Below, piece after piece: positions 1 to 64,000 of a DNA stretch of 64,000 nt. The stretch's first letter is position 1. Each line of letters opens with the position of its first letter. A program made the translations under genes and the position numbers. The notes below the pieces were generated by a model. It ran no database searches. It was not told the DNA's origin and was given only the letters and a program-made list of their open reading frames with translations. The stretch spans positions 4,415,001 to 4,479,000 of the forward strand of contig NC_082637.1 of NCBI RefSeq assembly GCF_030936135.1, read 5' to 3'. Source of the DNA: Gavia stellata. Its lineage: Eukaryota; Chordata; Aves; Gaviiformes; Gaviidae.

Positions 1-3000
1 AAGCCAGCTTCTCAAATATCGTTACAATTTCCCCATTTTTGTTTTTTGACTGGTAAAAAATGGTTTGGTAGACATGTCAGGAAAATTCAGACTAGAAACA
101 GTGAGCCAGATTCTTCTTTCATTTACTCTTAAATATATGCGCAGAATAACTCTGCAAATATTGGTGCAATTACTGTAGATTTACAGTAGCTCGTGGAAGG
201 TTGAAAACAGCCCGGCATTTATTATATGTAGCAGACTGGACAGTTGTGTAGTCTTTACTGGGATAAGTGGATCCAGAAGTTAAATGACATAAAATTTGAT
301 TACAGAACGTGTTCGTAAAAAAGCAAAAAAGTTCAAAGTTGAAAAGGGGGAAGACGAGGCGAAGTTTCAGATGTGGGACGCAGCACTGCATGTTAATAGA
401 TAAGATTGGGTATAAATACAAGGATCTGCAGGACAGACAAAGCTGCAGATGGACTGTAGGACTGGGTCCTTATTTACTATTTCTCTTCTGTTATTACTAA
501 GGAACTCAGGAGCAATCTTGGAATTATTGAAAGAGAGTGGAACGTTGTCAAATTTCTTTGTTTTTTGCAAGCCTGGCAGTATTATGTGTCATCTTTTTTT
601 TAAAGCCCCATCTTTTGGAATCTGGTGAGAATTTTACCTTCCAGTTAAAACAAACCACGAATTAGAAATTTTCTAGCCCTTGTGCTTCTAGAATAAAGTT
701 ATGAAATACTTCCCAGATGTACGCATAAGGTTCAGACCGAAGACGAACTGATTTGTTGTCTCTCTAAAACATTTTATATTTTTAAGTCAGTCACAGTTTT
801 TGAACGTTCAGTTTGAAATCCTGAAACTGGTTTCTCCTCTATCCATTAGTGCTTCAACACGGATGTTTATTTAATCAAATGTTCGTGTTTTAAACTTTAA
901 ATAGAGGTTACAAATGAGGCTTTATCTGTGCAAAAAAAAGAACTGGTTTGTTTTAAAGTTACACCACTTTCAGGGCAAATTAACATTTGAAGCTCCAGGT
1001 TTTGTAAGAGATGTATATCAGCCCCAGTATAGAAAAGCACTTGAAAGATGCTCATTGAGTTTCCAAAAATAGACCTATTTTCCCAGGTCCTGATTATTTT
1101 ATTGATTATTCCCCAAAAAAAAGTCGTGAATATGCACGATGCATGAATATTTTCAGTCAGGGTAAGATTTCTTCAGGACATACACAAGAACTGTGCATGT
1201 CTTAAAGCGAGACATTAATTGCAAGTGCAGATGGAGCCTTTGGAGCTCTGAAAGTCTGCCGGTTCACATCTGCCTGTATTTTTAAAGTGGATATATATAT
1301 GTTTATACCCAGAAGATACCGACATCTTCACCGCTGTGGTCTTTGTGTCTGCAGACAGCACTCTCTCCAGCTAAAAATACCGGTGGACATTTAAGTTATG
1401 GTAGACCATCGATGCTGCAGGCTTCACAAGGGTAAAGCTCACCTGGTAGGAGTGAGCTGCAGAGCTGGTTGGCAGGCATTGTGCGCTCTGCGAGCTGTAG
1501 GTACCATCCAGGAATTATAGGGCCGATGCCCAGACACAGGCGAGTGGATGATTTTGGCTGATGTGGTCTGGCACTGCAGATGTAGTGAGAATTGCAGAGA
1601 GTACGAGTTGAGGACGAGGCACAGGGCTGAGAGTCAGGAGAGATGAGTTACGTTCCCGGTTCATCGGAACTCTGCGCTGGGCAAATCAGTTGCCCATCGA
1701 TGTAGCCGAGTTGTCTGGGCCAGCGTGGAAATTTTTAGCTGCTGTTTGAAGAGCGCTTTGAGAGCTTCCTGAGGAAGGATTGCAGGAGAGCAGAGTGCTG
1801 TAGGTGGCACAGCATGAAGAGGTAACCTGGCTTTGTCTGGTTTGGTTTCGTACAACGAGGGCGATGTGCATTTCTTTTGAGGAGAATAAATTTAGAAATA
1901 TTTATGTTCGTTTCTTGTGTTAAACATTCAAATCTTAACTACTCCAGTGAGTGTGGGGCTAATGAAACGGTGGCATCACAAGAGCTGAGGTTGTGTCAAT
2001 GTACAAATTGGGACCTCTGGTTTTCTGAGTACTGATAAAGTAATTTGAGGTTTGTCTACTCACAGACATCATTTCTGCTTTCCTCTGTGGGTGGATGTTC
2101 ACGTTCCAGGTGAAGAAAGCCATTTGTATAAAATACAACCCGTGAATAATAATGTCTGTGCACCTGAGCTAATCAGGAAAAACAGAGGTACCAAAAGCTT
2201 TAGCTGAGGCAGTTTAAACTGACTATGAATACTTCATCCCCTTTTCCCCCTAGCCAATAGACAGTTGAGGAATAGTTTGATTTATTTTTTTTCTGAATAA
2301 ACTGAAATAGGCCTCTTTTAGAGAAAACTCAGGTGTCCGTACCAGGGGGCTGCACAGTTTTCAGTGTTGCTGTTTTAACTGTTGCTACAAGTTTGTGTGT
2401 AGACAAGGCCCAAGAGAGTTATGGTGGAGCTATTAGAAGGGGAAGTGATTTTTTCTTAGACTGATTAAAATTCTTTGGGCTTTCTGTTTGTTTGTTTTTA
2501 AACACCTATTTAGCTTTTAATTAACATTTAAGAGAAAGGAAGCTGGTTAAATATTCAATACCTCCTCCCTTTCAATTAAGGTAGAACAGTACACAACGCA
2601 TGATGAGGCCTCTGGGAAGTATGGAAAAACGGAGAAGAGCAGGCTCTTGATTATCATTTTCAGGGGGACTGGCAAGGTGAAACCCATCTGATTATTATTA
2701 CCATTAACAATAATAATGTCGAGGCTTTTTTTGAACATCAGAAAGCAGTTTAAAAATGCAGTTATTCTTTAAAACCGTATGTGCTGGGTCTTGCCTTTAA
2801 ATACCTTTGCTTTTCCCATCCTGTTCTTATTTGGGGGGCAAGGATGGAGAATTTTCTAAAGGCTTTTTGGTAGCTTAGCAGGGAGGCTGCAGATGCTGGA
2901 GAAGTTATTCTTTACGCTACAAGCCCTTGTTTTCATTTTGATGCAGTTCTTTCAGCCCCAGCGAGTCGGCAGCCTCAAACCGTACGGCCCTGAAAGCTCT

Positions 3001-5078
3001 ACCGAGCAAGCGGGAAAGAGCTATGTTGCTGCCATGCTCTGTGCTAGGATCTAGTCTCTTCCCCTTTCTCTTCTCCCCCTTGAAGAATCCAGTTACCCTC
3101 TCTCTGTGAGCCTGTTATCGCTCAGAACTGCAGATAAAACATTCAGAAAAGAATTCCTCAACGAAAGAAACTGATTGGCAAAATATACTAGTGTATATAT
3201 AATTTAATAAATACCCTTCCTAAACTTAAATTCTTTCTTTTTTGATTTTCGTGTACCCTCATTCCTAGGTTATCTAACAAAATATTTATTTTGTTAGCAA
3301 TCCTGTTTAAAACAAAATTACAGTAACTAAAAAAATAAGACCATTTTACATCACGGAAACATCTCAAACCACTGCCCAAAAAGTGATGTATTTTTATTTT
3401 TAAGCTTGTTATTTCTTTTAATGCAGTGAGACGACTTACCTGTAGAAAGGACTTTGTTTATATCAAATATCATACAAAAATGATTTTTTTAATCATTGTG
3501 TTATGTAAACAGATTTTTGAAATGGAATTGCTGGCACCAAATATCAGTTGTGCGAATGTATGTGCCTGAGTGAGTGGTTGCTTTTTTTTTTTAAGGAACA
3601 AAGAGATAGCAGATGCTAAAATGCATAGCTATTGCGTATGTTTCATATACTGTGACTTCAAGCTTTACTGAATATAAGACTGCATTGATTTTTAAAACTA
3701 GAAATAAATGTTTTGCAAAAAGATTTCTGACTGCATATAAAACAAGACTTTCCAATGCAACTTTAAAATTAACTTATTGTGATGACCTACTATCAAACGG
3801 GTGGTGACAGTACGAGTTTTTTAAGTAGCTGCTATCTTATCTGATGTGTGGCGACCTATTCAGTGCTATGGCTTTTATTTTCAAAAAAAATCAAGGTATT
3901 TGCTCCATGATCCTTTCCTCCAAATACATAAACACATGAGTAGCTTTATATATATGTGTTTCTTGTGATTACTCATCAGTAGAGTTAATGATGTGTATTT
4001 ACTGGCTGGACTAAACAAAAAAACAATCCAATTAGTACAATAATTGGTTATTTACCAATATTTTCTTAATTATTGAGAGTCCCTTTCTATTTCAGCTGTA
4101 AATAACAGAAAATCTCCCATTAATTTCAGCTAAAGTATTTTTTCTTTTAAAAACAATTTTTTCATGGCTTTTTGTTTCAAAACCCTGTTCATAGAAATTA
4201 GACTAAAATTCCAACGTTCCAGAGGATAACGAAAATAACACCTTCTGTCAGGAGGTTCATATTAAGTCAAACTGTCATCCAGATGAACTTAACACCTCGT
4301 GAAGATGGGCGTTTTTTTATTATTTTATTTGTAAAGGAAAAAGTCTGAAAAAGTAGCATGCATATATCTAGAAATAGTCAAATTCTGTTATCTAGAAAAT
4401 TCTTTACTATTACATGGCTAAAAGTTCTGTGAGCAACCTAAGACAGAAATCTCTGAATTGGTTGACCTCAGAGGTGTATCCTTTAGATGCAAATACCACT
4501 AATGTCAATTTTATCTCAGCTGGATATAAATTATATCCAGTTAACAACAAGCTCGTGCCATAGCGCTCTAGAAGATGATAAAGTTAAAGAGCTGATGAAG
4601 GCGAAGAGGCTGGTGCAAAAAGGATTTTACCTGTGTATTTGGGAACAGGTTCTTGCCCAGCGTGGACTTCCCGTTGCGAGGAGAGGAGATGAGACTGTAG
4701 AAGTCTCTGCCCCTTTCTCAGTTTGTTCCTAGCCATTCTCTAGTAAGAGCATGTTCAAGAGGGGCTAGAGTGAAAGCAGGGATCAGTTCGGCAGGCGACG
4801 TGCAAGAGGAGCGCTCGTAGGTATCGAGGAGACATCGGGTCTTGTCTGCAGGAGGCCATGGTGTAGGTAGATACTTAACTAAACTAGAAGCAAATACAAG
4901 TCCTGCAAAAATTTGTGCTGCGCACACAGAGATATGTAGATAAACCTCAATCTCACTCTTTCTGTATATTTTTTTTCTTTTTCTTCTCCACATTCTCTGA
5001 AACAGTTGCGTAGTAAGGATAATATTGATGAAAAGCAGTATCAGTAAATCAATAACTTTTTTCTTTCGCTTTTTTAAG
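1..5078 (+). other. SKOR2: SKOR2 intron (upstream part)
   Basis: AT-leaning non-coding DNA upstream of the first recognisable SKOR2 exon. The exon at 5079 begins with the last two bases of a codon, so another coding exon ending in phase 1 must lie further 5', probably outside the window. I found no convincing exon here. Two acceptor-like sites followed by short open stretches, near 2948 and 4487, were considered and not called. T- and A-rich runs occur throughout, and no repeat family was recognised. Confidence 0.6.
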
Positions 5079-5144
5079 GCGAACACACACAAGAAACCAA
5101 TTCACCTCATTCACTGAAGAAGGATGTAGAAAACATGGGGAAAG
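5079..5144 (+). CDS. SKOR2: SKOR2 coding exon, fourth from the end
   Basis: SKOR2 (SKI family transcriptional corepressor 2) is a nuclear corepressor of the SKI/SNO family, known for roles in cerebellar Purkinje and dorsal interneuron development. This 66-nt exon follows a pyrimidine-rich acceptor (cttttttaag) and ends at AAAG|gtaaaa. It reads EHTQETNSPHSLKKDVENMGK between split codons at both ends. It joins in frame to the exon at 5533, giving GKEELQKVL, the start of the C-terminal coiled-coil region. The identification rests on the continuous, highly conserved C-terminus formed with the next three exons. The large exons encoding the SKI/DHD and SAND-like domains are not in the window. Confidence 0.88.
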
Positions 5145-5532
5145 GTAAAATAAATAAGGGCCTCTTATGTTATAAAACTGCTCTTTGTTTTAATAGAATA
5201 TGAGGATAATAGGGGGCACTTTTGTTCTGCACCATATTTTAAGCTTGTCAAGTAACATATGAATAATATATGGACCTTTGGGTGGATATAATTGAGATTA
5301 ATGCATATATATCAATCAATACATGACACTGTAATATAATACTTTAAAATAATATATTACATTGATTTATATTCATGGCTTTCTGCACAAAATCTATTGT
5401 AGGTCTATGCAACACTTTTTTTTTTATAACTGCTAAAATATTTTGTCTTATAGTAATGAATTGCTCTGCAACTGCTCTTTCAAGAATTGTTTATACAGAT
5501 TAGCAAAACCACTTTTCTTTTCTCTTTGTTAG

Positions 5533-5631
5533 AGGAACTCCAGAAGGTTTTGTTTGAACAGATCGACTTACGGAGGAGACTAGAACAGGAATTCCAGGTG
5601 TTGAAAGGAAATGCGTCTTTCCCAGTCTTCA
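5533..5631 (+). CDS. SKOR2: SKOR2 coding exon, coiled-coil segment
   Basis: A 99-nt exon with acceptor ttctctttgttag and donor TTCA|gtaaga. It encodes (E)ELQKVLFEQIDLRRRLEQEF followed by QVLKGNASFPVF, a charged heptad-like helix from the SKOR C-terminal coiled coil, which in this family supports oligomerisation. It is separated from the previous exon by a short 388-nt intron and ends in phase 1, completing an Asn codon with the exon at 11304. The paralogue SKOR1 has a related C-terminus. SKOR2 is preferred because the neighbouring genes are the known SKOR2 neighbours. Confidence 0.93.
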
Positions 5632-8600
5632 GTAAGACACACATCTGTGGTTTTGGTGTTATTTGTGGGTGGTTGGTTGTTGTCAAATTGTTAAAATGGG
5701 AGAGGTCTGTTCTAAGTTGTGTTGCCTTTGGCTTAGTTCTGCTGAGGTTGATGGCACTTCTGCTGTGGCTTTTCAGGCTGCCCAAGCAGGTCTTTTGCAG
5801 GGAAAATCTGAAGCTGGATGTCTGTTTTGGTGTATATTTTACTGGTTTTGAACACACTGAATACAGTGAGTGGACAGAAACATGTCTGGGGCTTATTGGG
5901 GTACAGCGATGTCGGTGGTCTTAACCAGCTTCTTGGAGGCTTTTGAAGACAAGGTACTTCATAGTTGTCTTGAGGTGGTTCTAGCTGGTGCTGGAGAATT
6001 GATTGGGCCTGTGTTTAAGGAGTAGAAAGACCCGTTTGGATTTTTCCTCTTGGGACGGGCTATTTGAGATGGCCCTTTCACCATGGCTTATGAGCAGGGT
6101 GCTGCTATCCAGGGGTGATGGAATGTGCTGGGCATGTGTTAAATAAAAGAAAACAAAATGGACACTTAGGAGGGTTTTCGTGAAGCTGCCACAAAGTTGA
6201 ACTGCATGCACAGGGATAGGGAAAAAGACCTATTGATTGAGACATTTTGAATTACACTGGCAGCAACAGGGGAAAGCATGCTTCTGGGAGAAATCCCACG
6301 TAGATCAGGACAAGGTAGAAGGCACAGTAAGGGCTCTCTAACATGCAATGAATGTAGTGTGACAGAGCTGGAGTGATCAGGGCATCTCCATTGCTCTCTG
6401 CCCATCTGTAACACAGCACCACACAGAGATCAGTACTGTCGTGCAGGCTTCCCCATGCCTGGCTGTCACGGCTCTGCAGCTGCCTGCCCAGACAGTCCCC
6501 CCCAGTTCAGTATTAAATGCAACCTAAAGGAAAAAGCATGTTTGCACCCACCTTTTGTTTCTTCATGAAGTCCAAAGGAGGTCTGACTGTATCTCCATTC
6601 AATATTTTCCTCATGTGGATGATATGAGGGGTTTTTTTAAACTCTGCTTTTTAAAACTCTCAGTTTTTGTCCTTGTTTTCCTGTGAGACTACATGTGGAT
6701 GGAGCATTGCAGTGACTCACAGTAAGCCAAGATAGATACATTAAAACCTTCCTAGACTAATTGTCAGGCTCTTCTGCCATTTGCGAACTTAACTCCTGTG
6801 TGGCTGAAATTTTTGACCAGCACTCAATGCAAAATACCCTTGTGCTAGTTTATCATAGTTTCTTGAAGAGTTCAGAAGCTCTCTGTTTTGTTAGTCCTCC
6901 CAGTTCCTTCACAAAAACTCCAGGGACAAAAACCAGTATTGCCAGTACCCGTGAGGTGTAGGCAAGTCAACCAAAACCCACTGCTGCATGCCGATGAGTG
7001 TTGTACCTCCCTGGACTGCAGGAAAAGGTGGGAACACAGACAGCATTTTCCTGTTATTTAAAGAAAATACATTTGTACCCTTTCTGTAGCACCAGATGGG
7101 GTAAGTTCAGGGAAGCAAGGAAGTGTGAGGAGTCTGGGAATGACTCCATCTTTAGCGCAAATACCGAAAGATGTAGACAGCTTCATAAATAAAGGAGAAG
7201 AGCCGCCTGAGGTGATACAGATATTAATGAAAGGAGGATAACCTCATCCTTCAGTATAAATTCAGTCATTACTTGGGTTTGGGAGTGAGGTAATTTTCAA
7301 ATAATTTGTGTAGATCAAAACACTGATGTGTGGTATTGGCGAAATGGCATCTTGGAGTTTTGCCATTCAGGTCACTCATTTATCCTTTTGTTCTTCTACA
7401 GTGAAATTAATGCTCTGTCATTGCCGTGTAAATAAACACTGCAATTAAACCACATGAAATACAATTCAAATAAAAGAAAAGAACACCTACGGCCAACCAA
7501 GGAAGTGGCGACTCTGTATGCCGGCTTGAAAAATATGTGGTTTCAATGTACCACAAAGTAGTGGTCAATTTTCTTCAGGATTAAAATAGAAAACAGATAA
7601 TGTGCCATAAACAATATATACAAGTGACCGTAAAACCTATTTACAGATTTAGATTTACCAAAAAACACCCCTCCTCCGCATGTAATAAAACAAGAAAAAA
7701 GGTCTTTGTAAAGCAAGTAAGTGTAAAATCCACGGTAAGTGTGGTTTGTCGTCTGGAGCAGTGCATGTTCTAGCAAAAGAGACAGGGTCTGTTTCAGGCT
7801 CTCGCTGCTGGGCAGGGCTACTGCTTTAGGTCAGGTATTAGAAATTATTTGTTTTGCCAGGTTTCCCAAGTTACTAACTACCTGTGGTGGTATTGGATAG
7901 GGAGGAGTTAGGGAGAGAAGTCTTTGGAGATCCAACTAAGGGAAAGGTGAGGTAAAATTAAAATCATATTGATGGATTTATCATGGCTGGGAGACACCTG
8001 AGGCTGTAGGAGGGAATGAAGAGCAGGCAGGTAACAGGCTTTGTATCCCAGTCTGTCTCACTGCAGCATCAGGCTGAGTGGCCATGGGGACTGGATCTCT
8101 GTCCTGTCCCTAACACTAGTGATGACAGGGGCACACTGCCAGGGTAATTCTCACTCCCGCGGGTGGTGGTCGTTCTCCCTGTGCTTTGCACTGTCTCTGA
8201 GTAAATAAGAAGCCTTTGGCTTTTAAGTCTTCTCAACCTTTTTTAAAAAGGAGAAAATTCATCCCTGTTTCAGCAGGGAGGAAATGTGTGAGGTGTGGAA
8301 GGTAATGCTGTGTCTCTCTAGAAAATAATCCTGTCAGGTTACCTGGAGTTAACTCCAAAGTCACCTTTTTTTGGGTCTTGCATTTGGAACCAAGCATGTT
8401 TGGGGTGTTACACATTAAGAGCATCAAACCACCACCCATAGCAGTGCTGTGCAGTCTTGTGTGTAAATGGTGTTTGGTTTCCATGCTTTCCTCATGGAAA
8501 TCACTGTTAAATGAGAACTGATCTTATTTGCAAGCTCATTTAGCAGTATTATGCTGCACACTTCTCTGTGGCTTCTTGTACCTGCTGGAAATGTGGCCTG

Positions 8601-8721
8601 TGATAATTTATAAAACAGCAGACCTTGTATTCTGCTGTTTGCACCTTCACTTTTTATATTGCTATTGTACTTGAAAGCTACAGATGAGGTTTTCCTTTGC
8701 CTATAAGGTCTCTCAATGCAG

Positions 8722-8775
8722 AGATCACTTGAAGAAAATAAAAGAAAAATCAGATCACTTGAAGAAAATTAAAGA
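8722..8775. repeat. Short tandem duplication, 30-nt period
   Basis: The string agatcacttgaagaaaat begins at 8722 and again at 8752, and both copies are followed by A-rich sequence. This is a local two-copy duplication inside a SKOR2 intron, probably from replication slippage. No function is inferred. Confidence 0.75.
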
Positions 8776-10570
8776 ATTTGCTGTCCTCATAGCAATATGA
8801 GCACCTGTGCATGGTGACAGCACTTTCTTCCAGAATCCTCTGCTGGTTTGTACCCTTGGTGTCATCTGGCACGCATTTTGTCCGGCTGCATTTAACAATG
8901 TGGTAATAAAATCATGGTGACGTAGTCTGGATAGTTAAAGTATTTAATTTTCTGTTAAGAAAACTATTTAAATATTCATATCTTTTCTCTTGGGTATTGC
9001 TCATGGCTTTGTCTGTATGCATTCAGACTCAGATAAATGCTGCCGGAAAAAACACTATCCTTACCATTAACAGCCCATTTTCACTGTGAGCTTGGACATT
9101 TGCAGTGCAGGACTGAGCAAGATTTCTGAGCTATTTGTTCTGAGAGGTGATGAGCCTGTGAAGAAGCAGTCGAGAGGAAAGTGTTGAAGAGAGAAGGAAA
9201 ATTTGTCCATGTAGCCTACTCAGAGTGAAACTGGAGGACCTCAGTAGTAGCTAGCACAGATCTATCAGTCTTTAGTGACCAGGACAGGAGGCAGTCACCT
9301 TTTTATACTCCATGGCTTTTTTTGGGGCTAGAAAGAGATGAAATTGCAAACCTGCTTTATTTTTGTCAGCTTCTTTTTCTGGTCGAGTTGGAGTAGAGGG
9401 AATAGGCTGAAAAATTCTGTAGGCATTTACTTGAAATCTGAAGACATTAAGATAATATCATCGTGTCCACATGTTTTCTGTGTGGCTGAGCTGGATCCTG
9501 ATGGTTTCAGCCTGACAAATTTTCTCACTCTTTCTTTGTTTCATTCTTGTTTTCTTGTTGTCCTAAAGTGCCTCCTTGCCTTTCAAACAACTTGCTCGTC
9601 ATTCAGAGAGGGCAAAATTCTTGTGTGAAAGAGGACAGAGCTCTGCCCCCTTGTACTTTCTTCCAGCCCCTTCCTATGCCCACACTTGATGGGGACACAT
9701 CCCTTTTCCCCGCAGGCGAGGTACATCATTCCTCTCCACTGTATCATTCCACGGCTGCTCACTGCATTCCTGCTCCTGCTTTGGGAAATTGTGGCAAGGC
9801 TGTGCAGCTAGTTTGGGCGTGGGTGAGCTCCCAGCACTGCGGCAGCACACAGAGTATTAATAGGAACCGCTTGTTCTCACCTGGGCTCAAATCCTTCCAT
9901 TGCAATTTAGGTGTTCTGTGATTCCCGTTACTGTGCTGTCGAAGTATCCCACAGTCATTTAATCCATTAATCCTCCCAACGCGCTTGGCAGATGAAGCAG
10001 TGCTGTTATTCCTGCTTTAGCAGTGATGAAAGGAGGCACAGAGGGACACACGCACGGAGTCCAGTAGAGCAGGTATTGAACGCAGGCTTCCCGAGTCCTG
10101 GGCTGGTGTCCCAGCAAGTAGCATGACTATTTAACTCTTTTAATTGGTTAGTTGTGAATAAGCCATTTTAGCTTTTCCTGCCCTTCTCCAGGCTCTGGGT
10201 GTTGAGGTGCTCCACGCTGTTTTCTTTTGGCATTTACCTTGCTGCTTCTGTGGTCCAAGACAGGCTTCAGTCTCCCAGATCAAAATGATGTTGGTTGGAA
10301 TAGGTTTTCTTTCCTCTTCCATTTTATAGTCCATCATTGCACCCAGGTCTGTCACGCAACTCTCCAAGTTATTTGCTTCTTGTCAATAGTGTTGTTTATA
10401 TTTTTCTGTCTTTTTCCCAACCTCCAACAGCAGTGTTACGGAACACAGACCAGCAGTTAATCTTCTACCAAATGAGGTTTAGTCTGAAATGGTTAGCAAG
10501 GAGGAAAGTAAGGGAAGGAGAAGCTACTGGAGCAGGAAGGCTGGCCTGTGCTGTAACCCAGCTATGGAAA

Positions 10571-10790
10571 CATAGAATGGTTCGGGCTGGAAGGGACCTT
10601 TAAAGGCCATCTAGTCCAACCCCCCTGCAATGAGCAGGGACATCTTCAACCACATCAGGTTGCTCAGAGCCCCGTCCAACCTGACCTGGAATGTTTCTGG
10701 GGATGGGGCGTCTACAGCTTCTCTGGGCAACCTGTGTCAGTGTCTCACCACCCTCATCTTTCAAAGACTTTTTCCCTTCTGAGATCCACG
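10571..10790 (-). mobile_element. CR1 LINE 3' fragment, reverse orientation
   Basis: Reverse complement of the CR1 3' end. On the + strand it begins catagaatggttcgggctgg, then the diagnostic run ggaccttTAAAGGccatctagtccaaccccc and the 'ctgcaatgagcagggacatc' segment, and continues into the end of the reverse transcriptase ORF. It is 5'-truncated, as usual for CR1, and the encoded protein is broken. It lies in a SKOR2 intron, antisense to the gene, and closely resembles the + strand copy at 29655-29914. Confidence 0.9.
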
Positions 10791-11303
10791 TCACTGTTTA
10801 TGCAGCTTTAGTCCGAGTTTTGTTCAAAGCTGTCAGCACTATGTTACAAACTACAAATCAAACCCTGCATCCTTGAACGCTTTCTGTTCTCACGTATTGG
10901 ACATCCCTATTGATGTGAACAGATTTATGCCAAAGTGAAGAAGAGCAGTTTTTGCTCTTCTCTTCAGTGTTGGTAGAAGTTTGACTAATGACTGCAGAGT
11001 CTGGCCTGTTGAGAAAATCACTGTGAGAATGAATGCTAGCAACAGAAACTTAGCAACCTACATTTGCTAATGGGGGAAGTAGCTGAATCTGATTTTTTCC
11101 AGTTTTTCTGTTGTCTACAGTGTCTCCTACTAGAGAAGAAGTTTTTGTTAGGCATGGGTTTTAATTGGGTGAAGGGCTTTGTAGTGCTTCACAATCCCTC
11201 GGTAGTGTTTGGGTTTGATTTCATCTCATTTATATGAATTCTGCTGTGTGGTCTCTCTCTTTTAATTACTGCATCTACTTTTTTTTTTTTTCCCCTCTTA
11301 CAG

Positions 11304-11371
11304 ATAATTTTCAAGATCAGATGAAGCGGGAACTGGCATACAGAGAAGAAATGGTACAGCAGCTACAAATT
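11304..11371 (+). CDS. SKOR2: SKOR2 coding exon, second to last
   Basis: A 68-nt exon with acceptor ctcttacag and donor AAATT|gtaagt. After completing an Asn codon it encodes NFQDQMKRELAYREEMVQQLQ and I, ending in phase 0. This is the second half of the SKOR C-terminal coiled coil. The reading frame is exactly continuous with the exons at 5533-5631 and 20170-20232, so no exon is missing between them. Confidence 0.94.
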
Positions 11372-14284
11372 GTAAGTTTGCCTCTCTGCTAAAAATGTTA
11401 TGAACTGTTGCTTTATGTTTTTTAAATGCAGTCCTCAAACTTCTCCTTTGTGAGCCGTGCAGATGTACTATTACCGAGCTCATATTACCTTATACTTAGC
11501 AAGACGTAAGCATGCAGTTCTCAGCTGGTTTAGAGTCTAATTACCTGGAGATTTACTTTCATACGGTAACCAGATGGGTCTTCATGTTTCAACTGAACGA
11601 AATGTGTTGACTCAACACCGAGAGGTGCTTCTTCAGAGAGAAACGTGAGGACTGAATCAGTAAACCTTAAGCAGTTAAATGTTTCTACTTTGTACGACTT
11701 GCCAAGGGGTGCATTTCAGCCCTCAGTAAGGAATAGGTGCAAGGCCAGCTTCTCACTGGCAAATTAACCTTAGGATGTGTCTTTTTCAAATTTCAGCCAC
11801 TAGAAGAAGTGCTTAACGCAGCAGTAAGGGATTGAGTTGCCAAAACACAGTTCAGTGCAGGCACACATTGCCGTTTGGTCTCTTGCTTGTTATTTTAAAA
11901 TCAAGAGGGATTTTGCGTGTGTGCGTTAGTGCAACTCTAGATCATCGCCTCCAACTGCGCTGTTTTGAAAACTTGACATACTTAATCCAGTACAAGCAAG
12001 GGATGGAGGATGTGAAGCTGTTTCTTACTCAGATACTGCTTAGAGCGGTTTTAAGAGCAGGGCATCGTAACAAACAGCAGGCTATCAGCTCATGCTTGCT
12101 TTGCTAGTGCTTTTTCTGTCATCAGCCTGACATTATTTAACAGGTTTTTTTTGAGGCAGGCTTGCCAAATATCCCCACTTAGCTGTATCAGCCCTGTGCT
12201 CGAGCATCTAAATTTTCCTTGTGCTTGTCACAGACCCTGCTGCAGGGAAGGCATTGTCCAGCCTTCTGGTACTGTCATTTTCTAATTGATGGGTTAGGAC
12301 ATAAAAATAAAGCTGAAGGCCAGGATTGTCAAACTTGTGCACCTATGTTTAGAGGCACTTAGGAGCGGCCTTATTTTTAGAGCTGCCGCACATTCCTGCT
12401 CCCTGTTCCTGCTGACTTCAGAGATTTCAATGAGAGATGGAGGGTGCTTGAAGGAGGTTGTTCATGGAGGAAATTCAAGTCCAGAACATCTTTGAAGATT
12501 TTTTGCTGCTGGTCTCCACTCTTTTCCTTTAATGCATCCAGTTGTTACTGTGTTCCCCTTAGTCTTCCGATGCCAGGCAGGGAGTTTGGCTTGAACTGTG
12601 AATTGCAGTGTTGCAGAAGATGGTAATTAGGATGCCATCCTGAAAAGTACTTCCCCTGCTGCTTTGGACTTGAGGCAGGTGACCTGTCTGATTCCTGCTG
12701 TGAAGCACATTTAAGCACGAAGTTTGTGGGCCTGCTTCAGCCCTTTATCTCTTGTGTCAGCTGAACTTGGAGCTAACTAACTCTCCCTTCCAGGGAGAGA
12801 ATGGATCATCTCTGCTGTTCGCTTTGTGGCCCGGTTGTGAAGTTGTTTCTGAAACTGGATATCCCAGACCTCCAGTGAGCCAGCTGTAGTGGTTTTTCTG
12901 ATTTACAAGAAGTGGAGGAATCACAGGGTTCAGTGTAGTGCTTTTTCTCGGGCAGGAAAAGAAATATGATCATGTAATTCACACCCTTTTCACTTACTGC
13001 TGCATGCTACAGAGAGACTAATAGTCATTTAATCATTAAACAGAGCTGCCTGAATGTACTTACAGAGAATAGTTTCAACATTTAATGTACTGCACCAACA
13101 GTTCAGGATGTCTTCACTCACTGTGGCTGCCTGAGTTTAATTATCATTAACAGAAATGTTGTCTAATCATCAGTAAATCTTTATGCTCACATTTGGGTAT
13201 TCCTCCCGGTATCGGTGAGGCAGGTTGTGTATCAGTGAGACGGATAAAAGGATGTTTGCTTATGAAGAACTGTGAGACTGCTGCAAATAAGCAGTGTGTT
13301 TGTTTAAGATGGGGTGCAGAAATCTGGGTGCAGTGATGCTTTGGTGGATAACTGAAATGGAGTCAGCACTTCCGATGTGATAATCCCTACAGTAACTTTA
13401 ATTCATTCACGTGACTATATTTTGTATGGTTATATCTAGAATTCAGATTAATGAGGTGAATGTGCTAACGGTAGAACTCCATTGGTCTTCTTGGGTTATG
13501 GCATGGATGAGTTAAAGCTTTCAGTGCAGAATACACAAAAAGCGTGGTTACTTTCGATTTTTTTGTTTGGTTGTTTTGTTTTTAAAGGGCAGATTGTTTT
13601 GTTTTGTATGTACCTGGGATGCTGTACTATTGCTTTAACAGAGCTGCCTGCACCTAATTTTCTTGTTAATACAGAATTGCAAAGAAAAAAGCAGAAGTGT
13701 TTAATGCATACTTAAATCTTAATTTTACTTATAGCTTCATAGGTGTATACGTTTGTAGTATTAAACTCAAAACTTACTGGTGTAACTAGCCACAGAACTT
13801 GGCTTAATTGTTTATTTATTTTACAAACAATATGCATGCACAGAGTCAGTTTCTTTTGGCTCTTCTTACTGCTGAAGGATTATACAACTTAAATTAGTCT
13901 TTCCTCAAGACTTGTGTGTGATCATGAAGGCATCTCTTGTAACATTGGGTACCAGAGGCAGGTTTTGCCCTAATGATGGTTTCGCTCACCCTGAACTGGA
14001 ATGCTCCAAGCTGCGTAACTGGGTAGCCAGACTTTAAAATAAATTGCCTTGGAGTGTTTGATGTGTCAGAGATGTCTGGAATACATCAATTTGAAGCTAA
14101 GCATGAAATAATCAAACAAATATAATTGTATTTGAAAACTTTCTAGTGCAAATGCCCACTGTAACTGGCTGTTACATGGAAAGGACTGCTTGAAGGTAGC
14201 GCTTCGTGCCCAGCCAGTACCGAACACTGAACGTAACGCTTTTCTTTTCTCCCAGTTCTTGGGTGACATTGTCAAACTGCAATG

Positions 14285-14400
14285 CAGGAGGCGATGATAA
14301 GTGGGGTGGCAGCTCCGGGGGGGGGCTGGCGCGGGCTCCGGGTGCCCTCTGCCGCTCCCCGGCCGTCACTACACCCCGGGCTGGGAGTGACGTGGGTTTA
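14285..14400. other. GC-rich CpG patch inside intron
   Basis: About 115 bases rich in G, C and CpG (ctggcgcgggctccggg, cgctccccggccg, agtgacgtgggt) sit abruptly in AT-rich intron. The patch is too short to meet the usual CpG-island length. It contains a TGACGTGG motif that resembles a CREB/ATF or XBP1 site. It could be a small regulatory element or a decayed GC-rich insertion. Confidence 0.4.
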
Positions 14401-16364
14401 ATATTCTTCATTAAAAGCCTCAGTTAAAGCAATGTTTAATCAATGGGCTTTTATTTTAATGCTCTGTCTGCTCCGGACTTCTAAAAAAATTATTTTATGG
14501 CTTCCTGAAAGTCAGGAGCAAAGCTCAGATCATTGGGAAAATGGAGGGTGAGTCCTGTTCTGTTCCATCCTCTGCTTCTTTGGACATAACCTGGCTCAGT
14601 AGGTAGCTGGAGCAGAGGGATGTTGCGCAGCCATCAGCAATTTCTGTTGAGAAAGGAGTTGGTCAGAGTGTCTGGAGCAGCTACCAGGAAGTATCGCAAC
14701 CTGTTTGTGCCAAGCTCTTGGCCAAGTGCCACAGGAAGCAACCGATCGTCGTATTTAACAAGAAAATGAACCTGAAATCACTGAATGCGTTTTTCTCTTC
14801 TTCTTCTTTCAAAGTGCTGTCTCCCAAATTGTCTAAGTACTTGGAGGTCATATGTAAAATACGGATTTTACGTATGGATTCAGGCATGGATCATCTGGCT
14901 TCTATCATTAAGCTGTACAGAAAGGGCCACTGAGAAGAAATTGCTGCCCAGCAGGCTGGGATAAATTCTAACATGGCACATGTGGTATGGCCTCAGAAGA
15001 GCTCACCTGGCTTTAGAGTTGTTGATTTCTGTTCAGTTTGCCCAGAATTCATCTGTCAGGACAGCACAGCCAGCCTAACAAAGTACTGAGTCAGCTCCTG
15101 CTTGAGACTCTGTATCTGCCTGATATTGTCTTCTGAGCAACTGTGTTAGTGGATCAAATTTAAAAAGCATGAACTTTCTTCCTAGCTGCCTGGTGGGAGA
15201 AAAAGATCAGAAGCAGCATTCCCAGCGTGACGATTTTTATCCTTTTATGTTTTTGTGAACCCCTCTAAAACTGCCACAGAGAAGTAGAGCACTAAGCAGC
15301 AAATTTAAGCCTCCTGCAAACAGGCTAGCTTTTCTTAATTTCCTTTCAGGAGTCCTGTATAAGTTTGTAGGTTCCCAGGAAGCACTGATCACAGTTGTAA
15401 GGTATCCTTCAGGAAAAGCTAAGGCAGTGTTTGTCACCCTGCCACTGTGGTTTAGATAACTGAGATCAGGTAGTGATCAATCCCACTAATTTTACATAGG
15501 TAAAAGGCAGCAGGTCTTTGAGACATGTTAGAAATGTGAATTACTCAGGCAGTCCCTTGTCTTTCCAGCTCAAATGGAAAGTGTTGGTTTGATTTTGTTT
15601 GGGGTTTTTTAATTTTTATACTCCCATGAACTGAATTCCTCCTCACTAGCCTAACTTTGGGCTGATAATGTTCAGAGCTCAGAACTGGATCCAGCTGGAA
15701 CTCCTCTGGTGTTTGATGGCTTTCTACTCTCAGTGCTGCTTTGAATCAACTCTGTTCTTCAGAGGCAGACAATAAAATAAATCAGGAACTATCTACCTGC
15801 AAAATTGATTTCTATCTCTGCATCATCTTTCATCGTGATCTTTAAAGATTCACAAGGAGTGTTTAAAAGAAGGAAAAAATCTACCATGTGATAATGTTGG
15901 TAGATCTTCAGAGGTATGAGATCATATTCCTCTGGGTCCTACTGTAATTAAGAAAAGCACCAGTAGGTTTAATTCCTATTTTAGGTTGTATTTGGAAAGC
16001 AGCTGCTTTGTACAACTAATGGATTCATTATACAAACAAGGAATTTCCACATTCTTGTGCACGGATACCTTGGTCACTGCATGCCTGTCACTCCATATTC
16101 GAAAAGTGGAAAAAGGAAATAGCAGTGCTTTATTGGGATTTCTGGTTTTGTCCTCTGCTTAAGGCGGTCCAGCTAGATTGATTGACCTTGACAAGCATGT
16201 TAGAGGCCAACATCGGTTCAGCAGAATGGCTCTTGGATTTCTTGAGCTGCATCTTGTGTTGAAGTGCCTGTCCACTGACACCCAGATAATAACAGGGAAA
16301 AGAGCGTTTCTGGAACTCTGTGTTTACTGTATCTTGCAGACTCCAAAACAGATTTCATCACCTT

Positions 16365-16409
16365 GCCCCTCCCCCCCCCCCCAAAAAAAAAAAAAAAAAG
16401 AGAGAGAGA
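16365..16409. repeat. Simple repeat: C-run, A-run, (GA)n
   Basis: Twelve C at 16371-16382 are followed by seventeen A and then (GA)n. This is low-complexity intronic sequence, prone to length variation and to sequencing error. Confidence 0.9.
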
Positions 16410-19400
16410 TTTGTATTTTTTCTCATTAATTTCTTATTCAATGCTTTAGCAGTTGGGATGATACTGCAGGTCTGTTTCTATATGTTCTGTTAGCTTAATT
16501 TGATTTTTGGTGGAGTTCCTCTCCAGGTTTAGTGGTACAAATTGGGAGTATGTCCTTTTGATGCCGAAGGCAGCATACACATCCCTGACTGCATACAGAA
16601 AAGTGAGCTGACAAGTACTGTTTTAGCAGAATTTTGTTTGCCGCTGTCTGCTTTTTTAAGACAGGTGAGCGAAGCTTGTATCTTGACAATGCATCCGGGT
16701 ATGCCTTGGGTTAATAGGATGGAGCTGTGCCTCTTTCTCCAGTAAATTAAAATGTTAAAGAAAAGGAATGCCTTGTAGAATTAATGGTTGTTAACAACAG
16801 AAGTAAAAGCTTCCTTTCCTTTAGAATCTGCAGAAATTCTGATCAAAAATGGATGCATATGTACCAGAGAGCCACAAGCCAGCCTCTGCTATTGCCTGTC
16901 TGCAAAATCTGTTTTTTCTATTGTATTAGTGTGCTCCAGTACTTAAAAATACATAGGGGAGAGGCTGCATATTTCAGCCATGCCTCTGTTGCCTTGCATC
17001 CTGTGCAGACCGGTACGCTGCCCTGAGCACATGCCACTGCCCACCCGGGAGGGAAGAGTCTCTGAACTCAGCCCACACAGCCATAAATGCTTTCACAGGG
17101 CTATAGTGGAGACTTACCCTCTAGAGCAAGCCGTTGGCACTTCCATTGCTCCTCCAGCTGTCAAAGGCTCAGTGTATGCTTTTTCTTCTCCTTAATCCCA
17201 CGCATCGTTCTATTCAGAAGCACCATGTGTGCAGAGACTGTAGTTTTCCAGTGACAGTTCAGCTGCACATCTGTCTCCTTCCCTGCATAAATACGTTTTG
17301 CATTTGGACGGGCTGTCTTGGCTGGACAGTGTTCTATCTGAGGTCTCGAGTGCACTCTCTGGAAATGAGAATTGTTTAACCAAATACCTGTAGATGCACA
17401 TCAGCTAATAGTGCTTGGGGGTACTGAAGATTCCCTCTTCAAGCAACAGAAGTCAGGTTGATGTATCATTGTGTACTCCAACTAAAGATAGGGTACAGAG
17501 GTGAAGTCTCCAAAAGAGGATGGTGTACAGAAGCTTCTTTGATGGCCAAGTGTAGCAGGGATCAGGCATGCGCTTTAGAAATGAATCCCCAGTCCTATCC
17601 GCTTATCTGCGCTTTGGTTCATGTTGTGGAGCAGACTCAGAGCTTGCAAACTGGATTCCTTCTGGATGAAGCAAAAGAGGATGTGTTCCAGGAATACACG
17701 TAGGAACGTGCTCTAGCTCTTAATGGGTGATCAGTACCCATGGACCAGACTAGAGCTAGCCTGAAGAAAAAAAAAATCGAGAGAAATGGAGTATGGACAC
17801 TGGGTCTTTCTCCTGCACCCTACAGATCTGCTCCCATTGCAATGTATTTCCTATTAATGTGGACTTAGTCATAAGAAACAGGTTGCTTGCTACTTAAAAC
17901 TGAACTATCTGCACTTCTGTTATGGCTGGCGGGTGTGTACACACTCTGGTAAGGGCCACGCATTGGATCTTCATGCCCATTTGAGTGCCGGTCCTATCTG
18001 CATTGCAACAGTCACCATGGATATGCAAAAGGGGATTCCGTTGTCATGAAGAGCCCTAAATACTATTCCACTGCAGCACCGGAGTTACCAAATGCTCTTC
18101 CAATGGCAAAAGTAGAAAATGACATTGTAGGTGATTTAACTCATGAAGAAAGTAGTCATTTCCCTATTGGACACCCACCTCTCCCAGTTTCATTTATTGC
18201 CAGGAGGATGGATAAACCAACACACATTGAAAAGACGCTGATGTGCCAAATATAGCAGAGAAGTGGATTAAGAACAGTTAATTTCTGACAGAATGTACCC
18301 CGTTGTATTATCTAGGTCAGTACGGCTTGGGAGATGTCCTATATAATTGGCGGCCATGCAAACCGGTGTTGCCTGTTGGCCCTTGTGAGCCTGTGAGTGG
18401 GAGAGAGGAAGAAAGCAGTCGGTGAAGCATCACAGGTCTCAGCTCAAATGCGCTTATTCAGGCAGTTTGTTTGTAGCTCCATTTTGAATCTAAACCGTGC
18501 AAACGGGTGAGCAGGTAAACAGTTTCTTTGCATACTCCTCTCTGCTGTAGTTCCGAGATGAGTTTTCCAAGCTTTGCAAACACCGTGCCCTGGCAGGCAG
18601 TTCTGTTTGAGGACTCGATTGAGGGGAGAGTTCTGGTTTTTGGGGGGGATCTGGCAGCAAGCTTCCTGATATCTTTCAGCTTCTGTGAAGGGTAGGGGTT
18701 GTAAGTAGTCAGACAAAACACCTGGATGCTGGGTCTTTTCAGGTCGTCAGTAGTTTGATCCTCTCAGTTGATGCACACACATTTCCCTTTTCCCAGGGCT
18801 GTGTAATGGGGGAAGCAGCATGCCCCCGTGAAAGGCTTCTGCTTTCATTCAGCCAGACGGCTCATCTTTGCAGACACCGCTTCTTCCTGGTGCTGCTGCT
18901 TTCAATCAGATTGACCTCCTTTCCCGAGAGATGAAAGGGTTAGCTCCTGAGCTGCAGATGCCCCTTTCTTTCCGCTCATCCTGAACCTTCCCTGCTTGTT
19001 TCCTTATTAAGGTAGGCAGGGATGGATACATCTCTCGATGTCATTGCAGATACTACACTTTACACCAGCCCAGAGACAGGCTGAGCGTAATGCACACAAA
19101 CGTCCTCACATGCTGTAGGCATAATGTAATTAAAACCAAGATAGGGATGTACAAGAATACATGTTAGATATATGGTCAGTGGATGTGGATGCAAATTCTC
19201 ATGCTTCTAGCATGTTATTAGGTGTGCAGGGTGAACTCAGTGCATTTGCCTGTGGGCTTCCTTTGGTATTCGTGCAGCTTAAGACCTTGCTCCTGACTTC
19301 AGCCCAGCCTATTTGTCAGCTTGCAGTAACGTACTTGACGTTATTTGTGAATGTATTCAGGAGTGCCTGACAGCAGAAGCAGGTCACCTCAGTGTGCAGC

Positions 19401-20169
19401 AACACCTGGGAGTGTAGGGACATAGATTTTCTGATGCCAACCTGAATTCCTCCAATGGTCCTTCCAAAAGGCAGCGTTGAAGAATAGTGAATTTGTAGTC
19501 ACTTGGATTTCCAGCTATGGAGAAATCTCAGAGCAATTTAGTTTTGTTGCATTCTAAAGGCCCAGCATTGAAAAAGAGCAGCCCTGTACTGTATTCCCAG
19601 TAGCCAGTGAGCACATCATCCCACTTTGTTTCTAAATATAACTATGTTCCCTAATATGCCTATGTTCTCTGTTTTTCTTTAATTATTTGTTCCACCTCAG
19701 TGGCTTCCCTCAGATTGGTGCAAGTCAGAGATAACTATTATGAACTTCCTAATTATGGTGATATAAATATATGAAGTCTCATACTCCCACCCTGCTGTAT
19801 TTTGGCTGTGCAGAGATCAGAGTGTGTTGCCTGCTCTGTTACAGACGGCTGATTCTTGTCATCTCACAGGTAGCAGAATGGGTGGTGGCTTTATTTTTGT
19901 CAGCAACTGATAAAAACAAAACGTTGGAAGACATCTCTTACATTGGATTTTAAGATCTATCTTGTTTTAATTTGGGCCATTTTTATTTTATTTCTGCTTC
20001 AAGATTCTTGCAGTTTTATAAAGAGTTCAATCCTTTAATTTAAGGCACTGTTTGCTTAAAATGATACAGGGAGGCAAGCAAAGCCTTTCATTTGCAGGGA
20101 TTCCAGCTTGGACGTCTTGTTAGCCAAACCTTGGCATAAAGCAGTGGCTTTGTTTCTGTGTCATTGCAG

Positions 20170-20232
20170 ATTCCTTATGCAGCAAGCTTGATCAGGAAAG
20201 AAAAGCTCGGTGCACACCTCAGCAAAAGCTAA
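20170..20232 (+). CDS. SKOR2: SKOR2 terminal coding exon with stop
   Basis: Preceded by the acceptor gtgtcattgcag, this exon reads IPYAASLIRKEKLGAHLSKS and then TAA at 20230-20232. It forms the extreme C-terminus of SKOR2, joined in phase 0 to the exon at 11304-11371. All sequence downstream in this exon is 3' UTR. The 20-residue tail is strongly conserved in the SKOR family as I know it, which fixes both the identity and the + orientation. Confidence 0.95.
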   Translation: MPYAASLIRKEKLGAHLSKS

Positions 20233-22110
20233 AGGTGAGCTTGTGAAAGAAGAGATCTTACTCTGCCCGGCCCAGCCGTGGTGTTTCTTTGCAGCTATTG
20301 CAAGAATTAAGAGAGTCATTCTGTTGCTTGATGTTTCTGATTCTGGTCTAAAAGCTCTGTCTGTGGAGGTGTCTTGCTACGGTCTAAAGCTGATAACTGA
20401 CGTGTCACATGAATTATGAGGCTTCACTGGGGTAGGACGTACCATTGAGAGTTGACCATTGCGTGAATCCAGGCCTAGTCGCCTGAGGATGTGTTTCTAC
20501 TCTCTGGCACTGGAAGGGTTGTGTAACTTCAGTGGAAGGAGGGAAATACCTTGGCATTCACAATGCAGTAGAAGTTCACAGACGGGCAGGTAGGGATGGG
20601 GTTTTCTACCCATAATGGAGCTTCTTCAGCTCCAGGAAAGAGCAGTATATTTTGGGAGCTTTACAGAACTATATCAATACTGTCTTCTGTAATTCAGTCT
20701 CCTGCAGATGCCGATTACCCTGTTGCCCATGTGCCGGATCTTCCTAAACACAACACTGCATTTTTCGGGAGTGTTTTTTAGAAGCGTTCAGTTAGAAGAA
20801 ACACCGTCTCATGATCAGTGACGTGGGAGATTCCAGTTTTGGGTGCTAAAGCCTTAGGATTTAAATGACATTCTCTTTTTTTTCTGGTAAAACAAGAAGA
20901 TTAGGGCTTGAATACAGAGATCCAAAAAGCTGGTAGCCCTGCTACCATGTCATGCCATGAAATCTGGCTTGTGGGTTCACTGAAAAAATCCCTGAGGTGG
21001 AGTAGGGGGATTAGAAAAAAAAAAAGACCTATTCATACGTAGAGACCTCAGTAATGCACAAAGTAGAGGTATTCAAGAGAAAGTCTGGGGCATCTGGGGA
21101 GGGTTTGATAGTATAGATGATGGAGGTTTGCTTGAGCTATGGAAGAAGCAGATACTTAAAAACATTAGGAGTAAGCATAGAGTAACTAGATAACCAGTAC
21201 CTGTGGCCTGGAGCTCTGCCTACTAAGATAAAGAGATTAGTCCAGGCATCAAGTTGGTCTGGTTTGCCCTCTTGTGCATACTTTCTTCCTGACTGCCAGC
21301 ATTTTCCAGTTGAGTCTACATTAATCTGCACACTGATTTAAAATAAAGTCAGTGATATTAATATCCTGAATAAAACAGTATGCCTCCCCAGATGAGAAGC
21401 AGCGGGTCCTGCCCTGAGCTCCTTGTCCAAACAACTGATCTACAACAAAAGTCTGCCTGAGGATGGCAGCATCAGATGAACGGCAGGGTTTGTTCCCAGC
21501 ATCAGGTTTTCGTCAGCTGAAAAGCCCTGCGAGGAGGGTGCTGGCATCACAGCTACGAGCCTTTCCTGCTTATGTGCCGAGAGCGTGAAGGATGGATGCA
21601 TTGCTCACGCTGTTTTTGTTTCCAGTGGCACACCATCCCTGCAGACAACAGGGATTTCTCTAAGTAGGCACTAGTGCTTTTGAAAGATTAGTTGTTACTT
21701 AACTGCTAAGCTAAATCAGTCAAGCAGAGAAGCGCAACTATATTGTTCAGAAGCAATTTCAGATTCTCAATGTGCCAGGCAGAAAAGAGTTGCCTCAAGA
21801 AGAAATGTGTATGCCCATACATACCCACACAGTGCACCAAGGGGGTGAAGACCCTGTGCCTTGCAGAGCAACCACTCGATTAATGCTCTGTCTTTCTTGG
21901 CTACCTTTGTTGGGCTTTGTGTTCCTTTCCACAGCAGGTCTTGTTGTGTTTAGTCCTACTTCAGTCAGTTACATTAAAGACAAAGTGCAAATTGTATTTC
22001 CAGGTGACTCTACAGATATTACCTAGCAAAGTCTCAGAGGATGTTTCTGGAGCAGGCGACTTACGTGTATCCCTTTTTCAAGGATTGTAAATAAATGTTG
22101 TAATTCTGTG
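20233..22110 (+). other. SKOR2: Probable SKOR2 3' UTR
   Basis: Non-coding sequence directly after the SKOR2 stop. AATAAA hexamers are at 21342-21347 and 22090-22095; the second is followed by a GT-rich stretch (tgttgtaattctgtgagt), which fits a cleavage region. A third AATAAA at 23157-23162 could serve a longer form. The true 3' end cannot be fixed from sequence alone. Confidence 0.45.
22090..22095 (+). promoter_or_regulatory. SKOR2: Candidate poly(A) signal for SKOR2
   Basis: AATAAA followed within 30 nt by a T/GT-rich element. It is the best-placed hexamer of the three found in the first 3 kb after the SKOR2 stop. Such hexamers are common by chance. Confidence 0.35.
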
Positions 22111-22158
22111 AGTAAAGAAATCTCAAACTTGGGCTTAGTGTTGGTAACATTTTCTCTC

Positions 22159-22180
22159 TTTTTTTTTTTTTTTTTTTTTT
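22159..22180. repeat. Poly(T) run
   Basis: Twenty-two T in a row, apart from other pyrimidines immediately before. Low-complexity sequence. Confidence 0.9.
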
Positions 22181-22659
22181 ATTCCCAGAAGCACAGGATC
22201 TTTTGCAGCTGTTACCTTGTAAGTTATAACCCACCAGTCAGAAACCTGACTTGTATAAAGACTGAGAAAATGGAAGGGCTTGGGAATTTAAAGAACAAAT
22301 CAGGTTCCTCTGAACCCAAGGACAAGTGACCTCAAAGCATCATGGACAACCATGTAAAATAGAATGTAGCAGCCATTTATTAGTAAAAACAAAACAACAA
22401 AAAAAAAAAATCAGAAAATGCCTGTCCTGGATCTTTTTTGGTGGTACCAAAGTTTAAGTCTTTGTGTTTTTAGAAGGACTACTGAACTTGATAGAGAAAA
22501 TGCTTTTGATGAATCGTACAGATAAGCTGTGAAAGGAACTGCCGATCCTTTCAACGCCACAAACACTGACAACATCTGCCAGTTCATCTTTTGCTTTTGA
22601 ATAGTGATCGTTTTATGGAAAGAAATGCGCGTCTTACCAGATGGGCCAGAACCACATTT

Positions 22660-22680
22660 GGATGGATGGATGGATGGATA
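22660..22680. repeat. (GGAT)n microsatellite
   Basis: Five consecutive GGAT units in intergenic DNA downstream of SKOR2. Confidence 0.9.
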
Positions 22681-23839
22681 GAGCAGCGTTAGCCATACAC
22701 AGTGCTTTTTAAAAGCAGACTGGAAATTCTCACACCCCTCTCCCTCGGCCCCTTCCTCCTCTGGTATTTTGCCTGCTGTATGAATTAAGATTGTACTCCT
22801 CTGGAAATATTTTACAATTTAATATTGAGTGTAATTAAGAATATAATCACTGTTATCAAAAAAGGTATTTAACTCTGTTGTAGTTTCTTTATCATTCATG
22901 TGGATAAAAAGTCTATAATAAAAAAAAGAAAACTATGAGATAATAGTTGAGCTTCCCTGTAATTTAATGCTATGCTTATTCCACTGAAGAAAAGAACCAA
23001 GAAATTTACCCCCAAGAATATCTTTTTAGAAGTATTTTAATTGACAGAGAATGTGTTGGAGTATTTTATGGCAGAAATCCTCTGCCTCTGGTTATTTAGA
23101 AAGTGTTTGGAAGTAGGTTTAGTGGAATTTCAGGAAGTGCCTTGTGGATCCACAGAAATAAAGGGAGACATGCCAAAGTCAGTCAACTTTTGAAGACCGC
23201 AGCTGTAGTCTTCCAGGTCTTTCCCTGATGATGTGCAACACCCTGATTGCCAGGGCTTTCCTGAGTGGAATTCGTCTTCATGCAAAAGGTCTCAGTCCCA
23301 AGCATGGTGTCATCCCTGAGCATACGACTGTGTAGAAGATGGTCTACACCAATACAGCGCCGCCAGCATCTGAAAGCGGATTCAGCCACCTCCAGCGTTT
23401 GGATGTGTTGCAGAGTTGTTCTCTCAGTATTCCCTTCGTTCCCAGCAAATCCCCGGGAGATTAAATCAGCTGGCTTTACAGTTCCTTGGTGCAGCCCGAC
23501 AGATCTGGAAGGCAGGGGAGGCAGAGGCAGGGCACAGCCTGTTTTCGTGCCCTTCCCTGCATAGTTTGCTGCTCTAGTAGGTGAGCTGACAAGACTCGAA
23601 TACAAGACTCATTGAACTGGCGGCATTACAGCTTTTGTAGCGTGGAAAAAAGCAATGAAAGCGCCAGAAAAGCTGGACCAGGTCAGACAAAAGTTCATCT
23701 GTGCCAGTACCGTGTTCCCAATAGTAGATGAAATCAGATACTTTGTGAAAGCATGCAAGCAGTTAGACATACGTTCCCAGAATATTGTTTTAGCATCTAA
23801 TGATTTACAGCTCATGGGTTTTCTGATCTAGACATGATG

Positions 23840-24330
23840 TCTTGTTCTTAATAACCCTCAATGGATTTTTTTCTTCCATGAACTCCTCCAGTGACTTTTT
23901 AAAACCTAGGCACACTTTTAGCAGCTTACAGCATCCTACGGCAATAAGCTCCACAGCTTAAATACAGGTTGTGAGGAAACAAAAAAACAGCTTCTGATGT
24001 TTGGTGCTGTCATCTGTCAGCTTCATTTTATGCCCTGGGCTCCTTGGTACCAGATGAGACCAGTTGCCAGTTGACTACTGGCCATCCCTGTCCACCTTCT
24101 CCATGCCAGTCGTGATTTCATAGGTATCTATTGAGCCTTTTCAGTTGTCTTTTTTCCAGGTTAAAGAGTCGTAGTCAGCCATCCAACAGAAGCAGTCCCA
24201 TAGCTTTGTAGCCTTCATGTACCTCTTCCTGATCAGCTATATCCTTTTTGAGATGGAGAATTAGCTGCATAGAGTATTCAGGATACTATATAGATTATAG
24301 TGTAGAGTGACGTGGTATTTTCTGTGATGA
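23840..24330 (-). mobile_element. Old, diverged CR1 LINE, reverse orientation
   Basis: The + strand shows the diverged order typical of reversed reptile/bird CR1. It has a 'gcaataagctccacagctta' segment, 'ctccatgccagtcgtgatttcataggtatctattgagcc', 'tttccaggttaaagagtc', then 'atccttttTGAGATGGag' and 'agtattcaggat'. Divergence from the family pattern is high, so this is an ancient insertion with no intact coding. Edges are approximate. Confidence 0.65.
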
Positions 24331-26773
24331 ATGAACTCAACTGTAGTGCGGTGGTAAAATGTCTTACCGCTATAGATCAAAAATTTTGCCCAGACATAAA
24401 GTAATCCCGTTGCTCGATAAGAAATTACTGCTCTAATGGCTTCTGAGTGCCAGAGCTCCTGGATGTGGTCAGGCGTGCAGAGTAACCTGTTGTCCCTCAC
24501 CGTTTGAGAACCAGCCCGTTCAGGCCCAGGAGCAGACACGAAGGATGTACAGCAGATTTATTTGGTTTTTACTTTCTGCTCAGCAGCGTTCAGACCATCA
24601 CGTTCCCCAGTGACTTCCCGCAGCAAGTAAGTAGTGCGTCTGTATGTTGTTGAAGTTGTGTAACTGTGTATTAAATGTATAGCTCACACAAATGACAGAA
24701 TGGATATGCAAAATTTGTTTCAAATTGAACATTCAAACTTGAAATGTCCAATTTGCTCTTGGTTCGTTATGCTAAATCCCCCGGTCAGGAAATGGAAACG
24801 CCACTTGTCTGGTTTGTAACTGATCTACAGACCACAACTGCAAATGTTAAGATGGAACATATGTCTCAGAATTAAGCATGAATTAAGTGTTTTGAATTAA
24901 AAAATCCCTCATGCTGATAAAGCTCAAGAACGTGATCCTAGAAAACAAACACAGAGCAGCCACCGCCTAAACTAATCTACTTCGGTAAACATCCAAGGAA
25001 ACTTCTTATCACCGGTTGCTTTTTGTTTGCTTTCCTCTTGTGCCAAAGTTTGTACACGTTAAAGTGATGAGGATCCCATGAAACACTCGTGTTTCACAGC
25101 CTCAGCCCTCAATGTTTCCACCAGCTGGCATCATAAAGAAAAGAAAAAGGATACTGGAAGATTTACCCAGTAGTTGATATGGTTGTATATGCAGTATACA
25201 TACCCTAAGGCTGTGTCTATACTAATGTTCTCCATAGCTGAACTCACCTATATAGTTAAATTGTTGCAGCAGCCCCGGCAGGGTTGTGTTTGAGCCCACC
25301 GATGTCCTGGAGAGCAGTTCGCGGCACAGATGGCGAGTCAACTGAGACATACAGTCTTTCCCGATGGCAGTTTGGAGGCAGCCACCCTGAGCTGAAAGGT
25401 AAGGATTTCGTGGTGTGGGTGCAGCTCTTCGGTGCCATGTGGCCCCAGCCACGGTTAATTTACTGCTATAGGATAGCCCGTATCGTTGCTGTCTTTGATA
25501 GAAAATTAATGTCCTGTTAAGAGTGGAAAAGAAACATGCAGTCTTTCTTACACGTGACGTGCAGCTCATCAACACCTTTAAGAAACCTGCATAGTTGACC
25601 AAATGTCACTTCTACAGCTGTTAACCACAAGAGAGGCAAAATGTAATAGCTGTATTACAGATCTTAGTTTTAGCCTTTCTTTCTTCAAAATCCCCTGAGA
25701 ATGGCAAAACCCACAGCACAGGCTACACACTGAGCTGTGATTTGAATTTTCCTGGGTGCTTGAATGAACAATAAATAGATACAGAAAGCTCACTAGTGAT
25801 TGACAGTCCTTTCTTTTCCCCCAGAGTTGGGTTTCCCTGTACTGCCCACATCATCTCCAAACCACTTTGAGCTCTGTCCTTCAGACGTGATGGTGCTTCT
25901 CCAGGATTTACGACTTAACCTCATTTGCTTCTGAGATACTTTAGCACAGTTATTTATGTTGGTGAAGAAGTGCACCAAGCAAAAGCGTGAAGGTATGTGC
26001 TTTCCCTTACTCGAGGGCATGGGAACAGACCATCTCTCGGGACCATACTTTTAGGTGCCTTCAAACCATCTCCCTCAAAGACCTTTATTTACCTTTTGTT
26101 GACCTTGTTCTGAAATGACAGGTGAAATCCAGTGAATCATGGATAAGTTATTTGAAGCGGAGAGCGTGTTTGAGCACTTACTGCTCTTGAGATCAATCAT
26201 ACTGACTAATAAATACCTTGATTATTATAAAAAGTTATCTCTGCATGAATAGGGCTAATTAACAAAGGTGTTACAGTGAAGATTTGGAAGTTTTGTCTGA
26301 ACCGGGAATGGCAAGCAGGATAAGGCCCTGCTAATGAATAGTAAATAAAATCTCTGCGTGTTTTTTGTACTACTGATCAACTCTCGACTATTCCTTTGAC
26401 TTTTGTCTTTTGTGAGGGATTAAAGTTCAGGTTTCCTCACAATTTATTCTTCCTTTTTCGTAATTTTTATGTAAAACTTCAAGGCAGTTGTGTCAAAAGT
26501 TTCGTATAAATTTTGTAGCGTACAAAAAATAGCACCTTCTCAGCAAACCTGTATTTTTTAGGCTATATCAACAAGGAATTAACAAAAACAAAGTCTAGCA
26601 TTTGCTCTCTTGGATAACCACTTTTACCCCACTGGCTTTCAGAGCAGAATCACTCTGCTAAACAAAACCGTTGGGAGAGCTCCTGTATGACACCTCACTG
26701 TTTTCCTATCATCTTCTGTAGCTCTTTTCCCTCTCAGGGCTTTGTCCATGGAGTTCATGCCCAGATGAGCATG

Positions 26774-26844
26774 GCAGAGGAGTTGGAACTAGGTGATCTT
26801 TAAGGTCCCTTCCAACCCAAACCATTCTGTGATTCTACGATTCT
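26774..26844 (+). mobile_element. CR1 LINE 3' tail fragment
   Basis: The sequence 'ggaactaggtgatctttaaggtcccttccaacccaaaccattctgtgattctacgattct' is the classic CR1 3' end, with its terminal short repeat (attct-g-attct). Only about 70 bases remain, so it is heavily 5'-truncated. Confidence 0.88.
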
Positions 26845-29105
26845 AAATATATTTTGACACCACTTTACTCAACTGGCTTGGATTATTCAGTACATTTTTG
26901 AAAGGGCTTTTTTTCACTATAGTAAGATTACCCTTGATACATATGCTGATACGAAGTGTTTCATCTCCAAACTACTAGCCGGGTATTCACTAATAAATCC
27001 CAGAGCAGGTAAATAACCTACAGCCGTACTGAGAAGCTCAGGCCCTGCGTATGGCTCAGATCCTTGTGCCCTGTGTCTCTGCGGCCACGTCCACACTTGG
27101 CTGGTTGCCCTGGTCTCACTGGGTTTGTTTTATCTGTGCTGGCAGTTTGCAGTGGTGGACTGCACCCAATCCGCGTGAGATACGATGTTCCTGCAGGAAA
27201 GAGCTGCCCCCTCGACTGCAGCTCCCCACTCTGTGACCTCAAGCTTCTCCACAGAACTGAGTTTGGAGTCAGGTGGATACTGGGTTAAAAAAGAAAAAAA
27301 AATTTAAGACATTATAGAGCCCCTTCAGGAATATTCAAAGCATCCCATTGCTTTTTCCTTAATGACTCTGAAAATTAATGAAACTGAATTTCCATTCACA
27401 AGAGATGTTTGCAGAGAAGAACGTGTCCCAGACACTTCCACCATGTCTTCACACTGGGCACGGCGGAGGGCTTTCAGTACCATTCAGGAGATGTTCAGTG
27501 GCTTGCAAGAGTGAGGTCTGCCATATATTTAGCATCTTTTCCCCACAGGGCATGGTCTGCGTGCCAGAGAAATCAGTAAAGAGACTCCCATTAACTTTGG
27601 TGAGCTTTGGATCAGATTCAGAATCGCAAGTGGGTTACAAAGCTATTTAGGTTTTGCTTTGAGCTTTCCGTTTTGTTTGATACAGAAGGAGAGCACCGGC
27701 ATCTGCCCGAATATGAAGTCCTCCCTTCTCAGGAAGTCTTTTGTGGCATATACAACATGGGAACATTTTTTAACATCATGCTTGCTCTGGCTCAAAGCCA
27801 AATAAAAGGCCAATGATGCCCTGGAGGAGGGAGAGAAGGTACTTAGATACTGAGCGTCCTCCTCTATGGGTGGTACAGAACAGAAAATTGGTGTGTGGCT
27901 TAACCAAAAACACATCTGCGTATATCTACAGGCCTGCTTTCTGCTGTTCGCCTCTCTGTAAAATCTATTTAATGTAGTTCATTCACTGTTTTCTTAAGCC
28001 ATAGAGGAAAATTCACAGCCACGGTCATTATCTAAACGTGCTCAGTGATTTGGACTGTGGACATCTGAAACCCTGCCAAACAATCTCCAGGGGATTTGGA
28101 GAAGTGCTTTGGTCCTGTTTGATACTAGGAGTGAGGCAACAGGAGCTGAAATGGTTTTGCAGCTATTTATCTCGGCACAACAGAAAAACGCATCAATCTC
28201 TATTGTTAGTTTTGAAATACCTGCCAATCTGGTGTGTATTCATGTATTCTGTGTGAACGTATTAACGGAAAAGGAGTCTCCACCCTAGAGCACCACTCCT
28301 TCTCTGACCACAAGCACAGGTAATCGCATTTTTTCACGAGATAACTCAGTGCAGTTGCCAGCTCAGCTCCAGTCTGGCAGTAAGAACTAGGGGCTTTTGC
28401 AGAGCAAAGCGAGGTCCAGATCTGTGGAGACGTGACTTCCCTAACAGAGGCACGGGAAGAGGGGGGTGCTGCAGAACAAGATTGATGATATCCTCCTGCC
28501 CATGGTGCAGTAAAGAACAGCTAAGCCAGGCTGCAAGAAGCGCCAAAATGAAGCACGTTTGAAACCCAACCCTAAACTGGCCATCACCAATTAACAGCTC
28601 AACAACAGCTCCTTAAGTTCCTACCTCGTTCCTTTCAGTGTGAAGAGCGAGGTCGGTCTGCGTAACACCCAAAAAGCAAGGACTGGGCTCAGACTTACCG
28701 TGGTCCCATAGTCGCCCCTTGGCCAGAAGCCATCTCAGCTGGTGGGGTTTCTCTGCCCGGAGAGCGCCCAAACCACGGGGCTGCCTGCCCTCTCCACCCA
28801 GCCTGCTGGAGAAGACCCAAAGGCCACCACCACTCTTGGGACAGGGCATATTTCTGCAGTGATTCCTGAATGCAAGCTACAGAGGCAGTTTTGCTGGAGG
28901 ATTTCATGCCAGGAGTCCAGTACCCAACAGAAGCCCTGGCAGGCTTCTAGGTGGAGTCCATCTGTGTCTCCTGCTCCACCAGAAAGATCGGGAAAAGAAT
29001 TGCTTAACAAAAGGACGGTGAGTAAAGCCTCTCCTTGATCCACCTCCACACTTTATTGATCGGCTATAAACGGAAGAGATTATCCTGCCCTAATAAAAAC
29101 CACAG

Positions 29106-29143
29106 AGAGAAGAAAGCAATCAACAGAGAAGAAAGCAATCAAC
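29106..29143. repeat. Perfect 19-nt tandem duplication
   Basis: Two identical copies of agagaagaaagcaatcaac lie head to tail (29106-29124 and 29125-29143). Identity implies a recent duplication. There is no coding context. Confidence 0.9.
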
Positions 29144-29654
29144 AGAGGCAAATGAAGTGAGCGATTAGTCTGAAACCCTTCAGACCAGCTTTACTTTCAT
29201 GCAAGGTCTTAGCAACATGATGCTGATGGAAGGATCTCCAGCAGTTACAAGGTAATCCAGAAATTTGTAATCTTACTCTGCTCTAGATTTAAATTACCTT
29301 GTCTTATTTTCTTAACTTTTTTCCATGCTGGAGGGTGAGACTGAGGTGCTCCTTAGGACATCTTACTGATGGGACAAAAAGCGATTGTATCATGGGGGAG
29401 GCTGTAGTAAGCAGGTGATCTTCCCTGTTCAGTAACACTCAGCCTAGCTCTCCTTGCACCAGGGGAAACTTCACATGAGATCCTGAGACAGCTTCTGGGC
29501 CAACATTTCAGTTTATTTGCAGACACATGCACTAACAGATAAGAGGCAAACCCTGGACAGTCTACTTAGCTACAAAATTATGCTGCCTGGTTTTACTGTC
29601 CGAGCTTTATAATAGTAGGAGTTGTTGCAGATCCCTCTTGACTCATGTTGATAG

Positions 29655-29914
29655 GAGGGGTAATAGTTAAACTAAAAGAGGGGAGATTCAGACTAGATAG
29701 AAGGAAGAAATTGCTTATGATGAGGGTGGTGAGACGCTGGCACAGGTTGCCCAGAGAGGTGGGAGATGCCCCATCCCTGGAAACCTTCCAGGTCAGGTTG
29801 GACGGGGCTCTGAGCAACCTGATCTGGTTGAAGATGTCCCTGCTCATTGCAGGGGGGTTGGACTAGATGGCCTTTAAAGGTCCCTTCCAGCCCAAACCAT
29901 TCTGTCATTCTATG
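29655..29914 (+). mobile_element. CR1 LINE 3' fragment, forward orientation
   Basis: Forward CR1 3' region. It includes 'aaactaaaagaggggagattcagactagat', the ORF2 end region 'gtggtgagacgctggcacagg', 'tccctgctcattgcagggggg', and the tail 'cctttaaaggtcccttccagcccaaaccattctgtcattctatg'. It is near-identical over the last ~70 bases to the reverse complement of 10571-10640, so the two belong to the same subfamily. Open frames overlapping it are repeat-derived. Confidence 0.9.
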
Positions 29915-30326
29915 TCACGTGCAGTATTTCAGTCTGAGCAGCATTTCAGAGCTGGTATCATTCTTTGTATAAATGTGAGTATGGGTTTGGCTTGGCTGTT
30001 TTCCTATAGGGTTGTATTTTCTTCAGTGACTCACTTTTTTCTTATGCAACCTTTGGCTACACAGATTTTTCACGATAATTCCATTTTAAGTTAAACTTAT
30101 TGATGCAAAGAGAGTAGAATTTAAAGTGCAACATCTAAGACTTCAGATACAAGCTGGTTTTATGCCTGAGAGCATACTGGCAGACAATTTATTCTTGTGT
30201 TGATTAACTGGATGTCATCAGGATACATACTGTGATTCCACATTTCAGTTATATTCCAGAAAAGGAGCTAGAACAGAATAAAATAATGATCGGAAATCTG
30301 TGTATCACACATACAAGCTGGAAATA

Positions 30327-30364
30327 TGTGTGTGCATGCGTGTGTGTGTGTGTGTGTGTTTGTG
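30327..30364. repeat. (TG)n microsatellite
   Basis: Interrupted TG repeat (tgtgtgtgcatgcgtgtgtg and onward). The alternating purine-pyrimidine run could adopt Z-DNA, but nothing here shows that it does. Confidence 0.9.
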
Positions 30365-31259
30365 CGGCAGTATTAGTACGAGGTGACATCTGAATCTGAC
30401 TTGAGCACTTGGTTTTTATCCATTGTACTTTCCAGTAATAAGACGTGTCATAGTTTTAAGCTTCTACAAGAGGAATATTATTGTGGTGAAGGCATAAAAC
30501 CAAGAGGCAGGAGATCTGCTTGAAATTGCCAGCCATGCCACAGACTGACTGATGTAAGACAAATTGTTAGCCTCCGTTTCCCTGTCTCGACAGTAGGTTA
30601 ATGATGCATCCCTGCCTCACACGCTTGCTGGGAAGAACGCTTTACCCAACATTTTGAGAACCTCGGTGCATGGATGAGGGTTTTGGTAACAGGCAATATT
30701 GCTGCAGTGAAGTAATGTTGTTATTTGCCACAAAGCAAGAAATTGTCTTTTGGGCCCCCATCCTTTTTCCATCAAGTTGTTGATCATTCCTAGTTACTTT
30801 CTTATGTGGTGACAGATTTTTTACAGGAGTTAAGCACTCCGCTTCTGGAGGCAGTGAAAGAAAAGGTATAACCTGGGCTTGAGAAACCTGGGGTCAGTTA
30901 CCTTTTCTGCAAAAGATTCCCTCTGTGTCCTGGGGCAAATTGGTTGGGACTAGATAAAAGTGTGTGCTAGATATGCTAGAGTGTGATGCCAACGTGCTTA
31001 TCCATGCCAAGATTAGAAGCCCTAGACAAACATGAAGTCAAACTCAAGGCATCTGGGGAAGCTCATTGCCTTAAGAGAAACATTCAGGTTTTTGATGTCA
31101 GATTAATGGCGACAGGAGAATGTATCTCACAGGGAAGTTGTAAAGATAATTCACATTAGAGATGGTGAAATACTCAGACATCATAAATGGATCTAAAATA
31201 AATGTGCTGGTTTTGAACATTAAACTGCGATCTGAATGTCTGTTGGCTTGCTTTTTCAG

Positions 31260-31315
31260 GATGGTCCCTGCTGGCGAAGAAGGTTTCCACAACACGGCGG
31301 TTTCCAAGGAAGAAG
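31260..31315 (+). CDS. Putative exon A of unrecognised membrane protein gene
   Basis: I do not recognise this gene. The block follows a good acceptor (ggcttgctttttcag|G) and opens with ATG at 31261. It encodes MVPAGEEGFHNTAVSKEE and ends GAAG|gtgctt in phase 1, which is a weak donor. Joined to 32085 it stays open and in frame. The acceptor before the ATG implies a 5' non-coding or coding exon upstream. If the weak donor is not used, translation could instead start at the ATG inside the next exon. This is the least certain of the three exons. Confidence 0.4.
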
Positions 31316-32084
31316 GTGCTTCATTTTCCTGTTTGTTAGCATTTTAAATCTGTTTTGCAGTGTTTATTTGTGTGGCGACACTACTGAGAGGCGCCAGGCA
31401 ATAGCAGTGTTATCAAGTATATACGATTAGCAGATACAGAGTGTTGAATGGTCTCAAAAGGAATAAATGAATCAGCCATGATAGACCCATTTCTGTTGGG
31501 GTTTTAGAGAGGGAAGAATGGTGGAAATAAAAGGAGCTGCTGCAGCAGAAGAAAGGAGTGGGAAACTTGGAGGCAGGGGTAGATTGGGTACATAAGCCAA
31601 ATTTCACTCCCTTAAGTTTGGAATTAAACCCAAGAGCCAAAAAGGATGGAAACTGAGATTGATAATGGTGGAAGTGGGTGGAAAGTGCTGTCTAGAGAGG
31701 CAGTAAGACTTGGGATCCTGCTACAGCTTTACTGTGAATAGGTGGATAATGTGAAATAACTTTGTGGTCTAACAGTGCAGGGCAGACTTTTCCACCCTCA
31801 GATCCATAGGGCTGGGTTTCAGCCCTGCAAAGCAGTTTTGCTTTGTACATTGATAGATAAAGACCCATGAGTTAATTAACTGAGCTGCAAGATTTTTGAA
31901 GAAAAAGTAGTTTCCCAGGAGCGCCCTTCTAACGCAGAGCTGGTCATCCCCCTCCATCCACGGTTTGCAGCAGGACAATCAGTATTTGCAACCTGTAACA
32001 ACCTGGGGTCATTTCAGAAAAGCTTGCATTTCTTAAAGCTATTTGTTGGCAAAACTCACCTGTGATTTCCATACTCTCTTCAAG

Positions 32085-32181
32085 GTTCATCGCCGTTTAC
32101 TTACGAGATTATCATGGTGTCTCTCAGTGGAAGCCTCTTACTGCTGGTTGCCATCAGCGTAGCAATAAGCGTTCTCCGGAG
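32085..32181 (+). CDS. Putative exon B, transmembrane segment
   Basis: Acceptor ccatactctcttcaag and a strong donor CGGAG|gtgagt. In the frame shared with exons A and C it encodes SSPFTYEIIMVSLSGS followed by LLLLVAISVAISVLR. This is an uninterrupted hydrophobic stretch of about 23 residues ending in Arg-Arg-Arg-Cys across the splice, as expected for one membrane-spanning helix with its basic end in the cytosol. An alternative start is the ATG at 32114 (context atcATGg), which would make the helix N-terminal and give a protein of 107 residues. The exon is 97 nt, phase 1 in and phase 2 out. Confidence 0.5.
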
Positions 32182-32410
32182 GTGAGTGTTAGGCAGTAGG
32201 AGAGGACCCAGTGTCGCCAAGGAAATGTGTGCAGCAATGAATTCCTCCAGGAGCCAAGTGTGATCAGGGAGCCCATAGCAAAGGCCTGCCAAACCCTAGA
32301 GCTTCTTGGGGTCCTCCTTACGCTCTTTCTCCATCAGCCTGCAGCAGGGTTCATTAACAGTGGTTAGAGAATTGCTAGGGTGGGTGCTTGGGTAATACTA
32401 ATTTAGACTC

Positions 32411-32858
32411 TTAGAATCATAGAATCATTTAGCTTGGAAAAGACCCTTAAGATCATCGAGTCCAACCGTAAACCTAACAGTGCCCAGTCCACCACTAAAC
32501 CATGTCCCCAAGCGCCACATCTACACGTCTTTTAAATACCTCCAGGGATGGTGACTCCGCCACCTCCTTGGGCAGCCTGTTCCAGTGTCTGACAACCCTT
32601 TCAGTGAAGAAGGGTTTGCTAATACCCAATCTAAACCTCCTCTGGCGCAACTTGAGGCTGTTTCCTCTCGTCCTATCACTTGTCACTTGGGAGAAGAGAC
32701 CAACACCCACCTCACCACCACCCCCTTTCAGGTAGTTGTAGAGAGGGATGAGGTCTCCCCTCAGCCTCCTCTTCTGCAGACTGAACAACCCCAGTTCCCT
32801 CAGCCACTCCTCACAGGACTTGCTCTCCAGACCCTTCACCAGCTTCATTGCTCTTTAG
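32411..32858 (-). mobile_element. CR1 LINE 3' fragment with open C-terminal ORF2 frame
   Basis: Reverse-oriented CR1 lying in the intron between putative exons B and C. On the minus strand a 354-nt frame (32848 to 32495) is open and carries the familiar CR1 ORF2 C-terminal run ([20 protein letters not shown], then VVRHWNRLP and [12 protein letters not shown]). The 3' end reads ttagaatcatagaatcatttagcttgg on the + strand. It is a 5'-truncated remnant of a reverse transcriptase element, not a host gene, and relatively well preserved. Confidence 0.93.
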
Positions 32859-33368
32859 GGCAATGAATTTTGGTTTTGTTTTATATCTGGACCAAAATCT
32901 TCTCCCCAGATTTTATTGAAATGCATATTTGTATGTATTGAAATTTTATTGAGGAAAATTAAGAGACCCAAGCCCCTAATTTCTCACTACTGCCAACGTT
33001 TTCATTTTTTCCTGAAGTCACAAGAAGAGGGACATTCCTTGAGATGTTTCTATAATGAGAAAGTAAACAATATGTTTTGAGAAATCTCTTCAAACAAAAA
33101 CTTTGTTCAGCTTTAGTTTGAATGCAGCTACCCAAATGGTGGAGAGTGATGGGGTCCTAAGACATGTTTTATGCTAAAGGACAGAAAGATTAGGGGGAGA
33201 GGAAAAGGTCACCTCCATAATTAATTAAATCAGCTCTATCCCAGCTATCAGTTCTGTACTGCCATTAGTTATATCCTGTTACTAACTGGATTGGGTTCAA
33301 AATGCAAACAGCCCTTCATGCTTCTCTAACACCTAATGATTTGTTTTACTCCGTTTCTGTTGTGCCAG

Positions 33369-33624
33369 GCGCTGCACATCAAATTATTCCTCCAAAGATC
33401 TCAGTACACCTGTGGTGGTGGAAAATATTACAGTGACGAACAATAGCTCTGATAAGATTTCCACGGTGGATTTGACTGGCCCGGTGTGTATAAGTTATAT
33501 ATCTGACAAGGGAACTGTTTCCCCAGAGTTAGCCATCTCTGAAGAGACAATTTCCATTTTTGATTTACCGTTCTTCACCTTTGCTGTCTCGATAACACCC
33601 CCCGATTCAGCGCCAGAGCAGTGA
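33369..33624 (+). CDS. Putative exon C, C-terminal tail and stop
   Basis: Acceptor ctccgtttctgttgtgccag, then 84 codons and TGA at 33622-33624. The tail starts RCTSNYSSKDLSTPVVVENI and ends ITPPDSAPEQ. It is Ser/Thr-rich and acidic towards the end, with a hydrophobic patch (FDLPFFTFAV). Four N-glycosylation sequons occur (residues N56, N70, N75 and N76 of the 135-residue model). These would face the lumen only if the topology is opposite to that predicted from the adjacent Arg cluster. The exact three-exon frame match is the main support. No family is assigned and expression is unknown. Confidence 0.5.
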
Positions 33625-36600
33625 TGGCCCACACAGCTTCTTCCACCTGCAGCTTTCTTCTGGAAAGAAAAGTGGATGAAGGACTCGGGGGTGTATGCTG
33701 GCGAGCTGATGGACTGACATTCCCCACTTAATTTTCTCCACCATAGCTTTGGACTGTGAACTCGTACCACACCAGTATTAGAAAATGCAGGAAAATGGAT
33801 TTTTTTTATGGAAGTGGAGAAAAAGTGTAGATAGATGTACTTTATCTCTGTGATGTGTTGGGTTAAAAATTTACTGTAGAGACAAACATATTTCCATATT
33901 ATCTCTTTCTGTGGGATGAGTCATGGGAAAAAATTCCTGGGGGGATTTCTGGTAATTTTTACAAAGATTTCCCAATCCTTCTGACTCACAGGTGAATCCC
34001 ACATGTTACGCCGAGACCTAACCTTTTGCTCATGGTTTCCTACTAGCTGTACAACTCTGTGGCTGCGCTAACGTTATTGGACAGGTTGCAATTTCTTAAG
34101 TCACCAGGTTTGTGATTTTTTTTTTTTCTCTACCCACTTTTACAGCCTGAAGGAAGATACCGTCTATTAATCTTTAATCTGAGTGCTGCAGCTTTCCCAG
34201 CACCGATGACCTCTGCCACTGGCGTGACACCAGCTTGCTAAGGAACAAGCCTGGCTGTTCTCCCCATTCAGGTGGCAGTTACAGGGGACAGGTTAGTCTG
34301 AGATCTGGCACGGAGAGGGATAGGTGTGCTCCCTGGATCTGGCCAGCCTAGCCCAACTTCATGCCCTTTGCTAACTGCTGCTAGGAGCCCTGCAATAGCT
34401 GCAGGGTATATAATTTTCCATTCCTCTTAACAACTTTCTTGGCCTACCTCCAGCATGTTTTCCGTACAAGTAGATGGAAAGTTGAAGGAAGCGGGAGAAA
34501 AGCCCTTTGACCAATGGGTATTCCTCCAAAAAGTGGTCTGGCATGGTCCGTTCCTCCTTTGTGCTCACATGTCACAGAGCACTGAAAGTATCTGCAGGAT
34601 CATTAAGGCACTTAACAATCAGCAACGGGTTGGAAGCATTGTTGGCATCAGTGACTGTGCCTTAGCTAATGGCTTTAGCTAACCTTGGTGGAAGTAATGC
34701 TCTCAGGACTCATGTTTTCAAACGGGAGACCTGAGGTCCACCACATGTCTGAACAGGAGGGCTCCAGCCCATGAATTTCCTCCTCTCCCAGGCTTAGATG
34801 GGGCCAGCGTTCACTGGGGAAGCTGTTGATGGAGAGTCTGGCCCCAGCAGGACGCACCATGACACCAACACACTCGTGTAAGCTCCTGTATGTGATGCTT
34901 ATCAAAACAGAGACGTAGGGCAGGCACGGAAAGATGAGGCTTGCCCACACAGATCCACGCAGGCTTTAGGCATTTCAGAGACCTGAGTAAAAATCCGTGT
35001 GCTCTACTGCAAAGGCAGTCGGACTTCAGTCACCATTACCACACCTCTGTATTTGTCCCAAAAGGGCTCTTTGAGTAACTTTTCTATTAGCAGAGATGGA
35101 AACCAGACCAGATTCTGCAGTTGAGGGGATGTCACCCTCGCTGGTGGAGGTTCAGCCACAGCAGGGTCCTTTCTCCTCTGACATGAGCCATATTCCCATT
35201 CAAAATACTGCTGCTGATACCATTTTCCATGGTCCGATGGAAACACATTTGCACATCCATGGTGGAAAACACCAACTCCTTGCCTGTAGCGCTCTGTGCC
35301 ATGTTGGTCTCCCTCTTCCCATACCTCTATTTAGTGAGCTGCTCCTGCCTGTCCACCACCTGCAACGGCAGCCTCAGGCACCCCTTCCCTTTGCTCTCCT
35401 TAATACCCCTGCTCTTTCTTCATGCCGCTCGCTGCACGGCAACAAAATCCCTCCCCCTTGTCAAAATTCATGGAGCAGTTTCCTCATCCTCCTCTAAATC
35501 CTTCCTAAAGACCCGCTGCTGCCTCAACGCCTGCAAATCCTGACCATCTGTCAGCAGTAAGGCAGGGCTAAGCAGAGACTTCCAATTCTCTAACAAAGTC
35601 TATTTGTTTTCTTGCTGCCCCATTCCTTGTGTTGGCCTGCTTTTGATATCCACTGTTTTCCAGCTGAGACATGGACTGGAAAATCCCTACGCTTTGAAAA
35701 ATATCTATATGGTACTGAGCATGACAGGCTTTGGTTCTGGACTGGTGTATTCCAGCACAAACACAACGCAAACGGTGACTTGGGTGAAGATGCCAATAGT
35801 TGCAGTACAATATAATGTAACAATGTAATACTGTGCTATTGATAATACCAAGATGAACAGCAGCGTGTGTGTGTGTGTGTGCATGCACTAGCCAACAAAT
35901 GACATTTAAAGGATGTTACAGTTACAGAGCCAAGCACAATAAACTTAAGGAAACGGCATCAATAAATTTAGGTGTAAATTCAGAGTTTTGTATTTGTTTT
36001 TCCTTTGTTCTTCAGTCTCCTTTTGTGTGTGGAGTCATATTAATGTACTCTCAGGGTACAAATCTTAGGAAAGCTGGCAGGCTGTTTTTGGAGGGACGGC
36101 TATTCACTTTCCAGATAAGCAAGGGCAGAGATGATACTGCGCAGCACATTTCGAGTCGTGGAGAAGACAAAGATCTTTTCTGTATATAGCTGCTGAAGGG
36201 TAAGAACCAGATGCCAGTTCTCTCAAATGTACAAAATCTTGCTGCATTCCCAGCTTTGGTGGTTAAAACAACCAACAACTGGAAATTAAACCAGCTAAAT
36301 ACTCCATTTGTGTTTACAGGAGATGGGTTCCGTCTGTAGGACGCATCATTAACCTTTGCAGCACTTCAGCAGTGCAATAGGTGTGATGATTAAAGGATGA
36401 CGAAGGCTTTAGTTTAACTGCGAAATGTAGCTACGCAATTTATTTATAGCACGTTACTGAGCTGCAGAACCTGAATTTTTCACATACACAGAATTTTTCA
36501 GTTAATGGAGTCACTCATGGTAGAGGTTGGTACATGGCAGGCAAGTGTAAGGACTCAACTCCTTGATTCAGTACCCCATTCCACATAGTGTGATGGTTTA

Positions 36601-38690
36601 TGTCTGTTCTGAGCCCCGTTAAGGTAAAACCACGATGTAGCAAGCTTCCTTCTGGCCTCTGACAGTGAATGTTTAAATTTTGCTCATCTTCAGCTCATAA
36701 AGTATTACCGGGCCCATGGGCAAATACTTAAGGGAGGAAATTGTCAAAGCTATTTCAGAAAATAAGCTCAGAAGATGGTGGCAAGTGAGGCGAAGGACGT
36801 AGGGATTGAAGTTGTGAGAAGGCTTCCTTTGACCTGGTACTTGCTCACGAGGAATAAACTCACATAATCGTGAAAACTTGCATGCAACAAGCTCGAGTCT
36901 CATTAACTGTAGAGGATAGTTAAACCCAAGGAGCTATGCTCTGTCTGACGATACTGAACAATAAACCGAGAATAAAAAACACCAGGGTCTTCACAATACT
37001 TCACCAGCCTGAAGTTTAATCCTTTGACATCTGCAAGGTGGTTTAAAACTCTCCTTTATGGTGATTGACTGCACTCTGCAGATGACACCACAGGAATTTA
37101 CTGCAACGAAACATAACACCTTAATGAAGAAAAAAAAAAAAGCTTTCCTTCTAATGCAACTTCGTCTGGTTTTCCCTTCAACCACGTAACATGATGATTC
37201 AGAGGTAAGACTTGTGTGGTTGTTAAGTTGCCATGATGGATTTTACAACGGGGAAAATCACATCCAGTTTATGTAAGCTTGATAGCAGCTGCTCTTTGGA
37301 AATACATCTTAATTATGGGTAAAAATACTAAGCCATAACTTGTATACTTATTTTTAAAACCTCTTCTTTTTTTTTTTTTTTTCAGTGCCATAATTCTAAA
37401 CATTAGCTCTTCACTGAGGTTAGTATGTATTTATAGGTTGGATACTGTAAGGAGGTAGCCCAGGAAATGCTACTTGATGATGGTGGTTATTAGACGTGCC
37501 TGGTAGTGACCCCTCGTATTTATCTGTATTTAATTATAGAATTACTGCCATAATGCCCTAAGTTATGTCTGAGAACAAAAGGCAGCTCCATTTGTGAGAC
37601 CATTATATGCCAGCACTCACAACTTCTTAAAAAATAGTAATGACCTTTGGGATGAAAGCTTTGCAGCCCAATATTGACTTTCTCTGGAGTTTGGTAAAAA
37701 TCAAGATCAGCCTTTTTTATTATTCATAGACACGCGGAAAAAGATGGTTTGAATGATTAAAAAAGCTTTTTGCAAACTTTGGGGGCCTCTGGGTAATTAG
37801 GAATGGCTCCGTTTTAAAATGTTAAACTGATCGTTTTTAGGAGGTTAGTAGTTAGACCAAATTTAAAAATCTAGATGAGAAATAAAGAAGTTAAGTTGGA
37901 ATTCCTGAGCTTGCAAGCGTGTGTTCATGTGCGCCAGTACACTCGAGTAGTGCCGCTAACTGCTGACGTACATGAAGTTAATCATACACGTAAGCGGTTG
38001 CAGAATCAGAGGCAACATTTGGGAATATTTTGAGCTTTCACATAACAAAATACTTCAGCGTATGCTTAAATAATACTGATTTCACTGGAAGTGCAATAGA
38101 TGTTTTACTCGCTTCCCTGAATTGAGACTATACTCCTTTTCAAGACTGAAAGGACAAATATTTTTGACCAGATGACAAAACTCTGATGAATGATGTTTGA
38201 TTTTTGTTCTCTATTCTATCTCCCTTATTTAATAGTAGTAATTTGGGGGGGTAAGTTACTAATAAAATATGCTATGGGTCTGATGATGGGGTGCTTTCTC
38301 TTGCTTCCAGTTCCAGCTGTTAAAACGTAACGTAATTTAATAATAATGATTATTTAGATGCATAATACTATGTCATCGACTATACTAAAGGGAGTGTTTT
38401 GGAAAGCAAAGCTGAAGACAAGCAGAAGCTGAGCTGTGGTTTTCTTCGTGGCTAATTCGCACGGTATCTTGAGTGTCTGTTGATTGTCCGGTCCCGACGC
38501 TTAATTAATTGCTGAAGTGAGTGGATTGCTGGTGAGTGGATCTTAACTCAGAGCTGAAGCATGGAGACATAATATTGATAAAGTGTGAATAATTTACCCA
38601 GATCGTATCAGAAGTCTGTGGCAGGGCAAGGAATCGAGGTGGGGGTCTCTCCAGTCCACCGCATTAAGCACAAAGTTCCCATTTCTCTCA
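33625..38690. other. Intergenic region upstream of IER3IP1
   Basis: No gene recognised. AATAAA at 35939-35944 could terminate the putative membrane-protein transcript. A (GT)n repeat lies at 35864-35881 and a T-run at 37367-37382. Open frames around 34675-34950, 35096-35543 and 35568-35888 overlap on both strands and show no domain or splice logic. The last kilobase becomes rich in homeodomain-like TAATTA and ATTA motifs. Confidence 0.55.
35864..35881. repeat. (GT)n microsatellite
   Basis: Nine GT units followed by gcatgcac. Confidence 0.9.
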
Positions 38691-38719
38691 TGGCGAATGA
38701 GTCTAATAACCATCAAAGC

Positions 38720-38900
38720 GCAGCAATTATGCAAATCATTGAACCCTGATTGAGTAATAGAAGTTATCAACCATCCGGAGTTAAGGGGTTTGCATATTGT
38801 ATGATTACTGAGAAATAAAATCGAGTGATTATGCAAATCACCCCCTTCAGCCAATCGGACTGAAAGATGCAAGGCAAAAAAATACACGTTTATGCATCAA
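38720..38900. promoter_or_regulatory. Octamer/POU-motif cluster, candidate enhancer
   Basis: The 13-mer ATTATGCAAATCA, containing the consensus octamer ATGCAAAT, occurs exactly twice (38726-38738 and 38828-38840). Between them lies TTTGCATA (38789-38796), a partial reverse octamer. A CCAAT box follows in agccaatcgg near 38851, then tttatgcatcaat near 38890. The cluster is about 0.8 kb upstream of the IER3IP1 CpG island. It suggests binding by POU-domain factors; activity is inferred only from motif density. Confidence 0.45.
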
Positions 38901-39229
38901 TAACTATACAGTATCCCTGAGCTCCAGTTGTTATTATTTTTGTTATTTGACAGCAGAAGTACCCAGAGGCCCCGATCAATGTGGTGTAAAATATAATTGG
39001 TTTTTTTTTGGATTCTGCTGAGAATCTTGACTTCTGCGGTCATTACATTGTGGATAAACAACAGTTGGGATCTGAGCTGATTTTCTCCTAGAGAAAAATG
39101 TAAATCAACAGGTATTGAAAGAATGCGGGGTGGGGGGAAAAACGTTGTCGATAAAATTAAATGTAAAATACCGTCATGTTTTTGCATATGAAGTGGTTTA
39201 TGTTTTTGACGGATTCTACTAATATCAGA

Positions 39230-40110
39230 TGATGACTCGGTGGTGCCCACGGGGGCCACCCTGCAGCCCCAGGGCGGGATGACGCTTCCCTGCCAGCTCC
39301 CGCTGTTCGGAAGATGCGACATTGAAATTACTGATGGAGAAAGGTAAGGCTGCGCCTTCCTCCTCCGCTGAAGCCCAGCTGAAACAGCAGGCCGCTCGCC
39401 AGGCGGCAAGCAGAGCTGGCCACGTGGAAAATCCCCGCGCTTTCCGCCCACGTGCGCTGCCCGGGGCGCGCGCCCACGCGGGATCCCACCCCCCGGGAGA
39501 GATCAAAGGGGGAGCGCGGCGCTCGGCCACGGCTGCGCGGCGGAGGCCACGCCCACCGCCACGCCCCCTTCCCCCGGCCCCGCCCCGCCACGTCCCGCTC
39601 GGGCGCCGCGTCCCGCCCCGGCGGCGCATCGCGGCGGCGGCGGGCCATGGCGTTCACGCTGTACTCGCTGCTGCAGGCCGCGCTCCTCGTCGTCAACGCC
39701 GTCGCCGTGCTGCACGAGGAGCGCTTCCTCCGACACGGTGAGCCGCCAGCGCACCGGCCGGCCGCGGGGAGCGGGAGGGGGCGAAGCCGGGGCCAGGCCC
39801 AGGCCCGGCCGCCGCGACGCGTCCCCTCGGCGGGGCCTCGTGAAGGGAGGAGCCGCCCGGAGCCCGGCTGGCGGTACCCGCCGCGGCCGCCCGGCTCTCG
39901 GCCAGCCCGGGGGTGCTCCTGGCGGGCTCCGCGGGCGCGGGAAGGCCGCCCGGTGTGGCGGGGGCCGCTGCCGACCCGCCGGGCTTCCCGGGACCCGGTG
40001 CTGCGGCCCGCCGCTGCCTTTCCTTGCCGGCGTTGGATATCAGCGGGGGAGGGATGGCCGGGGGGGTGCGGGCTGGAAGTTGGGTGTTCTGCCGGCGTGG
40101 TTGACGTCGC
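39230..40110 (+). promoter_or_regulatory. IER3IP1: CpG island / IER3IP1 promoter
   Basis: Strong GC- and CpG-rich block covering the IER3IP1 start codon, first exon and early intron. GC boxes (ccccgccccgcc) lie close to the ATG, and two perfect CACGTG E-boxes sit at 39421-39426 and 39449-39454. I see no TATA box, which fits a dispersed housekeeping-type promoter. Long open frames on both strands here (for example 39328-40680 on the minus strand) result from low stop-codon frequency in GC-rich DNA. Confidence 0.85.
39647..39737 (+). CDS. IER3IP1: IER3IP1 coding exon 1
   Basis: IER3IP1 (immediate early response 3 interacting protein 1) is an 82-residue ER/Golgi membrane protein implicated in ER homeostasis and secretory transport. 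Loss in humans causes microcephaly with simplified gyri, epilepsy and early-onset diabetes. This exon starts at ATG 39647 (context gggccATGG) and encodes MAFTLYSLLQAALLVVNAVA then VLHEERFLRH, ending CACG|gtgagc in phase 1. Residues about 2-20 form the N-terminal hydrophobic helix. The complete gene is three coding exons (39647-39737, 41569-41670, 42552-42607), 249 nt, giving 82 aa, equal to the human protein. Confidence 0.97.
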
Positions 40111-41568
40111 TCCTGTCGTTGCTTTGTCTCTCTCTCTCGTTTTTTTCCATGATTTTCTCTTTTTTCTGCCCGTTTCTACTATTCCGTCTCCGTTTGCGCC
40201 GCACGCCGGGATGTTGCGGTAGCGTGAGGGGGTTTCTTTCATCCTGCCGTGCCTTTTTTGGCTGAGAGAGCACTTCTCGGCCTTTGCACGCTCACGCTTC
40301 TGAAGAAAGATCCCCCAGGTTGGGCATCCTTGTCCTTTAAAAGAAAACAAAGCCCCACAAAACACAGAAAAGCCACCGACACCAATCTCTGCAAAACCCC
40401 AGAAAGAAATAGCTGTGATCCAAGGTTTCCCAGTTCCCTGCTCTGGAGAATTCTGACTTTTCCAAGTCAGGCTGAGCTTGGATCTTTGGCTGGAGTGCGG
40501 ATAGTTATCCCTTTCTCCCGTTCCTCCGTAGGATTCACTGCGAGGGACCTGCTCGGTTTGGGTGTGGGGTTTCTTTTGCAGCAGCTGGAGGAAAAGGGAG
40601 GTGTGAGGACTAAGAGGATGGGTCAAGCCACTTGTCTGCCCTGGGTGACGCGGGAGGCTTGGGAATAACTCCAAGCTCATCCGAGTGGGAAGCAGAGGCT
40701 CACAAGGCTGGTGAGGGAGAGGACTCGCCTACTGCCCCCAGCCCGCTGCCAGTAGAGAGAGGGAGACAAGCAAGGGGGAAAAAAAAAAAAAGTCACTCAA
40801 AAAAAGTTGTCTCTGGAGAAAAGAAACTCGCAGGTTGCACGGTGCAGCTTGGGATACCAGCAGCCGCTCCCTTCTCCGCTCCGCTCATCCCCAAATGGGT
40901 CAGGGCTGTGGCCGGCAGGACTCAAAAATCCCTGGTCCCCATCACTGGGACCAGAGGCTCTGCCTCCCCGCAGCGGGTCGGGAAGGGTTTCTCTCTTCAA
41001 GGGCTTTGTAATAAACCTTCAGTACTTCTGTTGCCCTCTGAAAAGTTCCCAAGTCATGTATTTCTCTTTTTTTTTTTTTAATAGCAGTTACTAAAATCAT
41101 CATCCCAATTTGGAATCTATGCTGACCGTTTTCTGTCATGCAGCTCATTTCTCAGTGCTGAAGCGTCACTTCGTACCCAACAATTATTTGCTATTTTATC
41201 TTATGGTAAAGGACTGTGAACAGATTTGTAGTTTGTTTGGTTTTATTTTGGCGGGTGTTTTTCTGAAGCCCAGATAAACTCATTTGTTTCTCCGGCACAC
41301 AGGGAATGGTAGTGTGTTAAAAAACTAAGGGTTTCCTTTACAGAAACATTGCTCTGTCATTACTGTTGCATTCATTAAAAGGTTTAACAGTTTTTGGTAT
41401 ATTGTTTTAAATTCTGATCTTGAAATAACGCAAATGGGTTTGTAGTTTGTTCTCATGTTATTGATAGTTATATGCAAGATAGATCACTCTTTGATATTGC
41501 TGGTAGCATTTGTTGCGTGGTTTTGGGGTGGTTTTTCTAATGTGTCTGGCTGGTTTTACATCACGCAG
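39738..41568 (+). other. IER3IP1: IER3IP1 intron 1
   Basis: The first 400 bases belong to the CpG island and the remainder is ordinary intron with A- and T-runs near 40780 and 41070. Several open frames on both strands are compositional artefacts. Donor is gtgagc and acceptor is cacgcag. Confidence 0.85.
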
Positions 41569-41670
41569 TTGGCTGGGGAAGCGATCAAGGGATTGGAGGA
41601 TTTGGAGAGGAACCAGGAATTAAAGCCCAGCTAACGAACCTTATTCGATCTGTACGAACCGTTATGAGAG
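41569..41670 (+). CDS. IER3IP1: IER3IP1 coding exon 2
   Basis: A 102-nt exon, acceptor catcacgcag, donor GAGAG|gtaagg. It completes V31 and encodes GWGSDQGIGGFGEEPGIKAQ then LTNLIRSVRTVMR (residues 32-64). This is the conserved soluble loop of the protein, including the glycine-rich GWG-DQGIGGFG segment. It ends in phase 1 and joins the last exon at V65. Confidence 0.97.
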
Positions 41671-42551
41671 GTAAGGTGACGATCTCGCGTTTAAACGTTG
41701 CCCGTAAAGTTTTGTTTCCGTGCTTTAATGAAGTAACGTCAGTATTTTGACTTTTCTTTTACCAAACAGCTGCTATTTCTGCTCGCTGTTTCCGATCTGT
41801 CCTCCCTTCACGCGTGGGCTCTGTGTAGGAGGGTGCAGGTCCCAGCTAAGGTGCCCTCATTTTGATAAAGTGTAAAACATTCCCTGACTCTGGCTTGTGG
41901 TGCCGCTGCTGCATCCTGTCTTTCCTCGGAGTTTGGGAGCTGGGGGGAAGCTTGGTGATCAATCAGAGAGTGCAGTTAGCTTCAGCTTGGCTAAATTCCA
42001 TTTTATGTGACGGGAAATGTAATTCCTGCCATTCTTAAAGGTAAGCCAGGCTTATGTGCCTCAAAGGATGGGGAAAAAAAAAAAAAAAGACTTTAATTTG
42101 TGAGTAACTGATAGTTTTCTTCACTATAAAGCACACCAAAAATTCCTTTTATAGGTGATGATAAACAGGAATTAACAAATCTTACCTGTCTTGCTCGCCA
42201 CAGAGTAAAATCTGATATGTTTCTTCTAAATCACGGCAAAGCCAAGGGTAGAAACTGACTTTGAGATGGCTTAGTTTCGTTTGGAGACAAGGTTGTTTGG
42301 GTTCAAGTTAAAACCTGATGGGCCATACAAAAATATTTATGCTGTTGCTTCCTAATTTTTAGTATCCTAGGCTTTGATCCTGGCTCCTTCCACTAATCTT
42401 GATTTTTGCAGAAGAAAATTCAGTGTATTTTTAAAATTTTGATTGCTTTTGCTTCTTAAAAGGTAGTTTCCCAAGATAAGAACGATTTCTGTCACTTTGT
42501 GATGCGCAGAAGGAAAATTTTCACAATTGCTCTTCTTTTTTTTCCCTACAG

Positions 42552-42607
42552 TGCCATTAATCGCAGTGAACTCCGTTACAATCGTTCTCCTCCTGTTGTT
42601 TGGTTGA
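42552..42607 (+). CDS. IER3IP1: IER3IP1 terminal coding exon
   Basis: Acceptor ctttttttttccctacag. It encodes (V)PLIAVNSVTIVLLLLFG followed by TGA at 42605-42607. These residues (66-82) are the C-terminal hydrophobic helix that anchors the protein at the ER membrane; the chain ends directly after the helix, as in the human protein. Confidence 0.97.
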
Positions 42608-42760
42608 AGGTATCTGTTGTGAAATCCTTTGGACCTCCAAAGAAATGCGTTGCTAACCATCACTGCTCTGCGTTTTCTGGGATCCGGCACGGTTTAGCTA
42701 TCAATTTGACATTCAACTTCAAATAATAAAGACACTATTTCTATTTATCCTATTTCCTAA
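42608..42760 (+). other. IER3IP1: IER3IP1 3' UTR (proximal form)
   Basis: Short region after the stop containing AATAAA at 42725-42730, which would give a compact 3' UTR of about 140 nt. A second AATAAA at 44034-44039 could serve a longer isoform. Confidence 0.5.
42725..42730 (+). promoter_or_regulatory. IER3IP1: Candidate poly(A) signal for IER3IP1
   Basis: Canonical AATAAA 118 nt after the stop codon, followed by T-rich sequence (ctatttctatttatcctatttcc). Confidence 0.5.
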
Positions 42761-45740
42761 TGTTCACTTGCAGTTTCATTAAACAAGATAATGGGATCAA
42801 TGCAACAATGCTGCAAATATATCGGACTGTGACAAGTTCTGTTGCTGCCTGTTAATAGCGTTGACTGTTAGAGTATATGCGTCGTAACGTATTGCAATGA
42901 TTGTCAATAGGATGCGGTTTTTAAATGTCTCGTTACTCAGGGATGAATTTCCTTCAGTACACTTCCCAGTTTATTTTTAAATTTAAAAAAAACCCCAGTG
43001 TCTTTTTTTTATTTCAATTACTACCACAGTACTATTTAAGAGAATATGAATTAGGCTCTGAAAACATGTTATAAATTATTGAAGTACAGTCGTGGTATTG
43101 AGGGAGACAAAACTTGCTGGGGAAAGACCCGATTCAGTTCACACTGGAAGTCGGGATTTTCCCGGTTTGATTGAGAACGGGATTTTTCTCTTGGTGTTTG
43201 GTAGCCTTTTCCAATCAATAATATTTGATGCTGATGGTGAAGGAAGTTGAAAAGAGGTGCAATTGCTATGCAAAATCTAAAAAAGCTGTACCTAAAGCTG
43301 GGCAACTCTGTGTTAATTTAGACTAGCAGGTGATATTAGTGATTAGCCATTTTGTTACTGTTCTGTCATGGATTATTATACTTTTTAAAATGCGTGTTAA
43401 ACTTCTGCGTGGTGTTCAGCGTCTTGGAAGTGGGGAACCATTTGTGTTCTGAGCTGCTTGGGAAACGCAGAGGGGAATGCTGTGCCCTTTTCAAATGCAA
43501 CGCTTTGTTAAAACCAGCAAATTTGTGGCCTCTTCTATTACTGCTGCGTCTTCTCCCGCCCTCCATCTTCCTTTGTTAAATTAATAACTTTGAAATGGAA
43601 AGTCTGGGTATGATCTTGGCAGTTCTGTCGCAGAGACTAATGCTAATTGCTTTGGTACAGATCTTGTCTCAATTAAGGCTGCTGGGTTAGGTCCAATGTT
43701 ATATAGCAAGTCTGAATTGAAGAAGGATGATTCTCATGTACTTTTTTAGAGAAGTTGGAAGTCTGATGTCTGTTCCTCTGCTAAAGTGTTTGAGCTTATT
43801 TTTCAAGTGGGGAAAGCCAAAGGAAACCTGGCAGTTTCATTATTTCAGAACAGCTTAGTTTATCATCTCTTCTTCCGACGTCTTGATGACTAAAGCATAC
43901 GCCGTTGTGTACAAAGATAAATCTGTAAAATGTGTAAATTAATTTAATGATCTTCAACTGCAGTGTTTTGCAGAGTAGAGTATACCCAGGAAGAGAGTTT
44001 TATGTTGTTCCCTTTTTTTAGTGAAAACCTGTAAATAAATTCTGAATTTCTAAGTTAAGCACTCTCTTTCATAACTCGCTCTATACCTGTGTACAGTGGG
44101 AGTATCTCAAAACTCAATGTCGTCCTGTTCCAGATACCAGAGTTACTGTTCTTACATGAAATACTTTTTTTCTCATCCCTGTGGCACTTGCAAGTATCAT
44201 CTCTCCGCGATGAAGCTGTGTTTTGGTTTATGTAGCAAACCTAATGAGCCGTGGTAACATTGGCCAGAGGCAGAATAGGATCACGCTAGGCTTTAAATTC
44301 TAGAGTGGGTAGATAAGATTATAAATTATTCCTTATAATAATCTTTGTGTAATTCAGAGGTGATGAGGGTATAGTCTGGATCAGTTATTTTCATGTATCT
44401 GTCTCTCACGGAGACTGGACAGTATGTATGTGGAACAGATAAAACATGGAAGGTATGCAGGCCTTTTTGTAAAACTTTTGTACAAAAAGCAGTGGTAGAT
44501 GTTCCCATTGCTGCTGCATTGGGTTGGAGTACTGAATGATTTGAAGCACAGCTTGCATATCATTTCCTTTTCATATGTATTGACTGTTAAAACCCTAGTT
44601 CTTACTAAAATAAAAGGCAGTACTGAAGATTACAAGCAGCAGCTTTAAAAATGGGTAAAAAGTGATTTTCCCCATCTTCCTGTCCTTTCAGAAAGGCTGA
44701 AATTTCAATGCACGTGGGCAGAGGCTGAAATTTCAATGCATGTGGGCAGATCGTTTCAAAATCAATTAGGCACATGTGGGGAAAAAGGAGCAGTGGTTCT
44801 GTGCAGCAGGAATTTGAGGCAAAACTGGGACGTGTTTCACCTGGCAGATGCAAAATAATGACTCGAAGTGGGGCAGCAGCTGCAGATTAGGTCTCCCAGG
44901 TAATGAGCAGGAAAGAGGGCAAAAGGGTGGCCAGCAAACAGGCAGAGAAGGAGGGAGTATAGAGAGAAACAGCAAGGGAATAATTACACTGCTGCTGCCT
45001 CCTCGTGTGGCTTTGAGCAGTTCTGCTGTGACTTAAGTTTAAAGAAGGCGAAGCACCTCAAAGCTGGCAGGGGGTCGGGTTCTTCAGTAACAGGGAACAT
45101 GCAAAAAAAGTTTCCACCTGGCAAAGAGCTCCACGTGCAAAGTAGCCTGTGATCCAGTAGTCACTTCGAACTGTGAAGAGTGTTATCGCTCATACCTGGC
45201 ACAGAAATGACAATAACCATGACATTTTACACATCAGGATGGGAACTAAGGTTTCCTATTGTAGAATAATCGGCTCGTTTCTAGTAACGATTTGAAAATA
45301 GAACACGCTTTCACAGCAGGAGTTTGCAGCGTGGCGGTACCAGTCGCGGCTGGTTGTGGGGAAAATGGGGCTTGTGGGACACTTCACAGTCCTTAGTGCA
45401 AATACAGGCAGGAATAAGGGAGTGATTCTGTGCACCTGCACTGTTAAAGGTTTTGTTTTGAAGGGCATGGCGACAGGCGAAGGGAAAAGTAGGAAGGTAA
45501 TGGGTTTGTACACAAATAAATGAATCTCAAACTCACTTTAATTATCTTTTGACATCTCACCTTAGGTTGCAATGTTATGAATTTAGAACCGTATTTTCCT
45601 ATAGACCTTGAATTTTTTGACGTACCATCACAATATAAAACTGTGAACGCGTGTCATACTTAATGCATTGATGTGCTTTAATTTCTTAGGAAATCCTGAC
45701 TGCAACGGCTTAAAACGCAATTGCATCTCCTCGTGTTTTC
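42761..45740. other. Region between IER3IP1 and HDHD2 CpG island
   Basis: No gene seen. It may hold a longer IER3IP1 3' UTR. It contains a 28-nt tandem duplication at 44694-44749. Open frames on the minus strand (for example 44605-44853) have no support. Confidence 0.6.
44694..44749. repeat. 28-nt tandem duplication
   Basis: Two abutting copies (44694-44721 and 44722-44749) of a unit starting aggctgaaatttcaatgca. They differ at one base, where CACGTGGG in the first copy is CATGTGGG in the second. The difference fits decay of a methylated CpG after a recent duplication, and it leaves a perfect CACGTG only in copy 1. Confidence 0.92.
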
Positions 45741-47000
45741 TGGATGTTGCCTCTCCTGCAGACGAGCGCGGCACGCTCCATCGCAGGGGGAGAGTGGTCT
45801 CCACAGACTGGGGCTTGCCACCGCCACAGGCGAAGCATAGTCCTTACAACTGTACCTTTCCAACAGCGCAGCTGTCGGGAGCCCATCTTCAACACGCCCA
45901 TAAATACTTGCTGGGCGGCGTCGCGGCTGAGGCCGCAGCCCCCAGACCAGGCCCGCTGGGGCATGAGGCGGCGGCTTCCCCCTCCTTCACGCCCCCTCAG
46001 CGCGCAGCTCCGGGCCGCGGGCCCGGTCTGCCGCCGGCGGAGCGGGGACCCCGGCGCTTCCCGCCCTCCCCGCTGAGGCGCCGCGCGCCCTTTGCCCCCT
46101 CAGGGCCGTCGCGGGCTGCCCGCCGCGCTGCCTGTCGGCGACCGCCGGAGCCCAGCCGGCAACACCGGCCTTTGAGGGCTGAGCGCCGCCGCGGTTCCGC
46201 GGCTGCCGTGCCGGTAGCAGGCGGGCACCGGCGCTCGGCCGGGCAGCCCCGGCTTCGCGAGGGCCCCGCGGGGCGGGGCGGCGGCCGGCAGTCCGCAGGG
46301 GCGGCGGCGGGGCGGCAGGAGCCAGGTTAGTCTTGGGGAGGGTGGCTGCCGCCAAGCCGCTCTTCCCTCTCGTTCGAGTGGGCCCGTCCGCCTTCTTCGA
46401 GCGTGAACGGGCGGGCGGAACCATGCGCGTCACAGGAAAGGGGAGCCCGCCGAGCTCGGATACTCCCCCTCCAGGGAATGGACCAGCCCACCTGTCCATT
46501 GTAAACTGGCGGAAAGAGGCGGTACCATCTCCTGGCCGGGGGTGGGGAGGGTGGCTGTACCCTCATGCCCTTCCAGTATGGCGAGAGGAGGGGAAGGCAT
46601 CTGCCCTCGAAGGCGTTGTGGGGCAGGGGAGCGGCCCCGGGGCTCTCTCGAGGGAGGCACTCGCTGCCCCCGGCACCTCAGGGGGCAATGGCAGGCCCCC
46701 AGGGGAGGCCGTGCGGGCTCTCTGTGGGGCTGGGTGGGGGGCCCTGGAGTCTGGGGCCCCACTCCCCTCAGCGCAGCCGGCCCCGGGCCTGGGCCGCTCT
46801 GCTGCTGTGTCCTTGGACTCGTCAGTGGCTTCGGGGGCTCCAGCTTTGCTGCCTGGCTTGTGCTGTTGTCCGAGGGAAAGGCCTGGCCTTTGCTGGCAGC
46901 GCTGTGGGGTGGCCCGGCGGTGGGGTCTGGGGGAGAAGAGGAACAGGAGCCGGGGGAGGCCGGCCCGGTGCGGGCAGCGCAGGGCACCTCTGCCGTGGAG
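45740..47000 (+). promoter_or_regulatory. HDHD2: CpG island, probable HDHD2 promoter and 5' exon
   Basis: About 1.2 kb of dense CpG (peak 45,980-46,320), lying 2-3 kb before the first HDHD2 coding exon. HDHD2 has a non-coding first exon in mammals as far as I know, so its start site is expected here. A plausible first-exon donor is CCAG|gttagt at 46325/46326. No TATA box is evident. Long open frames on both strands in this block are compositional. Orientation is assigned from HDHD2. Confidence 0.65.
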
Positions 47001-49100
47001 ATCAGCCCCTCCGTGGCCCTAACACAGCTGTGGCATTACAACCTTTCCTGCAAGGGCATGAGGCCTCTTCCATGTAGGTTCTGAGCACCTTATACATCCC
47101 TATAGAGCATGTAGGCCCCTTAGAGCGCCAGAGACCGGGTGGGAGTTGAACTGGATGGTCTGTCATGTCCTGACCAGCCTGAACTATCGTATGGCGTCAT
47201 CCCGTTGCTCTAGCTGTAATGCCAGCGCGAAGGTGAGGTTTCCCTGATGTGTCCGGCTGCCATTATGAAAACTGAGGTACTGAAGTTTTTTAGGACTTTC
47301 TTGCTAGGCCATGAGCTTTATGCTTAAAATCAGCTATGCTGAAAACTGGCTCTGCAAATAACTTTCATGCCACTTGAATAAATACACTGTGAACAGAAGA
47401 ACCAGTGGAGGTCTAGGGTAAAAGAGGAATAAAAAAAAATACCCTATTTCTGCTAAACTAGGATATTCTATCCCCATCCTTAGTTGTGGTGTCCATGCAG
47501 GCATGGTGCGGTTGCTTTGCAGTCATGTGTCTTTGGCTAGAGAATGTATATAATTGCACCTTCTTCGGTCCTCTTTTTAATCTCTCTCAGCACTCAAAAT
47601 TCCCTGTGCTAGAGTTGAAGTGCCCGAGGGAAGAGAGGGGTGTTTTTGCTGTGGAGATAATGTACAGTTACGCAAATTCCATTCTGTTCAGGCACTTTGT
47701 CTGCACTAAGTATTTTACTCCAAGTAGATGTCTTGGAAACCTGGTGCCCTCTTCCCTTGCGATTGATGAAGCTCCCTTAGGAGTTCTGTTATCAGCTCTT
47801 TGTCACAGACTTTTAACCTTGGCATGTGAAGCAACAGAGGTACTATAAAATAAGCGTGGTGGTTGTTTTTTTTTTTTTTTTCTTATTGCAGGGAACCAGC
47901 AGGAATAATGAAAGTGGCATCTCGAAAGTTTTTTGCACGTCTTGTACCTGAGACATTAAGTTCATATGATTTTGATCATTGATAAAACTGTCTGCAAAGA
48001 TAAAACTATCCTGATAGAAAATTAAATGTATTAAGGCAGGTTCTAATCATGGTGTTGACTACTCTCTGTGTTTTTTAAAAGTACCTATGTGTTACATGTT
48101 CTGTCTGTAACCAAAAGGGCTCAACATTAAATCGTGATGACTTGCTAGTGATGACAGATCAGATGGTTGTTATTGTCTAACAAACAGGAGAAAAGTTTCC
48201 GTATTGGATGTTTGCTGAGGAATAGCTCAGCAAACTTGCTTGTGGAGCAAAATACAGCACTTGCAGCACACATCAGAAGTACTCATTTCTGAAGACAGCT
48301 TTTTAACCAGATGACTTGCACATGACCTCACTGTTTTCTTCCCCAGTGCCTTTACCCTTTGAATGCTGGCTTCTATTTTGGGCTAAGTCTCCTTTTGTGT
48401 GACACAGAAGCTTGCTGTAGAAAAACTGCTTGCCTGTACCCTTTGCAAGAGGAGGGAGTAACCAGCCCTTCAGGGTGCTGAATATTCTTGAGCCCTGAGA
48501 GCTTCCAGGCTAAATCCACACTGGCACACAGCCAGTCAGCCACTGAATAACCTAAGAGTTAGGGCACCTGAATCATATTGTGGGCTGGATCACCGTAGAT
48601 CTCGCTTACAAAAATAAAATTAACAATATCCACCTTCACAGAGCATTTTGAGCTTTATAGTCAGAGCACTGTATCATCGCTTAGTGGTATTTTATTTATT
48701 TTTACTTGAACAGCGCCATTGGGGTCGATGGGACTTGCCGAAATGTGCTTGCTGAGGCCTTGAACCAGCGATACCAGACCTAATGATCCTCTTCCCAACA
48801 GTCTTAGTTGTTTAGAGAATTTTTTGATGCGCAGAAATAAAGGCACTTAAAAAACAAATAGCACCTGATTTCCATATATAGAGTCTTTGGGAAAATACCA
48901 CCCCATCAATTATGTATTTTTTTTAAACACTGCCTTTTATTTCTCTGTCTAAAGGGGCCCATTTAATACTGCGAGTAATGTTCTGAGTAATACCGGGCTT
49001 GGCACAAATGAGGCGCTTAACTGAGTTCCTTATTTTTATTATCCATTGTCTGCTAACCAGTTTTTTGTTGTTTCATTTATTTGCCTTTTCCCTGGGGAAG
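47001..49100 (+). other. HDHD2: Probable HDHD2 5' intron
   Basis: No coding sequence recognised. The stretch near 47117-47195 (ttgaactggatggtctgtcatg...) faintly resembles a CR1 tail but is too diverged to call. A T-run lies at 47866-47881. The region ends in the acceptor-like ttgccttttccctggggaag before the first HDHD2 coding exon. Confidence 0.5.
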
Positions 49101-49105
49101 GAAGG

Positions 49106-49206
49106 ATGGCAGCTCGGCGTGCGCTGAAAGCTGTCTTGGTGGATCTCAGCGGCACACTTCACGTTGAAGACTCAGCTGTGCCAGGCGCGCAGGAAGCTCT
49201 TAAAAG
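49106..49206 (+). CDS. HDHD2: HDHD2 first coding exon
   Basis: HDHD2 (haloacid dehalogenase-like hydrolase domain containing 2) is a HAD-superfamily C2-cap protein of the phosphatase type, related to LHPP; its physiological substrate is not settled. Start ATG 49106 is in context ggATGG. The exon encodes [20 protein letters not shown] then [13 protein letters not shown]. Motif I is DLSGT: nucleophile Asp13 is present, but Ser15 replaces the usual second Asp, as in LHPP. The exon ends AAAAG|gcaagc, a GC donor; the frame with the exon at 51862 is exact (R34). The six coding exons total 780 nt and 259 aa, the human length. Confidence 0.96.
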
Positions 49207-51861
49207 GCAAGCTACCTTTTTCGATTTCCTCTGACAGGTTATGTCAGTGCTGTGTACACAAAGAGACTTCTTTAAGTAAATGGGCCTGAAGCTTCTGCCT
49301 TTTTACTCTGTTGTGGATAAGCAAATACATGGCCAAATTCTGCTTTTATTTACACCTGCGTTAATACCAAGAGAAATCAGTAAAGGGCCTAGATATTGAA
49401 AAGTTGCTGTGTATCACCTGAGCCCCCGCAGCTTTCCTGAGTTGCTTCTAGGTCTTTTTGAAGTCTTTTCTAGATAGAAAAAGACAATATTCAGAGTGTT
49501 TCTGCCAATTCATATGGGACTACAGCCTTAGGCAAAGCGGAAGGTAGTTGAGTTAACCTGAGTTACCCCATGTACACCAAAGTCACTTCAGCTCAGCTGT
49601 TCCTCGGTGCCTTGTTTAACTACAGGAACCTGATTGCTTGTCTGAGCCCTTAGGTCTGTGGTGAGCTAAAGTGGAATAACAGAATAACTTGGACTAGTGA
49701 GCAAGGCATCCTTTGCAGAGTTCTCATTTCATTTGGTCTTTCAGCCAAGACTTTGCTTTGCTATTTTTAAAGTTTCTTTCTGCTAAGTAAACAACCTCAG
49801 TCCTTTTTTAGTTTGAGAAACATTTGATAATACAGCCCATCTTTTGTAGGAATTTTAACACGTTAAACAGGACAGGTAAGCACCTCTTTGTCTTCTGATG
49901 AAAGGGTGCCTAAAGAAACTGAGGCATAGTAAAATGACTTAATCTGGATGAGTCAGTGACAAAATAGGATATGCAACCCCAGGGATCTTTGTACTGTGTT
50001 ATGACACTGTTTTCCTGGAGAAGACACCTTGCAATGGATGAACAAAAACACAAAGTGATAAATCCTATCACGGTGTGTGAGGGAGGATACCTTAAGATGC
50101 TGGGACAGTAAGGATTAATCAGGAGAGAGGAATTAGGGTTGAGTTAAGGGTGAGAAGTTTTTACTGGAGTTGTATTGGCTACTTAGATTTTTATAAAGCT
50201 AGACTGTTGCTCAGAGGAAAAGTTCACAGAGGGATTAGGGAACTCTGCGTTTCTTTTCACAAATAATTCTGTGGAAATAATTATCTCCAAAAGATGTAAA
50301 ATTGCAAGGAAGTAAAAACTGCTAAAGTATTGGGTACTCAGTCATTAATCATTCGTTCACGGGACTGTGTCTGCCTGGACATGTGTGTCATGCTACAGGG
50401 AGAACTCATGCCAGGTGAGAGTCAGCATTCTCAAAAATCCATATAAATAAATAAATAAATATCTAAAAAAAGTGGTGATATTGTTGAGAAGAGCTCAGTA
50501 TCTGTCCTGTCTGCTGCTCACCTCCAAACCTGCAGGCAGTAGACTGGACAGAAGAAATGGCTTCTGTATAAAACAGTTTGTCTTCTGATTCTAAAGCCAC
50601 TGATTCTCCTTTGTCTTCTGCTTCTGCTTGATTCCTACTGAGCCGTGCTCGTGCAGGCCCTGTACTGGCTTTGGCAAGGGAGGGGGTTAGAGAAGGGATA
50701 AGGTGCAGAGAGAGTCTGGTGCTGTTTGTCTGCTTCAACCTGCTGTCACAGGTATGGAGAGCAGGTGTCATTTCACTGCCAAGAACAGGCAGGTCTTTTT
50801 GCTTAGAGATTTGAAAAAAATACTTTCTCTTGCTCTTTTCTGCTAATCCGTGTCATCATCCTTCCTAAAGAGAAGCTGAAACGATTGGCATGCAGCTTGC
50901 TTAGGCAACAACTGGATAGATTGCAATTTTAGGGTTACTTCTCAGTATTGAGGTCCATAGGAAAAAAAAAAACCCACCAAACTAATTTTTATTTTATTAG
51001 CAACCAGGGGACGTTTTTACCAGTTCATACTTGTGAAGGGTCAGTGTATCTGACAAACAAGAGAAAGAAGTGGCAGGTGCAAGCAAGTCTCCAGCGTTGA
51101 CCAACTTTATGCCGATGTTCTCCACACAGTCGTGATGCCAGTGTTTGTTTCTATAGCAACAGAGAAAGTGATGGTGGGGGAATAATTAAAGGGAACGCCT
51201 TTGAAATTGTCACTTAAAATTATTTGATTGTTTGGTGGCACGTACTGTCAGTGTAGGGCAATAATGTGGTTTTATGTGATATCGGTGTTCCTCAATAAAG
51301 GGAGAAATGGCTGCAAAAGCTGACATAAAATCACCACACAGGTAACATAGGCTCCTAGAGTATCCTCCATCTCTGAACGAGCCACAGCTGCTGTGAAGTT
51401 CACCCGGCCGGTGGAGTTCAATATACTAATTTAGCAACAAAGTTCTTTTGTTTATTTATTTTGGTTCAGGTTTCTGTTGATCCAGAATACAGGGCTTGTT
51501 TATTCATTACCTAGTTTGAATTAAAAGGCTTTTCCAACTAGTTGTTGTTGATCATAGATGTGTTTGTTACTACTGTGAAGATGGAATTTGGAATCACCAT
51601 TTTCCTCCCGACTTTTCCTGGTAGAAGCAAAGCAGGGGAGGCTTGGTCTTGTTCTGGTAGCTGTAATTCTTGGCATCTGTTTCACATTGCTCTCCAGTCC
51701 ACAGAAGTTAACAACCTCGTGGTTCTTCTGTGGCACCAGTGGTCTGGGATGTATACAGTCTTTTCATCTGCAGCCTTTAGACAAATGGGCCTTTTTCAGT
51801 CCCGAAGAGTTGTAAATAGAAGGATGCTGTGGCCAATTTGCCTTTGCTCTTCATCCATCAG
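49207..51861 (+). other. HDHD2: HDHD2 GC-AG intron
   Basis: Intron of 2.66 kb beginning gcaagct instead of gt and ending tcatccatcag. It contains an (AAAT)n repeat at 50443-50461. No other gene is recognised. Confidence 0.85.
50443..50461. repeat. (AAAT)n microsatellite
   Basis: About four and a half AAAT units within an HDHD2 intron. Confidence 0.9.
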
Positions 51862-52070
51862 GCTGCGCAGCGCTCCGGTTACCATTCGATTTGTGACGAA
51901 CACAACGAAAGAGTGCAAGAGAGACCTGCTGGAGAGGCTGACGAAACTGGGATTTGACATTGCAGAAAATGAGATCTTCACGTCTCTGACAGCAGCCAGA
52001 AATCTGCTGGAGCAAAAGCAGGTTCGGCCTCTCCTCCTGGTGGATAATAAGGCCCTGCCTGATTTCACAG
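51862..52070 (+). CDS. HDHD2: HDHD2 coding exon 2
   Basis: A 209-nt exon, acceptor catccatcag, donor CACAG|gtgagg. It encodes residues 35-103, beginning [20 protein letters not shown] and containing HAD motif II (VTNTT, Thr46/Asn47), which contacts the phosphate. It then runs through [18 protein letters not shown] into the start of the C2 cap ([17 protein letters not shown]). Phase 2 in and phase 1 out. Confidence 0.97.
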
Positions 52071-54349
52071 GTGAGGTGGTCAGAGAACAGCACAGGGGAA
52101 GGAATTTGGGTAAAACTCAGTACTTTTTATTAATTTCCAGTGTAAAAAAAAGTAATACTTACCACTAAATCATTGGAGAATTATCCCACCTACCAGTGCT
52201 GATTTGTTTTATAGCAAGGATGTGTCAATTTGTTGGAAGTCAGGTTTCCCTCAGCTATTGTACAGAGGTTTTGCTCATAAAGGGCTGAAAAGCCAGTGTG
52301 TAGGCACACGCAGGAGGCTATTTCTCTCTTAATAGATTATTATTAAATGTAAAATCTCCAGGTAGTTATTGTTACCTGTCTTGTACTGAACATCTAGGTC
52401 TCACTCCATGTACTTTGATACATTAATTGGTGACAGACAGTTCATTGCCCTGACTTCCCTGGATTGTCGTCTCTAAAAACCTGGTTAAAACTTGCTTTAC
52501 TTTCAGATGTTCCCTCCCATTTCCCTTCCTCAACACTAAGGGGAGTAGAAGATGATATATTCTAACTTGGACATGTCTGGCAGGCGCCTGAAGCTAGAAC
52601 AGTTAGTCCTTGACTTAACCATGTTGTTGTTTCAAGAGTAGTGAAGATACCCACATTTTTAACCTGCTCAGAATTGAAAACTGTACATTGTATATTCAGT
52701 CTTTCATTTAAAGTCAAGGCAGCAAAAATGCGGATGGCTTACCACTGCTCCCTGCCCCTTGCCTTGTGAACTGAAATCCTTATGGCTGTGTAATTTAAGT
52801 AGGTTCTAATCTTGCTAGGAGCTAGACATTTTCTGTTACATTTTAGTGCCATAGTCTAGTCAGTAATCTTCAGAAAGATAAGCGTTCAGGAGAAAAGCCT
52901 CTGTGGGCTCTGAGAGCAATGAAACCTCATAATCTGTTCCACCTAACATCGTATCCAGAGAAATACGCCCCCAGCGATACTCTGTATTTGTGTTCTTGGG
53001 AAGGCTTTCTTGGGTCAGAAGCAGCAGAGACAGCAGCTATTTCACTGAAGGTAGTTAAATCAGTTTAATGTCCATAAATTTGGGATCTTGCAATCAGTTT
53101 TACAATAGCTAATGCTAATTTTGTAAAAGATGGCAAAGATAGAGGTATCAGCGGAGTACATTGAGGGCATTTTCTGAGTTGCTTGGATCTGGGACGGATT
53201 GTTTTGTTTCTTTTTGCTACTAGCGGTTTGGCTAATACTCATTCAGTGCTGCTCTTGAAACATTTAAGTACAACGGAGAATGTTTTAAATTCCTCTTAAT
53301 GGCTGCTATTGAACTATTCTTGGCTAATCTCTCTATAAAGTTGGTCACAGATGGATGAATGTAATCCATTCTTGGTTAAAGGATCCAGATGCTTTTGGAT
53401 AGTGTCACAAATCCACATGGCGTCTCTCAGCGTACATTTTGCTGTCTGAGCTAACTGAAGGACGTGTGGCAGGAGACATCAGCCAGCAGGCTGCAATGAC
53501 GCTCTCGGGAGACCCAGGAGCTCTAGTTGTCCCAGTAAAGGTGTAGAGGATATGCTGTGCGAAGGCAGAACAAAACGCATGGCAAGTGCAGGGTGCAGCT
53601 GATACTTAACCTGTCCTGAATAAAACTCTCTGGTACTCCTGTTTCTCCTGTAGACGCTACTCTGCTTCCATTGCTCGTTCTGTTCAGAGGTGGCACTGCC
53701 ACGGAAGAACAGCTGTGCTCCTCTGGAGCAGTGCAGGACAAAGGAGGTGCAAGCTGTTCTCGACGGGACTAAGCCACATTAAAAAAAAAAAGACCTTCCA
53801 GAAGAGCCAAAACTAATCTCGTGTAACAGCTTCTAGGTCATGCTGCAGTACCGTCTTTGCTGCCGTAACCAGACTGATACGTAGAACAACAGTCAGGCTT
53901 TATACCCTAAGTGGAGTTTTCTGTGACCAGAGGGAATAGAAAAACTGAATGGAATTCACTAGTCTTCCTGCTTTACTGTCTTACAAAGCAGATAAATATA
54001 TGTAGAAAGAGATTCTCAGATAACAAAAAGTCATTCAGTTAAAAATTGATTTGTGCAGTCTGTTGCATTTCAGACGAGGCAGTGAGAGAATCACTGTTCC
54101 ACAGGAGCTGTTAAGACTATCCAGCTGCAGAGTTGAGTTCATCATGAAGGATGGCAGAGTCTGGACAGACCAAGACCTTTTCCACAGATGCTTTCCTCAT
54201 TTCTGAAAGACATAAAACTAGTCTATGTGATGTGTCTGTGTCAGAAAACGCTATTTTTTGCTGTAAAGTGATTAATTGCACTTGTTGACTGTGTACTGCT
54301 AAGTATGAATAACATCCTGTTTGCTCAGAGTCATGTTTTGCTTTTCCAG
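52071..54349 (+). other. HDHD2: HDHD2 intron
   Basis: Ordinary intron of 2.3 kb with no additional gene. Open frames such as 53523-53741 (minus) and 54117-54371 (minus) are chance; the latter overlaps the next exon antisense. Confidence 0.8.
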
Positions 54350-54434
54350 GGATAGCCACTGATGACCCCAATGCAGTGGTGGTAGGACTGGCTCCTGAGC
54401 ACTTTCACTATGAGATGATGAACAGAGCGTTTCG
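54350..54434 (+). CDS. HDHD2: HDHD2 coding exon 3
   Basis: An 85-nt exon, acceptor gttttgcttttccag, donor TTTCG|gtaagt. It completes G104 and encodes [20 protein letters not shown] then EMMNRAF (residues 105-131), part of the cap domain. It ends in phase 2 and completes R132 with the next exon. Confidence 0.97.
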
Positions 54435-57400
54435 GTAAGTCAGCCCCTCCTCGTGGCTTTTTGAATGGTGGCTGTCGTGTGCTGGGCTCTGTACCTCTAC
54501 AAGTGTGAGGAGATCTTTCTCGTATGGGAAGAAGAGGGTGGTAGCCGTGTCACCATTATGTAGTGTAATTATGGTGTCTTCCTCCGTGTCTGAGAGAGCG
54601 CCTTGGTGGATTTGGGACCTTAACCATGAACTTGGGGCAGTCCAGCCGTGGTTTTCGTAGCTTTCAGTCTGTAAATAAGCTACAGAAGTACAGTCATGGT
54701 TTTCACTGAGGTGAAAAAGTTAGCAATGCTTCAAGAAGAAATACACAAGAACAAAGATGTATTCGGGAGATGGCTTCTATGTTCAAACCCCAGCCTTCAG
54801 AGTCCAAATATGATAGGGAAGGAAACCCACTATTTAGGGCAGATTATTCCTTACCTTCCTAGTGCAGGATTTCTAGCAATTTCTTCTGAAGCATCTTGTG
54901 TTCAGGAGTGGCCAGCACAATATGCTGGGCTAGATGAACTGTGGATCAGATCTGGTCTGTCTTATTTCTAAAGCTCTTAGTTTTTCTTTAGATTAAGGGG
55001 TAAATCGGATAAAATTTGTCTGTGACTGTCCATGAGCCAGGCTGCAACAGTGTGTGCAGAGGTGCATAGCCGTGCGTCCTTCTCTCTAGTTCTAGCTCAG
55101 CGCAGCAAAGTACTCTTGATTTTAACTTGAAAAAAACCTGTAGCTTCAAAGACTTAACATGAGCCTGTTGCTGAGTTTAGCCCCGGTGATGTGCCTTTTG
55201 CTTGTTGTGAAATGCGCAGAGGAAGGTTGTCTGAACATCCCACCTCCCCTGCGCCCTGGCAGAGACTCCCGTGCCTCCATTTCATTTCGCTGGGAGCTCT
55301 CAGAGCCCGCTGTCCTTCAGCAGCGGTTTAGGCCAAGCTGATCAGCCCGGCCTTGTGACGGAGGAGGAGCACCCACCCGCACAGCCCGTCCCAGCTGCGG
55401 GAGTGCTAACCCCTGCGGGCAGCTGGTAACTGACTTTAGTCTCAGAGCTAAAGAGGACGTCTGGTAACACCCTGGATCACTCCCTGCTGTGCTACGATAC
55501 ATGCAATGAGTCCTTTCCACTCTTTGCTCCCAGGATGATGGCTACCACACAATTTTTCACCTTGGAATTTGAAAAAAACTGATCTCAAGCACCTTCATCT
55601 GTCTTTATAACCACTAAATCCGAAGAGGGAGTATCAATTACTGCTCACCAGTATTTTACAGAGGCTCCTTGGAGTAAGAAGCCAATGCTGTCATTATCTG
55701 CACGCCAGTTCTATGTCATAAGAACACGTATTGACCCAAACTGATTCTCTGGCAGCCTCATTAGTGCGTGTTGCCAATGGCATTGATTTTAGAGTTTTAC
55801 AGCACACTCATGAGTGGCCTCTAATTTCACAATGGTATGAACTTAACCCATCATGTATTCCAGGGCTTACATCATTTTATTTATTGATACTTCTGTCATG
55901 AATATATTAACCCTTGAATAATAGTCATTAGCTGCCTCGTGCTGGAGACCTGGACACTTAAAACAAGAAACCAGTCATCCCATTCAGAGTCCCTGAGGGC
56001 CCCAGGCTTCCCCAGGCCAGCAGACGCTGGAAAGCCTGCAGAACTGGCCCTGTGGAGGTGGGCGAGGTTGTCCCAGGCTGGATTTGGGCTTTTTGCATTG
56101 AACACAGAATTGGACACTTGCTCTGGTGATGGAAGGAAGGCGCTGAAGGCCAAATCCAGTCTCCTGCAGCTGGCGGTGGGCACGGCATGGCCTTGCTGCC
56201 CAAGAGAGACATGTGTTCAAGGGGCTGGCATGGAGTCCACGCTGTCTGGGTGGTGCGGCTGAGTCTTGAGGAAGGCTGAGTCCTTCGGCTCACCTTGCCT
56301 AGTGCAGACACATGCCCAGCCGCTTGGCTGACTTGTCTGCTTGGAGGAAGATTTCATCCTCTGTGAATCTGTCCTGGGTTTGCCTGGTGTTTTCCTGGTC
56401 CCGTGTTTCAGGCTGGGCAGAGGCCCTAGGGTGGGCTCTGTCTGATCTTCAACATCTCACTGACTTGTTCTGGGGTTTTCCCCCAGTCCCCTATTGAGGG
56501 TAAACTGTTCTGCTGGTGTCAGTTTTGTTTGGTCTAATGGAAATATTAACTACTGGCCACATTCTCTTCTTCACAAGCCTTGTGCTGTGTCTGTATTCCT
56601 TGTCCTTTACCGCTCAGATAATTAATTCACTTGGGATTTGCATTGCTCATAGCAAAACTTTAAGGTGAATCTGATTAAATGCAGGTATCTACAGTGCCGG
56701 TGCCTGTATCTGAGCCGGTGACCTGGGCTCCTGAGGGAGAGAGGAGGCGTGTGCAAGGCATCATTCATTTTTCCCCTAGTAGTGCTTAAAATAGGACAGT
56801 TGAACTGTGCCCTAGGAGTGCTTTTTTCCTCTCCACTGACTGTGAAGAGCCCAGGCTGACTAATTACCTGGTAGGCAACTACTGGGTTGATATCTAACGT
56901 TAGGTTAGGTAAATCTAACCCAATATGAGTCCCAAAACGAGATACACAGAGTAAGGCCATTCTCTAGGCACCATTTGAAATGACTGAGACTAAATTTCTC
57001 TTTTTGTATACATGGGATTTTGATGCCACGTTTAAAAGAATTCTCTCAGGTGAGATCCTTCCTGCATACTGCTGAATGTAAGTGGTTGTGGTGCTGCTGT
57101 CAAATTAAATTTTTCTGTATCCTAGAGGCATCTTCCCATCGTGAACATATCTGGCTGCTCACAGATGCACATGCCAGCTCTCTTCTTGTTGAGCTTGCTT
57201 TGGAACATGTTGATTCAATAGAAATGTTTTGTGATAATTAAGTGAAATGAAATAATATCATTTATGTACTGCTCAGAGTACCCACCTCCAAAGAGCGTAC
57301 GGCTCACCGAAGCCAGTCTCTTTGAGCAGAGCTGCAGCAGAGCTCCAGGAAGGCAGTGAAGGGGCAAAGCAAGATTTTGTTTGTTTTCCTAAAGGCTTTT

Positions 57401-59186
57401 TTTTGTAAATTAGGTGGGGTTAAGGGGAAAAGAAATCCTCCTTTCTGCTCTGAAGATAACGGCCCATGTTTCTCCTCTGTCCCCCAGCTTTTCTAGTTAT
57501 GTTCCTACTTGTTGCGATAAAGACTGGAGTTGCCTGCAGTACCTGAAGAAGGTGCTGTAAAATTGAATGGGGAGCGTTTGGCAGTCGTTACCTCAACTTT
57601 TGTTAATACTGTCTGGAGGGCTTTTATTGCACTGGAACTGAGGCTGGCGAGGGGAAGGACTGCAGTAACATTGCTGTGCTTGGTAGAGGATTCCTCTAGC
57701 GCAGCAGCTATGCAGGCTTCCCTTTGCTGCAGGACAGGTAGCTGCTGTGTCCACTGTAAGGAAAAACTACCGGGCAGGTAACAGAAATGGAAGAATCAAA
57801 GATTAGGTCCAGATTTTGTGAAAGCAAGCCCTCTTAAGCTCCCCTTTATTACTTTGCTGTCACGGGTCTGCTGTTGAGGCACTGTGCGTGCTAACGAGAC
57901 ACGCTCCCTTGCCGTGAGGGTTTTACAAGGCAAGCGTTAGACAAGAGCCCTCAAGCAGACCTGAAGTGAACTGACAGGGGTGACAGGGTAGCGAGGCTAG
58001 GGAGGCACTGGTTGAGATCGGTGGACCAACAGCAGTTTCTTAATTACTTCTTCCCTTACATTTTTCCACCCAGTCCAAACAATGCAGGTTTTGAACAGGT
58101 GGGTCAGCTGGCAGGCAGAGATGCTGTCTGTGGAACCCCGAGGAGGCTGCACGCTGGCGTGTCGGGGCAGAAATGGGCCCATGGAAAGTGGGAGGATCTC
58201 AGCTGCTGGGCAGGCAGCAGTTCCCAGTTTCAGACCACTGCTGCGCTCGCTTCCCGAAGCTCCTAGGTGCTGTGCCCAGCCAAGACCCTCCTGTAACACT
58301 GCCATACTGTGCATTATGACCCTTATTCTATGACCGTTTTATTGTTCTCAGAAGTGTTAGGAATCTGCTGACTCGTTGCTTTGAACTATCTTCCGCTTGG
58401 AATTTTTGGTTCCCAATAGCAAGTAGCCCAAATCCAGCTTTGTTTCTAAAAGGCTCAGTAGTAGCACTGTTACCTGGGGAATTCGGCGGGACGTGAATGT
58501 GCCTAATATCTTTGTGCTTTTTCATGTAACTTGTTACTGCAATTCCTCCAACGTTAAAATTTGAAGTTAAGGTAAAATGATTCACCTTCTACCTGGGACT
58601 CACCTGAACAACCCATCTCTGCTGGCAACACATAGCTCTTCGGCTGTTACAGGTGATACCGACAGCCCCAAGAGCTGCTGGGCTGCAGATTCCCTGGCAG
58701 CAGCATCCTGAAAGCACTGCTGTGCTCTCAGTCCAGGCAAGGAGATGAAGGCTGTGGCCATCAAACTGCTGCCTACAGCCACTACCTATGGTTAATGTAT
58801 TTTAAAATATTTGAGTGGGGAAATCAGATGGGTTCCACTGTTAGGATGTTTGCCCTAGTGAAAAGTGAGGCTGCTTAGAACCCAATTGAACGCAATTGCA
58901 TGGAAGATATAGATAGGATTTAAAAATAGTTACCTGTTAAAATACTCAGGATAATAACTTCTTTATTATTTGGGGGATTTGTTTTATTAGCTTTTTCTGG
59001 GGAGAAGAAAGGAAGGAACTTTATTTAACTCTCCAAATGAATGCCAGCTTGCATTATAACTTGGGGCTTCATCAAAGTCAGTGGGAGTTTTGTCATCGAC
59101 TTAAATGAAAACCAGTTGAGGCCTTCAGCTGGAAATACTCTTTCTTTAATATAGTTTTTGTACTTCTTTCTTCATTCATTCTATAG
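54435..59186 (+). other. HDHD2: HDHD2 intron, 4.8 kb
   Basis: Contains an old CR1-like fragment (54770-54971). No gene is recognised. Overlapping open frames on both strands at 55939-56311 lie in moderately GC-rich DNA and are not supported. Confidence 0.75.
54770..54971 (+). mobile_element. Ancient CR1-type LINE 3' fragment
   Basis: The block 'gggcagattattccttaccttcctagtgcaggatttctagcaatttcttctgaagcatctt', then 'atgctgggctagatgaactgtggatcagatctggtctgt', matches the older reptile/bird CR1-like 3' pattern as I know it. It is highly diverged and non-functional, and its edges are approximate. Confidence 0.6.
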
Positions 59187-59403
59187 GTTGATTTTGGATG
59201 GTGCTCCCCTTATAGCTATACATAAAGCCAGATATTTCAAGAAAAAAGACGGCTTGGCTCTGGGACCTGGACCTTTTGTAGCTGGGCTGGAATATGCGAC
59301 GGACACCAAAGCAACAGTGGTGGGGAAGCCAGAGAAAACCTTCTTCCTAGAGGCTTTGCGGGGGACTGACTGTGCCCCAGAGGAGGCCGTCATGATTGGT
59401 GAT
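59187..59403 (+). CDS. HDHD2: HDHD2 coding exon 4
   Basis: A 217-nt exon, acceptor cattctatag, donor GGTGAT|gtacgt. It encodes residues 133-204, from [20 protein letters not shown] to EEAVMIGD. It carries the HAD motif III lysine (VVGKPEK, Lys179) and the first part of motif IV (GD, Asp204). The GLALGPGPF loop is typical of the HDHD2/LHPP family. Phase 0 out. Confidence 0.97.
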
Positions 59404-59796
59404 GTACGTGGGGACCTAATTATCTTACCACTTGCTTGTTAACGTAGTGCTCATCTCCACTGCGTGTTGTGCCTCCTAAATGCCGTGAACTGACCTTTGT
59501 AGAAGTGCTGGGATTAAACGAGGGGTGAAAATGGAACCATCAAAACTTGCAGGATTTAATGTGTAGTCCATGGGGTTAGTTCTCTTACTTCAGTCGCTAT
59601 TTGATTTGATCGGGCAAAAAGCACATAGTAAATAATTCCTGTGACAGTTTGTCTAATAGGTAGCTACAGGATTTGACTCCGTGTAACTGCTTTTAAGTGG
59701 CTGGTTAGTGATGTGCAAAGCACAGAACCTCATGAAAAGCTTATTAACAAATAGTGTCTGTGACCACTAACCAGCTGATCTCCTGTTCTGTCCCAG
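59404..59796 (+). other. HDHD2: HDHD2 intron, 393 nt
   Basis: Short intron splitting HAD motif IV between Asp204 and Asp205. Nothing else is recognised. Confidence 0.9.
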
Positions 59797-59860
59797 GACT
59801 GCAGGGATGACGTTGGTGGCGCCCAGAACACGGGCATGCGTGGGATTTTGGTAAGGACCG
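59797..59860 (+). CDS. HDHD2: HDHD2 coding exon 5
   Basis: A 64-nt exon, acceptor ctgttctgtcccag, donor GACCG|gtaagt. It encodes DCRDDVGGAQNTGMRGILVR then T (residues 205-225). Together with the preceding GD this forms motif IV, GDDCRDDVGGA, whose acidic residues (Asp204, Asp209) bind Mg2+ in HAD enzymes. Phase 1 out. Confidence 0.97.
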
Positions 59861-60909
59861 GTAAGTACTCGATGGATTGGTCGTTTCGGGAGACAGTGGT
59901 GCATTCAGTGATCTGGCCCTGCCTACTACTGGCAGGCCCCATGCCCAAAGCGGACGTATGCTCTGGGCCCTGGCACTTTGTAGAAGCCCGCTACCATTCC
60001 TGCAGTTCGTTACTCCAAGGGGCTGCTGGGAGACCCCGAGTCCATCACCCCATTCATTTTGGGGTGAATTCAGCAGATACATTTCCTCAGCTGCAGCGTG
60101 GCAGCCTGTCAAGCAGTAGATTGCATTTAAGTCAGGATAGGCCATTATATTTAATGTTTCAACAACAGGGCTAGAGCACAGACCCTGAACTGAGATGATA
60201 TGAAGCAATAGATGGGGGCAGCTGATCTTGTAGCTGTGAATTTTTTGCTCTAACGACTGTAAAATCCCAACCACTAATCAAAGAACAGAGAGAACTGTTA
60301 CTGTGACATCTTAGATTGACAAAATCAGTCATAGCAATGTAACCTCTGATCATTCAGGAACTCTGAGGGCATTCCCTAGTAATTACACTGGTAATTATAA
60401 AAGTAATTTTGCTTCAGACAAAAGTGGACCCTTAAGGGACTGACAGCTATTATCAATGTTATAGATGGTACCATGGTACCGTGGACTGGGTGAGGTCTTT
60501 CTGAGGTGGTGGCTGCTCATGCCACACAGTCCATTATGTTGAAAATGAAAGCAAGTAATCCTCCTCTTCCTCACAAAAGCCAGAAGGGAAGATGATAACA
60601 TTCTTATTTCAAGAACCTACAACACAAATACCTGAATAGTCAGTTAGTGAACAATGCCAGTACAGTCGAGTGAAACCAGTGCGTAAGTAACACTGATTTT
60701 GAGCCAGAGCTGCCCCTGGAGGAATCTTCAGCAAGGCTCAGTCTTTGTTTAGGGAAGACTTGTGGGATGTTTGTTGCAGGAGAACCTCAGATGGGCATTC
60801 GTCCTACCGTGTCTGGTTGTTACTGATCCGAGCAGGCTGTAATTTTCAGGGGAAAAAAAAAGATACTCAAAGGAACTGGTAAATGCAGCTTTTTGTTAAT
60901 CTGTTACAG
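59861..60909 (+). other. HDHD2: HDHD2 last intron
   Basis: Intron of 1.05 kb. Overlapping open frames on both strands at 59744-60274 extend from or oppose the exon and are not independent genes. Confidence 0.85.
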
Positions 60910-61013
60910 GTAAATATCGACCGGCAGATGAAGACAAAATCAATCCGGCTCCTTACCTCACCTGTGAGAATTTCCCAGAGGCAGTGGAACATATCCTAGA
61001 GCATCTGCTATGA
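60910..61013 (+). CDS. HDHD2: HDHD2 terminal coding exon
   Basis: Acceptor aatctgttacag. It completes G226 and encodes [20 protein letters not shown] then [13 protein letters not shown], with TGA at 61011-61013 (residues 227-259). This is the conserved C-terminal end of the HAD core domain. Confidence 0.97.
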
Positions 61014-62130
61014 GAAAAGGGAATAGTTAGTTTGAAGAAACATCTGTTTCACATGAATTTCCTTTACTCTTGCTTCAAAAATTAAGTTCACAGATCAATG
61101 CATGCATTGCATCAGCAACCTAGCCGTGAGCTCCTTCCACTCAAGTGGTGAAAAGGCAGAGGATGGGTGCGGGACTGCAGATACCCAGCAGGTGAGACCG
61201 AAAGGCTACAACCAACACCGCTGCTTTCCTGAATGACATAGGGAGCACGGCAGAGAGTTCTGTTTAATTTCAGTTTTCAAGAAGTAAGTGATGAAAAGCC
61301 CTGTCTGGGACATGTCACATTCTTCTGATGAATAAGCTAAACTGAAAAACCCACTGGAAATACTTAAATAAATAAAACCTCAAAGACTAACGGAGCCTTA
61401 GTCAGCCTGTAGTGATTTCACTGAGTATCGCTCTGCTCTAATTTAAAAGTAGAGAGTATGCACATTTAGAAGTGACTTTAATGTACCACCATTGTTAAAT
61501 AATAACTGCTGTTGATATCTTTCCTCTCACTAGAACAGATCCTGGGTTGTGTTTTTTCAAATTCTACATAAAATTAAAACTGTCAGCAGTTTACAGATGT
61601 TTTAATTAGATGCTGTTATTAAAAAGAATGGTACAGAAACAAAAATCTGGTATTAAATGCCTTAGAGACTGTGGGTTTTTGAAATGAGACTTCAGCAGGG
61701 TCCTATTAATGCTACAGTTGCAAAATTTTACTATTGTTGGGGTTTTTTTGTTTCTTTCTAATGTTATGGGAAAATCCTTCACAAGCCATGGGGACAGATT
61801 CCAGTTTTTACACAGTTGGTTAGTAAAGCTGTAAAATGAAATTTAATTCTGTAGTACACAGTGCTTCTCCTATGCGCTAAATCCCCCAATATGAACCAAC
61901 TTTGTGATGACGGTAAATAGTTTTTCTGGTCCATTTGCAAACTGTAATAATCAAAGTCCTTTACAGTTGTTTTACAGTGCTCCTGAGTGTTAAATTATTA
62001 GATTGTAATTATACATTACTGGAGTGTTAACCTTACTGAAAATAGTTTTGTGTTAATGAGCCATGCTCGTTCTTGTTAAGAAAAATCATTGTGATGAATA
62101 AATGGGAAGCTCTCCTTACACAAATGATTC
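61014..62130 (+). other. HDHD2: HDHD2 3' UTR (probable)
   Basis: AATAAA signals lie at 61368-61373 and 61372-61377 (overlapping) and at 62097-62102. The last is followed by a T/GT-rich stretch ending 'gacttggtgagtggtt', so a UTR of about 0.35 or 1.1 kb is likely. Confidence 0.5.
62097..62102 (+). promoter_or_regulatory. HDHD2: Candidate distal poly(A) signal for HDHD2
   Basis: AATAAA 1.08 kb after the stop, with GT-rich sequence about 50 nt downstream. Confidence 0.45.
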
Positions 62131-63204
62131 TCTGCCTGCACTCTGACTTGGTGAGTGGTTATTTACATTCAGGTTTAACCTCTGGCTGAGACAGAACGTG
62201 TGGACCAAGTAGACTCTGCAGCAGAAATACAAGAAACAAACTCCCCAGGAACAAAACCAGTCTTTAGATACTCTTTGTGTGCCCTCATAAATCGTAACCT
62301 ACAGTTTTGCGTAAATTCCCACATCTAGTGTTCATGCTAGCAATTCTGAACCTGTGTTGGTTTCTGCTTGGAGTAGGTAAGGGAGGTCTTTGGCCCGTAG
62401 CCAGAGTCAGGTTGAGGAGGCGAGAGATCTATAAGCAAAAATCCTGTGAAGACATTGCCCATAAAGACTTGTGACAACATGAGTGACGCTAGAACAAAAA
62501 AAAGAGACTAGTTAAATTAGCCTAAACCTGCTGATTTTCTACAATGGCTCCAAGTTCCTCTAATTCCTTGCCTTTTCCACCTTGGAAATACCCCAATTCA
62601 ACTGGAAGGCAACACATTTGGCACATCAAGGCTTTGATCTCAACTGAAAACAACAACAGACTAACCAAATCTACAAAGCACTGCTAAGCTCCTGAATTTC
62701 ATTAAAAGCAGTCACTTATGTTTCATTAAAAAGGGTGCAGGTCTCTTCTAGGCAAGCTACATCGATTGTGGTGCTTTAACGAGTCTCAGAAAGGGAGAAT
62801 TACAGTAATCATCAAACTGTTCTTAACAAGCTTTCTGCTCCAGTTCTTCTACCCCAAACCTGTAAACAACTGTCATGAATTAAAGACTGAGAAGCAATCA
62901 ATCTTTTAAGTCTTTATATAGAAAATGAAGGCTGGAGTCTTCATTACATAGCAACTGCCATTCTGCCATTAAATTAACTCCATGAAAAACATTTTTGAAT
63001 GGCTAATAAAAAATAAATAAACAACCCACCCACCCCATTGAATTTTGAAAGTGAAGATTTCCCCCTGACATTTCTCACTGCATTCTCTTCCCTGAAAACA
63101 GCAGCACTTCCTTCCCCATCACCATTCGATCCTTTGGAGGCAAGGCGATGCCATTTTGGATAGCAAAAGTCTTTGAAGTTTTCAGGGTTTGGGGGTTTTT
63201 CTTT
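62131..63204 (-). other. KATNAL2: Convergent gap / KATNAL2 3' UTR
   Basis: Between the tail-to-tail HDHD2 and KATNAL2 genes. The minus-strand KATNAL2 3' UTR must begin at 63204 and run leftward. I found no clear minus-strand AATAAA (TTTATT on the + strand) in this stretch, so its end is unresolved and it may use a variant signal or reach into the HDHD2 3' UTR. Confidence 0.45.
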
Positions 63205-63344
63205 TCAAACTGACTCAAATTCTCTCTGCCAAGCTGTGTACTTCTGGCTTAGATTCTTTGCTGATGGCTTGGTGTGGGCGATCACATCCAGGAAATCTGC
63301 TGTTGTGATCGTGTCTAATCGGATCACGGGTAAGTTACTGTTAC
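63205..63344 (-). CDS. KATNAL2: KATNAL2 terminal coding exon
   Basis: KATNAL2 (katanin catalytic subunit A1 like 2) is a AAA ATPase of the microtubule-severing katanin group, needed for sperm formation and ciliary/centriolar functions in mammals. On the minus strand the acceptor ctttag precedes an exon encoding [20 protein letters not shown], then [20 protein letters not shown] and EFESV. The stop is at 63207-63205. This is the C-terminal Vps4-type helical region. The alternative acceptor seven bases further into the exon (aacag) breaks the frame with the upstream exon, so the upstream one is chosen. Confidence 0.93.
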
Positions 63345-63686
63345 CTAAAGAGAAGAGAGTTGATTAAATACTGTTATTATTACCAAAAGACATTCTTTCA
63401 TATGAGTTTCTGCCTAACGCAACACTTAATATACGAAAACAACAGAATAAACCTAGTGAGATAAAGAAAACTTTGTATTTGTGTACAGAGCAGAGATACA
63501 GACAGCTTTAAAAAAAGGCCTGAGTTTCAGAAATGTTAGCTTAGGTAGATGTTTTAAAAATGTAGTTTTAAAAAACTTTTCTAAGCAGATAAGAGAGCTC
63601 CACCTGCTGGGGCTAACATAATTTCTAGAGCTACAGCAGTAGATGAGCATTTCCCAGCCCGGATTCTCTACTCAGAGCTGTGGTAC
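63345..63686 (-). other. KATNAL2: KATNAL2 intron, 342 nt
   Basis: Short intron on the minus strand, gtacca to ctttag. Nothing else is recognised. Confidence 0.85.
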
Positions 63687-63789
63687 CTGGCTGATGATTT
63701 TCAAGAGCATCGAAAATTTTCCTCAGTGGTCTCATGGCTGCTTCCTTGCACACCAGTTTTATGTCTGAGCCGGAGTACCCATCTGTTTC
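63687..63789 (-). CDS. KATNAL2: KATNAL2 penultimate coding exon
   Basis: Minus strand, acceptor gatgtcatcacag, donor AGCCAG|gtacca. It encodes [20 protein letters not shown] then [14 protein letters not shown]. It contains the AAA-family sensor-2 region (GYSGSDI, EAAMRP), typical of katanin, spastin and Vps4 ATPases. Phase 0 in and phase 1 out, joining the last exon through a Gly codon. Upstream exons lie beyond the right edge of the window. Confidence 0.94.
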
Positions 63790-64000
63790 CTGTGATGACA
63801 TCAGAATGGTACGTTACAGCTTACAGGCTTACGAATCAGACAGGAATGGCGTTTACAAGCATATATATTTATGTATAATATTTGTAAAGTCTATTCCTGC
63901 CTGAACTATATGTGTTTATATATATACTTATATATTTTTATGTGTACCCTCCCCTCAACATTATATTGCCTATTCTTGTTTCGAATGCCCACAGTACCTT
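63790..64000 (-). other. KATNAL2: KATNAL2 intron (partial)
   Basis: Intronic, with TA-rich low-complexity sequence at about 63860-63945. No exon is recognised before the window ends. Confidence 0.7.

Follow-up and report, generated by a model that had tools for sequence, protein, structure and literature searches.

Three blocks between SKOR2 and IER3IP1

On its + strand, the window (the whole 64-kb stretch of DNA that was analysed) carries coding exons of SKOR2, IER3IP1 and HDHD2, which were located by tblastn with human or family sequences as queries. The last SKOR2 coding exon, which forms the upstream neighbour of the region considered here, matched a SKI-family C-terminal peptide with 100% identity over 20 aa, and we take the gene to be SKOR2.

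5532-5633, 11294-11374 and 20170-20229, + strand: 3' coding exons of SKOR2 (tblastn)
39647-42604, + strand: IER3IP1 with its three coding exons, the next gene downstream (83-88% identity to human IER3IP1 in tblastn)
49106-61010, + strand: HDHD2 (tblastn)

Between the end of the SKOR2 coding region (20229) and the start of IER3IP1 (39647), three blocks on the + strand had been put forward in a previous, sequence-only reading as an undescribed gene for a small membrane protein.

31260-31315, + strand: block A, a putative internal exon entered in phase 2 and left in phase 1, or else a start exon using the ATG at 31261; MVPAGEEGFHNTAVSKEE(G)
32085-32181, + strand: block B, a putative transmembrane exon entered in phase 1 and left in phase 2; SSPFTYEIIMVSLSGSLLLLVAISVAISVLR(R)
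33369-33624, + strand: block C, putatively the last coding exon, with 84 sense codons before a TGA

When spliced in matching phases (A, 2 to 1; B, 1 to 2; C, then TGA), the blocks give a single open frame of 135 codons with neither stop nor frameshift inside it, the conceptual product being MVPAGEEGFHNTAVSKEEG-SSPFTYEIIMVSLSGSLLLLVAISVAISVLRR-RCTSNYSS...APEQ*. The coordinates, splice sites, phases and 135-codon frame of the sequence-only reading were all reproduced, as were the 84 sense codons followed by TGA in the last block. Splice sites were ranked with human matrices among all 6787 GT and 9276 AG sites on both strands. The acceptors at 31260, 32085 and 33369, previously described as good, lie at percentiles 99.6, 93.2 and 96.8, and the donor at 32181 (gtgagt), previously described as strong, is near-consensus and falls within the top 0.1% of GT sites (percentile 99.9). 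The reservation already expressed about the gtgctt donor of block A also held, this being the weakest donor of the model (percentile 92.7). All these site scores are inside the range of the SKOR2, IER3IP1 and HDHD2 junctions (18 junctions, with one donor not found), which were scored at the best site at most 12 bases from the tblastn edge.

The 19-residue Kyte-Doolittle maximum of block B is 2.47, so that the hydrophobic helix assigned to the middle block stands; the three Arg that were said to end this block do not lie where they had been placed, and instead straddle the B/C junction, with block B closing on ...VLR and contributing two bases to the second Arg codon. The predicted cytosolic tail encoded by block C contains 11 D/E, 4 K/R and 24 S/T.

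Each of the three blocks is single-copy within the window, and repeat copies sit in the introns. Such copies, in both orientations, were found at 29699-29912, 26770-26837, 10567-10780 and 32541-32599 and are presumably CR1-like, and an ORF on the minus strand (32495-32854) resembles what we take to be a CR1 reverse-transcriptase tail. Gene order and the CR1-like repeats suggest a bird as the source of the DNA. A 28-bp tandem repeat in two copies (96% matches) was also recorded at 44694-44750.

With regard to other features of the locus, neither Rfam at gathering scores nor the tRNA search gave a match, no CpG island was present across 26.0-34.5 kb (o/e 0.12-0.45), and the nearest AATAAA or ATTAAA downstream of the block C stop is 2.3 kb off. 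The human SKOR2-IER3IP1 interval is not known to contain a coding gene. The available passages of PMC5327406 name no gene between SKOR2 and IER3IP1, and they place the two genes on separate scaffolds in the duck assembly.

Chance expectation and coding-like statistics

The summed score of the A-B-C chain is 29.4. A best chain of at least this score was obtained in 10 of 150 shuffles of the interval, and a lower mark of 27.6 was reached in 22 of 300. Among five other real strand pieces, three exceeded 29.4, namely the interval's own minus strand (49.4) and two pieces from SKOR2 introns (39.7 and 32.4), and the remaining two fell below it (11.8 and 16.9). By itself, the splice-phase chain is not significant, such scores being common by chance.

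The highest of these values belongs to a chain on the opposite strand.

33659-33579, 28802-28699 and 27190-27018, minus strand: antisense three-block chain

Its frame is the best of three in two exons, two of the three exons score negative, and the frame of the last exon is the worst of three; the last exon does not look coding, and the first two are ambiguous.

These chain scores, together with the 99 ORFs (stop to stop, 90 codons or longer) found in the window, argue for non-coding intergenic DNA, that is, for a coincidence of open blocks, good splice-like sites and a T-rich hydrophobic frame from which the best chain was picked out of 64 kb. We regard this explanation as quite possible, and, if it is correct, the locus illustrates how readily chance alone produces splice chains with matching phases. 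It fits less well with the frequency of chains whose middle exon encodes a transmembrane segment: with all thresholds fixed post hoc, once the candidate had been seen, the window contained a single such chain both under strict thresholds (set at the observed values) and under relaxed ones, against 0 and 9, respectively, of 200 whole-window shuffles. At both the strict and the relaxed thresholds used, A-B-C was the sole chain of this kind on either strand. A transmembrane segment in the middle exon makes a chain unusual and harder to attribute to chance.

Coding-like base composition was assessed with a position-specific base model trained on 11 known exon pieces from the same window, which in leave-one-out runs placed the true frame on top in 9 of the 11. 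In each of the three blocks the model favours the frame that had been predicted, and of the 27 combinations of frames the predicted one comes 1st. Open frames are favoured anyway: among 403 open null exons 50-130 bp long, the own frame was the best of three in 200, and therefore the frame preference of A and B adds little. For block C, the comparison was made with ORFs of at least 84 codons and GC below 52%, among which it ranks 4th of 73 by frame contrast (14.8) and 5th of 73 by score. Above it by contrast are two HDHD2 exons (25.4 and 19.2, 1st and 2nd) and an ORF within a SKOR2 intron (15.1, 3rd); the latter, at 17449-17700 on the + strand, scores just above block C, and no gene is known there. 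Since ORFs without known genes follow closely at 14.6 (32749-32498, minus strand, repeat-like) and 13.6 (47594-47845), the block C contrast is high without being an outlier, and contrasts of this size in ORFs without a known gene are again in line with non-coding DNA.

What non-coding DNA would not lead one to expect is the period-3 signal of block C, which, at 3.35 (3rd of 73), equals the level of the HDHD2 exons (3.75, 3.05 and 2.13) and was met by 2.4% of 295 sliding windows across the interval. Under human codon usage, the rank of block C among 125 is 5th for frame contrast and 33rd for raw score, rising to 3rd and 4th, respectively, among the 68 at GC below 52%. On the opposite strand, one antisense frame beats the sense frame both in block C (4.8 versus 1.4) and in block B (2.2 versus 1.0), and the strand is therefore left unproved by the position-model test; the antisense frames of block C contain 4, 2 and 3 stops. 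Altogether, the frame statistics of block C are moderately coding-like. A local period-3 peak was also seen over a 140-codon ORF at 35121-35500 on the + strand.

Searches for relatives bear on the same question. No Pfam match up to E 10 was obtained for conceptual proteins of 135, 157, 196 and 201 aa, and the sole Pfam match of a 71-aa piece was EphA2_TM (E 0.29). No Pfam family appeared up to E 1 in the translated + frames of 16.0-35.0 kb or the minus frames of 20.2-38.9 kb, a scan which recovered the hydrolase domains of HDHD2 as a positive control. NCBIfam returned a single match, to the PVV-CTERM domain, which was below the cutoff (E 0.022), and none of the 31 viral-contig and 129 prokaryote-contig pattern matches was confirmed as a relative of the 135-aa protein. 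The earlier statement that no recognised family is present agrees with the Pfam, viral-contig and prokaryote-contig results, and this lack of homologues in the same three sources is a further point in favour of non-coding DNA.

The 5' end and alternative exons

Three additional candidate exons on the + strand could be connected to the blocks.

21883-22003, + strand: alternative first coding exon with a signal-peptide-like start and a phase 1 donor (gtgact); MLCLSWLPLLGFVFLSTAGLVVFSPTSVSYIKDKVQIVFP(G)
27197-27272, + strand: weak optional linking exon (phase 1 in, phase 2 out) from the signal-peptide exon to block A; KSCPLDCSSPLCDLKLLHRTEFGV(R)
34792-34918, + strand: possible alternative last exon with 41 codons open, in phase with block B, behind a very strong acceptor (9.4 bits)

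The exon at 21883-22003 begins 1.7 kb past the SKOR2 stop and ends in phase 1, which is the phase required by block B. It was the lone candidate on the + strand of 20.23-32.0 kb, with none on the minus strand, in a search for a hydrophobic start followed by a donor of at least 4.5 bits, thresholds which were chosen after this exon had been noticed. Under other thresholds it was missed, and five overlapping candidates emerged in a GT repeat near 30.3 kb. Of 200 shuffles, 15.5% contained a signal-peptide-like exon of this type whatever its phase, and 5% contained one ending in phase 1. Its frame scores (1.4, -8.2 and -10.8) are coding-like. A shorter version, 21883-21937, was discarded in its favour, as the corresponding donor (gtcttg) reaches only the 66th percentile.

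Joined straight to block B, without A, this exon could give a protein of 157 aa, and joined via 27197-27272 and A, one of 201 aa; it may instead belong to the SKOR2 3' UTR. The linking exon has an acceptor of 4.2 and a donor of 2.3 bits and is not coding-like (-4.5, the other two frames scoring -1.4 and -1.8). For the ORF at approximately 27146-27285, an Ig-like reading was rejected, given a single PDB match, to a ribosomal protein (E 1.2), and a frame that is not coding-like. Also dismissed was 26738-26792, the top-scoring upstream exon, as 26770-26837 recurs elsewhere in the window. Among the best eight upstream exons listed as able to feed block A, seven had negative frame scores, and 29184-29251 was slightly positive.

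In the sequence-only reading, translation started at the ATG of block A and produced a three-exon protein of 135 aa. The frame holds; the model itself is doubtful on two counts, namely the donor of block A, which is the weakest in it, and a signal-peptide-like exon situated 10 kb upstream that can bypass A and splice directly to B. The model should be treated as B and C plus an uncertain 5' end, rather than as a 135-aa protein.

The scores of the upstream candidates for A and the weak donor of A would also suit a recently decayed gene, in which B and C are still open while the 5' exons have been lost or broken, and which would explain the lack of convincing upstream ectodomain exons. Set against this are the 135 codons free of stops and frameshifts and the open signal-peptide-like exon, and we consider such decay very improbable.

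At the 3' side, A and B joined to the 34792 acceptor give a sum of 36.7, which was reached in 0 of 300 shuffles; this acceptor is stronger than that of block C, and the summed chain is higher than A-B-C. In the position model, the predicted frame of 34792-34918 scored -0.6 versus 2.8 for another frame. The fit of B to this acceptor, the strength of the A acceptor and the B donor, and the location of the blocks on the same strand as SKOR2, beginning 11 kb past its stop, are compatible with exons of a spliced non-coding RNA or with a 3' extension of the SKOR2 transcription unit, neither of which would yield a protein. Under both, the frame bias of block C would be unexpected, and we judge this explanation improbable.

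A possible orphan membrane-protein gene and its comparison with known systems

We favour, with a probability of roughly 45%, the reading in which B and C form the 3' end of an orphan gene on the + strand, as its last two coding exons, and in which the product is a single-pass type I membrane protein. What speaks for the earlier proposal of an undescribed small membrane-protein gene is the transmembrane exon with its near-consensus donor, the moderately coding-like block C and the absence of a recognised family; the three-exon, 135-aa model is doubtful. The open frames, the splice-like sites and the hydrophobic helix are observed in the DNA, and inference supplies the rest: transcription, splicing, translation, topology and a partner. 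If real, this would be an unannotated membrane-protein gene at a syntenic spot that is not known to contain a gene in human.

According to this orphan-gene reading, a signal peptide, perhaps encoded by 21883-22003, would direct the chain into the ER. The ectodomain that follows would be short, and block A may form part of it; the helix of block B would cross the membrane once and be halted by RRRC, and block C would provide an acidic, Ser/Thr-rich cytosolic tail of 84 residues. The likeliest action, which even for a real gene we hold to be somewhat unlikely, would be that of a small accessory subunit that packs its helix onto a larger membrane protein and modulates that protein, the tail of the subunit being the part under regulation.

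Small type I receptors and adaptors have a signal-peptide exon ending in phase 1, a transmembrane exon and a tail exon. The exon layout proposed for the candidate is alike, and no Pfam domain was found in the scanned frames.

The FXYD proteins, such as FXYD1 (phospholemman) and FXYD6, are regulators of the Na,K-ATPase, in which a Ser at the inner membrane border is conserved. FXYD6 was the best solved-structure match of the candidate in phmmer searches against PDB chains (E 0.018, 0.0057 and 0.031 with 135, 80 and 201 aa, respectively), and this weak likeness comprises a short N-terminal part with PFxY, one transmembrane helix and an Arg/Cys-rich stop-transfer (RRC). Against a profile built from human FXYD1-7, the candidate scored 13.1 bits, exceeding both 2000 shuffles confined separately to the N-terminal part, the helix and the C-terminal part (maximum 10.0) and 93 hydrophobic ORFs of the window (maximum 7.1). 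When only the helix was shuffled, 1035 of 2000 sequences scored equally or higher, and therefore the helix and FXYD have no specific positions in common. As described in PMC12860976, the PFxYD signature precedes the membrane helix in FXYD proteins, and Gly29 and Gly40 are conserved transmembrane glycines in FXYD7. The candidate differs in reading PFTYE, with E in place of the Asp (D) of PFxYD, in aligning only one transmembrane Gly, with Ala for the second, Arg for the Ser and the first G of GG lost, in its tail of 84 aa, and in having no Pfam match. Membership of the FXYD family was rejected on the grounds of the helix shuffling, the Pfam result and the missing Asp, Gly and Ser.

In its boldest form, the proposal would be an undescribed sauropsid gene, lost or absent in mammals, with a signal peptide at 21883, PFTYE outside the helix, RRRC behind it and the acidic 84-residue tail, serving a pump or channel as an accessory subunit in the manner of FXYD proteins, a likeness arrived at by divergence or convergence; this we consider quite unlikely.

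Another comparison is offered by dreammist (DMIST), an FXYD1-like small single-pass membrane protein whose gene was formerly annotated as a non-coding RNA, as stated in PMC10406431. That source describes a two-exon gene beside ANKRD13A/GIT, in contrast to the candidate's position beside SKOR2 and IER3IP1, and the motifs QNLV and CVYKP, which are absent from the candidate's 135 codons; the wrong locus and the missing QNLV and CVYKP exclude identity with DMIST. What the two have in common, following the same text (PMC10406431), is the character of an overlooked small single-pass membrane protein with RRR following the helix, and, if the candidate is real, it would indicate that genes of this sort, small, multi-exon and devoid of recognisable domains, continue to escape notice, as dreammist once did.
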